Shown here piece after piece: positions 1 to 64,000 of a stretch of DNA of 64,000 nt. Each line of letters starts with the position of its first letter. The stretch's first letter is position 1. The DNA is from Capillidium heterosporum. Its lineage: Eukaryota; Entomophthoromycota; Entomophthoromycetes; Entomophthorales; Capillidiaceae. The position numbers and the translations under genes were made by a program. A model generated the notes under the pieces. The model did no database searches and was not told the origin of the DNA. It was given only the letters and a program-made list of their open reading frames with translations. The DNA is taken from contig WBMQ01000011.1 of the NCBI GenBank assembly GCA_016630905.1, positions 1,178,001 through 1,242,000 on the forward strand, read 5' to 3'.

Positions 1-8
1 TAACTTAC

Positions 9-123
9 AAGTCTTCTTGGATTCGGCACCAATTGGGTTGTCGTTCTCATCCAACAAAATGCACATCTCCCCCATCAATCTAACCTGCTCCTCATCGTAG
101 TTGTCCAAATCTAAACTTAGCAT
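9..123 (-). CDS. IDI1: isopentenyl-diphosphate delta-isomerase, first exon (partial)
   Basis: This is the 5' exon of an IPP isomerase, which interconverts isopentenyl and dimethylallyl diphosphate in sterol and isoprenoid synthesis. Reading the minus strand from the ATG at 123-121 gives [20 protein letters not shown], followed by [19 protein letters not shown]. This matches the characteristic IDI1 N-terminus (YDxEQxRLMEE.CILVDENDNxIGAxxKKxCH). The exon ends in a donor, GTAAGTTA, at 8-1, so the catalytic Nudix core lies beyond the left edge of the window. The ATG was chosen because an in-frame TAA lies just upstream, although an upstream coding exon cannot be excluded. The family call rests on a short stretch, but one that is very specific. 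Confidence 0.85.
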
Positions 124-2337
124 CTTGTCCTTGTCGTAGAATTAATTACAATGGTTGGAAAGCACTTGTGGATTCGGATTTATATTTTCTTGGATACCCC
201 TTGACCAACTTCGAACCAATAGCTCTCTACGATACTTTATTTTTGTATTACTACCTATCTGGGATTTATTCCTTAGAAACTTGTGCAATTAGATACAGAT
301 ACTTGAGGCGCCACTATTTAATTATTGGCTAGCGCTCCATCGAACGTTGTTAAAACTTTAGCCCCTAGTTTTAAGATTGCACGTCCTTTCAAAGCTTTAC
401 AGAGAATAGGTTTGAACCTTTCAATCTTTAAATGCCTCCTATATGCGTTAGCTTGTTGGGAATAGCAAGGCAGAGTAGAGTATCTGTATACTTGAATAGA
501 GCTTAAAGCTTATGCTCGATATTTAAATGCTATAGCTGTTAGATTGTGAATAGGATTCCTTTAGCTTAATGGATTGTTCTACCTCCATTCAGACATACTT
601 TATATTTGTATTTAATAGATTTACAAGAGAAAGTGATAAGGCAAACAGAAGGGGTGCAGACTATTTAGCACTAATTTAGCGTAGTAGAGTGAGTTTGTCT
701 AAATATTTGGCTTAAATTTAGGATGAGTATATAAATATTAAACTATCTGTACAGTTTTCTGATTCTTGTAATGAAGACAGTTCAAAAGTTTGATTGTTAC
801 CATATACTTTGTGGCAATGCATATTGATAGTTTATTTGAAACTGTTCCAAGAAACAATGCCAATTTCTTTACGAAAAATGTACTTGATTTACTATCAATG
901 TGTTTCCTTAATTGTACTTACTCCGTCCCGAATCAATGTACACTAAGTTACATCTATCTGAGGCAGATTACAAGGCCAGGAAAATATACGATTTGCAAAC
1001 TATCAAAGAAGTACAATGGCAGAATTCTCGCTCCGATACTATCCTACTGAACATGTAAAACGTTGTTCCTTAGGAGACTATCTCATAGGTAGATAAGCAG
1101 ACTTCCGTAGATTTCAAATGTATACAAAGGATAATCTCAAGGCTTTTGAAGGTATTGGAAATGGAAAAGGTCACATTGATACAAGTAGATATCCCTAAAA
1201 CTCAACAACTTGTCAAAATACAAAAAGGAAGTTGAATTGGTAAGATAAAGGGATAGCATATACACCTTACCAACCTGAGCCCAAAACATTTCAAATCATA
1301 ACCGTGTATAACGTTTTTGATGCATTCACAAGGATCAGCATTCAAAATTCCAATTTATAATGGGCTTGCAAACTACCTACAATATGGCAGGTCGGGATAT
1401 ACCTCCAATTGGAGTACAAGACGGCTGCCAAATATCCATAATAACCTATTTAATCCGAATATTTCAAACACCAAGTCACATAACAGCTGACGGCAATCAA
1501 AGTTACTTGAAAGAGGGGTGGTGATCAAACCAGTTGACTTTACAAGAATATTAATATAGAAGGTTAGTATATGGGGCAACTGCAAATTACCCGCTTTATA
1601 TTAGTTCAAGAATTAGAAAGAAATTTTGATCTTCTTAAAACTTAGGTAGAAACCTTATCGGGTATGCGAGATGTAGTCGTGATATTGCCTTTTGAGCTAT
1701 TCCTAAACCAATTTCAGTTACTATCAATGCTGGCTTTAGGCCCATTTTGCTGCTAGTCCGAACTGGACATTATTAGCTACTGTTCTTATCAAGGCTACAG
1801 TGATAGTTCTATCAAAATTCAAGTTGGTTTGAAGATCTAGTTCCATCCTAATATCCTACCTTCTATATAGGGACCATCGCAATAGTCACATGTTGGAAAA
1901 ACATTTTAACACCAACCAGGTCAACGATTCAATAGCTGAGTCACACCGATTTGAAGTGGAATTTCAATTTGGATTTTGGGAACCACCAAACTCTCATTTA
2001 CGCTTAGTTGCAGGAAAGTCCAATTATTGGCCGCAGATTGGAATCCGGCCAATAGGGATTAAACAATAGAGAACAAATTTAATGGCATTTTACCCCTTGG
2101 ACGAGACTGTAGTCACAGGAAAAGTTGGATAACAAAACTCAACAGCTCACGTTACTCAAATCGATATCAAGTTCTAAAACCTTGAACCATCAAGACAATA
2201 TCAAGTCTATATAAAAGGGTCAGGCCCTCAAACTAAAACTAACTTTTAAGTTTCAACTTTATATAGCAGTGTTTTTCGACAAAACATCAAACCAGCCCTT
2301 TCTATCTCAATTCCCGTTAAATATATAATTAGTTTGT
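124..2337. other. intergenic, no gene recognised
   Basis: This AT-rich stretch separates the divergent IDI1 and antiporter genes. Only short random open frames of at most 86 codons are present (for example 790-1050), with no recognisable motif. It must hold both promoters; a TATA box for the antiporter lies near its right end. Confidence 0.6.
2208..2216 (+). promoter_or_regulatory. TATA box of the antiporter gene
   Basis: The sequence TATATAAAAGG lies about 120 nt before the ATG of the NhaC-like antiporter and is followed by a CA/CT-rich leader. Several other genes in this window carry a similar TATATAAAAG element. Confidence 0.5.
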
Positions 2338-4614
2338 ATGAGGATAGACCAGCTACGACAACTTAGCTTAACGCTACTACTAACCTTCCTCACCTTCTTT
2401 ACCATTGTCAAAGGTCAGGATGCTCCCGCTGAGGAAAAACATTCGGTCGGAATATCGCTTTCCGGCGTCGACCTACCTAAAGTCGTGCTCTATGGCTACC
2501 CACTGAGTTTCCAGATCAACCTGTTACACGAGACAGGTAACCTATTTAACACTCAAAACATACTTACCTATTCTCTAGCCGCCAACTTAAGTTTAACATA
2601 CAAAGTCAGTGAAGGGTGGACTGATTCGGATATGAAGGTGATTGGTGAAGGTAAATTGGCTACTAGCCCTGACAACTCATTGAGTGTCAGTGGTGATGTC
2701 CCCCAAGGTTTCACTATCGGCGCCTATTCGGTAGGCGACTTCAACGTCACCAACGCGGTCAGCCGTCAGATCACCGTCGAGATCAACAGCGACAAAGGCT
2801 TGATCGGTACTGCAACTGGTGTCATCCATGGCATGCCCGGTGTCGTCACCTTGATCCCCATCGTCATCCTACTTGCTGTCGCCCTCTTCTCCTCCCAGGC
2901 TTTGTTCGCCCTTATGCTGGGATTATTCCTAGCCGCCATGTTCATCAATGGTTTCAACCCGGTCCTAGGTTTCCTGCGTATGTTGGATTACTACACCATC
3001 AAGGCACTGTCCAACGCCGACAACGCCAAAATCGTCTTATTCACCTTCTACCTCTCCGGTCTTATCGCCTTGATCCAGAAGTCAGGTGGTGCCCATGGCA
3101 TGGCCCAGACTGTAACCAAGTTTGCTACCAACAGATGGAGAGGCCAGTGGGCCACTTTCATTGTAGGCATCGTCATCTTCTTTGACGATTTCGCCTCCTG
3201 TTTGATCGTCGGTTCCAACATGCAGCCTGTCACCGATACCTTGTGGCTGAGTCGTGAAAAGTTGGCCTTCCTGGTTCACGCCACCTCCTCACCTCCTGCT
3301 TCGATTGCCCCCATCTCCTCCTGGATTGGTTTCGAGTTAGGTCTGATCAAAGCCCAGCTCAGCATCCTCAAGATTGAGGCTGAGCCCTTCATCCTGTTTT
3401 TGGAGACCATTGAGTCCCGTTTCTATCCCCTCTACATGTTGATCTTCATCATCATCATCCTGGCCTTGAAGCGTGATTTCGGTCCCATGTTGGTTGCCGA
3501 ACGCCGTGCCCTCTACGCCAAGCGCCTGGTCAAAGACGATACCGTTCTTATTGGTGATGTTAACGATACCGATCCCCTCAAGCCCGACGACAGCACTCCC
3601 CTTAGATGGTTCAACGCCATCATCCCCGTCTTTGTTGTCATCGCCGTCACCGTCGTCGCTCTCTTCGTCAGTGGTTACTACTCCCAGTTGGCCAACGAGG
3701 TCCCCGATCTGTCGGCCAAGGGTCTCGCTGGTTCGGGTGATCCCTACGGGTCTTTGCTGTACTCCTCCTTCTTGGCCTGTATCATTAGTATGATCCTGTA
3801 CAAGGTCCAGGGTATTATGTCCTTCCAGCTGAGTATCGCCATCTTCATCCACGGTATTAAGGAGATCTGCGAGCCTTTATTGATTTTGATCTTGGCCTGG
3901 TCCATCGGTTATGCCTTCTCCGATCTAGGTGCCGCCTCCTTCATCGTCAGCTCCCTATCCACTACCTTGGACCCCCGATCTCTGCCAACCTTGGTCTTCA
4001 TCATCTCCTGTATCATCTCGTTCACCACCGGTACCTCCTGGGGAACTATGTCCATCATGTTCCCACTCGTCATCCCCCTCGTCAATGCTAGTGCCCCCAA
4101 CGACCACAACTTACTAGTTCACTCCATTTCCTCCATCTTGACCGGTGCCATCTTTGGTGATCAGTGTTCTCCTATCTCCGGTACTTCGATCCTGTCCGCT
4201 CTATCCTCCAAATGTCCCGTCCGTGATCACGTCACCACCCAGCTACCTTACGCTTTGTTGGTTGCCTTCACTTCGGTGCTGTTCGGTTACCTGCCTGTCG
4301 GTTTCAACGCCTACCCCGCATGGGCCGGTCTGTTAGTCGGTACCGCCTTCATGACCATCGTCGTCTTCTTAATCGGTACCAAGACCGAGTCTCATGACTT
4401 GGGCAAGTGGGATTTGTTGATGCAGAAGTTGGGTCGCCCTGTCACCGCTGAATCCTACAAGCATGAGGATATTCACTCTGAGCACATTGTCATGCAGAAC
4501 AAGTTGGATCGACAGACTGCTTCTAAGGAGGACTTCAGTATTATCCCCAACTCGGTTGAGGATGGTCCTGTAGAATCCCCCGACCAGGCCCATGCCGATG
4601 CTCCCAAGCCCTAA
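2338..4614 (+). CDS. Na+/H+ antiporter, NhaC-like family
   Basis: An uninterrupted 758-residue frame for a polytopic membrane protein. Residues 1-26 form a hydrophobic signal sequence ending near VKGQ. A soluble extracytoplasmic segment of about 140 residues follows, then roughly a dozen hydrophobic segments between about residues 165 and 690. The motif FFDDFASCLIVG (about residue 281) matches the conserved acidic membrane motif of NhaC-type antiporters, and SSPPASIAPISSW and FTTGTSWGTMSIMFPL are further signatures of that family. The role expected from the family is exchange of sodium for protons at the plasma or an internal membrane. The hydrophilic C-terminal tail after about residue 690 is probably cytosolic. 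The gene is intronless and markedly more GC-rich and C-ending in codon use than its flanks, which suggests strong expression. The ATG is the first after a TATA box and precedes the signal peptide. Ion specificity cannot be read from the sequence. Confidence 0.85.
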   Translation: MRIDQLRQLSLTLLLTFLTFFTIVKGQDAPAEEKHSVGISLSGVDLPKVVLYGYPLSFQINLLHETGNLFNTQNILTYSLAANLSLTYKVSEGWTDSDMKVIGEGKLATSPDNSLSVSGDVPQGFTIGAYSVGDFNVTNAVSRQITVEINSDKGLIGTATGVIHGMPGVVTLIPIVILLAVALFSSQALFALMLGLFLAAMFINGFNPVLGFLRMLDYYTIKALSNADNAKIVLFTFYLSGLIALIQKSGGAHGMAQTVTKFATNRWRGQWATFIVGIVIFFDDFASCLIVGSNMQPVTDTLWLSREKLAFLVHATSSPPASIAPISSWIGFELGLIKAQLSILKIEAEPFILFLETIESRFYPLYMLIFIIIILALKRDFGPMLVAERRALYAKRLVKDDTVLIGDVNDTDPLKPDDSTPLRWFNAIIPVFVVIAVTVVALFVSGYYSQLANEVPDLSAKGLAGSGDPYGSLLYSSFLACIISMILYKVQGIMSFQLSIAIFIHGIKEICEPLLILILAWSIGYAFSDLGAASFIVSSLSTTLDPRSLPTLVFIISCIISFTTGTSWGTMSIMFPLVIPLVNASAPNDHNLLVHSISSILTGAIFGDQCSPISGTSILSALSSKCPVRDHVTTQLPYALLVAFTSVLFGYLPVGFNAYPAWAGLLVGTAFMTIVVFLIGTKTESHDLGKWDLLMQKLGRPVTAESYKHEDIHSEHIVMQNKLDRQTASKEDFSIIPNSVEDGPVESPDQAHADAPKP

Positions 4615-5687
4615 AAACTTTTAATATTTTCTTTTCCTAAATAACTAACTTTCTATGCCTACCCTATTAATAAAATAAGTTTTTATTACATACAGTATAC
4701 TTTTAGAATGATATCTATTTTTGTATTTGGATGTTTCAAAGTGAAAATCTAGCCAAAAGCCAGGGAAGTGTTAATGGACTCCTTTAGATCGCTTGATACC
4801 ATCTTGCTTTAGTTTGTATCGGATCTAAGTATCCAGCTATAGCTTCAATAGATACATGTTCTATTATTATTAGATCGATAATGTATATATAAACATGGAT
4901 AGCTTAATTATAAAATAGAAAGAGTGATAAGTTTTTTAGATAGTATAGTTGTAAACTCATCAGTTTTGATCTTATAAAATCCTGTTTCTTGAGGAAACAA
5001 AGATTCTCTTAAAGATATCTCTTCAAAACAATCATACTGCCTTGAAGTGCCCAAAAGTACAGTAGATTTATGGTATGGACTCTATTAAGAGGTGATGATA
5101 TATATATCAAAAGAGCCAAGATCTATAAATAGAAATATCACTAGGTGAATGCTCCGGTAGAACTAGTGCTCGTTCAAACTATATGGTATCAAGTTGTGGC
5201 TATAACGTCTATCCTTCAGCTTAACCCAACTGTTTGCAAGCTTACATTGCCTGTTTCTTAAAAGCTTTGGCTTATATGTTGACCAGACAATTATATCCAA
5301 ACCTTAAAGTTAGTTATTTTAACAGAATGCAAATTCGATACAGGTCAAGATAGTTGTCTTTTTCCTATAAATAAACATTATTTACGTCCCTCTTATATTG
5401 TCCAGTTTATACCAATGAAGGAATATAAATTGAACTATATAAAAGGGACGGAGATAATGTTGGTTTGATTTGAACCAAAATATAAAAACTCCATACATCC
5501 AATAAAATTTGCTTAGAACCACCTACGTAAATTGAAATAGCTTGTCATCTCAGTAAAATCAACTTTATAAGGTTGCCCTGATACTGATAACTTCGGATAG
5601 TATAGTAATTAAATCATTCAAATTCAAACTTTATACTTATTATATACTAGCTTTTTATTACAAATATCCAATCTTTTAGTATCACCT
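4615..5687. other. intergenic, 3' flank of antiporter and promoter of dynein intermediate chain
   Basis: AT-rich DNA without a supportable gene. A TATATAAAAGGG element at 5436-5447 is the likely TATA box of the dynein gene, about 240 nt before its ATG. Confidence 0.5.
5436..5447 (+). promoter_or_regulatory. candidate TATA box of the dynein intermediate chain gene
   Basis: TATATAAAAGGG has the same form as the element before the antiporter gene. It lies about 240 nt upstream of the dynein intermediate chain ATG, which leaves a long leader, so assignment is tentative. Confidence 0.35.
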
Positions 5688-8077
5688 ATGGATAAAAGAA
5701 GAGAAGAGTTAGAGAAGAAGAGGGTTCGATTAGCAGCTCTCCGACAAGAGCGTGAAGAGCGTAAGGCAGAGTTGTTGGCAGCCCAACCCTCCCCTACTCT
5801 AAATGCACCTTCAACTGGGGGTATCAACCGCTCACGAACTTTCGCTGCTCGCGGTAGGGCCAGTGCAACTTTGACGCCAACCAGCTCTGAGGCTCCAGAG
5901 TTACACACTAGAGGTGCCAGTATAAGCGGCGCCATCGAAACTACCGCATTGAGACGGAACATCGACATGTTAGTTGAAGAATTTGTACCCGAGCGGGCAC
6001 CTTCAGCTGCTTCAAGCATTTCGGATAAATTTGCAACGCCATTATCCTCAACCGACCCTACTCGCGTCACCTCCCCGCTAGCACAACAGACTACTGTTCG
6101 ACCTGTTCCAAAATTAACTACAGTACAAGCCCTAATTTACGACATACCACCACAGGAAAGAGTCGTCTACAGCAAGGAAGCTCAGACTACATTAACTATG
6201 GCCGATTCCGCCTATTACGATGAAGCCGAAGTCAACCGCCGTGTCGAAGAAGCTAGGCAGAAGGATGAAGAAGAAAGGCAGCTGAAGTTGGAAGAGGAAG
6301 CCCGCATAAAGGCTGAGGAAGAGGCAGCTAGGTTGGCGGCTGAACAGGAAGGTGAAGAAGATGACATCCCTGAGCTTACTGAGGAAGAGAAGGCTGGGAT
6401 AATTACTTCCGAGCATTTCAAAGAGTTTTTGGACAACTCATCCAAAGTCATCGAGCGTGCTCTAGGTGAGAAATACGACTTTATGATCGATTACACGGCG
6501 TACGATACGGCAAATGAGGATAGTAGCCGAATGGACAGCGTTAAGCGCATCGCACTCTTTGCCGACGATCGTATTACCCGCCATCGCTCCGTAATGGACA
6601 TTCACTGGTCCCCCAACCACTCCGAATTGCTGTTAGGTGCGTACAATAAGAACGTCTTAGCGGCTAATGAGCCTGACGGTCTCGTTGCTATTTGGAATTT
6701 GCATTTAGCTGATCGTCCCGAGTTTACGTTCCATGCTCAGGTAAATTTAGAACATACACATGCTTATTTTATCTTTGCAGCTCTTTAAGTTAAAATGTTA
6801 ATAATATGATAAATAGTCTGATGTCTTAACAGCCAAGTTTTCGGCGCATCACCCACATCTTATACTTGGCTGGAACTTATTCGGGCCAGGTAGTCATTTG
6901 GGATACTAGGTCCAAGTCCAAACTGCCGGTCCTCTCTTCACCTTTAACCTCAATCGGCCACACCCATCCCGTATATCACATCGATTTGATAGGTACGCAC
7001 CAGACGCTTGCCGCGGTGTCAGCTTCGACCGACGGGATGGTTTGTACGTGGCAATTAGATATGCTTGCTCAACCACAGGTACCTATACGGCATCTTTATT
7101 ATTAAATATAGGATAGGATATCCTTGAGCTTTCTCATACCGGGCATCCAAGAACCGATGAAGTGGCGATAACTAAGCTAGGATTCCTTGCCAATGAAACC
7201 GCCACCTTCTTGGTCGGAACTGAAGAGGGCACCTTGTACCATGCCCATCGCTATGAACGTGCTGGAAGGTATTAGTTTTTGTTACATATTCGCTTACATT
7301 GAAATAGCAAAGCTGGTATCCACCCACATCACAGCTACAAGGGACATACCGGCCCTGTAACTGGTTTATCTTGCCACCCTACACAATCCCAAGGTACCAC
7401 CGATTACTCTGATCTCTTCTTGACCTCGTCTTTTGATTGGTCCGTCAAGTTGTGGCGTGCTAAAGTAAGTAGCTATATAATATGCAACTAATCATCCTTT
7501 TCAAGTCGGCTTCCCAAGCCAACCCCACTACAAGCTCCCTTACCGGCCAGCCTTCGCAGAGTATCCAACCCATTCATTCGTTCGAACATGGTGGTGACTA
7601 CGTCTATGATGTCCAATGGTCTCCTACCCACCCGGCCATGTTCGGTGTCGTAGACGGTTGTGGTCACTTTGACTTGTGGAATTTGAACGTGGACACCGAG
7701 GTAATTTCTATTTTATGCTACATTTCTAACACCCACCCTTAAACTTCTAGGCCCCTATAGTATCTACACCTGTATCAGAGCGCGCTCTCAACAAGCTGGC
7801 TTGGCATCGTGACGGCAACAAGGTTGCAGTCGGTGCTTCTGATGGTCAGCTATGTGTTTACGAGCTGGGAGACGTAAGTTTTTAGTTAGCAACTTACTTA
7901 AGCTTTGTTTAGATGGTTAACCCTTCCGCCGAGGATTGGGAGCAGTTACAACGTACCTTGACCGAACTTTCGGCAGCTTCGGCTTCCAACTCTACTAATA
8001 TCAAATCCCATTCGACTTCCTCTCTCTCCGATTTCACATCTGGTCTAAGTGGTTATTCGATGCGATCTGGAGTCTAG
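5688..8077 (+). CDS. cytoplasmic dynein intermediate chain, with one +1 frame break
   Basis: A WD-repeat subunit of cytoplasmic dynein that links the motor to dynactin. Exons: 5688-6740, 6817-7078, 7117-7268, 7308-7464, 7506-7700, 7751-7873, 7913-8077; predicted length 701 aa if one base is skipped. Residues 1-35 form the charged N-terminal helix ([20 protein letters not shown]) that binds p150Glued in this family. A second Glu-rich coiled segment lies near residues 175-235. WD repeats fill the C-terminal half ([89 protein letters not shown]). Exon 2 opens with [17 protein letters not shown] and must then move +1 at about 6868 (CTT-G-GCT) to read AGTYSGQ. Both sides are strongly conserved dynein sequence. 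An alternative acceptor at 6831-6832 keeps one frame but destroys the conserved SDVLTAKF block. The identity is secure; the status of the extra base is not. Confidence 0.9.
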
Positions 8078-8423
8078 CTTTAAATGATGATAAAGTTTTA
8101 AAGTATAAATTTGGTTAGTGTACTGTTTTGTTTGCCATGAAAACTATTTGAAATGCTCGAGATATAACATATATTCATAATAAAGTAAATACCAGTGACT
8201 ATAGTTTAAGTTCTAAAACTACTATCAAATTAGTAAGCACCTGAAATAAAAAGTAAAGGTTGGAGACTTTGAAGCTATAGCTGCTTGAACTATACTAGCA
8301 AACTAATTTTATTTTGATATTCATCTACAGATAAATCTCACAGGAGAAGATATTATAATTAACATTAATTAAATATAGATTAGTACGATTTCAAATCCCA
8401 AAAATATATCCAAAATTCAAAAG
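8078..8423. other. convergent 3' flanks of dynein and calcium-channel genes
   Basis: About 350 nt of AT-rich DNA between two genes whose 3' ends face each other. AATAAA-like words (for example near 8180) could serve polyadenylation. No gene is seen. Confidence 0.5.
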
Positions 8424-11400
8424 CTATCGCTTGGAAGGTTCGTCCTCAAAGAAGCTTTGCCATGCATTGGATTCCAAAGAGTCCATCAAGTTGAATGCAG
8501 TGATCTCGTCCACCAAGGCGCCACTCGTATCCAAGTAAGGCGAGGTAGGTGAAATGCTAACGGAAGGTAGGACGTTGGGTAGATAGGCGCTGTAGCCTGA
8601 TGCCGTAGAGTTGTTAGACATCTTTCGAGCGATGTTCAGCTGGGAATGAGACAAAGTTTTCTTTACCATGTTGGATAGGCTCGGCGACCGGTTAGGCTCC
8701 TTGTGAGGGACGCCCAACTGTGGTGAACTGACATCCAAACTTCGTACCGAGCTTCGACTGCGGCCAGTTCGTGATCTTTCATTGGGGCTGACGTCATGGG
8801 GAAGCCCAAATGTATCGATTACGATCTCGGGGAGCGGGGCTGAGAAGGGAGATGGGAAGGGACTGCCGCTTCGCTTGAGCTTCAGGTGGTTGATGAACTT
8901 CCTACGCAAGATAAGCGTACGGAAGAAACCAAGGGCTTTCTCCTGTTGATAAGTTTCCAAAATTTGAATCTTCTTCTTTCTAAAGGCAATTAGGTCGTCG
9001 ATTCGTAGGCAGTGGTCGGGGTTTACGAGTTTGTACTGACTCAACAAGATAAGTATGTTGGTTATCGATATACCCTTTGAACCTTCTACATGGGTTAGAG
9101 CATGGTAATAAAACATATTGAATTTATGTCGGCGTCGCAAAGTCTTCCGAAGTGAAATTTGGTTTAGCTTCGAGTTGAGCCACTTGAAGTAGTTGGAATG
9201 GCCAATGTCGTTATCCTTACCACCTGATTTACCGACCAAAAGTTCCGTACCAGTTTCATCAAGGTCGCTGTCTTTACTGCTCGATCCTGAAATCGCCGTC
9301 CACGTCGCTTGTAGGCTGGAAATGTCGTAGTCAGAATCGAAGAAACGTAGCTGAAAAGGCTTTTGGAAGGCACGCATAAGCTTGACGAGATCTTTGGTCG
9401 GAATATAGCCTTTCCCATATCGATCGAATTGACTCCACACCTTCTTGAAGTGCCTGATATCTTGTCGGTTAAGTAGAGAAAACGAAGCCGCTATCTCATA
9501 GCAGTAGTTGAAGTTGTCCATCACTACGACGACGAACATGTTGGTAAAGATGTACATTGACAGGAAGTTGAAGGAGAGAAACAAGGTGTAGGCCCAGAAA
9601 GGATTGCCGCAGTCCGAATTCAGATAGTCGTGAGGGTCGATGACGCAGTAAGGAGCTTCAACTGTGTAGTCGTGCATAACATCGTTCCAAGCTTCACCAG
9701 TAGTCATCCGGAACATCAATAGCATGGCGTTTCCAAAGGATTTGAAGTTGGCTAACTCGGAGCCGCTAGCTCCAATCTTGGTCAAGCCAAACATCTGGGT
9801 GAAGAAAATACAGTAGACTATGTATAGGATAAGCCAGATATAAAGGGTCCTTAAAATATCGGGCAAACTAGCTCTAAAAATAAAGTTAATACAGTAAACT
9901 AAGAAACAGTGGTAAAAATAGACTTACAGGGCGATGCTACTGAGCTCAGCAAGACTGTCGGATTTGGTAATAAGCTTGAAGGTGACTAAAAGGGTCAATA
10001 TGTTGGATATGTCGTTAATGACAACATTTTTGGGATTCTGGATCGCATATATTGTCCCAATCAATGCCGATAAATTGATGAGTGCATGGACCAAAGTCCA
10101 GGGTCTGCGAGCATAAGCAGCAAAACCCAAACCTACTATCTTAAATATTAAATCCAACGATACCAATATAAGGCAGACCAGGATACAGTGGTTCTTAATC
10201 CGCACTACATTTTGTCCTTGTCCATTAAACTCTGTTATCAAAAGTAAAAGAATTATAATGTAGAGACCAGTAAGGACATTGGGCCACCAACCCTTCTTTT
10301 CAGTAGCTCGCTTGAAACACCACTTCTTCATCTTTCCAAAGTACGATCGCGAATTATAAGTAACGCTTGGTCTGAAAGAAGGTTCCACTTGGGACAGTTG
10401 CTTATGCAAATCAATCCAACGTCTCTGGTCAGCCGTCAAATGTGATATTCCAGTATAGACACGGTAGTTCTCGATAATTACGGCTACGAACATGGACAAA
10501 ACGATAATTGTTCCGACAACATAAAAGAAAATGGGGTACAGGCAGTTCCACCAACTTATCTCTGGAATAGGTTGTGTATCCTTACCACTGATAGACATCA
10601 ATCCAGTCATCACATCTACCCACTTTTCACCCGATAAAACTTCGACGAGGATCAATAGTGCTGAAGGAAAAGTGTCGAAGCTAAAATTGTCATGATTCCC
10701 CCATACCCGAGGGATTACGATGTTGTTGGAGGTTCTAAAAAATCCTTTGCAGTGGTCGATGGTTTTTACGTCTGGATCGTTACAGGAAGCCAACTTGCCA
10801 TCAAAAATAAGCTGCCCATAGAATGCGTAGGGTATAATGAAAGATATCAGTAGAATGGATACGTCCAATATCAAGGGAAATCCAACGACAAATACACCGT
10901 ATAGAGCATTTTGGACTTTGTTGGAGAAGCTAGTTAGACGTAAGGCACGTAATGCTTTCAGCGCCCTGAGTGCCTGGCTGAAGTGAGAACTGTCGTGAAC
11001 AGAGACACTAATGTCAACCGCGTACAGAACCAAAACTAGAAAATCAACTCGGTACCACATATTCTTCAGGTAAGCCTTGGGGGTGAAAAGGAAGCCATGG
11101 GCTATCGTCCGGACGACAAATTCTAGAAAGAAAATGGATGCCATAATGTAATCGACAATCCTTAGAGCATACAACTTATCCATATCGATTTGGCGCATTT
11201 CATTACGATAGTTTGGTGTGTTGATCAGCGCTAAAATGACGGTGATGACGATGGAAGTCCAGACTAGCAGGTTGAACAGGAAGTTTCGGGTACGCCAGGT
11301 CGGTACGCGTTTATCTTCCCTAGTGATCGGTGGGTCGGTTAAGGAAAGACAAAATTGACGTACGGGATGGTTCGGTATGAATATAAACCAGCTGCAGTTG

Positions 11401-14400
11401 TACAATGGGTGGGAATGCTCGAATTCGATTTTCATGTAATCTCGTTCTGCAATGGGTATCTCTAACGATCTATGGGTCTCTGGTCCATTAAGATTTAAAG
11501 CAATTCTAAAAGATTAATTTAATAAAGAGTGATAAAAATTGAAAAGGTAGTTGATTTGATTCTATAAATTAAAATTACCTTTCTATCATCGGGTTTACCA
11601 GATTGTTATCCTTATTCATACTGAGTGGTGAGAGTGGTCGAGAAGTAAATCCGGTAAGCTGTTGAAACCAACTTATAGGATGCCACCACTGCGACGAGTT
11701 GGGTTCATATCGGTTATGCATTGCATCTTCGTCCTCTTCATGGTTGGCGGTCGTCATAAGTTGATTGGCAAGGTGCTCTGGGACAGGCATCACCAACTTC
11801 TTTGGTAGCTCGACAACATTTATCGCTTTTGGATTGGGTGCGAAGAAACGGTACGGATTCCAAACGCTAGATAAAGGTTAAAGTAAAGAAATTGAAAATA
11901 AATACCTAATAGGGTTCTCACGCATCTTAATCCAAGCTTTAGTTACCTGGTTTACGTAGTTTGAGACTTGGCGACGATGTTTCAACTTCTCGGCGGTCTC
12001 AAAAGCCTCCATAGTGATGGCAATAAAGAGGTTCAACAGTACAAAGTTTGAAAAGGCAGACCACAGAACCAGCGCTATAGCTATGACTTGGGCTAGGTAG
12101 CTCCCAGTAACCGCATTCATCGAGTCGAACAGAACATCTGTCCAATCCTCACCACTGAAAACTTGGAAAAGGGTCAATAGAGCCATAGGGAAGTTATCAA
12201 AACGCATAAATGTGTAATCATGATCATGATTTTCCGTCGGTATACGTCCACCAGCAAGCTGCATGCCTATAGGAGCCACAACTAGCATGCATGCTGTTAT
12301 AAATAGCAAAAGGTTGAGTATCCCGGACCCCTTGCGTGCAAGAGTTAGTATGAGCCTTTTAACTCGGGGAATCAATATTGGGAATCTATAAAACCGGATA
12401 ATTGGTATAAAAGACAGATAGGCCTGGACGTTGTTGTCTATGAAAGGCCATATACACATAACTACTAATGATGCTACACATTCAACAAACCAAATAATGA
12501 CGCCACGTTTTTTCCACTTGTTATCGGTGGTTGGCTTGGTCGACTTATCTTGAAACTTGGGATCACACAATATGCTAACGATCATCAGAGCAGCTTGAAT
12601 AACCAACAAAATATTTGCAACCAAATACAATTCGTATCTAAGCTTTTGTTGACTCGTATGTGCATCATACACTCTTCCTAGAAGATCAAAGAAAGTTAAA
12701 ATGATTCCACAACTATTGATTATGAATCGATAGTTGATAATAAAGTTGACAATATGCGTCATCCAGCTAGGTTTTGAGACGGGTTCCGCAATTGAAATGG
12801 TGGTTCCGTTGGAGACGTCGGTGCCTTGCTTTAAAACTAAAGTAGATGTCGGAGAGGCAACCTGGGGATTGGAAGTGCTTTCCTTGGAAAAATATGTTGA
12901 CGAAGTCGTTAGTGTATTGTCATCGAATTCGATCTCCTCTAAGTTGCTGGAGTAGTCCTTCAGTTGAGCTTTAGTACTTCGAAGTGCAAATGCAGAATTG
13001 TGGTCATCCTCCCTTATTTTTTCAAACATTCGTGCTACTACCGCCACAAACAAGGTGATCAGCCAGTAGTTTAACATCAGTACAGCGATGACAAAAAATA
13101 TCGAGGCCCATGCAGAGTCGGCTTGCATAACCCGGTACATAATATCGGTCCATTTCTCCACTAAAAACAAAAGTGATGAATAAAGTTCTTAGGTATATAT
13201 AAACTGAAGCAGTGAATCCTGAAAAAACTTACTTGAAGAAATGATATATACCATTAACGTCGAAGAAAATATATTATCGAAATTAAGCTGACCGCCTTCA
13301 GGGTTATCATTCATCTTACATATTAAGGGATAGGCGCATACATAGCCGTTGGGATTGATGATATGATCCTTTGAAAGACCAATTATATCTTGAAGCACAC
13401 CGTTAATATCGTAGGAACCACGGCAGTGGCGCTCAGGGAAAGACACATCATCTCCATCGGGAAGGTAGCATCTGGTCCTTAGTCTTCCGTTGAACATGAG
13501 CAGACCGGCGGTACCGAACATCAGAAAAAAGTAGATCAAAAAGAAGGTGACGTTGCTTAGCAAGGGGAGGGACTTTCGCAGCGAGGTAACGATAACAGAG
13601 AGTCGAGGCAGTATCGTCAATAGCCGCAGAGGTCGTAACGCAGAAAGTGCCTTTAATACTGCCAGGTCCATAGGATCAAAGTAGGGCATCATAAAAAAAT
13701 CAAGCCAAAAAGCCAACACTGCTATAAAGTCGATGCGATGGGTAGATTTGCGAAGGTAGGCATCCGAAGGGACGAATATGGAGATGAACTTACTGGCGTC
13801 AGTATCGGATCGACGTAACTTCTTGTCGATTTGGGTAGATTTAGGTGTCAAAATAAACCCGAATATGATGACCTTGGCCAAAATTTCAGCTGTAAAGATT
13901 ACAAAAAGTATCACTCTATAACTGGAGTACCAGTCCTCAGTCTCGTCGCTATCCCTTTTACCTACCTCCCACTTTTGAAGAACCAAGAGTAGCCAGTCGA
14001 CAAATACCAAGAAGTTGATAAAGATGCCGAAATATCGGTTGTTGACAAAACGCGCACATAACCTCCGTATTCTACTTCGGGGACTAAATAAAAACAGGGA
14101 GTTGCCACTCAGTTTCAAGTTAGCTTTACCGTTGGTGTAGAAGGATTGCTCCGAAATCAGGTTGTGATCTGCTTTATGTTTAGATTGAATTCGCTTGGAT
14201 CTTTTCCGGTTTCTAAGATGATTGGGACTGTGGCTTTCGAACTGGCTATAATTGAGCGAAAAGGTCGAGTTGGTCAAAGATCGGTTGTCCTTACCTCCTA
14301 AGCTGCTGTTGCCATCTTCACTCAAGTACATGCTTGATCCCTTTGGCGAAGATAAGTTGGAGTCGGGAGAAGTTGGAGGTGTATTCCCGACGTTGAAGTC

Positions 14401-14838
14401 CTTTACTATTGGTGATAGGTAATCGGAATTGGAAGTTATAGGGTTTATGTTGTACTTGCTTTGAAATAAAATACCTCCACCCTCTTGATGCAATACTGGG
14501 GGTATATGTACTCTCAAATCCGATCTTTTACCTATCCTCATTGGCTTCGTTTCGTCAACCGGTACCTGCAGTAATTCTACATCGTTATCAAAATAGCCGA
14601 GCTTGGAAAATGAAGTTGGTTTCAAACTATTGGCTATTGTGCTTGTATTGGGAATTTCGTTTAGTTGCTTTACTTTGAGATAGAGATCTTTGGCTAAGCT
14701 GTTGGTGTAAACATTCAATTCGGAGGCTGGTTCGTTGGAGGTCGAAGGCAAATTGATAACTAAATCGCTATTGTCATCTACAGCTGTGACTTTTATTTCA
14801 GGGTTATTGTTCAAGTCATCGCGGGTTGGGTTACTCAT
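8424..14838 (-). CDS. CCH1: voltage-gated calcium channel alpha subunit, Cch1 type
   Basis: The pore subunit of the fungal high-affinity calcium system, which works with Mid1 at the plasma membrane. Exons in reading order: 14838-13233, 13160-11906, 11866-11579, 11505-9928, 9873-8424; predicted length 2,058 aa, all phases closing. Residues 1-270 are a Ser/Asn-rich cytosolic tail. Four six-helix repeats follow. S4-like charged helices are visible in repeat I (ALSALRPLRLLTILPRLSVI) and repeat III (ALRALKALRALRLTSFSNKV). The pore loops read SSMEKWTDI, FSGEDWTDV, LSGEKWVDV and TTGEAWNDV, giving a glutamate in each repeat. The repeat IV voltage-sensor helix is poor in Arg/Lys and is followed by ALASLPDI, a feature I associate with Cch1 proteins. 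The cytosolic C-tail of about 350 residues is Ser-rich. The glutamate of repeat I is completed across the first splice junction, which supports that intron. No frame breaks were found in 6.2 kb of coding sequence. Confidence 0.93.
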
Positions 14839-16275
14839 AACGATATACTAACTCTAATTTTACGCAACTTGTCTATTTAATATATACCATATAGTACTGA
14901 GCTCGCGATCCTGTATAATAAAGAAGATTCTCAACTGGCATAAATTCAGATTGCAGTTCTTGAAATAAACCCTATCAGGTTCACTAAAATTTTATTTTAG
15001 CGAATGGCAAAGAGTGGTAAGGGCCCATTCGCTATGAAACTTCAATGGGTGCCAAAAAGGAATTCCAAACTTGGTAGCGGCGGACTAGATTCTACTGACT
15101 TGTAGATCTCACGATTGCAGCAAGAAAGAACGAAAATTCGGTTAAAAATCCTTAATTACCAGATTTCCAAACCTAAGGCCACCCCACGTGATGAATAAGG
15201 TAGACTGATAAAGTTTATTTCAAGCCACTTTACATAGTTACACTTCTTTAGTGAAAGGTTGCTAGATATCTATATTTTCAGTCATTGTATCTTTGCCTGC
15301 TCAAATACTTGTATACACAGTGTAAGTCTACTGCTAAAAGAGTCTTTAGAATGGACTTATATAAAGCACATATCCAGCCTCTATTATGTACTATATAACT
15401 TTTAATTGATCCATTAAAGTTTGATTTGCATTGGCTTTAAAAAAGTTTGATTTGTAGCCTCCTTCCTATACTGCACTATTCTTGTATCGAATCTTCAGTA
15501 CAATCGAAAAGCTTATAAAAGGACTTGGGTGTAAGAGATACAATGAGAGGATGGATTTTCAAATTCCAAATAAATTGCTCTATAATTATAAATCTAAAGT
15601 AAGTTATGATACATTTATTTTGGATTTTGGGAGTTTATTCTACTTTGACCTCTAATGACATCCCAAGCTCTGCTATTATAGTAGAGGCCTATCAATTTTG
15701 CTATCGTTATTTGATTGATTAAAATAGATTGCCACCTTAACAAAATTTATAACAGTTGGATAGCATCATATCTTCTGTCTATCAGTTACCGCCTCCTATT
15801 CTATAGTATGTAATTGGTGTAAATATAGAGTCAAGGCTCAATGCCTTTGCGCAGTACTATAGGTGTATCTTGAAGAGTGCGAAGTTGTCGAATTCAATAT
15901 ACTTTACTTTAAATATTATTGGCTTACAGCTCTATAGAATGCTGTGATTGGCCTTTTTATTCATTAATATTGCAGCGATCTAATAGCCAAACAGCTCGAA
16001 TTCCGTAGCAAAGCTACAGTTCCGTAGTTCTTGCCAAGCTGCATATGATTTGATGAAAGTCTAGTGGACTTCAAGCAGCAAATAGATGCAAAGTAATGAA
16101 AGTGCTGGCCCAGACAATTAATTGGTTGTTTTATTAGACCTTTATGAGGTTCTATAAACAAGATTTAAGAGTAAACAGACGTTAAAAAAGCAAATAAGTT
16201 ATGCCGCATGAAACAATGCTTTGAAAAGTATAAATAAGACTGAAAATGAACAAAACACCTAAACATCAATACAGT
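14839..16275. other. intergenic between divergent CCH1 and PARP genes
   Basis: About 1.4 kb of AT-rich DNA between divergent genes, so it must carry both promoters. Short frames such as 15964-16161 (minus) show no recognisable domain. A TATAAATAA-like word near 16230 lies about 45 nt before the PARP ATG and could be its TATA element. Confidence 0.5.
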
Positions 16276-19200
16276 ATGCCGTCAGCAAGTAAGGTTAGTT
16301 CTATGTAAGTACACTAAAATCGCAAAACACAGGTCGCAAAAAGCCAATTATCGAAGAAGAGTTTGAAGTACATGAAGTAGAAGAGATCTTGGACTCGAAG
16401 AAGATTAAGGTATGGCATGGGTTTGTCTTTGTGCTAAATTGCTATTTTTAGGGCCTTGTCCATTATCTAATTCGTTGGGCCGGCTTTGATGAAGATGAAA
16501 ATTCTTGGGAGCCAGCTGCCAACATAATCGATAAGCAGCTGATTAAAGATTTTAATTCCAAAGGCAAAAAACGTAATAGCAAGGCCGTTGATGATAAGAC
16601 CAAGATTCGTAAAGGAAAAGGAGGAGGCAAAAGAATAAATGCGAAGGCACTTGCAGAAGAGAATCGAAAACAGAACATCAAAACCCGCAAAGGTATCAGC
16701 ATCGATAAATCAACCATTCCCCACGACACTGAGATCAAGGAATACTGCTGTTTGGTCTGTGCTTCACGTCTTTATACCGACGCTATGGAGTCCGAAATCC
16801 AGAACCCAATTCGCAAACGTAAAGGTAAAGTTACAAAGAAAGCCAAGGAATCCAAGACCACTCCTCCGTCTGGGAACAAGTTGTTCGATAGCTTAATCAA
16901 ATCCGTATCCGAAGTTCCCTCTTTCAACCATGGTGCATTCCCCGACGATTTTGGCGCCAACGCTTTAGCCTACGCTTTGAAGGCAAATCGAACTGACTGG
17001 GTTACTATTTTGTGTAACTCAACAAACGACAGAGCCCAACCTCCAGATAGTGCTTTAAAAGCTCCCGGTTCTGGAACTGGCTATTTGAGAAAAGGCACTT
17101 TTAGACACGCCGTCAGGTAACTAAAGCAAAAGCGCAACTTCTAATATCTTCTTAGCACCGTCAACGAATCTCGTGGGAATCGTGAAGGAAACAATGCTTT
17201 TTACAAATACGAGTATGGTGATACGATGCAACTGAACCATAGAAAATGGAGAGCTTTTACTGAATTTAAGGAATGTGCCTTACTCAACGCTATGAACGAT
17301 CCCAATTTTAAACTCGAAACATTGGATCACTACATGGATTTGGACCACTCCAACTACAATTCAGCGATACAGAATTTCATATACGAAATGGCTTCATGTG
17401 GTAAGCGTGCTATCGTAGCGCACCTTATTGAAAAAGACAGCGGCTCTGGGTTCAACCATCTCCATTTAGAAGTTGTGAAGGTAATATCTGCTAGCTTATT
17501 TTTATTTATATAGTTAGAATGTAAACGGAGAAGAGCTTACTTCCTATCGCTCAAACCAAGTCACAAAGAAGCCTTACGGCCACCGTCAGATTCAACCCCT
17601 CCATTTAGCAGCAATCAATCCTAAAAGTAACCTACCTTTCCGAGTTTTTCAAAGCGTTACCTTCTGCTGAATTCATCAACTGCGATGGGAACGGTCGTAA
17701 CGTAGCTTACTTTGCAGCTGTCTCTGAAACCACCGATTGTTTGGAGTTTCTTATTGAGAATGTAAGCACCTTTATACATACAATAGCTAACAGCTAATTT
17801 ATTTAGAAATTTGATATTAATTGTTTTGACCAACAAAAAGTTACACCAGTGATGCTAGCAGCTATGCACGGTAGCTTTGTTTAATTTACTTTTACTTATA
17901 TGTACTTTTAGGAAAAACCCATATGTTCCCGCTTTTCTTGGAAGCCCTGGGTAGCGACGCTTTTGCAACTAAGCAGTATACCAAAGGGTGGACCTTGCTA
18001 CACTATGCTGCACACTACGGACATGCCGACTCTTTAAAGTGGCTAATCGATCACATTCCCTTGGATTTGCTAGATAAAGAGTCCAAGGCATCTGCTTTAC
18101 ACCATGCTGCTAAGATGGGCCATCTGGAATGCGTAAAGGTTTTAACTGATGCCGGAGCCGATCCCGAGATCAAGAACAAATTCGGATGCAGCCCACTCCA
18201 CCTTGCTGCTAAGAACTGGCCGGGCCGATATAGTCCATCACCTTTTAATTGATTGCGGCGTTAATTGTGACGATAAGGATACCTCAGAAAATACGTCTTT
18301 GCACTACGCTTCTGCTTACGGATGGCTGGATGTAGTCGATTTGCTCGTGCTAACTGGTGCTGATACTAATGCTGCTAATATTTGGAAAACCACCCCTTTG
18401 GCAATTGCTGACAGCAAAGGACATATAGCCGTTGTCAATCGCTTACTGAGCAATTCAAATGTCGACGCCAATTTCAAGAATCGAGAAGGTATGAACCTTT
18501 TACATACTTATGTTATTTCCAACCCGGATGACTGGTACGATGCCAACCGTTTAATCGCCAAAGCTAATAAGCTGATATCCCGTGACAATGTAGACTTGGT
18601 AAGTATTACTATAAATGCCCATTCTAATTTTTAATAGGCAACTGGTGATATGAACGATGATACACCTTTACATTTACTCGCTGCCTCAAGCTATTATATC
18701 GAATCGAACATTGAGCTTCCTGATCAACCTCCCCAATATTACAACGAGATTGTCAAGTACAATGAAAAGAAGAAGAGCAACGAACTACACGGTGAGTTTC
18801 ACGATGACCATGGTACTCAAATCCAAATCGACTTGGCCGAATTATGTATTCAAATAGGTGATTTATGCCATATTGCCTTGTATTTATTTAAATTTAGGAT
18901 GTGATATAAATGCCAAGAACAAAAAGGGATATACACCACTTGCTCAAGCAATGAACGAAGGTCACATTGATATCGTCAAATACATCCTGGATACGCTCAA
19001 GGCTGACTGTGTCGAATCGATTTCTAGAAGCGGTGACAATATCTTGCACTTTATTTTGAAGCAGTTTGCCTTTTACCAAACCAAAGGCAAAAGTTTCGAA
19101 GGCTTCGAGTCGATAGAGTCACGGAGAATCAAGAGGCTTCAAACTAAATTAACCACAATATTGGATAGTTTGTTCAACGGGCACTATGACGACCAGCTTA

Positions 19201-22200
19201 AGAAGCTTGCCAACCAACCGAATTCAGAAGGATTTACTCCCATCATGCTAGGAGTGATGGAAGTCTACAACCTTCAGAAGGGCGAAGCTGATATTCATAA
19301 CTTGAATACCAACACATTTAGCCCTGAAACCAAATCTAAGGACCTTGATTTCCAATTTGACTATTTCGTAAACTATATATTTAATCAGCTTTTAATATGT
19401 ATTGTAGATAGGTGCGCTGGAAAGAATTGTTACTACTTGTAATGTGGATGTGAACCTTCAAGTCCAATTCCCCAAGGATTACTTTACCGAGGACAAAAAA
19501 CCCAAGCCAGAAAAGGAGCCAAAGTATACAGGTAATAGTATTTCCTATAAGGCTTATTAAATCCTTTTAGGCTGGAGTCCTTTACACTTTGCCTGTAGTA
19601 TACAAGAGCCTGAATTGATTGGCATCCTTCTCAAACATGGTGGCGATCCCAATCTCTTTAATTTTGGTTACAACGATGGTCGTACTCCCCTTATGATAGC
19701 TTCCGAATTCAAGTCCGATCCTTCCGAATGGGCACACTTCAACACTTCTTGGACCGGGAGATTTAGCATAACTTATACACCAGGGTACGACAAATGGATA
19801 TCAATTTTGACTCAACTACTCGAGGCTGAAGGCGATCCCTTTTCTCAGCCAAAGCCCGTCAACTACTATAAAACTGAAGCCCCCGTCACTCCAGCCTTCA
19901 ACAGTTCGCCTATACTTGTGCTTTTAAAGCATATTAAGAATGATGAGTTTTTGCAAATCGTCGAAAAGCTCAAGTATAGTGTAGGAACAATGCTGTCGAT
20001 GAAGCTTAGTTTAGGGGGGAATAGCTTTGGAACAACGCCTTTAATGCAAGCTTTAGAACATAGCAAGATGGATCTTTTCAAGGTAATTTAAGCTTTTATA
20101 CTAAATAGTAACGATTCAATAGACTTTATTAGATGCAAGGCTGGATGTGAACTCGATCAACTATGATGGAAATACCGTTCTTATGCTTGCTTTAAAGAAC
20201 AATAACTTGGATGCTATATGTTTGCTCTTAAGTGGCAATTTCGAGTATGTAGCAGGTTTAGATTTATCAATCATCAATGAAAAGAGGGAGTCGGTTCTAA
20301 CCTTAATTGGTGCAAACAAATGCATGGATGCCTATAGATTAATCCCTCCTTTCCTATATAAATTCCACCACATCGATCATCAAGACGACTCTGGGAAATC
20401 AGCACTATTCTGGGCCAGTCAACACAACGTAACTGAAGTTATCGAAAAGCTGGCACGATTTGGAGCAAACGTCAACTTACCCTGTACTCTTCCACCATCA
20501 TCAACTAAAGTTATAAAGGAAGATGGAATGACTCCAATCATGGCCGCAATTGCCCACTATTCCGAACATACTGTTGAGGCTATAAGGATGCTAATTAGTC
20601 ACGGTGCACAGCTGGAGATTTGCGATTATTATTCTTCGACGGCTTTACATTATGGTGTTATATCCCAGGACCACAAGTTAGTCAAGCTTCTGTTGGAGAG
20701 CGGCTCATTCGTCAATACTAGAGACCACTATCAACTTACTCCGCTTCACTTGGCTGTCAAAAATACTCTTTCACAAGTTGACAAGACTTTACGGATTGAA
20801 AGACTTCTAATTGAGCATGGGGCCGATATCAACGCGACCGATTACCAAGGTATTTAACAGGTTTATAGCTTTTCTAACTTTAAATATAGGCCGAACTCCA
20901 TTGCATCTGTGCTTTTCGATACTGCACATCATACCTTATATGAGCTACACTCACAAGTTCCTAAAGCTTTCGCAAGAAGCCAAGGTGTTCGTCGATAATG
21001 AAGCTGCCAAAGAGATCAAGATCAAAGAGTACTTCAACGAGTTGGAAATCAAAGACCAATGGTTTAGACAATTTATATCCGATAACAAGGTACTACCCCC
21101 GATGCGTGAGGAGGTTAAGCAGTTGCAAGAGGGTTATAGCGTCGAATGGTTCAACAACAGCCCGTACCGCCACAATAAGTTTGAGAAGGACTACTCGTTT
21201 GTCAAAGAAGATCCAATTGATTTAATTCGATATCTTTTGACGTTAAACAGCATCAAAGTTGATGAGAAGGACGCTTTCGGTAGAACCCCTTTACATTACT
21301 CATCTAGGGTCGGAGCCTACACATGTACCAAGTATCTCATCGAACGCGGCGCACGACTGGATAATCTCGACCTCGACAACAATAGTCCCTTCCACATTGG
21401 TTTAGTATACGGGCATCTTGACTACTCTATCATGCTCTTGAATATGGGCGCCGAAGTTCTAACACCTTTAAAATTAGGCAGAGGCAAGGAAATCACCCCC
21501 TTCTACCGGTCCTTGGAAAAGTCGTTCATGCCTCTAGCTTACCTTATCATTGACCAAAAGATAGGATTCTTGAAGGCGTTACATGACACTCTCAAATCCG
21601 GAAAGCTACATCTAGCAGCAACTTTATTGGCCAAAGCTTCGCCAGAATACATCACCTCGATCGATAAGACTACTAATCGTAACATAATGCATATACTAGC
21701 CGACTTTTCTCCTATCGACACCCGCTCATGGAAGGACTACTTGGTTGAATTTTTGGACATCATCGACAAGTTCAATATCCCAATCGATGCCATCGACAAC
21801 GAGAATAATACACCACTTATAATAGCTGCTAAACATTCGCAGAGCGAATTTTGTCGGATTTTGATAGAGAGGAACTCAAGTAGCAAGTACCTTAACCAAG
21901 TAACCAAATGTGGAAAAAGCGCGTTATGGTATACGATCAAGAATGCTGATTTAACCACTTCAAATGTAAGCCTATTGTATTTGATGATACTAACTTAATC
22001 ATTTAGATCCTCTTGAAGCGAAATGTCAAGTTAGATAATATCAATGTACTTAAAAACCCATCACTTCTCCATCTGGCTGTATCCTATTCCCAACAGTTGA
22101 TCAATGTAAGTTTATTTTAAAGGATTAAATCTGATAGTTATCTTTAGGAATTGGTTAATAGAGGTATCAAGGTTGATGAAGATATTCTATATGGAAGATG

Positions 22201-25200
22201 CTCCGTATTTATCCTTAGTCTTCTCAACAATCCATTCGCAACTCCAAATTCCAGGATAGAGTTTTGGGAGCTGTTGATCGGTAAAGGCGCCAACATCAAT
22301 ACACCAGGACCGGTATTGAAGCTTTTAGTTTCTGACAGGAACAAACTAGCTCCTGGCGAGGAAAAAGAGTATGTCACCATCCATCCTGCCTTCCTGGCTA
22401 TCAAACTGACTTTTGAGGAGAAGAAGTATTTATTCGAGCACGGTTTACAATGCAATGTTCAACATCCTCTTACCAACCAGTATTTGGTCCGATCGATCGA
22501 CGATTCTGCTACGTTAGAGCTCCTGTTAAAGCAAGGTCTGGATCTCAACTCCAAAGACAGTACCACCGAGAGGCCTTTCATATACGAATTGATTATGGGC
22601 CACCACCGATTGACTTCAAGCAAGCCTGTGACGCTATGGGAAGATATTTGGGACTCGAAGAACGCCTTGGACATTTCATCGGTCGATCCAGTTACCAATC
22701 AAACTCCATTGGAATATGCAATTCGCAAGAACGATATGGAACTATTTTCTTTATTGCTAAGCCATGGCGCCGATCCCTATGTCCATTCCTGTCTTTTACA
22801 AGAAGATCTTTCGAGTGAGCTAAACTTAGTTGATGCTGTAGGACATACACTTAACCTTAACCGACCCGATTTTTTCCAAGTTTTGGTTGATTATACTGAC
22901 AATAGCAACACCTGGGCAAGCTGGATCCAGCAAGATCCCCAGTTAAGGAACAGCATATTCTACATCATTACGCCAAACCAGTCAACCTTTTATAACAACC
23001 TCGAAGTTCTTCGAAGTACGCTCACGATGTTCAAGAGCGCCGGCGTCGATTTAACTAAACTTGAAGGTCAAAGGGATAAGCTGGGTTTCACCTGCCTAGA
23101 GTACGCAGCTATGAATTATAACTTGAGTGTCTACAACTGTATGCTAGAATTTGGGTTTAAAGCGCTGCGCCAATCTGATATATCTAGGCTCCAACTCGAC
23201 AAAAACTTTGAAGACTTGTCAATAAGATTAGACATCGATCTCCCCAAGGTTGAGGTCGATAAGGATGCTGAAGCTGGACGCAAGTACTTGGAGGATCTTG
23301 AAGCAGAGAAAAACAAGAACAAGGCTGTCGCGCACAAAGATCCGTTGAAGAAAGTTGACCCTAAATCGGATTTACAAGGAATCGGTGAGATTGCTCTGGG
23401 CCACGACAAGGAACCTTTGACTGTCTCAATGAATCGTACTGAGATGGCGAGCATGTACTACAGCTCTAACATGTTTTACATCTTACAGCTCATCTACAAT
23501 CCCCTTACTTCGGTGTATGTTATGTTTACTAGGTGGGGCGGTATTGGCGAGGATGGCATGTATCAAGCGCACTCCATTCACCGACTATGATCAAGCAGTT
23601 AAGGAGTTTGAGGCGGTGTTCAAAGCAAAGTCCGGGAACCTGTGGGCTAACCGTGGCGATGACAAATTTGAACCAAAGCCCGGGAGATTCGTGGTCAGTA
23701 AGACTTTCAAACCAAAGCCCATGGCCCCTATCGAAAAGGCTATTGAACATAGCAGCTCGGTCAAGTCCAAGCTGCCCGAGAACACCAAGAACTTGATGCG
23801 ACTCTTCACCCACCTTTCAACAATGAACAAGCTCAACAAGGACACTCATACCGACATCCCGTTAGGCTTTTTAAGTAACGATACCATTAAGCAGGGGAGG
23901 TTGATTTTGGATCAGATTAAGGAAGCTATTGATGGGTTCAGTAAGGGTATCTATAACACCAAGCCTCTGAACTCCAAGGAGCAAGCTCAAAAGCGTATGG
24001 AACTTATCCAGCTCAACAACAAATACTTCACCACCATACCTCGGCTTTCTCAGGATATCGCCAACATCCAACCTGTTATAAATATGAACAAGCTTAGTGA
24101 TGAAATCGCTAGATTGAACTCCATTCAATACCTCAATGGTGGTGCCAACGTACTGCTAGCTTCTCATGCGAAGTTGGATAGTATAAACCCACTCGATTAC
24201 TGCTACTCGGCCTTAAACCGATCCTTTACCGAAATAGCGTGTAATCACCCTGAGTTCAACCTTGTTCACGAATACATCGGCAGCGGTACATCCCAGTACG
24301 ATTTAGTTCAGCTTATTCGACTTGAACAAGATACCGATTTCGATAGCAAGTTCAGGGATACCACTCGTAAACTATTGTGGCACGGCTCCTCATTAAGTAA
24401 TTTTATCGGGATCCTTTCCCAAGGCCTTCGCGTAGCCCCTGCAGAAGCGAATGTGCATGGATATATGTTTGGTAAAGGTATTTACTTTGGAGATAACTTC
24501 AACAAATCAATCAGCTACTCCAATTCATATTCCAGTCTGGATTGTGGCTACTCGTGTCTGATCCTAAGTGAGGTAGCGGTTGGAAAGTCTAGACAGCATC
24601 TCTACAGCAGATATTACTCCGAAGCTCCTGAAGGCTTCGACTCAGTTAAAGGCATAGGTGGAACTAGGCCCAACCCTGACAAGATCAAGTACCTTCCCAA
24701 CGGCTGCGAGATTCCTTCGAGCGAGCTAGTTAAAGTCGACTTGAGCACAATAACCCCAGAGGATGAGTTTTTCTGCGACTACAATCTACTCAACTACAAC
24801 GAATACATCGTCTACGAGCCGGAACGTGTCAAAATGAAGTACCTAGTTGTCGTGAAGGATAAGAACCAATGCCATCTTTGTAACTCCAGCTCGTCAGCCA
24901 AGACCTTGAACAGCTACTTGACCATGGACTCCAAAGCATTCAAGGATCGCTTCCAGACCAACACTTCCAAATTTAACACTATGCTAGACCGATCCTTCCT
25001 AAATGCCAACCTTTTCGAAGTACTACTAGCCGAAGGCCTACTCAACAGTCAAAACATCGATCTACACACCTTCGTCAACACCTATCTAGCCGGGTACATC
25101 ATTGATCAGAAGCGCTACCAAACCAACAAGGCCTGGAAACCGGTTACTCCACTGACCCGATCGACCAAAGTCTGTGACACCTGTTTCAAAAAGTTCATTG

Positions 25201-25478
25201 ACATCAGCGTCGATTTCTATTTGAGGGACCATCGTCACATGTTGCCCGACAAAGTCAAGAACCTGGAGCCATGCTGGTACGGTAGAGAATGTCGCAACCA
25301 ATCCAAGAACAACCACTTTGAACGGTTTTGGCATGCCAGTGAAAATATCACGGTAGCTGATAAGTCTAGCAATAATGGAGATGACGAAGGTAGCGAGAGC
25401 AAGTCGGATAATGAAAGCTACAATGAGGATGATGAGGAGGGAGATGAGGAGGATGACTATTCAGATGAAAGCGAATAA
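16276..25478 (+). CDS. chromodomain-ankyrin-WGR-PARP-PBZ protein, with three +1 frame breaks
   Basis: A poly(ADP-ribose) polymerase of about 2,876 aa, expected on chromatin. Exons: 16276-16288, 16333-16409, 16452-17116, 17156-17480, 17518-17761, 17807-17870, 17912-18598, 18638-18857, 18898-19367, 19408-19531, 19571-20082, 20123-20849, 20890-21965, 22007-22105, 22148-25478. Domains: chromodomain at about residues 14-57 (FEVHEVEEIL..., YLIRWAGFDEDENSWEP); Lys-rich linker; more than 15 ankyrin repeats at about 370-2000 (TPLHYSSRVGAYTCTKYLIE and similar); WGR at about 2190-2275; PARP regulatory helices; catalytic domain with H-Y-E triad (LLWHGSSLSNF with His near 2512, FGKGIYFGD, NEYIVYEPE); paired CxxC motifs (CHLC, CDTC); PBZ finger CWYGREC...HFERFWH at 25272-25334; acidic tail. 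Single extra bases at 17632, 18217 and 23567 must be skipped; doing so closes every phase exactly. Identity is certain; intactness depends on those sites. Confidence 0.92.
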
Positions 25479-28077
25479 TCTTTTTTGTTTTAATAAATAA
25501 CCACTATTATTTTAACTAGCTTTTATATATAGCCTTTTAGTAAAATACTAACTAAATAGTTTATTTCTGATATTTATACTATTTCCATTCCATCTATTTT
25601 CTATCTTCACAACAGCAGCTCAATCTTTTTCTACTTTTGAATATTAAAAAATAGGGTCATTTCCATCACTAATCACCTTAAATCCTTGTAGGAGTATCTA
25701 AAGTGACATGGCATGGCTATAGATAACCTAATATACGTAGAAATTATTTTCTGGATTTCATATCTATCATCTTGCAAAGTTAAAACAGTATACTTTGAGT
25801 GTACATATCTGTTCTAAAGTGACATTTTCCTACAACCTATCTTGTTATCTTTTAATCTCTATATAAAAACTACCTTTAAATCCTATATACGTTCTCTGAT
25901 ACTGTGCTTAAATAAAGTTCCAAACTATAGCTACCTATACAGTAGTATAACTAAAAATGAATTTGAAATTAGAGAATTAGATTCTATAGATGAAGTATTT
26001 AGTCTTTATTAATTCCTATACTATCAACTTATGTTAAAGTAACTTTATTATAGCAATATATTGCATTGTTAATCGGTTGATTTGAACTTTCTGATGAGAT
26101 ACAATTTGATAATAAGCGAAACTTTAACTTTATCATCCTCACCCTATCTTACTAATCTTAGTTGAGAATCAATAGTGTAAGGTCTTTAAATAAACTTTTA
26201 TATTTATTATATTTTGAGATCTTAAAGTTGTAATTCATATAGCAAGCTCTTTATTGTTTAACATTGGTTTTGGTACTTTTCATTTCTTATATAGCAACTT
26301 AATGTTCTATGCCTTCAGTATTTATTGAAAATATGCAGCTTCTATATCGAGTATAGTAATAATATAAAAGAAAGTACTGAATAGCTATAAATTCAACAAG
26401 TATAGTGGTATTATAAAGTTTAGAATTCTATTTAGGTATATTAGCCAAAACCTCAATTCTGATTAATAATTGCTTTAAGATAGTACATTAAAATATAATA
26501 AATAATTATATATAATTCTATACTTAAATATATACAAACATTTGATAATAGTATCTCAATTTTAGTATAGCTTGTAGCAAATAACTAGAGTTCATATTAT
26601 GTAAATTTTAGAGATAACTGGCCAATTTTACATTTAATCAGCACAAATATTTATAAATTCATTACATTTATTTTCAAATTACATTGGTTTGCTTTATAGG
26701 GCAAATCTTAATTATTGATTGTTTAATAGAAATTAGAAAACTATTTAATAAAATCTATCTAGTTTATCTTTTAAGACATCTGCCTATTTTCTAAAAGTAG
26801 ATAAAATAGAAAAAACTAAAAGATACTTTATATAATAATTTAAGTTTGATTTGGTAGTGTTGTATAATAAAGTATGCACTTTTAAGAATTTTAAAAACCT
26901 ATAAAACCTATTAAAATCTAGTTACATTATATAATTTCTAATAATGGGTCAATAATATCTCTTCATTATTAAATTCATTGGATATAGGTTGAAAGTTTGA
27001 ATTTTTACAATAATGCTATTGCTACTAAGTTTTCTAATTAGAAGATTGGGATTATAAAAGACTTGATATAAATACTTTATTAAAGCTAAATATATTTGTT
27101 ACTAATCAGGAAATAATATATTTATTTCAACCCTAATTTGATAAATGTAGGAACTATAAATTTAATTTATAGTAAGGTAAAAACTTAACAATTTAAAAAT
27201 TGATTTGAAGTTCTGTAGTTATATATAAAACATTAGGAGTTAAAAGAATGTAAAATTATATTTATTGCTAAAATGAATAAAACTATAAAATGGTACTTGT
27301 ATTTATTAGTAGAGAACTTATCAAATCCAATATTGATGAGTATGCTATAGGTAGAATAGGCAATAGTTTGTTATATAGTAGTAACTACCTGCTTTCAAAA
27401 TTTAAAGTATGTTTATCATATCAAATTTTAAAAGTCCATTACATCACAACCTTTAATTCAAAATTTCAAGTTTATTTGCTTCTGTTGTCAAATTTATATT
27501 TTAAAACTGTACTATCTTTCCAATATGAAAGTTTCCAAGCAATCAGATACAATTATAATCCCCAACAAAACCCTCCCACCTTCAGCTCTGAAGTTCGATT
27601 TGGAACAGACATGTATACCAGACTCAAGTATCCCCTTTCTGCCTCATGTTTACAGCAATAAACCTAACTGGTTTGATCCTTTCGTATACAGACAGTCAAG
27701 TATCGTAAAAATAGCAATCTAAACTTTCGATCGATCCTAAAGTTTGGTAAAAAAGGTTACGTCACAAGGTTAAGGGGCCTACAAAATTGCAATCCATACT
27801 AAACTTTACCTAACTGATGCTGCAAAAGAACTATAAAGTTGAAACTAGAATTCAACCTTATGTATATTTGGGGCTGCAAAAGGCATCTGAACTCAAACTA
27901 GTTAAACCGACAAGTATAAGGACAAAGGAAAAGGGGCTTTAATTTATACACCATATAACATAGGCTTACACGAAACAACTGTCGGTTCTAAACTTTGGAA
28001 GGCTTCTTTAACTTTTAATTATCTACCTTACAGAATTCCAATAATATACTACAAAAATAAGTCCAAGTCTAAGGTAG
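25479..28077. other. long AT-rich intergenic stretch
   Basis: About 2.6 kb of very AT-rich DNA with homopolymer-rich composition. The longest frames (27290-27661 and 27525-27722) show no recognisable domain and overlap in different frames. I see no gene or repeat structure here. Confidence 0.5.
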
Positions 28078-31000
28078 ATGCCGTTCTTAACGATAAGGGA
28101 AGCATTCAACGACGAGCCCAACTTTCAAGTGTCGGTAGAAAACTGTCAAAGCAAAGTCAACAAGGTATGGTCCAAACTCGATAAGTTTATCGCCAAGTTC
28201 AACAGCTTAGCTACTTGTTTACAAGGTAATATTATATATTTATATACTATGTATTTACACCTGTTTTTGTTCTAGAATTCCATCTAGCTACTAATGAGAT
28301 AACCAACAGTTTTACAGCTTTGAGTAGTGAGATTTTTAAAGAGGAATTGGATCGTAATAAAATAGGTACTGCTTTATCTAGCTTGTATTTAATCGCTATT
28401 ATACTAATTAATGGATCGTTTGCATTTTGATATGTAGATAAAACTAAAAAGGCGATCGATGTCATATTCAATACCCATACCGCTTTATTAAAAACCATGG
28501 AGAAGGAACTTATAGGTAGCTATATATACTTTTGGAATGTCGACTTACAGTTCAATACAATATAGATCCCATCCAAAATGTACATAATCGTATAAACGAT
28601 GAATTAAAAATGCGTAAATACAACTATGAGGAACAGCAGAAATCCTACGACCACCAAGCCAAAAACTACTCGGGACTTCTAAAATTCACTATGGACCCAC
28701 AGCTAGCCATGAAGCTGGTAGAAGAAACCCACCAACTGTACACAAGCCAGGTCAACCGATGTCAAAAGTATATGGATTGGATCGACTACCTCAACCAAAT
28801 CCAAACCGGCAGCGAAGTTTGGTGGATCAACAAACTGTGCCTGTTGGCCGATAAGTTGAGTAGGTGGCATCAGGATAATTTAACTTGCTTGAGGTCGGTA
28901 CAGCCAGTTATGGAGACCATGGGGGAACACTGCCAGCACGCTTTCAACAAGGATTTGAATTTGGACCTACCCCCCGAAAATTTGAATATGGCTGAAGCTA
29001 TATTTCGATCAGACCTTGTTAAATTTAGATCCAACCTGGGCTTATCCACTAGGGATCTTTTGGACACTACTATGTTGAAATGTACTATAGATTCTACCGC
29101 CGACAGCGATCAGAAGCAGGGATACCTGCTATATCAGTTGGAAGATCGAGGTTGGGATCGCGGATATTTCAAGTTGGATAAGAGTGGGATCTTGAACTTA
29201 ATACCTTCCAAGTTGAATGGCCAAACTATGGATTCGGTCGATTTGAACGCTTCGTCCATCAGTGATATCGACCACCCCCAACGGCATAATGTTATTCATG
29301 TAACTATGATGGGAATTGATAAGGTCTACCAACTCTACCTACAGTTTGAATCCACTAACGAGAAGCTGAGCTGGAAGAACAGCTTTTTAACGTATACTAA
29401 AGAGTCCAAGGAAAGCACCGTTATCGACTCGAGTAAATTCCACAACGAAGAGTTAAAGTTCAACAGCAATATCAACAACAACATATCGCCCAAATCCAGT
29501 GAGCTGACTTCAAGTTCCATATCCAACCCCTCGTTCACTAATTTAGACTCGCAGATGCTGGCCCGCAGCGTCAGCTTTGACAAGGAACACGTAAATTTGA
29601 AATCTAGCAACTCCATCAAATCGCACAGCAACCATAACAGCCTAGTGATTAACAATAAACACAGCGAAGTGAGCAGTAGGAGGGGTATGGACAACGACGT
29701 GCTGAGCACTCGAAGTTCCAATGGGGATGAGATGGTGATAAAGGTAGGACAGGTCTATATCTACGAGCAGAAGACCAAGCACAAGGATCCGTACTTGAGC
29801 CATCCCTCGACGAATGGAAGTTGGAAACGCATAATGTTCACCTTGAAATCCAATGGGTTGCTGTGTCAGTATAATGAGCACGATAAAACCTTGATAAGCA
29901 CGTTGGACCTCAAGTTACAGTCCAGGTTCAACATCCGACCTCTGGACGACAGTTACTTTTACGAGAAAGCGTGCTTCTTGATAGACAACCGGGACCAGAA
30001 CAAACAGTACTTTAAAGTATCGACCAAGGTGGAACGGGACGTCTGGCTATGTCTCATCAAAGGGTTCAGTCAACCAGAGATTTTGGGCAAGCTGTTACCT
30101 TTACCCAAGGTTTACCGCATCTCGCGAAGTTTTTGGTTACGAGTCATCGATGGCCGCAACTTCAATTCCACCAATGAAAACCTGTACTGTCAAGTCCTAC
30201 TAGATTCTCAACTCATCGCCTTCACCTCAACTAAATTTAAAACTTCGACTCCGTTCTGGAGGGAAGATTTCCTGTTTGACGATCTAGCCCAGTTCGAATT
30301 TGGAGTCACCATTAACGTTTTGAGTAGCAACAAGTATCAAAAGGACAGTAAAGTGGGACACTGCTTCATACCGGTGCGATCGATAAGGCCCGGAGAATTC
30401 TATGAGGGTTGGTACCCTATAGTCCAAGGGGATTCCAAAGGTCAGTCGGCGTTGAGCCAAATCGACAAGAAGAAAGGTTTGTCGTTGAACAACTTACATT
30501 CACCGTTCAACTCATCCTCCTCCTCGAGCTCCCAGAAGAACGGTGGATACGTCGCCGATTTACGACTGAAGTTGCGGTACGACGAGATCGTGGTCCTGAA
30601 ATCTAACGAATACTTGGCTCTTTTGGAATTAATCCTACAGTTCGACAACGATCTAGTTTATGATTTGGTAATTGGGCCTAAGCACTTGGACTGGGTAGCT
30701 GAAACATTGCTGAAAATCTACTGCGCCAAGCATCAATCCATTCAGTGGCTGAACTATTTAGCTGCCAAAGAGGTTAATGCAACCGAAGATGCCAATATAT
30801 TGTTCCGTGGCAACTCCATCTTGACAAAGGCTATCGACGCCTACATGAAGATGGTTGGATTACAGTATGTCGATGAAACTATTGGTGACATCATCCGCCA
30901 AGTGTGCAACGATAAAGTGGTATGTGAAGTCGATTCGGCCAAGTTGAACAAGCCGGAGGATGTCAAGTACCAGTGGAAGACTCTGTTTAGCTATGCCGAT

Positions 31001-31825
31001 CAAATATGGTTTGCCATTCAGAACTCTAAGAAGCAGTGCCCAAGAGAGTTGCGTTACTTCTTCAACCATCTGCGACAGCTGATAAGTGAAAAGTTTGACG
31101 GTGATAAAGAGCAGTTACTTATGAGTAGATACACCTGCGTCAGTGGCTTCATCTTTTTGAGGCTGTTCTGCCCAGCTGTACTCTCGCCCAAGCTGTTTGG
31201 GTTGGTACGAGGTAGGTTTTATATCTTTAGGGTATATACTGATATACAATTTAGAACACCCTGACCCCAAGACCCATAGAACTTTAACTTTACTGGCCAA
31301 ATCCTTGCAGTGTTTAGCCAACTTGGCTGATTTTGGAGTTAAGGAACCTTATATGGCTCAGATGAACAACTTTATAACGGTAACACATATCTGACAACTG
31401 GATCAACTTTTTAAGCTTTCTATTTTCTAGGACAACATGAACGACCTCATGGATTTCATCGACTACATAGCGGTAATATATTTTACATACCATGGCTAAC
31501 TTCCTACTTGCCAAAATTTTAGTCGCCACCGTCATCGGACATCAACCTTGTACAGAATAGGTACCCGTTGCCACCCCACCCTACTGGGTTCCACGCCCCA
31601 CTACCTCCCTATGTAATCGATCTGGACCGTGAGCTGTCCTTTTTGTGTGGTTACGTGACTAGGTACTCCAAACAGTTGAAGACAATAGCCAGCGACGCCG
31701 AAAATCGCCGAAGCCAGAGTGGCAAATTGGAGAAGTTGGTTACTGTGTGCAACGCCATTGAGTTTATGGTCAAAGACTGTCTCCAAGGAGGTGCTGAAGA
31801 GGTGACAGGGCTGATGGATTTCTAA
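28078..31825 (+). CDS. BAR-PH-PH-C2-RasGAP protein
   Basis: A Ras GTPase-activating protein expected to switch off Ras at curved or phosphoinositide-rich membrane. Exons: 28078-28225, 28276-28365, 28438-28515, 28551-31211, 31255-31379, 31431-31472, 31523-31825; 1,148 aa with all phases closing. Residues 1-230 are helical and resemble BAR domains of the ACAP/oligophrenin group ([40 protein letters not shown]). A first PH domain follows ([20 protein letters not shown], about 265-360), then a Ser/Asn-rich linker, a second PH domain (about 455-575), a C2 domain ([20 protein letters not shown], about 590-690) and the RasGAP domain (about 760-1050). [19 protein letters not shown] carries the arginine-finger loop and [17 protein letters not shown] the FLR motif that stabilises it. 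The start is the first ATG in phase with the BAR region. No frame breaks were seen. Which Ras protein it serves is unknown. Confidence 0.85.
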
Positions 31826-32021
31826 AATGAATAAAATTAACCATTTTTAACCCTAACTGTCTTTTGGTAGATGCCTAGTATTTTATGAAGCATATTGGTT
31901 TGCAACTGATATATTCGTTATACTACTTTTCAAAGGAAAATTTGTAGCTTTACTTTTAAAGAGAATGTAGTCCATCAAATAAATATAGAAAAATAAGTTC
32001 CATTTGTTTACTCAAACAAAA

Positions 32022-33303
32022 CTACAACTTGGACTGACTCTTGCGGAGCTGCTCGATGGCTTCAATGATCTCCTCGTCGATGAAGAAGTCGTAGACAAAT
32101 TCCTTGGTGCCCTTGATGACTGCATACTTTTCAAAGTCGGTGACTCCTTCCTTGCGTAAGAAGAGCTCGTCGATCAAGAAGTTACCACTATTAAAATAAG
32201 CTACCTCGTCAACTAGGGCTATATATTACCTGAAGGACTTGCTATCCTTTAAAAAGATCTTGTGAGCGGAATCGGAGATAATGTCGGTGTTTCTATTCAA
32301 AATAAGTACCGGTGCAGGAACTATTTTAGCTTACCTAGATTTGGCGTTATCATCAGCACCGTCTGCAGATAAACAAAACTTAGTTACAAAGTTGAATTGA
32401 ATTTTGGTTACCGATAACTTGGAGGGCGGAGGTTAAGATCATGGTTAAAGGCCACAGCGCGTTGACGGCGATACCTTCCCTACGTAGTTCACTGGACATA
32501 CCTAAAACGCACATCGACATACCGTACCTAAAATTTAGTAGGTAAGTATATGCATTCAAATAATTTAATAATTACTTAGCCATGGTGTAAGCAGTATGGT
32601 TTTCAAACCACTTGGCCTTCATGGAGAGGGGTGGGGATAGGTTGAGGATATGGGGGTTCTGGGATTTTTTCAAGTGCGGAATGGCATACTTTTCAAACAT
32701 AAATATCAAATATAAAGTGGTATAAAATAGTTACCTTGGAGACTAGCCAAGTACCTCTCGAGTTGATACTGTGCATCAAGTCGTACTTCTTGGCTGAAGT
32801 TTCTTCAGTGTCAGTCAAGCTGATGGCGGAGGCTAAATTCAGCACTTTGAAAATTTGCAAGCATGTCGAATAATTACCGTTGTTGACTAAGATATCAATA
32901 CCACCAAATTTGCTGACTGTCTTTTCAATAGCTTCCTTGACTTGGTCTTCGAACCGAATATCGCAGATTAAAGGGAGGGCTTTACCACCAGCTGCCTCAA
33001 CTTCTTCAGCAGCCGTGTAGATGGTACCGGGTAACTTGATATTTATTAGAATAAAATTTAGAATATCCTTACTTTGGGATGAGGGGTAGCAGTTTTAGCA
33101 GCAATGGCGACGTTAGCCCCATCTTTAGCACATCGTAAAGCTATAGCTTTACCGATACCTCTACATATAAAAATAAAAAGTTGAAGTTAGCTACCGCCTT
33201 GATATGTATTGAAATAATGGCTTGTAGGTTTGTAGCTGTGTTTAGTTTGGGATACCTACCTCGATGCCCCAGTTATGAAGACGGTTTTACCACGTAGACT
33301 CAT
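32022..33303 (-). CDS. short-chain dehydrogenase, HSDL2-like
   Basis: A Rossmann-fold short-chain dehydrogenase/reductase close to the catalytic part of hydroxysteroid dehydrogenase-like protein 2. Exons in reading order: 33303-33260, 33160-33073, 33034-32878, 32832-32735, 32688-32576, 32527-32412, 32362-32335, 32292-32230, 32187-32022; 290 aa, all phases closing. The NAD(P)-binding motif is TGASRGIG (about residues 10-17), followed by the HSDL2 hallmark AAKTATPHPKLPGTIYTAAE. Then come ILVNNASAISL, the catalytic region with ILNLSPP (Ser), YTMAK (Tyr and Lys of YxxxK) and the WPLTMI segment. The C-terminal SCP2 sterol-carrier domain of animal HSDL2 is absent: the protein stops after DFFIDEEIIEAIEQLRKSQS. 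Animal HSDL2 is peroxisomal or mitochondrial; the C-terminus KSQSKL resembles a type-1 peroxisomal signal only loosely (it ends SKL, preceded by a basic/polar stretch), which supports peroxisomal import. Substrate is unknown. Confidence 0.9.
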
Positions 33304-34105
33304 GACGTTTATGAAATTTGAAGAACTGTAAAGCTGCTTGAACTAGCTTTCGAAGTTTTTATAGGACGAATTAAGCCCCATGACGCTTGATTTGAATTTT
33401 GAAGGAGATGAAAGCCATTCCAATATTGACAGGTAGTAAGCGGGGTAAATTGACAGCCAGGAGATTTACCAGAGCACTTGTGATGCCCATACATCACGTT
33501 TTTACCTTAGTAGGATAGAATCCTTGGAGGTTTTAGTTAATTGATGACGTCTATTTAGTTAGTAATGGAATTAAAGCTGTATTGGTATCCGTATAGACCG
33601 GATATACTTGCACCGATTTTTAATCAAAGTTTGCCGTTAATTGCATTAAACGTTTTATTAGTTTTCCAATCCCGGCCTTTAGCTACGTTTCGTTAAGGAA
33701 TATATTAATTAAGTAATGGTATATCAGCATTTTCTTCATCACTTTGAGCAACATCTGAGTAAAACTCTCAAGGCTTAAACAATTTTCTGACCCAGCATCT
33801 CCTTATAAGACGATTTTAATGGGATATCAATAAGCTAAAAAGCAATTTTATATGCTCAGAAACATACTGTAATTGCATAGGCTTCGAACTCTCCATTTGC
33901 TTTAATAGATTCCAAATTAGCTGTGTTATTTTATAAACTATAATCTTAGTTACAATCCAAATAATTTGGAAATCCAATACCAACTTTTCCTAAATCACTT
34001 CAAGCAAAAGGAAGGCATTTTGAAATGACGTAAAAAAGGGGAATGCAATAACTTCAAAAGCTATAGAATGCAGAAACGCTTTATTAGGCACTAAGAAAAC
34101 GTAAA
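33304..34105. other. intergenic between divergent genes
   Basis: About 800 nt between the HSDL2-like gene and the orphan gene, which point away from each other. AT-rich, no gene recognised; it must carry both promoters. Confidence 0.5.
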
Positions 34106-34855
34106 ATGGCGACCGGAAATGACAGCTTGTGGAACAAAGCTTTAAGATTCGAACATGAAGAGGAAATCGAATACGACCAAATATTTGTCAATGACGATGA
34201 TGATAACAAGCTTTACAAGATTAGGGTATTTGGTGCCAAAGCTGAACTTTTCGAAATCCAAACCAACAATGCTAAAAGTAATGAACCACTCTTCACTTTG
34301 AAACTTGATATTCAAGGTAGAAGTACCGACAATGTAGTACCCTATTACAATCAGTCAGAAGCCTTCCAACCGGTTCCAATTCCAAACCCACCTCAAACTC
34401 CACACAAAACTTCGTCGGTTCAATTTAGTCCCTCTAACCAATTTCCACCCGCTGTAAAACTTTACTGTATCGACAACTTTAACTGGGAACTCCATATCTT
34501 TTCGCCAGGTGACCAAGTGTACAAGATCTACCTCTTTGATTTAAAAGTTGGTGGTGATACTGATAAATGTGAGATACAATTGCGACACCCCCAAGATGGA
34601 CTTTTGGTCAAGATATGCAAATTTAAAAAGAAATTTTTTAGTAGATCGAGTGCTAAGATTGAATTCTTTAATGGGATTACCTTACCTACCTTACAGTTAC
34701 TGATGTGTGCTTTGGCTTACTTTAGGTACTCGACGTACGGACAAGGTGTTACTATTAAGGGGAAGGACCCCGATTTCTATGAGGAAGCTATGTATTGGAA
34801 AGTAGTAGAGGATCGCAAGTTAGCTAGGAAAGAAGAGGAGAAGGAGGAGGAGTAG
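34106..34855 (+). CDS. uncharacterised 249-aa protein
   Basis: A single-exon frame with coding-like composition that I cannot assign to a family. It is acidic near the N-terminus (HEEEIEYDQIFVNDDDDNK) and ends in a charged tail (EEEKEEE). The middle is rich in alternating hydrophobic and charged residues typical of beta strands (LYKIRVFGAKAELFEIQ, WELHIFSPGDQVYKIYLFDL). A Pro-rich insert (PVPIPNPPQTP) separates two such halves. A hydrophobic helix (LPTLQLLMCALAYFRYSTYG) follows a GI.LP turn near the C-terminus. This overall plan, a beta-rich barrel with a late hydrophobic helix, faintly recalls tubby/LURP/scramblase-like folds, but there is no diagnostic motif. No signal peptide is visible. 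The length, the clean frame and the ATG context support a real gene; function is unknown. Confidence 0.7.
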   Translation: MATGNDSLWNKALRFEHEEEIEYDQIFVNDDDDNKLYKIRVFGAKAELFEIQTNNAKSNEPLFTLKLDIQGRSTDNVVPYYNQSEAFQPVPIPNPPQTPHKTSSVQFSPSNQFPPAVKLYCIDNFNWELHIFSPGDQVYKIYLFDLKVGGDTDKCEIQLRHPQDGLLVKICKFKKKFFSRSSAKIEFFNGITLPTLQLLMCALAYFRYSTYGQGVTIKGKDPDFYEEAMYWKVVEDRKLARKEEEKEEE

Positions 34856-35660
34856 AATTGAAGTTAAATGTAGGTTGTTGGAATAAAGTGTTATATTTTT
34901 GAAGCTCAGCATATTCCTATAATTAACTTTTATATAAGCTTTCTTGTTGCTATGATATACTTTTGAACTAATTAACTTCGTCAGTCTATTTACGAGTTTA
35001 TGGATAATATAATGGCGACTGCATATCTTTGATAAAGCTAAATATAAACCTTCATCAATCTTTAGATCAAGAATCCAGCATCCACCCACACCTTATTGCA
35101 AACTACATCTGAAAGTCCATTGGCCTACTATACCATTTTTGAAAAGAAGGGTAGGATGAAGGATAGCAGCCAAAGGGCAATTCAGTTAGTTTGTTGAAGT
35201 TTATCCAATATAAATTTAAAATAACAAAGGAAAGTGGTAATCATAACTACCATGTAAGTTAGGCTAATATCTATAACAGATAGGTGATAAGCTGTAACAG
35301 GAAGATTTTGCTAGTCATGAAAGCAATATTTAATTTTACAGGCCATTAAATTAAAATTCTCAGTAGCTGTAGAAGCAAATACAGTTGGAATTTTAGAAGG
35401 GAACTTTGATCCATTAAATTACAATAAATCATAAAATTAACAAGGCAGTAAAAGATAAGTATCGCTATAACTCACCTTTTATAAAATTCTACATATACAT
35501 ATAGTACTCCTACATTAAAATATATCAATATCAAACTAATATTCTCACTAAATTAAACACACTAAACCTTATACTTTAAAGTAAAATACATTTTAATTAA
35601 TGAGCTCGTTATACACTCTACCTAACCTACTATCAAACTACCCCATCTTTTGGAATATTC
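34856..35660. other. intergenic, convergent 3' flanks
   Basis: About 800 nt between the 3' ends of the orphan gene and the OS-9 gene. AT-rich; no gene, RNA or repeat recognised. Confidence 0.5.
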
Positions 35661-37187
35661 CTATTTTTCACTGCCTTTCTTGGCCTTATTTTTGGAAGAC
35701 TTTTGAGCCAACAGCTGTCGGTAGGCTTTGAGTATAACTTTACTTTTATCTTCAGAGGACAGCTTGGCATATTTGGCTTTGAAATCCTCCTTAACGTCGG
35801 AATTATCGAAATTTGAAGCTTGCTTTCTACCATTCGACTCTTTGAAGAAGTGCTGCTTGGATGTATCCATATTCGAAGTGTCAGCGTGTGTTCCATGATC
35901 TTTGACGTTCGGTTGAGATTTTTGATCAGTTTGCTTAGCTTTGTCGTCATCATCATGATCTAGTTTATCTTGTCCTGGAAAACTGAACTCTTCATCACCG
36001 ATGGAGGCATCCAACATTCCATCCTGAAATTTAATATCGACTGTGTCATCCTCGGTAAGAAATTTCAACCCAGCAAAGAGGTTTTCACCGTCAAATACCT
36101 TTTCCTTGAGTGCCTTGAGCTTGGATTGCAGCTCGGCATTCTTTTTTTCGAGTTCCTGCTGCTTTTGAACGAGTTTGTCGATCTCCTCTTGGTTGGTAAT
36201 CTTGCTGCAGGTGATGCTGTGGTCGTAAGGCCGTATCTTCTCCTGGAAAGCCGGGTCATGACAAAGATCTGGGATGGCTATGATCATCAAATAATTGCAG
36301 GTTGATAACTCCTTCACTGACAGGATCTGAGGTTTGAACGAAATGTGGCATTCATACTATAATCTATTAATAAAAACGCATTTAGTATATGTACCTGGAT
36401 TTCCACAGTTCGATAGTCACCAGTTATGTCGCAGATGGTACCCCCTCCCCATTTCTGCACCAACGAGTTGCGTAAACTTCCCTCACGTATAACGGCTAAT
36501 CCATTCCTGTCGGCACCTTTACTATGTAGCTGATGCTTCACAATTTCTTGTGATTCATATTGAGTCCCATGCTGCTCAGGTATCATTGGGAACTTTGATT
36601 TGCCAAGTACGAAAGTTATATCGGTAGCTTTCCCATTTGATTCCTTTATCTCTTCCTTAGAAGCTATATGGTACTGCTCCACGTTGCCGTTGCTACAGAA
36701 ACGGTAATTCCACCAGGTGGTATACTGTCTATTTAAGTACAAATAAAGTGTAGAAAAGTTACAAAGATTATGCAGTTTCGAAGTAGATCCGATTGAATAA
36801 GTGCTAAGCCATTGGAAACTGACTCATCAGTAAGCTCGTCTACATGCTCGGTACTCTCTTCAGTTGTCAAAGGTAACTTTATGTCGCACAAAAAAGCTTC
36901 CCCTTTGGAGTTAATAAGCTTCCTTCGAGTCAGTTTGGAGTTGGGGTCGAATGCGGTACCTGGTAAAGGCTATACAAGATGAATATTAATTTTACCTACT
37001 TTTAAATTACCAGATCGGAGTAAAGGTACTGATCTATTGACTCTAAAGGTATAAAGTTCTTGGGCTTTGCGAACTCAACAATGAATTTGGGTTCGGATAG
37101 GAAATCTAATATCAAAGCTGAATCTTCCCCATTTATAAACTTGCATGTTGAAAGTAGTAGGCCGATTGTTGTCACCAACTTGCGCAT
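35661..37187 (-). CDS. ER lectin OS-9/Yos9 family
   Basis: A lectin that reads trimmed N-glycans on misfolded proteins and passes them to the Hrd1 ubiquitin ligase in ER-associated degradation. Exons in reading order: 37187-37011, 36969-36763, 36724-36395, 36356-35661; 469 aa with all phases closing. The N-terminus is a signal peptide (MRKLVTTIGLLLSTCKFING). The mannose-6-phosphate-receptor-homology domain spans about residues 115-270: TWWNYRFCSNGNVEQYH, then FVLGKSKF, CDITGDYRTVEIQYECH and KELSTCNYLMIIAIPDLC. These match the WW sugar-binding motif, the paired cysteines and the E-[IV]-STC block of OS-9 proteins. A Glu/Lys-rich coiled coil follows (about 290-330), then an acidic and basic tail. 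No HDEL or KDEL signal ends the protein (it ends KAKKGSEK), unlike budding-yeast Yos9, so ER retention would have to come from partners. The last intron uses the second of two nearby AGs. Confidence 0.88.
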
Positions 37188-37712
37188 CTTGAATTAGTCG
37201 TCTAATTGCTGTTCTTGCTTTCAAAAGTACGAAATGAGATAAAGCATCATCAACTTTAAGCCTACTTTATTTTTGAAACTTGGGGGATTCTCATTGAAGG
37301 AACTGCATCATTTATTGATGAAATCAGATATTGCACAATTTGATTAAAGGTCTACTGATTTTATATGATTGATTTTGGGAAGGCTTATTAGAGTTGATCT
37401 GATTTATTTAGCTGATATAATTAGGACATATTTGATATAGTAATTCGAACAATTCTAACACAAGCACACATACATCTTTGAAGAATAAAATTCAAAGTTG
37501 CTGAAAAGGATATATGGGAATGAAGTTTGCAACTTAATTAAGCTATATATACTTTTTATTACTATATAAATGAATTTAAACAATTTGCTTAAAAATGGCA
37601 CAAAAGTAAGAATCAATGAAGTATTCGACTTTATTGAAATAAAGATGCTTTTATAGCCTGCATTATAGCTTCCTTTACTTTAGTTGATGTAGGTTCAACA
37701 AAACAACTGCAT
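37188..37712. other. AT-rich intergenic, promoter side of OS-9 gene
   Basis: About 520 nt with no recognisable gene. It should hold the OS-9 promoter on the minus strand. Confidence 0.4.
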
Positions 37713-38283
37713 ATGGAAATGTATTTGAATAGACAACTACAACTTATATGTAAAGTAATGGATCAAAGTACAATTGCAAGGATCACCAAAACTATATCAG
37801 TACATTCAAACAACGTCTACTTCCCAACTTTAGTTCCTTTATCAAATGTAAAAGTAATGATTTCACCTAGACCGAATAGACTTGAGATAAACCTTTGTAA
37901 TCCAAACAAAATATTTAGCCTAAAGTCCAAAAGCTGGGCCACATACCAGCAAGAAACTTCGAAACGTTACAAAACTCTTACTGATAGGTGGTTAAACTTG
38001 GGAAATGTATGCGAGTCCTAGGATCACGTTGTTGCTTCGGTATCGCAACCCTTAGATAGGACAGGTTGATGTCAAATCATTAACCTAGCCAATCTATTGT
38101 TTACCGATGGTAGTCTGAGCCACAAAACACTTTACCCTAAAACAACAGGTATTAGAGTTGGTAATATACCTGTTATCCTCTTTAACCCTTTATATCAAAC
38201 CCATATATTAGCATCCATGCTATACATCTCAAGTATATGTCTCGATCGCTGTATAAACGATACTATCTTATCTTTTCCAGGCT
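37713..38283 (+). pseudogene. probable retrotransposon RNase H relic
   Basis: Two open segments, 37713-38021 and 38097-38285, lie in the same frame and are separated by TAG and TGA codons. The second contains LLFTDGSLSHKT, like the YTDGS strand that carries the first catalytic Asp of type I RNase H in non-LTR retrotransposons. It is followed by TTGIRVGNIPVIL and YQTHILASMLYISSI, where the glutamate expected in the A-E-L-x-A helix is replaced. The combination of one conserved motif, a correctly spaced hydrophobic strand and helix, and in-frame stops suggests a decayed element. The motif evidence is short, so another origin is possible. Confidence 0.4.
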
Positions 38284-38707
38284 AATTTCAATTTCATGCA
38301 AATAAAGGTGGGTATTTGCAAATTTAGCCAGAAATAGTGGTATGACTTGTATCAAAACATCCATATAAATTTGTAGGGTACGTAAAGTTTACACAACTAC
38401 ATTTACAGTGCCAAATTTTTAATCAATTTATATCAGTAGCAGCTGCCTACCATCCCAACGTATTGTGCTCCGACAATCTGTAAATTATATCGGACAAGGT
38501 ACCTAGACACACTTTCTTTTTGTTTCGTCAACTATCCAATTTTAATTGGCTGTTTCTTTATCAGTTGAACGTTTCATTATTAGTCACGCTGAACTTTATT
38601 TTCTTACTTTTGTATCCAAACTAACCTAAGCAAGTAGCTTATTTTCAAATCTAGCTACACCTTTACCAGCATCCAATCTTCAACATAAGAAAATCAACCA
38701 AAGAAGC
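38284..38707. other. promoter region of the AROM gene
   Basis: About 420 nt before the AROM start codon. The 80 nt next to the ATG are rich in A and C (CATCCAATCTTCAACATAAG), resembling the leaders of other well-expressed genes in this window. No clear TATA box. Confidence 0.35.
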
Positions 38708-41700
38708 ATGACAGTATTACAGCAGGAATCCACAAATTCCAAACTGGCCCCCATTGTTCAAGAAAACGGGGTCATCAAAGTATCTATCCTTGGACGTAAC
38801 TCGATAGTGGTAGGATACAACTTGACCGAGTACATCGTCAAAGAACTTTTAACTATATCCAAAGCCAGCAAAGTCGTCCTAGTAACCGACCAGAACTTGG
38901 CCAAGCATCACCTCAACAACTTTGTAGAGACCTGGGACAAGTTGAGCCAAGGCTCCACCAAGACTTTACACTCCTATATCATACCACCTGGAGAAGGTAG
39001 CAAGAGTCGCAAGGTCAAGGCCGAGATTGAAGACTTTATGTTCTCACTAGGGTGTACGCGTGATACCTGCATGGTAGGAATGGGTGGAGGTGTCATTGGC
39101 GATTTGATAGGCTATGTAGCCGCTACTTTCATGCGTGGGGTTCACGTAGTTCACCTTCCCACTTCCTTATTAGCTATGGTCGATTCATCGATCGGTGGTA
39201 AGACGGCAATCGATGTCCCAGCCGGTAAGAACCTGATCGGAGCTTTCTGGCAACCTTTACGTGTCTACGTCGATCTGAGCTACCTTTCGACGCTACCTAT
39301 CAGGGAATTCTGTAACGGCATGGCTGAAGTTATCAAGACAGCAGCCATTGCCGACGCCGAGGAATTCCAACGTATTGAGGCTGAATCCAAACTCATCTTA
39401 CATTCAGTTGTTCCTATCGTTGACGCCGATCCAACTACGGTGGAGGCCGCTAAGCTTGCGTTGGAAAAAGTCGTCCTCAGTTCAATCCGGTTCAAAGCTT
39501 ACGTAGCTACCGAAGACGAACGTGAACTTGGGCTGAGAGGTCTACTCAATTTTGGCCACTCCATCGGTCACGCCATTGAAGCCATCCTCTCACCCAAACT
39601 TTTGCATGGGGAATGTGTCGCTGTAGGTATGATCCAGGAGGCCGAGGTTGCCCGTAGTTTAGGTTCGATTGGTCAGGTTACCTTGGCTCGGCTTACTCGA
39701 GTACTCAAGCTGTACAAATTGCCGACCAGTCTCCATGACCCCATACTGAAACCATACCTCAAGAGTATCAAGGACAAAGAGTTGCCAGTCCAGCAACTTA
39801 TGGATATTATCAAGCTGGACAAGAAGAATTTAGCTGGTAAGAAGCGTATCGTCATTCTATCTGGTATCGGCTCTACAAGAGCTTTGGAACCCGAGTTTGT
39901 TGAGGATGTTGAATTGGAACGAGCAATGGCTCCGTCCGTTCAAATCGATTCCCACAACCCATTGGCAAAGGACCAGCACGCTCAGGTAGCGGTTCCCGGA
40001 TCCAAATCCATCTCCAACCGAGCTTTACTTCTAGCCGCCTTAGGTTCCGGCCGTTGCAAGTTGCGTGGGCTTTTACATTCCGATGACACCCAGGTAATGT
40101 TGGAGGCATTACGCGTCATGGCTGGTGTAAAGTACGAGTGGGAAGACGGCGGTGAAACTTTAGTTATCCAAGGTTGCGGTGGTACCGAGAACTTTAAGGT
40201 TCCCGAGAACGAAATCTACCTAGGAAACGCCGGTACCGCCTCTAGGTTCTTAACTTCGATATGTGCTTTGGTAACTGACAAGAACAAAGGCTCTGTTGTA
40301 TTGACCGGTAACGACCGTATGAAGCAACGTCCCATTGGACCTCTAGTTGACGCTCTACGCTCCAATGGATGTAACGTCGAGTACTTGGGAGGCCCAGGAT
40401 GCCTCCCTTTGAAATTCCAGTGTAGTGAAACGATGAGCCTCAAGGGTGGTGTCGTTGAACTTTCAGCCGATGTCAGCTCCCAGTACGTCTCTTCTATATT
40501 GATGGCCGCCCCTTACACTACGACCGGTATCACCTTGAAAGTTAGTCGGTGGTCACGTCATCTCTCAACCCTACATCGACATGACTTTGGCTATGATGCA
40601 GCAGTTTGGTGTCACTGTAACCCGACTTGAAAATAACCAGTACTTGATTCCACCTACCGGTTACGTCAACCCCGACCACTACCAGGTCGAAGGAGATGCC
40701 TCATCAGCAACCTACCCCTTATCAGTAGCCGCTATCACTGGAACCCAGTGTACCGTCACCAACCTGGGTTCTAAATCCTTACAGGGAGATGCTCGCTTCG
40801 CTAAGGATGTCCTAGAGCGGATGGGATGTACCGTAACTCAAACTGATATGACGACTACTGTAACTGGACCACCAGTAGGTAGTTTGAAATGCCTTCCCGA
40901 GATAGATATGGAACCTATGACTGACGCCTTCCTTACTGCATCGGTACTGGCTGCTGTAGCTACCGCCCACCCCACCACCCCAGGAGAATCCCCCGTAACA
41001 TCGATCTCGGGTATTGCCAACCAACGTGTCAAAGAATGTGATCGTATTGCTGCTATGGTCCAGGAGCTTGGTAAGTTGGGCGTTGAGGCCTGGGAACTCC
41101 CCGACGGCCTGTCCATCCGTGGAAGACCCTATACTGAGCTTAAGCCAACAGCCGATGGTGTTGAATGTTTCGATGACCACAGAGTTGCCATGTCCTTCTC
41201 GGTTCTAGGTACGGTGGTCCCTGACCTCTTGATAAGAGAGAAACGTTGTGTTGAGAAGACAGTTCCCAACTGGTGGGATATTCTGAAACATAAATTGAAC
41301 GTCAACCTCAAAGGTATCGACCTACCGGCTCACAAAGAACATGGGGTTGAGGCCGGGAAGAGGAGCCCCGATACCAGCATCGTTATCGTAGGTATGCGTG
41401 GTGCTGGTAAAACTACTTTGGGTATCGCCTTGAGTCAGCAGCTCCACTCCAACTTCATTGACCTAGATGATCAGTTCCTCAAAGTCTTCAACAAGACGGT
41501 ACGTGATGTAGTTGAGAAGGAAGGATGGAACGCCTTCCGTGCCCTGGAACAACAACTCATTACCCAGACGTTGCAAGAGTTTGGTACCAATACCGTCATC
41601 TCCTGTGGTGGGGGTATTGTCGAACATGAAGCCAACCGCACATTATTGAAACAATTTGCTGCCAATGGGGGTATCGTATTACATCTACAGAGAGATATCA

Positions 41701-43577
41701 ATGCCATAGTCAACTACTTGGCTCAAGATACTTCGAGACCCGCTTACTCCAATCAAGAGTCGGTTCAAGACGTGTGGGCCCGTAGAAAGCCATTGTACGA
41801 CGAGGTTAGTAACTTTGAGTTCGTAAGTTATGTACCGACTGGTGAGGAATCCAACTTGGCAGCCGCCGCCACCAACCTGACCAACCTAGTCCACCTGGCA
41901 CGTGGTCGTAAACCTCAGATTCCTCAAGTCGTCGTTGGGGGTAAACCTAGCTTTTTCGTATGTCTTACCGATCCTGACCTGTCGAAGGTTGCTAGTAAGT
42001 TGGACCAGGTCGTTGCAGGTACCGACGCTGTCGAGCTTCGAGTTGACCTACTGAAGGATGATACGACTCCCGAAGATCTCCAGTTCGACGACACTTCCTT
42101 TGACAAATTCGTAAGCTATATCAAGAACCAAGTCGCACTTTTACGTTACATTTTACCCGACCTTCCCATCATATTTACTTTGCGCACTCAGACTGAAGGG
42201 GGCAAGTTACCTGATAGTACGCCTAGCAAATACTTGGTAAAACTCTACGACTTGGCCATCCGATTCGGTATCGAATTTTTGGATGTGCAACTGAGCTTTG
42301 ACGACGAGGTTGTGCAGTATGTTGATAGGAACAAAGGCTCGGCACTTGTCATCTCGTCGTACCATGACCTTGAAGGTAAGCTGGATTGGAAACCCGAAAC
42401 TGTCAGACCTCTATTCGAACACAGCAATAATGTAGGCGACATTGTCAAGCTCATTTCAGTTGCCAAGACTTCGAGCCACAACTTGAATTTGGAACAGTAC
42501 CTGGACCAACACTACACTCAACCCAACTCCAAACCTTTGATAGCCATCAACATGGGACAGTTAGGTCAGCGTTCTCGCGTCACCAACCGTCTACTTACAC
42601 CAGTCACCCACCCTCTCTTAGCATCCAAGGCGGCGCCTGGTCAACTCACCATCACCCAAATCCACCAGGCCCTTCAATTGTTAGGCACACTACCCAGCCG
42701 ATCCTTCTATATCTTTGGCAGCCCACTATCCAAGTCCCCATCCCCTCACCTCCACACCTCGACTTTCGAGCAGGTAGGTCTACCCTACCAACTCAGTGCC
42801 TTTGACCACCTCGATCACAAGTTGTTACCTAACCTTATGGCCAGTGAAGAATTTGGTGGAGCTTGCGTCACCATACCTCACAAAGTCGACATTATCCAGT
42901 ATCTTGACTCAGTAGATGACATCGCCCAAACCATTGGAGCCGTCAACACGGTCGTAGTCGAAGTTGGCGAAGAACAGAGAAAGTTGAAGGGATACAACAC
43001 CGACTGGTTAGGTATCTACCATACCGTACTTGAGGCCACCTCTTCCAAGAACCAAGCTATCGATGCCAAAGCTGGTGATGCCCTCGTACTTGGGGCCGGA
43101 GGAACTTCCAGAGCTGCCGTCTACGCCTTACATAAACTAGGATTTACCAAGATCTACATCTACAACCGATCTGAGGAACGTGCCCAAGAGCTCAAGCAGC
43201 AATTCCAAAATACCGTTCAACTTGAATTACTCATTGGTCAACCAGCTTTAGACCAATTTTTGGCATTGCAGACTTTGAATTTGGTTGTCGATACTTTACC
43301 TAAGGATGCTGAGTCCATTGGTCGAAAACTGGTAACTGAACCTACTTTGAATGGGAAGTTTAAAGTTTTAGTTGAGTTGGCGTACGCTGGGTATCAAGAT
43401 CAACTAGAAATCGACTCATTGAATAAGGATGGGAATTACATTATTGTCAGTGGCTTAGATGTTTTGAAGGAACAAGCTAGACACCAACAGTTACTTTGGA
43501 CGGGCAGATTACCTAGTACGAAGTTCGTGGCAAAGGTTACCGACGAATTTGTCAAGGAGTATAATTTTTATTTTTGA
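38708..43577 (+). CDS. ARO1: pentafunctional AROM polypeptide, with one +1 frame break
   Basis: The fungal AROM protein carries out steps 2-6 of the shikimate pathway in the cytosol. One exon; 1,622 aa if one base is skipped. Domains in order: 3-dehydroquinate synthase (about 1-395; GMGGGVIGDLIGYVAA, DSSIGGKTAID, NFGHSIGHAIE); EPSP synthase (about 405-855; PGSKSISNRALLLAAL, LGNAGTASRFLT, CFDDHRVAMSF); shikimate kinase (about 885-1045; GMRGAGKTTLG P-loop, SCGGGIVEHEANR); type I dehydroquinase (about 1070-1290; TDAVELRVDLLKD, SSYHDLEG, KLISVAKTS with the Schiff-base lysine); shikimate dehydrogenase (about 1320-1622; FGSPLSKSPSPHLHTSTF, GAVNTVVVE, LGAGGTSRAAVYAL). The frame breaks after residue 611, inside the EPSPS domain at about 40541: TTG-AAA-G-TTA-GTC-GGT. 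Conserved YVSSILMAAPY lies before it and VGGHVISQPYIDMT directly after, in the +1 frame. The zero frame stops at 40630. Everything else is intact, which argues against an old pseudogene. Confidence 0.95.
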
Positions 43578-44334
43578 GTAATAAATGTAGCTTTTTGAGT
43601 TTTATATCGATTTATACAGTGACAGTTTATAGTTTACAACTATTTTTCATCTGGATATTTGGTGGCACATTGATGTCTAATATATGGACAGCTTATTGTA
43701 TCTCTTTATATCAAGTTTACCGCTTCAAGATGATACAGCTACTTAAACCGATATTTAACTTTATATGTGGAAGGCTTTTTACCTTAATCCATCGACATAT
43801 TGCTATAAGATAGATATTTTTTGCGCTACTCTATAGACTTTTAATATCGAATCCAATTTCACCTAGACTGATACTGATCCATCAAAAGCTGCTCTAACCT
43901 CAAGCAACTTCCTTTCCAGGAAATTATGCGACATAATCGGACTCATAGTACTTTACCCAGTTCAATCGAGCTTTTCCATTCCTTAAAGCACTTTTATCTA
44001 GTAACAATAAAACGGTTTACCATAACTAATCAGCTACAGAAAGCTGGAACGATATAGTATGTAAACCTTCCCATCCAACTGATATAGCAGAACCGATTGT
44101 ATTTAGGGTTAAACTTGGAAAACCGACATAGAGCCTTGTATCGATTTCACAGCCTGTGCTACCAATTCTAGTAAATACATTTAGTCATCGTTTGGGTTAT
44201 CTAATTGATTGGACTAAGATCTCCATCACACATTCAGATGGGGCCTATGGCTGCGTAGGTCTGATCAGATCCTCCCATCCTATAAATAGATAGTAGGTTA
44301 GGACAGGAATCGCACTTACGTTAGTCCCGATAGA
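43578..44334. other. intergenic, includes outer part of the left inverted-repeat arm
   Basis: This stretch holds the AROM 3' flank and, from 43886, DNA duplicated in inverse orientation at 48008-49428. The 43574-43813 frame has no recognisable domain. A conserved upstream element of the transferase genes lies at 44106-44127. Confidence 0.5.
44106..44127 (+). promoter_or_regulatory. conserved upstream element of transferase gene A
   Basis: The word GGGTTAAACTT-N3-AAACCGAC lies about 270 nt before the ATG. The same word with only the three middle bases changed lies about 210 nt before the ATG of the neighbouring transferase gene B. Surrounding DNA is far less alike, which suggests a retained regulatory site. 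Confidence 0.45.
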
Positions 44335-44342
44335 CATATAAA
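44335..44342 (+). promoter_or_regulatory. TATA box of transferase gene A
   Basis: CATATAAAGG lies about 55 nt before the ATG. Most transferase genes of this cluster have a TATA element at a similar distance. Confidence 0.5.
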
Positions 44343-44393
44343 GGACCAATATCCGGCTTGAAAATTCACAAATCGAAATATACAAGAGAAATT

Positions 44394-45182
44394 ATGGTCC
44401 AATTCTACGATCTCTTCCAGAAGGAAGGTAGCAAGCGCTTCTCTCCATTCGCCTGGCGTACCCTCTTAGCCTTGAAGCACAAGCAGGTCGAGTTTGATCA
44501 CATAAGCCTGACCTTTATTCAGGTCCAGGCTGAGATCCCACAAATCACGTAAGGCAATTGAGCTTTATCTAAATAACCAAAATTTATAGCAACAATGAGT
44601 GGAAGCAAATCCCTTTAGTCAAGTTCGACGACGGTAAAGTCGTCTACGACAGCCCCACCATCGCCGACTACTTGGAAGCCAATTATCAAACTGGACCCAA
44701 GCTTTTCCCCAATGGGCGTAGCTATGCTACCTTTTTGGAAAACTACTTCTGGACCAACGTCCGACCCATCTTCTTGTGCTGTATTTATGATATGTATGAC
44801 GGTTTGGACAAGGAAAACCAAGCCTACTTTCGTAAATCAAGAGAAAGTTTCTTTGGCACTACCTTGGAGAACCTAGCTAGCCAGTCTGAGGTTCAAGAGA
44901 AGGAGGTAGAGAAGTACTTGGCCGTGTTCTTCACTACTTTGAAAAGTAGTAGGTTCTTGGAGGGTGAGCAAGGTAATTTTTTGTAAAAATTTAGTAGTTT
45001 CTAAAGGGACTTTGATATTAGTTACTTATTCGGACTACGTCTTGTTCGGTCAGTTACGATGGATCGCCGCTATCAGCACCAAGCTCTTTGACAAGTTGGT
45101 TGCCAAGCATGAAGATAAAACTTTGATCAACCACTACAACTCTATTGAAGGGTTGTACGACGGGTTCTCCAAAGGTCTCTAA
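44394..45182 (+). CDS. glutathione S-transferase, etherase-like group, copy A
   Basis: A two-domain glutathione transferase. Exons 44394-44548, 44590-44972, 45022-45182; 232 aa. The thioredoxin-like N-domain has FSPFAWRTLLALKHKQVEFD, which resembles the [WF]SPxxWKTRLALxxK segment of fungal etherase-related (GTE/FuA) transferases, where the Ser is the likely catalytic residue. IPLVKFDDGKVVYDSPTIAD gives the cis-Pro and the Asp-Ser pair that hold glutathione. The all-helical C-domain ends with TYSDYVLFGQLRWIAAI. The start was chosen by agreement with the other copies; upstream codons lack an ATG. Both introns are at the same positions and phases in all six copies. This copy lies inside an inverted repeat and is essentially identical to copy C. 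Likely job: conjugation or ether cleavage of aromatic or toxic compounds; the substrate is unknown. Confidence 0.9.
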
Positions 45183-46456
45183 ATAAAGTACACTACCATT
45201 ATAAATTATTGTCTCTATACTTGAATAATTTTGAATGATATACTTTTCAAATGTATGTGTGTGTTGATATATCTTATTGAATCTTGCCAAGATATTCTAT
45301 CGCTTCATAACCAAAAGTGGAAAGTTTACAGCTCCATCTATCTCTGGAATTGTATATGTGATCCAGCAACCATCTAGTTTTTTAATCTATAAACTACATG
45401 CTTTTGAACTATCTTATTCCAATCCAAATTGGACTTGTACACGATAAATTATCTTTTAATAAGGCCCATCATGATGAAAATTTCAAATATCTCTACCTTC
45501 CTAATCTCATTCCAAGGTAAAATATAGTTACTTAAGAGTCTTTTCAAAACTACGTCTCAGCCTACATTTTTTAGGTATTTGGAATATCTTTTGTAAAAGC
45601 TGTTAAGCTATGCAGAGTCATACATTATTAAACTAGCTTCTCAAGTTTTATATCCACTTGAAGGGGTAGTACCTATAGAATTGATGGATGCCAAGCACCA
45701 TATCACTAAACTTTTATTTATTTGAATATATACTTCTATTGTAGGTTCGGATTTAGCATAATGCTATTTATTACCTCATCTTCTATACGCAACTAAAAGA
45801 TTTTTAAAGCAGATGATAGAACTCCCACCAGGTGCCACCATCCAAGTATATTTTTGGTTCTTCCTTTTAAAAGTCGAGTTTTCAATGCTCCATTTTTTAC
45901 TACACTAGTTGTGGATTCGATATCATCTATAGGTATATTATATTTCATTAGTTGAAGATTAACTATGTAGTGAATTTCAAAAAAATTGAGGAAAATAAAT
46001 AGAAGCATACTTTATATATAGTAGTTACTTTTATCTTAGCCTATCAATAAACCAGTATGAAATAGATACTTATACTTTCGTGTTAATGGTTTTTCAATGC
46101 CGATTTCAATTTCATCTAAACCAGTTTGAATCCATTGGATTACTAACCAACTTTCAAACCAAACTGAAATGAAGGTAGCTGGGATAGGTGACTGCTTTGA
46201 AGAGCTTGCTACTGTTGGGTGCTAATTGGAAACCTACTATAAAGGGATATACTTTGATAAAGTGGATACTAATCCAATATAGTATATTTTACCCACTATA
46301 AATAAATATTTTACCAGTATCTATTTGGTTTCAGAAGGTTGAATAGCTTCTCAGCTTTCTTAAGCGTTTTGCTAGGGAATAAATTTGGAATGCTACGTCA
46401 GCTACTCTACTAACTAGTATTGCAGGAACAGATACAAACCGGTTCTGAATTGCTTT
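45183..46456. other. intergenic between transferase genes A and B
   Basis: About 1.3 kb of AT-rich DNA. The left inverted-repeat arm ends at 45306; the rest is spacer. No gene recognised. Confidence 0.5.
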
Positions 46457-46478
46457 GGGTTAAACTTAATAAACCGAC
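46457..46478 (+). promoter_or_regulatory. conserved upstream element of transferase gene B
   Basis: GGGTTAAACTT-N3-AAACCGAC, identical in 19 of 22 positions to the element before genes A and C. It lies about 210 nt before the ATG of gene B. Confidence 0.45.
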
Positions 46479-46620
46479 TTTAGAATCCTATCGCCGTCTA
46501 GAGTTTTGGAATGTAAGCTCAAATCCAGTTCATACTGTTTAGTCATCCAACAGCTACCTACTTAGTAATCGAATTCCAAAGTTAGGGTTGGAGCTACATC
46601 CTTATCCCTTCAAATAGAGG

Positions 46621-46630
46621 TATATAAAAG
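46621..46630 (+). promoter_or_regulatory. TATA box of transferase gene B
   Basis: TATATAAAAG lies about 55 nt upstream of the ATG. Confidence 0.55.
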
Positions 46631-46685
46631 ATGAAGTTCGAACTCCAAAACACTTACAAAACACAAAGTATAGCTAGCGACAAAA

Positions 46686-47479
46686 ATGACTCAGTTTTAC
46701 GATTTCATCCAAATTGAAGGTGGTAAGCGCATCTCCCCTTTCGCCTGGCGTTCTCTCTTAGCTCTCAAGCACAAGCAGGTCGGATTCGAGCACGTCGGTC
46801 TAACTTTGACCCAGATTCAGGACCAGATACCCAAGCTTACGTAAGATGCTCTTATTTTCTCAACTAACTTTTTTGCCAAATAGTAACGACGAGTGGAAGC
46901 AGGTCCCTTTAGTCAAATTCGACGATGGTAAAGTCGTCTACGACAGCGCAACTATCGCTGACTACTTGGAAGCTAACGTCCATACCGGTTCCAAATTGTT
47001 CCCCAACGGACGTAGCTACGCCACTTTCTTGGAAAACTACTTTTTGGCCAACATCAAGCCCATATTTTTGAGCAACATCTTGCACATCTTCAACGGTTTG
47101 GATGAGGAAAACAAAGTTTACTTCCGTAAGTCTAGAGAAGGTTGGTTCGGTACCACTTTGGAGGTAGTAGCTAGCCAGCCCGAGGTTCAAGCTGCTGAGG
47201 TTGAGAAATATTTGGCTGTCTTCTTCAGCACTTTAAAAGGCAGTAAGTTTTTGGAGGGTGAGCAAGGTAATTTTTAATATTTATGGACCCTACAATTCTG
47301 ATTTTTTGTTTCTATTAGTTACCTACTCGGATTACATCTTTTTCGCCCAGTTGAGATGGATCGCCAGCTTGAACACCGAGCTCTTTGACAAGTTGATCGC
47401 CAAGAACGAGGACAAGACTCTTCTCAATTACTACAACTCCATCGAGGAGTTACATGGTGGATTCGCCAAGGGTCTTTAA
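46686..47479 (+). CDS. glutathione S-transferase, etherase-like group, copy B
   Basis: A paralogue of copies A and C sitting in the spacer of the inverted repeat. Exons 46686-46840, 46884-47266, 47319-47479. It reads MTQFYDFIQIEGGKRISPFA, keeping the Ser-Pro of the putative active site, then VPLVKFDDGKVVYDSATIAD and a C-domain ending TYSDYIFFAQLRWIASLNTE. Protein identity to copy A is high (roughly two thirds of residues by eye), and intron positions are the same. It shares the upstream GGGTTAAACTT-N3-AAACCGAC element and TATA spacing with copy A, so co-regulation is likely. Codons are C-rich, suggesting good expression. It was probably the neighbour of the copy that later gave the inverted pair. 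Substrate unknown. Confidence 0.9.
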
Positions 47480-48131
47480 ATGAATAAAGCGCATTACTCT
47501 GTTAAAGTTTAATTGGAATATATATATGAATCAATATAAAGGTGCTGTAGCATCTGCAGCTATTTTTTCAAACTCGAGTAGTTTAGTCTAAGATTTTTGA
47601 CACCTATAATAAAAAAATATAAATAACTAAGTCTATTTAATCAAGTAGCAATATAGATACAACTTCCGCCAGAAACTTAAAAGGTACTTAAACGATGATA
47701 CTTATAGTTTTGAGAGGTGACCTAGCTCCATCGTCTAATGAATTTCAAACTTGAACCGATCTTCAAAAGGTAGGCCGGAGATCAAATAGCTTAAAAAGCT
47801 CCTTGTGTACTTTATAGTAGAATTCTGAAGTATTTTATATTCTACCCTCCTATAAAAAGCAGTTTATTGAGTATAGAGTCAAATTGAAGAGGGATAGAGT
47901 TTTTTTCCAAAAACTTATAGTTTGTAGGTTGGTTGTATGCAATCATCATGAATTTACAAGTCTAACTTCAAAAGATTGGTTAATCTTTGGATTTTTCACT
48001 ATAGTTGGAAGCGATAGAATATCTTGGCAAGATTCAATAAGATATATCAACACACACATACATTTGAAAAGTATATCATTCAAAATTATTCAAGTATAGC
48101 GACAATAATTTATAATGGTAGTGTACTTTAT
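47480..48131. other. intergenic between transferase genes B and C
   Basis: Convergent 3' flanks of genes B and C, AT-rich. The right inverted-repeat arm begins at 48008. The frame at 47884-48099 has no recognisable domain. Confidence 0.5.
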
Positions 48132-48920
48132 TTAGAGACCTTTGGAGAACCCGTCGTACAACCCTTCAATAGAGTTGTAGTGGTTGATCAAAGTTTTATC
48201 TTCATGCTTGGCAACCAACTTGTCAAAGAGCTTGGTGCTGATAGCGGCGATCCATCGTAACTGACCGAACAAGACGTAGTCCGAATAAGTAACTAATATC
48301 AAAGTCCCTTTAGAAACTACTAAATTTTTACAAAAAATTACCTTGCTCACCCTCCAAGAACCTACTACTTTTCAAAGTAGTGAAGAACACGGCCAAGTAC
48401 TTCTCTACCTCCTTCTCTTGAACCTCAGACTGGCTAGCTAGGTTCTCCAAGGTAGTGCCAAAGAAACTTTCTCTTGATTTACGAAAGTAGGCTTGGTTTT
48501 CCTTGTCCAAACCGTCATACATATCATAAATACAGCACAAGAAGATGGGTCGGACGTTGGTCCAGAAGTAGTTTTCCAAAAAGGTAGCATAGCTACGCCC
48601 ATTGGGGAAAAGCTTGGGTCCAGTTTGATAATTGGCTTCCAAGTAGTCGGCGATGGTGGGGCTGTCGTAGACGACTTTACCGTCGTCGAACTTGACTAAA
48701 GGGATTTGCTTCCACTCATTGTTGCTATAAATTTTGGTTATTTAGATAAAGCTCAATTGCCTTACGTGATTTGTGGGATCTCAGCCTGGACCTGAATAAA
48801 GGTCAGGCTTATGTGATCAAACTCGACCTGCTTGTGCTTCAAGGCTAAGAGGGTACGCCAGGCGAATGGAGAGAAGCGCTTGCTACCTTCCTTCTGGAAG
48901 AGATCGTAGAATTGGACCAT
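48132..48920 (-). CDS. glutathione S-transferase, etherase-like group, copy C
   Basis: The inverted twin of copy A. Exons in reading order: 48920-48766, 48724-48342, 48292-48132 (mirror of copy A about 46657). The predicted 232-aa protein is the same as copy A throughout, with the FSPFAWRTLL active-site segment and TYSDYVLFGQLRWIAAI. The upstream element and TATA box are duplicated with it (mirror positions 49187-49208 and 48972-48979). It should therefore be expressed like copy A and raise gene dosage. The single noticed difference between the arms lies downstream of the stop codon. Confidence 0.9.
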
Positions 48921-48971
48921 AATTTCTCTTGTATATTTCGATTTGTGAATTTTCAAGCCGGATATTGGTCC

Positions 48972-48979
48972 TTTATATG
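48972..48979 (-). promoter_or_regulatory. TATA box of transferase gene C
   Basis: Mirror copy of the CATATAAAGG element before gene A. Confidence 0.5.
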
Positions 48980-49186
48980 TCTATCGGGACTAACGTAAGT
49001 GCGATTCCTGTCCTAACCTACTATCTATTTATAGGATGGGAGGATCTGATCAGACCTACGCAGCCATAGGCCCCATCTGAATGTGTGATGGAGATCTTAG
49101 TCCAATCAATTAGATAACCCAAACGATGACTAAATGTATTTACTAGAATTGGTAGCACAGGCTGTGAAATCGATACAAGGCTCTAT

Positions 49187-49208
49187 GTCGGTTTTCCAAG
49201 TTTAACCC
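49187..49208 (-). promoter_or_regulatory. conserved upstream element of transferase gene C
   Basis: Mirror copy of the GGGTTAAACTT-N3-AAACCGAC element of gene A. Confidence 0.45.
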
Positions 49209-49428
49209 TAAATACAATCGGTTCTGCTATATCAGTTGGATGGGAAGGTTTACATACTATATCGTTCCAGCTTTCTGTAGCTGATTAGTTATGGTAAACC
49301 GTTTTATTGTTACTAGATAAAAGTGCTTTAAGGAATGGAAAAGCTCGATTGGACTGGGTAAAGTACTATGAGTCCGATTATGTCGCATAATTTCCTGGAA
49401 AGGAAGTTGCTTGAGGTTAGAGCAGCTT

Positions 49429-50065
49429 CTGGTTAGGGTGTAAACTGGATTGAAGTTTACTAGACCACTATTTACTAAAGCAATTTAAAGTAAGCTTTTA
49501 ATAAACACTTAATGATAAGCTTTTCAAAGCAGTCACTACAGTCACTCCAAATTTAAACTTCAGCTAAACTAAATTTGAGATTTGATTGTAACTAAAGATA
49601 TTTATTCTGAAATGGAAAGAATGAAACTTGAAGACATGTTTTTAGTTACAGGCTAATGATTATACTCTTAAAGCTTGATGGAAGTTGTTGATCTTACAAT
49701 GATATATCCCAAATGCAAGGAATCGTTTCTATTTCCATTAAACTTTAAAAATATTTTTGTAAGCTACTTGGATTTTTATCTCAATAAAATATATTCAAAT
49801 ATACTTCATCATCCATAAACTCGGGTTGAACAGGACAGAATAGCTTATTAAAGGCTTGTAGTTTGCATATCAGTCATATTCAATATCTATGGGCTTACAA
49901 GTCTAACTATATACTATTAATGGATCCTTGGGTTTTTACTAAAAACAAATGTATATTTTTGCAAGGCTCGATAGGACATAGTAGTTAATAATTATACTTA
50001 AACTGCATTGTTTAAAATAATTCCAATGCAGTAGCCAAGAGTTCAATAGAGTTAGTAGAATTTAT
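49429..50065. other. intergenic between the inverted repeat and transferase gene D
   Basis: About 640 nt of AT-rich DNA outside the repeat. No gene recognised. Confidence 0.5.
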
Positions 50066-50861
50066 TTAGAGCCTCTTAGGGATGCCGCCATACAGTGCAC
50101 CGATGAAGCTGTAGTAGTTCAACAGCGTCTGGTCTTTGTTCTCAGTAACTAGCTCGTTGAAAAGTTTGATATTCAAACTTGCGATCCACCGCAACTGGGC
50201 GAACACGATATAATCCGAGTAGGTAACTAAAAAACTCGTCAGCAAAACACATCCTAAAACTATATAAAGCTACCTTGCTCTCCCTCCATAAACTTGGAGT
50301 TTTTGAGGGTAGCGATAATTGGATCAAAGAACTTTTCCACTCCTTTGCTATGAACCTCAGGGTTATCAGCCATTTCCTCCAACGTGGCACGGAACATAGC
50401 TTCTCGCGATCTACGAAAGAATTTTTGATTCTCTCCATCCAAGCCATTGAAAGTGGGTATGACGGTACTGTTGAAGAATGGTACGATATTGGACCTGGAG
50501 TAATGCTCTAAGAAGGTGGCGCAGCTACGTCCACTGGGGAAGAGTTTATCTTCAGTTGGATAGTTTGTTTCTAAATAGTCGGCGATAGACCCGCTGTCGT
50601 AGAGTACTGTTCCATCTTCAAACTTTATTACAGGAGCGTGCTTCCACTGGCCGTTGCTATTTATATTGTAAAAGTTAGTTTAGCTCGATGGTTTAAACAT
50701 AGTACGTGAGCTCAGGGATCTTCTCTTTAGCTTGAAGGTAGGTCAGGTTGATTTTTTGGAAAGGAACCTTCTTGTGAAGAAGGGCTAGATGGGTACGCAT
50801 GGCAAAGGCGCTGATGGAGCTGCCACATTCCTTTTGGGTAAGATCATAGAGTTCGGTCCAT
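50066..50861 (-). CDS. glutathione S-transferase copy D, frame broken after the start codon
   Basis: A diverged member of the cluster. From the ATG at 50861-50859 the zero frame reads only MDRTL before a TGA. Skipping one base (ATG-G-ACC) gives MTELYDLTQKECGSSISAFA, the start expected from copy B (MTQFYDF). The rest is fully in frame across both introns at the family positions: VIKFEDGTVLYDSGSIADY, GRSCATFLEHYSRSN, and TYSDYIVFAQLRWIASLNIK near the end. No other ATG lies in the correct frame between the TATA box and this point. The active-site segment is altered: SAFAMR replaces SPFAWR, so Ser is kept but Pro and Trp are lost. It could be a fresh pseudogene, a sequence error, or a gene needing +1 frameshifting right at initiation. 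Coding constraint over the body still looks strong. Confidence 0.75.
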
Positions 50862-50903
50862 ACTATTTTGTTGAGCTGTAGTTGTTTTAGCTCAGACTGC
50901 CCC

Positions 50904-50912
50904 CTTATATAC
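50904..50912 (-). promoter_or_regulatory. TATA box of transferase gene D
   Basis: TATATAAGGGG on the minus strand, about 45-50 nt before the ATG of copy D, as in the other copies. Its preservation argues against long-dead status of the gene. Confidence 0.5.
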
Positions 50913-51469
50913 CTGTCGAAAATTTGTAGGAATGGATTTCCTTCATATCAAAATTGAAATTTCGATCACAAAGTGTACCCAGATGACGATAAACTAAGTT
51001 CCTAGAATCTATAGATAGCGGCTATATGAGAAAGCAATCTCATGTTGTAAAACTAATGAAAGCTGTCCTAAGACTTCTATTGAATATATCCATATGTGGT
51101 CGTTTCATATGTGATTACTCCCTATATGCTGCAAACTTGTGAATAAGGTGGGATTCTAAAGTGAAGTTATCTTAGCGGATTTAGTCCCAAAAAGGCGGCA
51201 CGGACTATTGAATAGGGATAGAACTTTAAAGTGAAGTCAAATTAGCGGACTTAACCCCAAAAAAGCTAAAACCCGATTCATCTTTGTTATACAGATAGTA
51301 GTAGTTAATTGACGTGATATTAACATATTTCATGTTATATTTGTTGATGGATTACTATCCAAATTTTGAATTATTTTCCCTTTAACCAAAATTTTCGTAG
51401 AGCTCAATTTTGTATCAACAAGAAGCATTCTAAAGATAATGGTAGTGAAAGTAATAAACATAATTAAGC
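50913..51469. other. intergenic, no gene recognised
   Basis: AT-rich. Two similar words occur 5' and 3' of 51200 (an AAAGTGAAGT...TTAGCGGA...TTA...CCCCAAAAA pattern at about 51159-51192 and 51219-51255), a short imperfect tandem repeat of about 60 nt. Confidence 0.4.
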
Positions 51470-52316
51470 ATGAGTAAGCTACTTGAATGCCCTAAAGAAC
51501 TCCTGGGGACAATCACTTCATCACTAGATAAGAAATCGTAGCTAGCACTTGCCCAACAAAACCAACTATTCTGCCTAACCAATAATGCTTCTTATTTATC
51601 GAGATATTTTGAGTATTCAAACAGAGGATCCGATATTAGAAACTTTAAAGAACCATACAACTATTTATTAAGTTCCCAACGCATATCCATGAAGCCAGTA
51701 ACTTTTCTATAGTTCTAAGGTACTTAAGTTTGATATGTATGCCAATTTGGTTTCTTATAAAGTGTTGAGTTCAGAGTATTTCGATGCAATAGTAAGCAAT
51801 AGTTTAGATAGCTTAGATAGAACTAGAAAGTTGATATTCTATATCTTAAATATTTCCAGATATAACCCAGTGTTCCTCAATAATACTTTAGATATATCTA
51901 CTTTAAGCCTCTCGTTTCCTAATCTCAAATCTTCAAGCTGGATGCTTATTTTTGCTGCTACCAATAAGCGCTAGATCAGCACAGTTCACATACTCAACTA
52001 AATCGCATCTCAAATTAAGGATATGAGAATAATAGACCAATTCGATATCGAAACTATTCAATTAGCATTTTTCAACTTGGAGGCATTTTCTCTAGTCAGC
52101 GAGTACTTTGGTAAATGGATCCTTTTGTATTCAATACGTAGGTTAAAAGTTTACATATCGATACAGGGATATGTGATTAGTTTAGATTCCATCATTTCCA
52201 TCAGTATGAAGTATCCAAATCCCAAATATCTGTTGTTAGCTTTTGTAAAGATTGGGAACAAAGCAGGCAATACTTTATTCTACTTTGAAATTTACTATAG
52301 CTCTCTGTCTCTGTAA
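51470..52316 (+). pseudogene. decayed F-box/leucine-rich-repeat-like gene
   Basis: From the ATG at 51470 the frame reads LLECPKELLGTITSSLDKKS, a stop, then LALAQQNQLFCLTNNASY. This looks like an F-box (LP.ELL..I.S.LDK.S...L). Further open segments at 51735-51974 and 52023-52316 are rich in Leu/Ile/Ser with a leucine-rich-repeat feel (LDISTLSLSFPNLKSSSW). Several in-frame stops and frame changes separate them, so the gene is probably dead. The family call is tentative. Confidence 0.35.
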
Positions 52317-52590
52317 ATGGAAATACTTCTAATAAAATATAGTATATTGAGCGACTCCTAACGAAATGGACATTTCTAAAATTGGAGCAGCACAGATTAC
52401 TTTTGGATGGGAGTTACCATTTTCTCAAGATACAAGACTACAACAATTGCGGTACAGTACGTCAACTCTTTTTAAAGAACTCCAATTTCTGGGCAAACTT
52501 TGAAACCTTGATCATTACAATACCTATTACTAGGATATAGATTTATTCACCTCTGCTTTTCTTCATGCTACTTTTTACCATCAGCCTCCG
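52317..52590. other. spacer between two decayed genes
   Basis: AT-rich; nothing recognised. Confidence 0.3.
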
Positions 52591-52790
52591 CTCCCTCAAT
52601 TCCTTCCTAGACCTGAGACTTGACTAGCATTGTGTGGGCGCTCTTTATGGCATACCTCCTTTACCTAACTATCCGTTTCATCACTTGAAGAGTTCAGGAC
52701 CCTTATAGCTAATGCGGTGATAAGCCTTAGCTCTGCTTTTTTTATCTACTACATCATTAATTGAATCCAACGGCACCTCCCTGGACCTTA
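52591..52790 (+). repeat. degenerate copy of the membrane-protein sequence at 59.5 kb
   Basis: This stretch aligns by eye over about 200 nt with the reverse complement of 59525-59750. Shared words include CTTGACTA.CATTGTGTGGGC, AATGC.GTG...GCCTTA and CACCTCCCTGGACCTT. Stop codons interrupt its frame. It is more GC-rich than its surroundings, consistent with an inserted copy of a gene or element rather than local sequence. Confidence 0.7.
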
Positions 52791-54740
52791 CACCCAGCAT
52801 TAACTTTATGAATAGTATTATAATAAAGTTTTTAGTAATCTAAGGAATCTAATTAATTCTAAATACCTCGCCCTAAAGATATTTCAAATTGGTAAATAAA
52901 TCTGAAATTTTATAGAAAAGGATTTGCTATATGCAAGGTTTCCTATATTTAATTATTTTATATTAACTACTATCGACCTTTTCTGTAAAGAATACAGATA
53001 GTACTATTTAGAAAGTATGAAATTTTGAACTGGCTATGTCTGCTCTACATATGTCGAAAATCAAGTGGAAACTGGAGCTTGCTGGGAGGGATTTAAAGTA
53101 TGTATATAGAATATTAGCTGTAGTTAATTTATTTAATAGATCTGAATGTGAGTGATCTATTTTACTAGCTACTGAAACGCATGTTTAACTGGGCATGATG
53201 ATATGCTTTTAATATTATAATTGAAGTATAGTGAAATCTGTCGCCTTAGCATATTCAAAACTTATGTGGTGGATATCTAAAAATCGACTTTGAAGGTTTA
53301 GTTCGGTAGACGGGATGCCAAGCTGAACGAGTTATTAGTTAAGCGATACAATTATAGAACCCTTGGTCAAATATAATTTTATGATGGTATTAGTTTGAAA
53401 TTTTTATAGGATATCGCTGATATAAAGACGATTCCCTTTTATATCATATTTTTGTTGAGGTTTATTAGAGTAATACAAAATATATAGGATATTATAGATA
53501 TGCTACCTGCTATTCGATATTTAAAATTATATATTGAAAAATAATGTAAAAGGAATGCAATTTATACTGGCTATATTGAAAAATGCTATAAATATACGTA
53601 ACTTCAATTTACTTTTAATATAATACCTATTGAGAACATTTAGTATACTCATCAATCAAATTGGAAAGTTTGCCGAAATACTGAAACAGAGTGTAGCTTT
53701 TATACTGGATAAAAGTACATTTAGACGTTTGTTTCAAGTGGTATAAATCATATACTATAGCTGAACAAGACAAGATTGAAAAAGTAGCTAGATAATATAC
53801 ATATAAATATCAAACAAATAACTATTATGCATATACTCCTCCTAATACCGGCTCATTTTCAACATAGTAATAACGGCTCCATTAACATCTCCACCTTCAT
53901 TACCAGGTGTTAGGTTGGGATGCAAAGTTCATCTTGACTCATAAAATTATACTTGACTTACTTTCAAATTAAGATGTCCTTATTCATACACATTATCTGG
54001 AAAGGCAGTTGGGTGTAGAAGCTCAAGTGCCTGTGGTAAATTTATTAGAGTTTACTGTCAAAGAAGGCTTATATTAAATAGAAAGATATAAATCAAAGGT
54101 GATATACAGCGATACTATCGTTGAATATGGCTAAGGGGGATTTGGTTCACTGTCAATTACTATATAATACGAAATGAATTATAAAGAATATGCTTTATAA
54201 TGAAGTTACCTGAATTTAGGGATATATCACTGATCTGAAAAAGCAAAAAAAATATTGGAAATCGATAATTTGTATTTGGGATCATCTAAGTCTTCTATGG
54301 GAAATATTTAAAGTGTCGCTCTTTCAAGTTAATCAGATTGTATAGGTGGCCCACAGTTCTATTTTTTGATTTCAAACTATAGCTATATAAGACCAAGAAA
54401 AGGTGAAGTTGAATGGCAATGCATTTTACAGCCAAATTAGTATAAAAATCGGCAAAATGATGGTTTGAGAACCTTACACTAAGCAAGCATCTGAAGTTTA
54501 AATAGGTAGCCTCATAGCTCAGTATGTCAAAACCTACACCCATGCAGCTTGATCACACTCAGAACTCTTTACATACAAATATTGATTCATAAAAAGAAAT
54601 AATATACATATTAAAAATTGCTTTTATTCCTATGATTAGCTATTTGGAGTTACTAAAGATTAGATAATTTACACTGTTCAGGAATTTGAAAGACATATTG
54701 CAGTCATATCAACTTAAATCCCATCCAACTTGAAAAACTA
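52791..54740. other. AT-rich intergenic stretch
   Basis: About 1.9 kb, very AT-rich. The frame at 54295-54543 (minus) shows no recognisable domain. No gene supported. Confidence 0.45.
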
Positions 54741-56378
54741 ATTGTGAATTCTCTTCTCAGCTACAATATCATCTCTCAAAGTTAAAATAAGATCGGTATT
54801 CCTGACGATTGCCAGCTTATTGGTGATAGTTATAGTAGTTTGGCCCTCCTTGGTGTTGTCTAAAGCCTACTGTACAATTTTCGCTCTTGGCCCTCAAGGT
54901 CGAAGTGGATTCAATAACAGGCTGAAGCTCCCAATAAAAGCTCTAGCGACGGCGATACATTGCTTTTGACTACTTGAGAGCCGCCTCCCTTTATTACTGA
55001 TGACAAAATTGTACTCTTTAGATAGATTTAAATGAAGTCGCGGACATTGATCACTTTACAAACCTTCATAGTATTTCCCATCTGATTTCCCAATGAGTTG
55101 TGTTCGAATCGAATACCAATCAATCCAATAGCGATATTTTGAGCTACACTACCGGGGATCAGAATGTGTTTTTGCTAATGAGACTGATAAGTTGGTATAA
55201 TACTTCACGTTCAAGATCTTGAGGTCATGATCATGCAATATTACATTATCAAATCTGGGATAATAAAACTGCTCCAGGAGCTACACCATTATAGACTTAC
55301 TAGAACTACTTACGAGAGCTACTGAAGTTGGTAAAGATGGCGATGACAGGTAGGAAAGGGTAGCTGAGCTTGATATTGGATAACTTGACTCTTGCTTTTT
55401 TGGAGTCAATGTCAAGAGCACATTCAGCAGCTTAAACACTTAAGCTCCAGTATCTAAAGCCTATTCAAAGTTGACAAAATAAGGTAAAGATTGGGTTAAC
55501 AGCAGAATAGCAGATACAATTTATATAAAGTCTTTATACCTGTCTATATATTACTAGATTCTTTGTAATAACTAATCACTTTAATAATAGGCAGTAACTT
55601 AAAATTAAAGGAAATTAAAGGTTGAAAAACCAGTACTTTTTATATAACAGTTGTTTACATTGAATTTAAAAGTTAGGCAGGTGCAGATACTGACGATGGC
55701 CTCCTTGGCTAAAATGCTTGCTTTAGAATAGATGCTTAACACCTGTGTATTTAAAACACTGGAGATGTTGATCATACTGCTAAAAATAATAAAAAGACAG
55801 GTGGTATGATGATTACAATTAGAAATGTCCTCCATCAAGCTACAAACGAGACGAAAACACCCACAGTAAACAATGAAACGCTGTGTAATATTGACTACAA
55901 TTTTTTCAGACCATCATTGGCCAAATTATTATGATTGTAATCCTTCATTATAATTTCGCTGGCATGCAAGTTGCCAAAGTAGGTAAAACTTTAGTCTAAA
56001 ATTACCTTTAGTGTTCTTGATGGATACGGTGGATCTGGTACTCATGGATGTAAGTGGAGCAGATTGAAGAGATCCAAAAAATTAGGAAGATGCTTAGGCC
56101 TATATAAGTGTACACCAACATGATGTAGTCGACTTTGATGTAGAATTGGACTATATCGATACGCTTTGGTTGGAATTTGGTGGTGGCATTGATGATATAA
56201 CCGAATAAAAGGGAATTCTAAGGTAGCCCACAACAGGTTATTTAACTAATGGCTATATTGACAAAGATTTGTCAGGTAGAGAGTGTACTGATAAAACTTA
56301 CCTAATGGAATCGACTTTTCGGCTTCGAATAAAAGCATTCTCTTGAATGCTATTAGAAGCATAAAAAGTAGCCTTCAT
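54741..56378 (-). pseudogene. ABCB-type ABC transporter pseudogene
   Basis: A decayed copy of a multidrug-type ABC transporter, read on the minus strand. The 5' part gives IPLGKFYQYTLYL, matching VPLGKLYQYATPS of the apparently intact gene at the right edge of the window. Next comes transmembrane-like VDYIMLVYTYIGLSIFLIFW. Further on are SSSKSIMV (Walker A remnant), LLEQFYYPRFDNVILHDHDL and LKILNVKYY, then RRLSSSQKQCIAVARAF, a damaged form of the LSGGQxQRIAIARAL signature. The end reads TTITITNKLAIVRNTDLILT, the H-loop region with the His lost. Stops and frame changes are frequent. At about 1.6 kb it is well under half the usual length, so large internal parts are missing. Confidence 0.8.
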
Positions 56379-56628
56379 CTTCAGTTTATATTTTCTGACA
56401 AACATTAATCTTCTTTATTTGAAATAAATTCTGCTTTTGAAAATAAAATATGAAGTTAAGGCTTTGGCTTTTTAAAGTTTATGGACATGTAACTATCAAA
56501 CAAAATAAAACACTTATTGGTTTTAAGACAAAATAAGGATACCTATTTAAACTTACAAATCTAAACCAAGCAAAACAGCTCAAACATAACGTATAAAAGG
56601 TTAGAATATTCGAACTTTACTATCCAAT
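56379..56628. other. spacer between ABC pseudogene and transferase gene E
   Basis: AT-rich, nothing recognised beyond the 3' flank of gene E. Confidence 0.4.
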
Positions 56629-57424
56629 TTAGTTTCGCTGGAATTTCTTGGCGTACCCATCGAACAAGTTGGACATCCTACCAAAGTACTGGAACAAAGT
56701 TTGGTCCTTATTCTCGGAGAAGGTGCGCTTGAACACACGGTCCGAGATGGTGTAAATCCACATCATGTGGCCAAACAAAACATAGTCGGAATAAGTTGCT
56801 ACATATCCATAAAGCATAAATAAAGAGTGGTATATTAAAAAACTTACGTGCATCCCCCTCCAAATATTGCTTATCCTTTAAACTAGCAATGAAAGGCTGT
56901 AGCATCTTCTCTACCTCGATGAAGTAGGCGTCAGGTTGAGAAGTAAAATCCTCCAGAGTAGTTTGGAATCGTTCTTCCCGATTTTTGCGGAAGTACACCT
57001 TGTCGTCTTCCGAAATGGAATTGTAAATATCCATACAGACCATTTGGAACAAAGGCTTGGTGTAGGTGTCCAGGTAGCTGGTGATAAACTTGCTGTAAGA
57101 CTTACCGTTGGGGAATAATGGATTGTTGGGGTAATGCTCTTCCAAGTAGTCGGCGATAGGTCCACTGTCGTAAACTATCGTGTTGTCGTCAAATACTATT
57201 AGAGGAATTTTGTCCCATTGCCCGTTACTAGATACGATGGAATGTTAGAATAGTTGGCTGCTAAAAAAGTACGTGAGTTTGGGAATTTGGTCGACGATCT
57301 GCAGAAAAGTTAGACCGGTGTGTTGGAAGTCGATACCCTTGTGCTTGAGAGCCACCAAGGATCTCCAGGCGAAAGGGCTGAAGTGCCCTCCTTTCTCGTT
57401 AATCAAGTCGTATACTTGTACCAT
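56629..57424 (-). CDS. glutathione S-transferase, etherase-like group, copy E
   Basis: Three exons in reading order: 57424 to about 57270, about 57228 to 56847, about 56798 to 56629, with introns at the family positions. The protein starts MVQVYDLINEKGGHFSPFAW, keeping the putative catalytic Ser-Pro and Trp. It continues with IPLIVFDDNTIVYDSGPIAD and ends TYSDYVLFGHMMWIYTISDR. E and F form a subgroup: both have HTGLTF after the first helix, a Thr-Tyr-Ser-Asp block preceded by Pro (from the second splice junction), and a longer C-terminus ending in basic residues. Upstream on the minus strand TATAAAAACC lies about 50 nt before the ATG. All phases close without frame breaks. Substrate unknown. 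Confidence 0.88.
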
Positions 57425-58122
57425 CGTTTCTTTTTTGCTCTTTTAAGCTTTTTAGTCTGTAAGAATAGTGAGGTTTTTATATCACCTACATAGCATTTCA
57501 AATAGGTTGACGTAACCTACAGCGTAGCCAATAAAGTGCCTATATTTTGACAGATGGTTAGTTCTTGTTATGCATAATTTGAGTTTGTAGGTTGAATGAT
57601 TTTTGAAGTACCCGGTTCTGTAGATATGGATATAATCGTACATTTGGATTGCATTAGTAATTGGAGTTGTGCCTGAATTGGAAGCTATGAACCAAAACTA
57701 CTATTAACAATGTAGGTAACTAGCTTTGATAAAGGTTTATTGTTTTATCAGCTTTTCAATTGAAATCAATTAGATTGATTTCAAGTCAACTGTAGAGTGA
57801 TGAAAATATATACTTTGAAGCACAAGTCTATATAATAAGCTAGTGATGATATATAGGTATATGATATGAATCTGCTAACATTTCCATTCATGCATTTAAA
57901 AATTTGCCAACTTCCTTTTACTAAATCTGCCAACAATTTTACAAATTTCGGTAAACTTTGGAAAAGTTATGCCAAAATATCTTTAAAACTCCGATGTATG
58001 AGTTATGTAAGCCTGGCAAATGTTTATCCCATAAAGTATATGTAGACATCATATTCGAAAAATAAAAGCTGCAACCAAAGAGTATTTTAGTAAAATTATT
58101 TGATAAAAGTCACCAAGTACTT
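57425..58122. other. intergenic between transferase genes E and F
   Basis: About 700 nt, AT-rich, holding the promoter of E and the 3' flank of F. No other feature seen. Confidence 0.5.
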
Positions 58123-58900
58123 TTATTTCATAAACTTCTTAGCGTACCCGTCAAACAAACTGGAGACATCCCCAAAGTATTTGTTCAAAGTTTGGTCAGC
58201 ACAGTTTACAAAAAGCTTATCGAAGACATCTCTTGATATAATATGGATCCATATCATATGGCCAAACAAGGTATAATCGGAGTAGGTGGCTAAAAACATC
58301 AATATCATTCATCTAAATATAAAGTTACGAGCTTCCCCTTCGAGGTACCTACTACACTTTAAAGTAGCTCTAAAAGGCTGGAATAGCTTCTCTGCCTCAG
58401 CAAAGTAAGCTTCAGTATTGGATGTAAAATCCGCAAAGGTAGTTTGGAACATCTGCTCTCTACTTTTTTTAAAGTAGATTTGATCTTCAGGGATTAGTGA
58501 GTTTACGATGTCGTTGCAGGCCAGTTGAAATAATGGTAAAGTATAGGTATCCAAGTAGTTGACGATAAAGTTGCTAAAGCCTTTACCGTTAGGGTATAGC
58601 GAGTTGACTGGATAGATGCACTCGATATTATTGGCTATCGATGTACTATCGTAAACGATGATACCGTTGTCGAAAATTACTAGAGGGATTTTATCCCACT
58701 GACCGCTGCTATAATATTTATTTTAAAAATAGATATATAGAAAGCTACCTTAGTTTGGGAATTTCTTTCTGGATTTGTTGGAACGTAAGACCAGTATGTT
58801 GAAATGGAACGCCTTTATGCTTCAAGGACATTAGGGTTCGCCATGCGAAGGGGCTGAACTGCTGGCCCTTTGCGTTGATGAGATCGTACACTTGAACCAT
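58123..58900 (-). CDS. glutathione S-transferase, etherase-like group, copy F
   Basis: The sixth copy, same orientation and exon plan as copy E. It starts MVQVYDLINAKGQQFSPFAW, has IPLVIFDNGIIVYDSTSIAN, and ends TYSDYTLFGHMIWIHIISRD then GYAKKFMK. The glutathione-binding Asp-Ser pair is present, but the following helix reads IANNIECIYP instead of the IADYLE of the other copies, which may change the glutathione site or dimer contact. Exon phases close without frame breaks. Codon use is more A/T-ending than in copies A-C, suggesting weaker expression or relaxed constraint. A TATATATAAG element on the minus strand lies about 57 nt upstream. Confidence 0.87.
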
Positions 58901-58956
58901 TTCCTGTATTAAACTACAAGTAATTCTATATCAGAGTTTTTGAAGACAGGTATGCC

Positions 58957-58966
58957 GCTTATATAT
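58957..58966 (-). promoter_or_regulatory. TATA box of transferase gene F
   Basis: CTATATATAAGC on the minus strand, about 57 nt before the ATG of copy F. Confidence 0.45.
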
Positions 58967-59510
58967 AGCTTTTTCAATTGCAAAATACATCTAACATAGA
59001 GATGTGAGCTTGCATTAGTTTCTACATAGGTGGGTACGATTCTACATTTAGTTTTTTACGTTACTAAGAAAAGACTTGTCCGATCGAACTTCATTGCTAT
59101 GTCCTTTACCAAAAATGGCTATGCTGCGGTTATTCTTAGATTGAGTAATAGTTTCCACCCAAATTTGAGGTATTGAAATAGAATTGAAGTTTATGCTGTA
59201 GGAGGTGGAAGTTTTGCTCAAACAAGATGTTTAGCGGAGATAGTTTCGAAATAGGATATTTTGAAGGTTGCTACTATTAGAATTTTTGGTTTTAGATAGA
59301 ACCTTGGCTAAGGGAAGGTAATGTAATGATGCTAATATTCTTTTTAATTAGAGTTGAGGTGTTAAGTATTGATACTCACTTTTCACCATATGAACGGATT
59401 AAAAACTGTTTGAGGAATTATATATCAGCAAAATTGATATTGGATGCATTTTGAGGTAAATTAGGTTCTTGAATTTCAACATATTTACCAACCAACTTAC
59501 CTATACCTAT
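58967..59510. other. intergenic, upstream of transferase gene F
   Basis: About 540 nt of AT-rich DNA. It lacks a recognisable copy of the element found before genes A, B and C. Confidence 0.4.
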
Positions 59511-60116
59511 TTAAAAAACACAAATACTGCAAGGTCCAGGGAGGTACCACTGGATCCAGCCAATGATGGCATCATATTGTAAACTAATGTTGTGGTAGGT
59601 TAGGAAAGCGGAATTAAGGCCCACCACTGCATTGGTGACAAAGGCTTGGATCCTCCAGATGGCAGGCCGGACAGCCAGGTGAAGGAGGCACACCATAAGG
59701 AGTGCCCACACAATGGTAGTCAAGTTCCAATTCCAGGAAGGGACCGAAGAGATGGATTGGGAATTGGGCATGGACTAGTGCTGAACTGGAGGGAGCCGGT
59801 TAGGTAGTGATGGAGCAACCACTGGTGTCACAGTGTCATGGTCAAAGGTAGGAGTTGGTTGATAGGTCAACGTTAGTTCAAAGGGGTGAATGACATTAGT
59901 AACATTAATTGCCCAAAGAAGGTGAGATCTGAGAGTAATGAGGGTCGTCAAAAGGTAGTAGGAGGCTGGAAGGATGGGGAGACTAGACCACATAGTATTG
60001 CTATGCCGAAAACAAAAGTATAGATAAAGGATGAAATTAGGCTTCTGGGAACAGTTATGGCTAGGGACAGAGGGTGAGTAACAGCTATTAAAAATAGCGA
60101 GGTGGAACGTTGTCAA
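59511..60116 (-). pseudogene. membrane-protein gene or relic with one in-frame TAG
   Basis: Two adjacent open segments, 60116-59775 and 59771-59511, lie in the same minus-strand frame, parted only by a TAG at 59777-59775. Together they give about 200 codons. Hydrophobic stretches suggest membrane helices (LPILPASYYLLTTLITL, TTIVWALLMVCLLHLAV, AFVTNAVVGLNSAFLTYH). The family is unknown. The region is clearly more GC-rich than its flanks, and a broken copy exists at 52591-52790. It may be a fragment of a multicopy membrane-protein gene or of a mobile element. The single stop suggests recent loss, readthrough or an exon border. Confidence 0.45.
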
Positions 60117-63100
60117 GATGCTGGCTTTAGGTAGTCACCGAGGGGTTTAAATATCCTTTTGGTACCTTGGATATAGTAATGTTTAGTGGGATTGGATTCC
60201 TCTTTGGCAATCCACTACTCTATATATTAATTGAGCGTTTACCAAGTTTATCCAAAAAAGGCCAGTAATTCTGTTAACTACTGCTAATATGTTTTTTATT
60301 GTTAGAAGATATAGATCAAATAATGTACTGCTAATCGTTGAAGTTCCCAGATTATGGTCAAAGGCAAGAAAATAATAAAGGTAATCAAAATATATGATAT
60401 GTGAGGTGGATTCATAACTAAGATAGTTACGAATTGAAGAAAAAAGTTTTAAAGTTAATAAAATATAACAAGAGTAAAGGAACTAAAAAAGAATAAGTCT
60501 ATGGCCTAATAATCGTAATTGTGACAACCAGGGTTATTACATAACAAGCTTCTCTCAAGGTTTACGCTAGACACTTAGCTTCTATCAGGAAGCTGGATTG
60601 CTTTAAGGCTTATGTTTTCCCCATAGCTGCTGAAATTTAAATCTAGCTAAACGGCAGTTTTAATAAATGTGGCTTATATGTTCTTTTATCACTATTGGTT
60701 TATAAACCAATAGATAAATATAACAGTAATTTTAACACTTTATCAGAATTGATAATAAATCAAATTATATTATTGTGATTAGGTTAGAAGATGTCAATAC
60801 AGCTATATTTAACATGATTTTAGAATTAATCCCATGCTTGGGTGAAAATATATGCAAAGAGTAGTCTTCATTAACAAAGTTTTGCCATTCTTCCAATTAT
60901 CTAGTTGTTTAAGGTTTGTAACTTATCCAGGATGCATCCACATTCTTATTATATGTGCTAAAATAAGGGTACTCTAATTGATTCTTGGTTTAAATTGATA
61001 AATAACAACAGGGCTCTTGATTGAGATATTAACTTCAGCTTTGCAGATAAAACTAAAACTATATAGAAAAATTACTAATAATTTAGACTTAATTCAAAAA
61101 GTTGCGACTAATGAATAGATTAGTATCCCAACAAACTTTATCACATCCCTTCAACTTTGTACATTTGAGCCGAATAATTTCCATCTGAACCTGTAGCTTA
61201 TGTTGAATTATAAACTAAATATATATAAGTGCACGACCTATCTTTAGATCTATTTTAGATAAAGATGTGAAATAGATAAATCATACGACAGTAGATAGAA
61301 CTGAAAAGTGTTAGGAGTTGAAGTTTTATTATTGATAGTAAGCAAAGCTATATACATCAGCAGTCGATAGTTTACGTCTTTGGGTTAAAAATGCTTATTA
61401 AAACCAAGATTAGCGACCTTCTTTGTAAACCCAGGGGTAAATTATAATCAACTCAACGAAGAGTGGTCAAGTTGACTACAGTGTTTATCGTGGCTTGGCT
61501 AAGTAGATCGGAATCAAGTTAGCTAAATCACTGCCAGGTAGATTGAATGCAGTGCTATTGTGTGCAATGTAATTTGAAGTAAAGTTAATGAAGACAATCG
61601 AATTGAAATACAGCTTTGAGTTAACAACTCACCTCAGAACTTAGCCTAATCATCATTTTTATTACATCTGTTGTGCATTCCTCTTTTATACTCTTCACTG
61701 TTTGAAAATTGTAATTCTAAACGAAACTCAAAGTACAATAAATCTTTACTGATCTATTTGGAATAGCTCTGGTAGGTACTCTGCAATCAAAGAATATAGT
61801 ATGATATAGGAACTTATATGGCACTAATATTTTTAAGTATCACATTGTAAAATGTCTATCAAAACCATTGGTTTGAAGATGGAGCAAAGCAAAGCTGTTT
61901 TGAAAATGCTGAACTGAATCTACATTCTTATGTTAATAGTAAAGAAAATCCAACTTGAAGATAAATTTAAATGGAGCTATTCGACATCACCTTTAGGACA
62001 TAGCTCGGTTGCCAAAGCTATAGTAAAATCTGAAAGGGAAATGTTCCATTTATACCTACACTAGCTTAATTTAGAGATATGGGAACTCGATAAGTTTTTT
62101 AAAGTCAAAATATCTATTTAGAATAAAGCATAAGGTAATGAGTAGCTATAATTTATATATTTCTCAAAGCACCTAGAGGTTGAAATAAGAAGGTAGGGGA
62201 CAAATCTTCCCAAATAATAACTTCGTTCCCAGGGAACAAGAAAAGGCTACCAGACAGCAATGGGTCAAGGTCTAGCCAAGAAATGGCTTCTTCTACAAGT
62301 CAGTCCTTCATATGCGAAATACTAAAATCCTTCAAGTGATGGGAAAAGAATAAAAAATATTGGAAGTGATTCCAGTTAAAGGAAGCAGCAGAATTATCCC
62401 GAAGCCTATTATGAAGGCTTAGACTCCATAATTTATGGATAGACATAAGTGTGCTTGTAAAAATAGCTGTATCAAAAGATCCTAGTACTCAGGGTGTCCA
62501 TGACATCTCATTAAAAATCATGAAAAGTTAGCGAAACTAGTGACCTGGGACTGTGTAGAAAGGAGGATTTCCCACCCTCATAACTTGTTGAGGAAGTCCG
62601 ATAAGTTCTCAAAAGCCCTACTGTAGGCATTCAAGTTTTTCCATATTCAAATGCAGCCAATTAATTAACTAGTATACTTCTTGCTATTAAAAACAATCAA
62701 TACTCAAATAGCTGGATGGCTTACTATCCAAACATAGCTGACTTGCACCTGTTCCCTTAAATGCAATCCTTATCTATTGCTTGACTCCTTGGAGAAACTT
62801 TCAAGGTGGATATGTTTCTAAAAAGGTAAAGGATCTTAGACAGTGGGATTCAAGTATCATTGGTTTTATTGAATCGATAGTAGTTTTGGTGGCTTGCTAT
62901 GTGGTTTTGTTGTTGGCATTTAATATATATAAGCATGTGTATATTTGGATATTGTAGGCTAGGTTATGTATTAGCACAAGGCCAATTACCATGTTAAGTT
63001 AACGTAATGTATGTACATTTATTAGATAGCTTCACTCCTTCAGCCTCTTATATATATGGATCTAACCTTTCATCTTCTATATGTAAAATTATATCATTGT

Positions 63101-63772
63101 TGTAAATAACATATAATGCTTTACTGGTATTACCGGAGTTAACGAATTTGAAGTCCTTATTGACCATGGGTTTCCAAACTTCTTTATAAAGAAATGATCC
63201 CAAAACTGTGCTTTGTAAGCTGCTAACTAACTTATTTCGAATTTATTAAAAGACAAGCTACAACTTATATCCATCCAATATATTAAGCCTGATAGAGAAA
63301 TTGAATGTTATTGGCTTATAAAGCAATAGCCAGAACATCTCAAAAAATAATATAACTTAAATTGGAACATACTCCAAGAACGAAAAAGAAGTAAAGCTAA
63401 ATTTTCTCCGAGCATCTCAAGGAGTATCTTTCTGAGAATAAAGGGAAAGGAGGCCTGAACTCTACTTACAGTTTACAAGATAACAACAAATGGGTACTCA
63501 ACACTATAAGCACTGATAAACCTTCCTTTGATATGCAAACGAAACATGGAACACACTTCAACTCCCAGCACCGAATAGGAAGAATTGTTACCAATTTAGA
63601 GCAGGTTTGCAATACTCCAGCCAGTATTAGATACGAGAAATTTGCCTTTTTCGAATGAGCTAATATATCGATTTAGTAATTACAAGCTAACTAACTATTA
63701 AAAGTAGAGTCCTACCCTAACCTTCCTTTCATTTTTCGACTCGATAGCTTTTATCCCAAATAAAGAAGATTG
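60117..63772. other. long intergenic stretch before the ABC transporter gene
   Basis: About 3.7 kb without a supportable gene. The part at 62200-62900 is somewhat less AT-rich and could be old coding or element DNA, but no motif survives in any frame that I can recognise. The last 100 nt form the leader of the ABC transporter gene. Confidence 0.45.
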
Positions 63773-64000
63773 ATGTTTGACAAGAAAGATAAACTGAAGG
63801 CGGAGGCTGCCGTCGAGGTTACCGACACCACTCAAGAGAATGCAGCTGCCGAGGCCCCAAAGCCAGTTCCCCTGGGAAAGCTTTACCAGTATGCCACCCC
63901 ATCCGACAAACTCCTGCTCCTGGTCGGCGTAGTCATGGCTTTGATTGCCGGCTGTGGGTTACCTTCCAGCGCCCGTTTCTTTGGGCAGATCATCGACGCT
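63773..64000 (+). CDS. ABCB-type ABC transporter, N-terminal part
   Basis: The first 76 codons of an ABC exporter of the multidrug (ABCB) type, cut by the right edge. It starts MFDKKDKLKAEAAVEVTDTT and then VPLGKLYQYATPSDKLLLLV, followed by the first transmembrane helix VGVVMALIAGCGLPSSARFF and GQIIDA. The order cytosolic charged tail, F/L-x-x-L-Y-x-Y-A-T-x-x-D, then a hydrophobic helix ending at a G-x-x-x-P turn matches the start of full-size P-glycoprotein-like transporters. Codon use is C-rich, as in the well-expressed genes here. The decayed relative at 54741-56378 shares the PLGKxYQY motif. Transport substrate unknown. Confidence 0.85.
   Translation, partial: MFDKKDKLKAEAAVEVTDTTQENAAAEAPKPVPLGKLYQYATPSDKLLLLVGVVMALIAGCGLPSSARFFGQIIDA

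Follow-up and report, generated by a model that had tools for sequence, protein, structure and literature searches.

A single gene in the 64 kb stretch of Capillidium heterosporum DNA analyzed here (the window) encodes a protein in which a chromodomain, an ankyrin array, a WGR domain, the PARP regulatory and catalytic domains (PRD and CAT) and a CHFR-type cysteine-rich domain with a PBZ finger (CRD-PBZ) follow one another in one chain. Most likely this is a chromatin-tethered ankyrin PARP whose fused readers would keep the enzyme where it writes. We infer tethering, modification and retention from what can be read in the sequence, namely the domain order, the His-Tyr-Glu site, the CHFR-type tail, the conservation and the loss of the WGR arginine. 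There is in our judgement about an even chance for the complete reading, in which the protein is an Entomophthora-related member of a conserved group of large ankyrin Clade 1 PARPs of early-diverging fungi, with the chromodomain at the N-terminus, the CRD-PBZ module behind the catalytic domain and a proposed reader-based residence. The initial annotation had suggested one chain with chromodomain, ankyrin array, WGR, PARP and PBZ finger, and this is borne out by Pfam, by profiles and by the relatives.

The 15-exon gene model (Table 1) leads to the same length of 2,876 aa as had been given in the initial annotation, and the chain is continuous only when it is read across three single-base frame breaks, which are discussed below. 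In a Pfam analysis of the full chain the chromodomain (residues 19–66, 48.9 bits with a cut-off of 25.1) is followed by ankyrin families in the middle of the chain (Ank_2, 382.5 bits), WGR (2194–2271, 55.5 bits), PARP_reg (2307–2453, 56.3 bits), PARP (2469–2670, 147.0 bits), zf-CRD (2670–2785) and PBZ (2807–2830). The two last matches are below the curated cut-offs (22.6 bits with a cut-off of 26.3 and 15.9 bits with a cut-off of 22.7, respectively) and remain below them when the tail is scanned alone (25.5 and 20.0 bits). Sixteen ankyrin repeats score at least 0 bits and none was obtained in each of 20 shuffled sequences, and the earlier count of more than 15 repeats is therefore fair. Nothing unusual is seen among the neighboring genes (Na/H antiporter, ion channel, RasGAP, ARO1). 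In addition the window contains gene models of 230–231 codons with two introns each (44394–45182 and 46686–47479 on the plus strand, 48132–48920, 56629–57424 and 58123–58900 on the minus strand), two of them with equal scores. Spanning positions 44394–58900 on both strands, they look like a small local gene family.

Table 1. Features of the chromodomain PARP gene and the frame break in ARO1; positions refer to the window.
Feature	Position	Strand	Support
Whole gene, 15 exons, 14 GT-AG introns of 37–45 bp, 2,876 aa	16276..25478	+	gene model
HP1-type chromodomain, residues 19–66, split by intron 16410–16451	16374..16559	+	Pfam, PDB match
Lys/Arg-rich linker	16560..16860	+	judged by eye from sequence
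Motif NESRGNREG, upstream of the ankyrin array	17163..17189	+	pattern match
Ankyrin array, about 16–22 repeats, introns within	17554..23176	+	Pfam, repeat count
Frame break 1 (approximate)	17625..17640, near 17.63 kb	+	gene model; homologues colinear
Frame break 2 (approximate)	18205..18220, near 18.21 kb	+	homologues colinear; also called by gene-finding script
WGR domain, motif Trp-Gly-Gly (W2230, G2232)	23426..23660	+	Pfam, alignment
Frame break 3 (approximate), within the WGR domain	23555..23575, near 23.57 kb	+	homologues colinear; also called by script
PARP regulatory (helical) domain	23766..24206	+	Pfam
PARP catalytic domain, H2512, Y2546, E2652	24252..24857	+	Pfam, alignment
CHFR-type cysteine-rich domain (C2675, C2678, C2776, C2779)	24855..25202	+	Pfam, alignment, profile
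CHFR-type PBZ finger (C2809, C2815, H2823, H2829)	25266..25337	+	pattern, Pfam, profile
Acidic C-terminal tail	25380..25475	+	judged by eye from sequence
Extra-base frame break in ARO1 (pentafunctional AROM)	40530–40545, inside ARO1 38708–43577	+	gene-finding script and EPSP synthase profile

The protein is not alone. In a tree of 53 rows picked from 193, calculated with a quick method and with a midpoint root only, 26 rows from Entomophthoromycota, Mucoromycota and Chytridiomycota come together in one group (97% SH-aLRT), which we call the family. The window protein pairs with two Entomophthora proteins (99% SH-aLRT), and the deepest split of the family separates Entomophthora, Basidiobolus, Endogonales and Mucorales (87) from the chytrids (93). 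The groups were named from the genus and four of them were checked (Entomophthora as Entomophthoromycota, Endogone as Mucoromycota, Rhizophlyctis and Powellomyces as Chytridiomycota). A branch with a support of 100 sets 42 rows, the family together with 16 other ankyrin-type or environmental proteins, apart from the 11 PARP1/2-type rows. The combination of ankyrin repeats, WGR, PRD and PARP corresponds to Clade 1A according to PMC2964712.

Five named fungal proteins in the public databases carry chromodomain, ankyrin repeats, WGR, PARP and the tail. Since the same layout is found in distant early-branching fungi, we appear to be dealing with a real, unstudied enzyme family rather than with a chance assembly. 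The initial annotation knew of no described protein with the full set. In agreement with this, no paper on a chromodomain PARP is among the matches listed from a search of titles and abstract openings of open-access papers; in the databases, however, the five proteins share the set. A further profile search in which 8000 candidates were scored was uninformative, its three matches all being already known.

The segment from WGR over PRD to CAT aligns with PARP1 over the whole length at 2.3e-45. The His-Tyr-Glu triad noticed in the initial annotation is indeed present and is invariant in a 24-row alignment. Judged by this triad the catalytic site is intact, and the protein is predicted to transfer ADP-ribose.

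Behind the catalytic domain the last 212 aa find two distinct sequences in the PDB at E ≤ 1, both of them CHFR. When the tail of the window protein was combined with those of eight relatives into a profile, CHFR (2xp0) was matched at 2.3e-19 and a second CHFR structure at 3.8e-19; the match spans the later part of the CRD together with the PBZ, and the next hit is the PBZ of APLF at 0.008. At E ≤ 0.01 a PBZ is recognized in all nine tails and zf-CRD in eight of them, and the two CxxC pairs as well as the C, C, H and H of the finger are invariant. Profiles recover the chromodomain directly, and the PBZ by comparison of the nine tails, its score in the window protein alone being below the cut-off. 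The spacing C-x5-C-x7-H-x5-H is as first stated, and a PBZ finger had been called correctly; what had been overlooked is that the finger is part of a CRD-PBZ module of the CHFR type. A consensus given in PMC4030884 comprises a leading basic residue, two Cys, a basic pair and two His. In the PBZ of the window protein the Cys, His and aromatic positions agree with it, and neither the leading basic residue nor the basic pair is present; the pair is absent also from the matched CHFR chain.

A profile built from the tails of 25 proteins and run on 193 recovers those 25 and in addition the fungal proteins P0083 and P0012, followed by P0049 at E = 0.0014. The full PBZ pattern occurs in 21 of the 26 family rows (one of the five rows without it is a model named “partial”) and in none of 48 other homologues, for which the last 400 residues were searched (P0025–P0072; P0021, the 49th, was left out). 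By precomputed Pfam a PBZ is also present in the environmental proteins P0049 and P0059, and hence the association of PBZ with ankyrin PARPs is not strictly fungal. A search of the genome for PBZ gave no match and was uninformative, as it also missed the finger of the PARP gene itself.

The motif of the WGR domain, which the initial annotation had likened to the sensor of DNA ends in PARP1/2, reads Trp-Gly-Gly. In the family (26 of 26 rows) Gly, Ser, Ala, Asp, Gln or Thr stands in third place of the motif and never Arg, whereas Arg is found there in 152 of the 161 other homologues in which this position is aligned; sensing of DNA ends in the manner of PARP1/2 is consequently not supported as it was written. 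From the alignment with PARP1 and the standard PARP1 numbering we take the aligned arginine to be R591 of PARP1. This residue sits at the interface between WGR and HD and is needed for allosteric activation by DNA binding (PMC7515702). According to the same source the R591A protein exchanges faster at damage sites and XRCC1 foci are moderately lowered while focus resolution is largely normal; R591C is recruited and then departs quickly without trapping (PMC5945626). PARP4 is likewise described as lacking the Trp-Gly-Arg namesake residues (PMC10711553). As the effect of R591A is only moderate, loss of the arginine need not abolish activity. In the absence of the arginine by which PARP1 couples DNA binding to activation, gating by DNA breaks is probably weaker or replaced in the chromodomain PARP.

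These data also bear on the possibility, which we regard as real but on balance unlikely, that the protein is an ordinary DNA-damage PARP, activated by breaks through WGR and the helical domain, with extra domains that aid access to damaged heterochromatin. The full-length alignment of WGR, PRD and catalytic domain with PARP1 is what would be expected for such an enzyme, and the Trp of the WGR motif is kept in 24 of the 26 family rows. Furthermore PME-5, an ankyrin PARP of C. elegans, is induced by DNA damage (PMC2964712), and PARP1 R591A retains part of its behavior at damage sites (PMC7515702). Against this reading speak the missing arginine in every family row and the two ankyrin-less PARP genes of the same genome, one of which has RWGR and could serve instead. 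We prefer the chromatin-tethered enzyme.

The source genome comprises 29.5 Mb in 44 contigs. The two further PARP genes, neither of which has ankyrins, are found at C42:474001–484000 (about 90–2353 of that stretch on the plus strand and 7220–9555 on the minus strand), roughly 5 kb apart and separated by an SRF-type (MADS-box) gene. In the minus-strand gene the WGR match is strong (70.2 bits) and RWGR is kept; the gene on the plus strand has Trp-Gly-Lys in the model of the script and a WGR match below the cut-off. A BRCT match below the Pfam cut-off is seen in both. On another contig matches for a chromodomain and Pre-SET lie within about 600 bp (C44:1079685–1080221, plus strand), a pairing which we take to be that of Clr4/SUV39-type H3K9 methyltransferases, and because of this pairing an H3K9 pathway is probably present in the genome. 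PARG (two families) and HPF1 gave no match in the genome; since all 14 controls were equally silent, this does not imply absence. No genome match was obtained for ARH, with 5 of the 14 controls positive.

The best solved relatives of the chromodomain are HP1 chromodomains (CBX5, E = 1.6e-13). Of the aromatic-cage positions, which we assigned presuming the cage of HP1, W39 and F42 are present, whereas the first position aligns with His18; a Phe (Phe15) stands three residues earlier. The Endogone protein has Trp at this first position. In the four chytrid proteins it is occupied by Thr, Met or Ile, and the residue that follows is Tyr or Trp. The initial annotation had assumed that methylated histone tails are read. 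The HP1-like nature of the domain agrees with this, but the first cage aromatic is not clear in the window protein or in the chytrid members, and two clear cage aromatics are left in the former; as His18 takes the place of the first cage Tyr in the alignment, we consider methyl-lysine binding plausible and do not grade it higher.

Precomputed Pfam reports the chromodomain in 5 of 72 homologues, all five fungal, namely P0003 (Endogone), P0004 and P0005 (Rhizophlyctis), P0009 (Powellomyces) and P0013 (Thoreauomyces). Our own chromodomain profile adds P0007, a member of its training set, as well as P0011 from outside that set and marginally P0020; with this profile the domain is weak or not found in the Mucorales members. 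Many family models begin further downstream, and 13 of the 26 rows (window included) have at least 180 residues ahead of the motif NESRG; a chromodomain at the Pfam level is present in 6 of these 13. The Entomophthora proteins P0001 and P0002 show no chromodomain, their models beginning 63 and 53 residues, respectively, ahead of the motif, and P0023 has a long N-terminus yet neither chromodomain nor the NESRG pattern. The longer pattern NESRGNREG occurs in 15 of the 26 family rows as opposed to none of the 48 other homologues examined, and full-length Pfam names no domain in this region.

As chromodomains are found on both sides of the deepest split of the family, one early gain followed by losses would be the simplest account of their distribution. 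The loss of the arginine, the tail and probably the chromodomain fall on one branch of the tree, and their association therefore counts as one event and not as several.

The weak or missing chromodomain in Mucorales would also fit a different division of labor, to which we give only a small chance: the PBZ would act in trans, by recruitment through PAR made by other PARPs or through other partners, and the chromodomain would be minor or degenerating. The CHFR module does work in trans, as its PBZ attaches to PARylated PARP1 but does not bind the inactive E988K protein (PMC4741567). In the aligned family members, however, the tail starts directly where the catalytic domain ends, which favors action near the active site.

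The three frame breaks in the gene need an explanation, for no complete chain would be produced if they were genuine and were not bypassed. Across all three the homologues align without gaps, and the flanking residues are conserved in Entomophthora. In the setting used first the gene-finding script put introns in place of two of the breaks, and both introns had an unusual border on at least one side; this was rejected because residues kept in Entomophthora and others would be deleted. A simple survey of 264 kb with this script (the 64 kb window and 20 stretches of 10 kb) yielded 28 breaks without filtering, of which 18 had one extra base and the remaining 10 were of the other kind. Requiring more than 15 bits on both flanks and discarding weaker overlapping models reduced these, over 28,734 codons, to nine extra-base breaks and two of the other kind. 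The PARP gene contains two of the nine, its first break not being among them, and ARO1 contains one; there the EPSP synthase domain is divided over two ORFs (profile positions 190 and 188). In a simulation control the script detected 87 of 160 insertions and 86 of 160 deletions, so that biased detection by the script does not account for the surplus of extra bases; this surplus suggests systematic insertion errors in the assembly.

The similar break in the neighboring ARO1 makes errors left in the assembly a likelier cause than decay of the PARP gene, and they are our first choice. As the breaks are not peculiar to the PARP gene, we do not read it as a pseudogene. Programmed +1 frameshifting is unlikely, and by eye no common motif is visible at the three homologue-defined breaks and the break in ARO1. 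A misread join of two genes was rejected as the main reading because the relatives carry the domains in the identical order. That the locus is a decayed gene or such a join and that no single protein of this kind exists in Capillidium heterosporum is thus very improbable, for apart from the three breaks the introns, domains and key residues are intact, breaks occur elsewhere too, including ARO1, and distant fungi show the same layout.

How might the chromatin-tethered enzyme operate? The chromodomain would carry the PARP to methylated chromatin and the ankyrin array could select protein partners or substrates. There the PARP would ADP-ribosylate itself and its neighbors, and the CRD-PBZ module would hold the polymer in cis or dock on polymer made nearby, which would prolong the residence. 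Residence would then be set more by the two readers, chromodomain and CRD-PBZ, than by DNA breaks, and a self-reinforcing mark is possible. More speculative, and in our view improbable in its full extent, is the idea that an early fungal PARP was rebuilt from a sensor of DNA breaks into a heterochromatin enzyme: the chromodomain would select methylated nucleosomes, the WGR arginine would be lost and the CHFR-type reader would hold the product, resulting in a self-maintaining PAR domain on silent chromatin and in a one-chain parallel to HUSH with a live PARP.

In this family an enzyme that writes ADP-ribose is naturally fused to readers of chromatin and of PAR, and the combination has been retained across very distant early fungi. 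Two ideas become testable with it, that a PARP can take its direction from histone methylation, and that a fused PAR reader can substitute for the coupling through the WGR arginine which PARP1 uses at DNA damage.

Among known systems the Clade 1A ankyrin PARPs (Dictyostelium ADPRT3, PME-5-like; Citarelli 2010, Perina 2014) share ankyrin repeats, WGR, PRD and PARP with the window protein and are grouped with it in the tree; the window protein adds the chromodomain and the CRD-PBZ module and lacks the WGR arginine. Tankyrase also combines ankyrin repeats with PARP, but identity with tankyrase was rejected as full-chain Pfam finds no SAM in the window protein and WGR and PRD are present. The N-terminal zinc fingers and the BRCT domain of PARP1 are not found (Pfam, E ≤ 0.05), and in place of the Trp-Gly-Arg of the DNA-gated PARPs of the PARP1/2 type there is Trp-Gly-Gly. 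Proteins combining PBZ with PARP are reported from Amoebozoa, Filasterea and lancelet in a survey which could find no PBZ in Fungi (Perina 2014, PMC4245714). In contrast to those proteins the one described here is fungal, so that a PBZ now appears in a kingdom where that survey could not find any, and it has a CHFR-type CRD-PBZ module and a chromodomain. With CHFR it has in common the CRD-PBZ module and the same C-x5-C-x7-H-x5-H spacing, but neither FHA nor RING is found (Pfam, E ≤ 0.05), and the module is fused to a writer instead of a ubiquitin ligase; whereas the reader of CHFR acts on PARylated PARP1 (PMC4741567), here the reader is part of the writer's own chain. HUSH likewise brings together a chromodomain and ankyrin repeats (MPP8) and a PARP fold (the pseudo-PARP of TASOR; PMC7532188). 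The likeness is one of domain content: in HUSH the domains are on separate proteins and the PARP is dead, whereas the window protein unites them in one chain with an intact triad.
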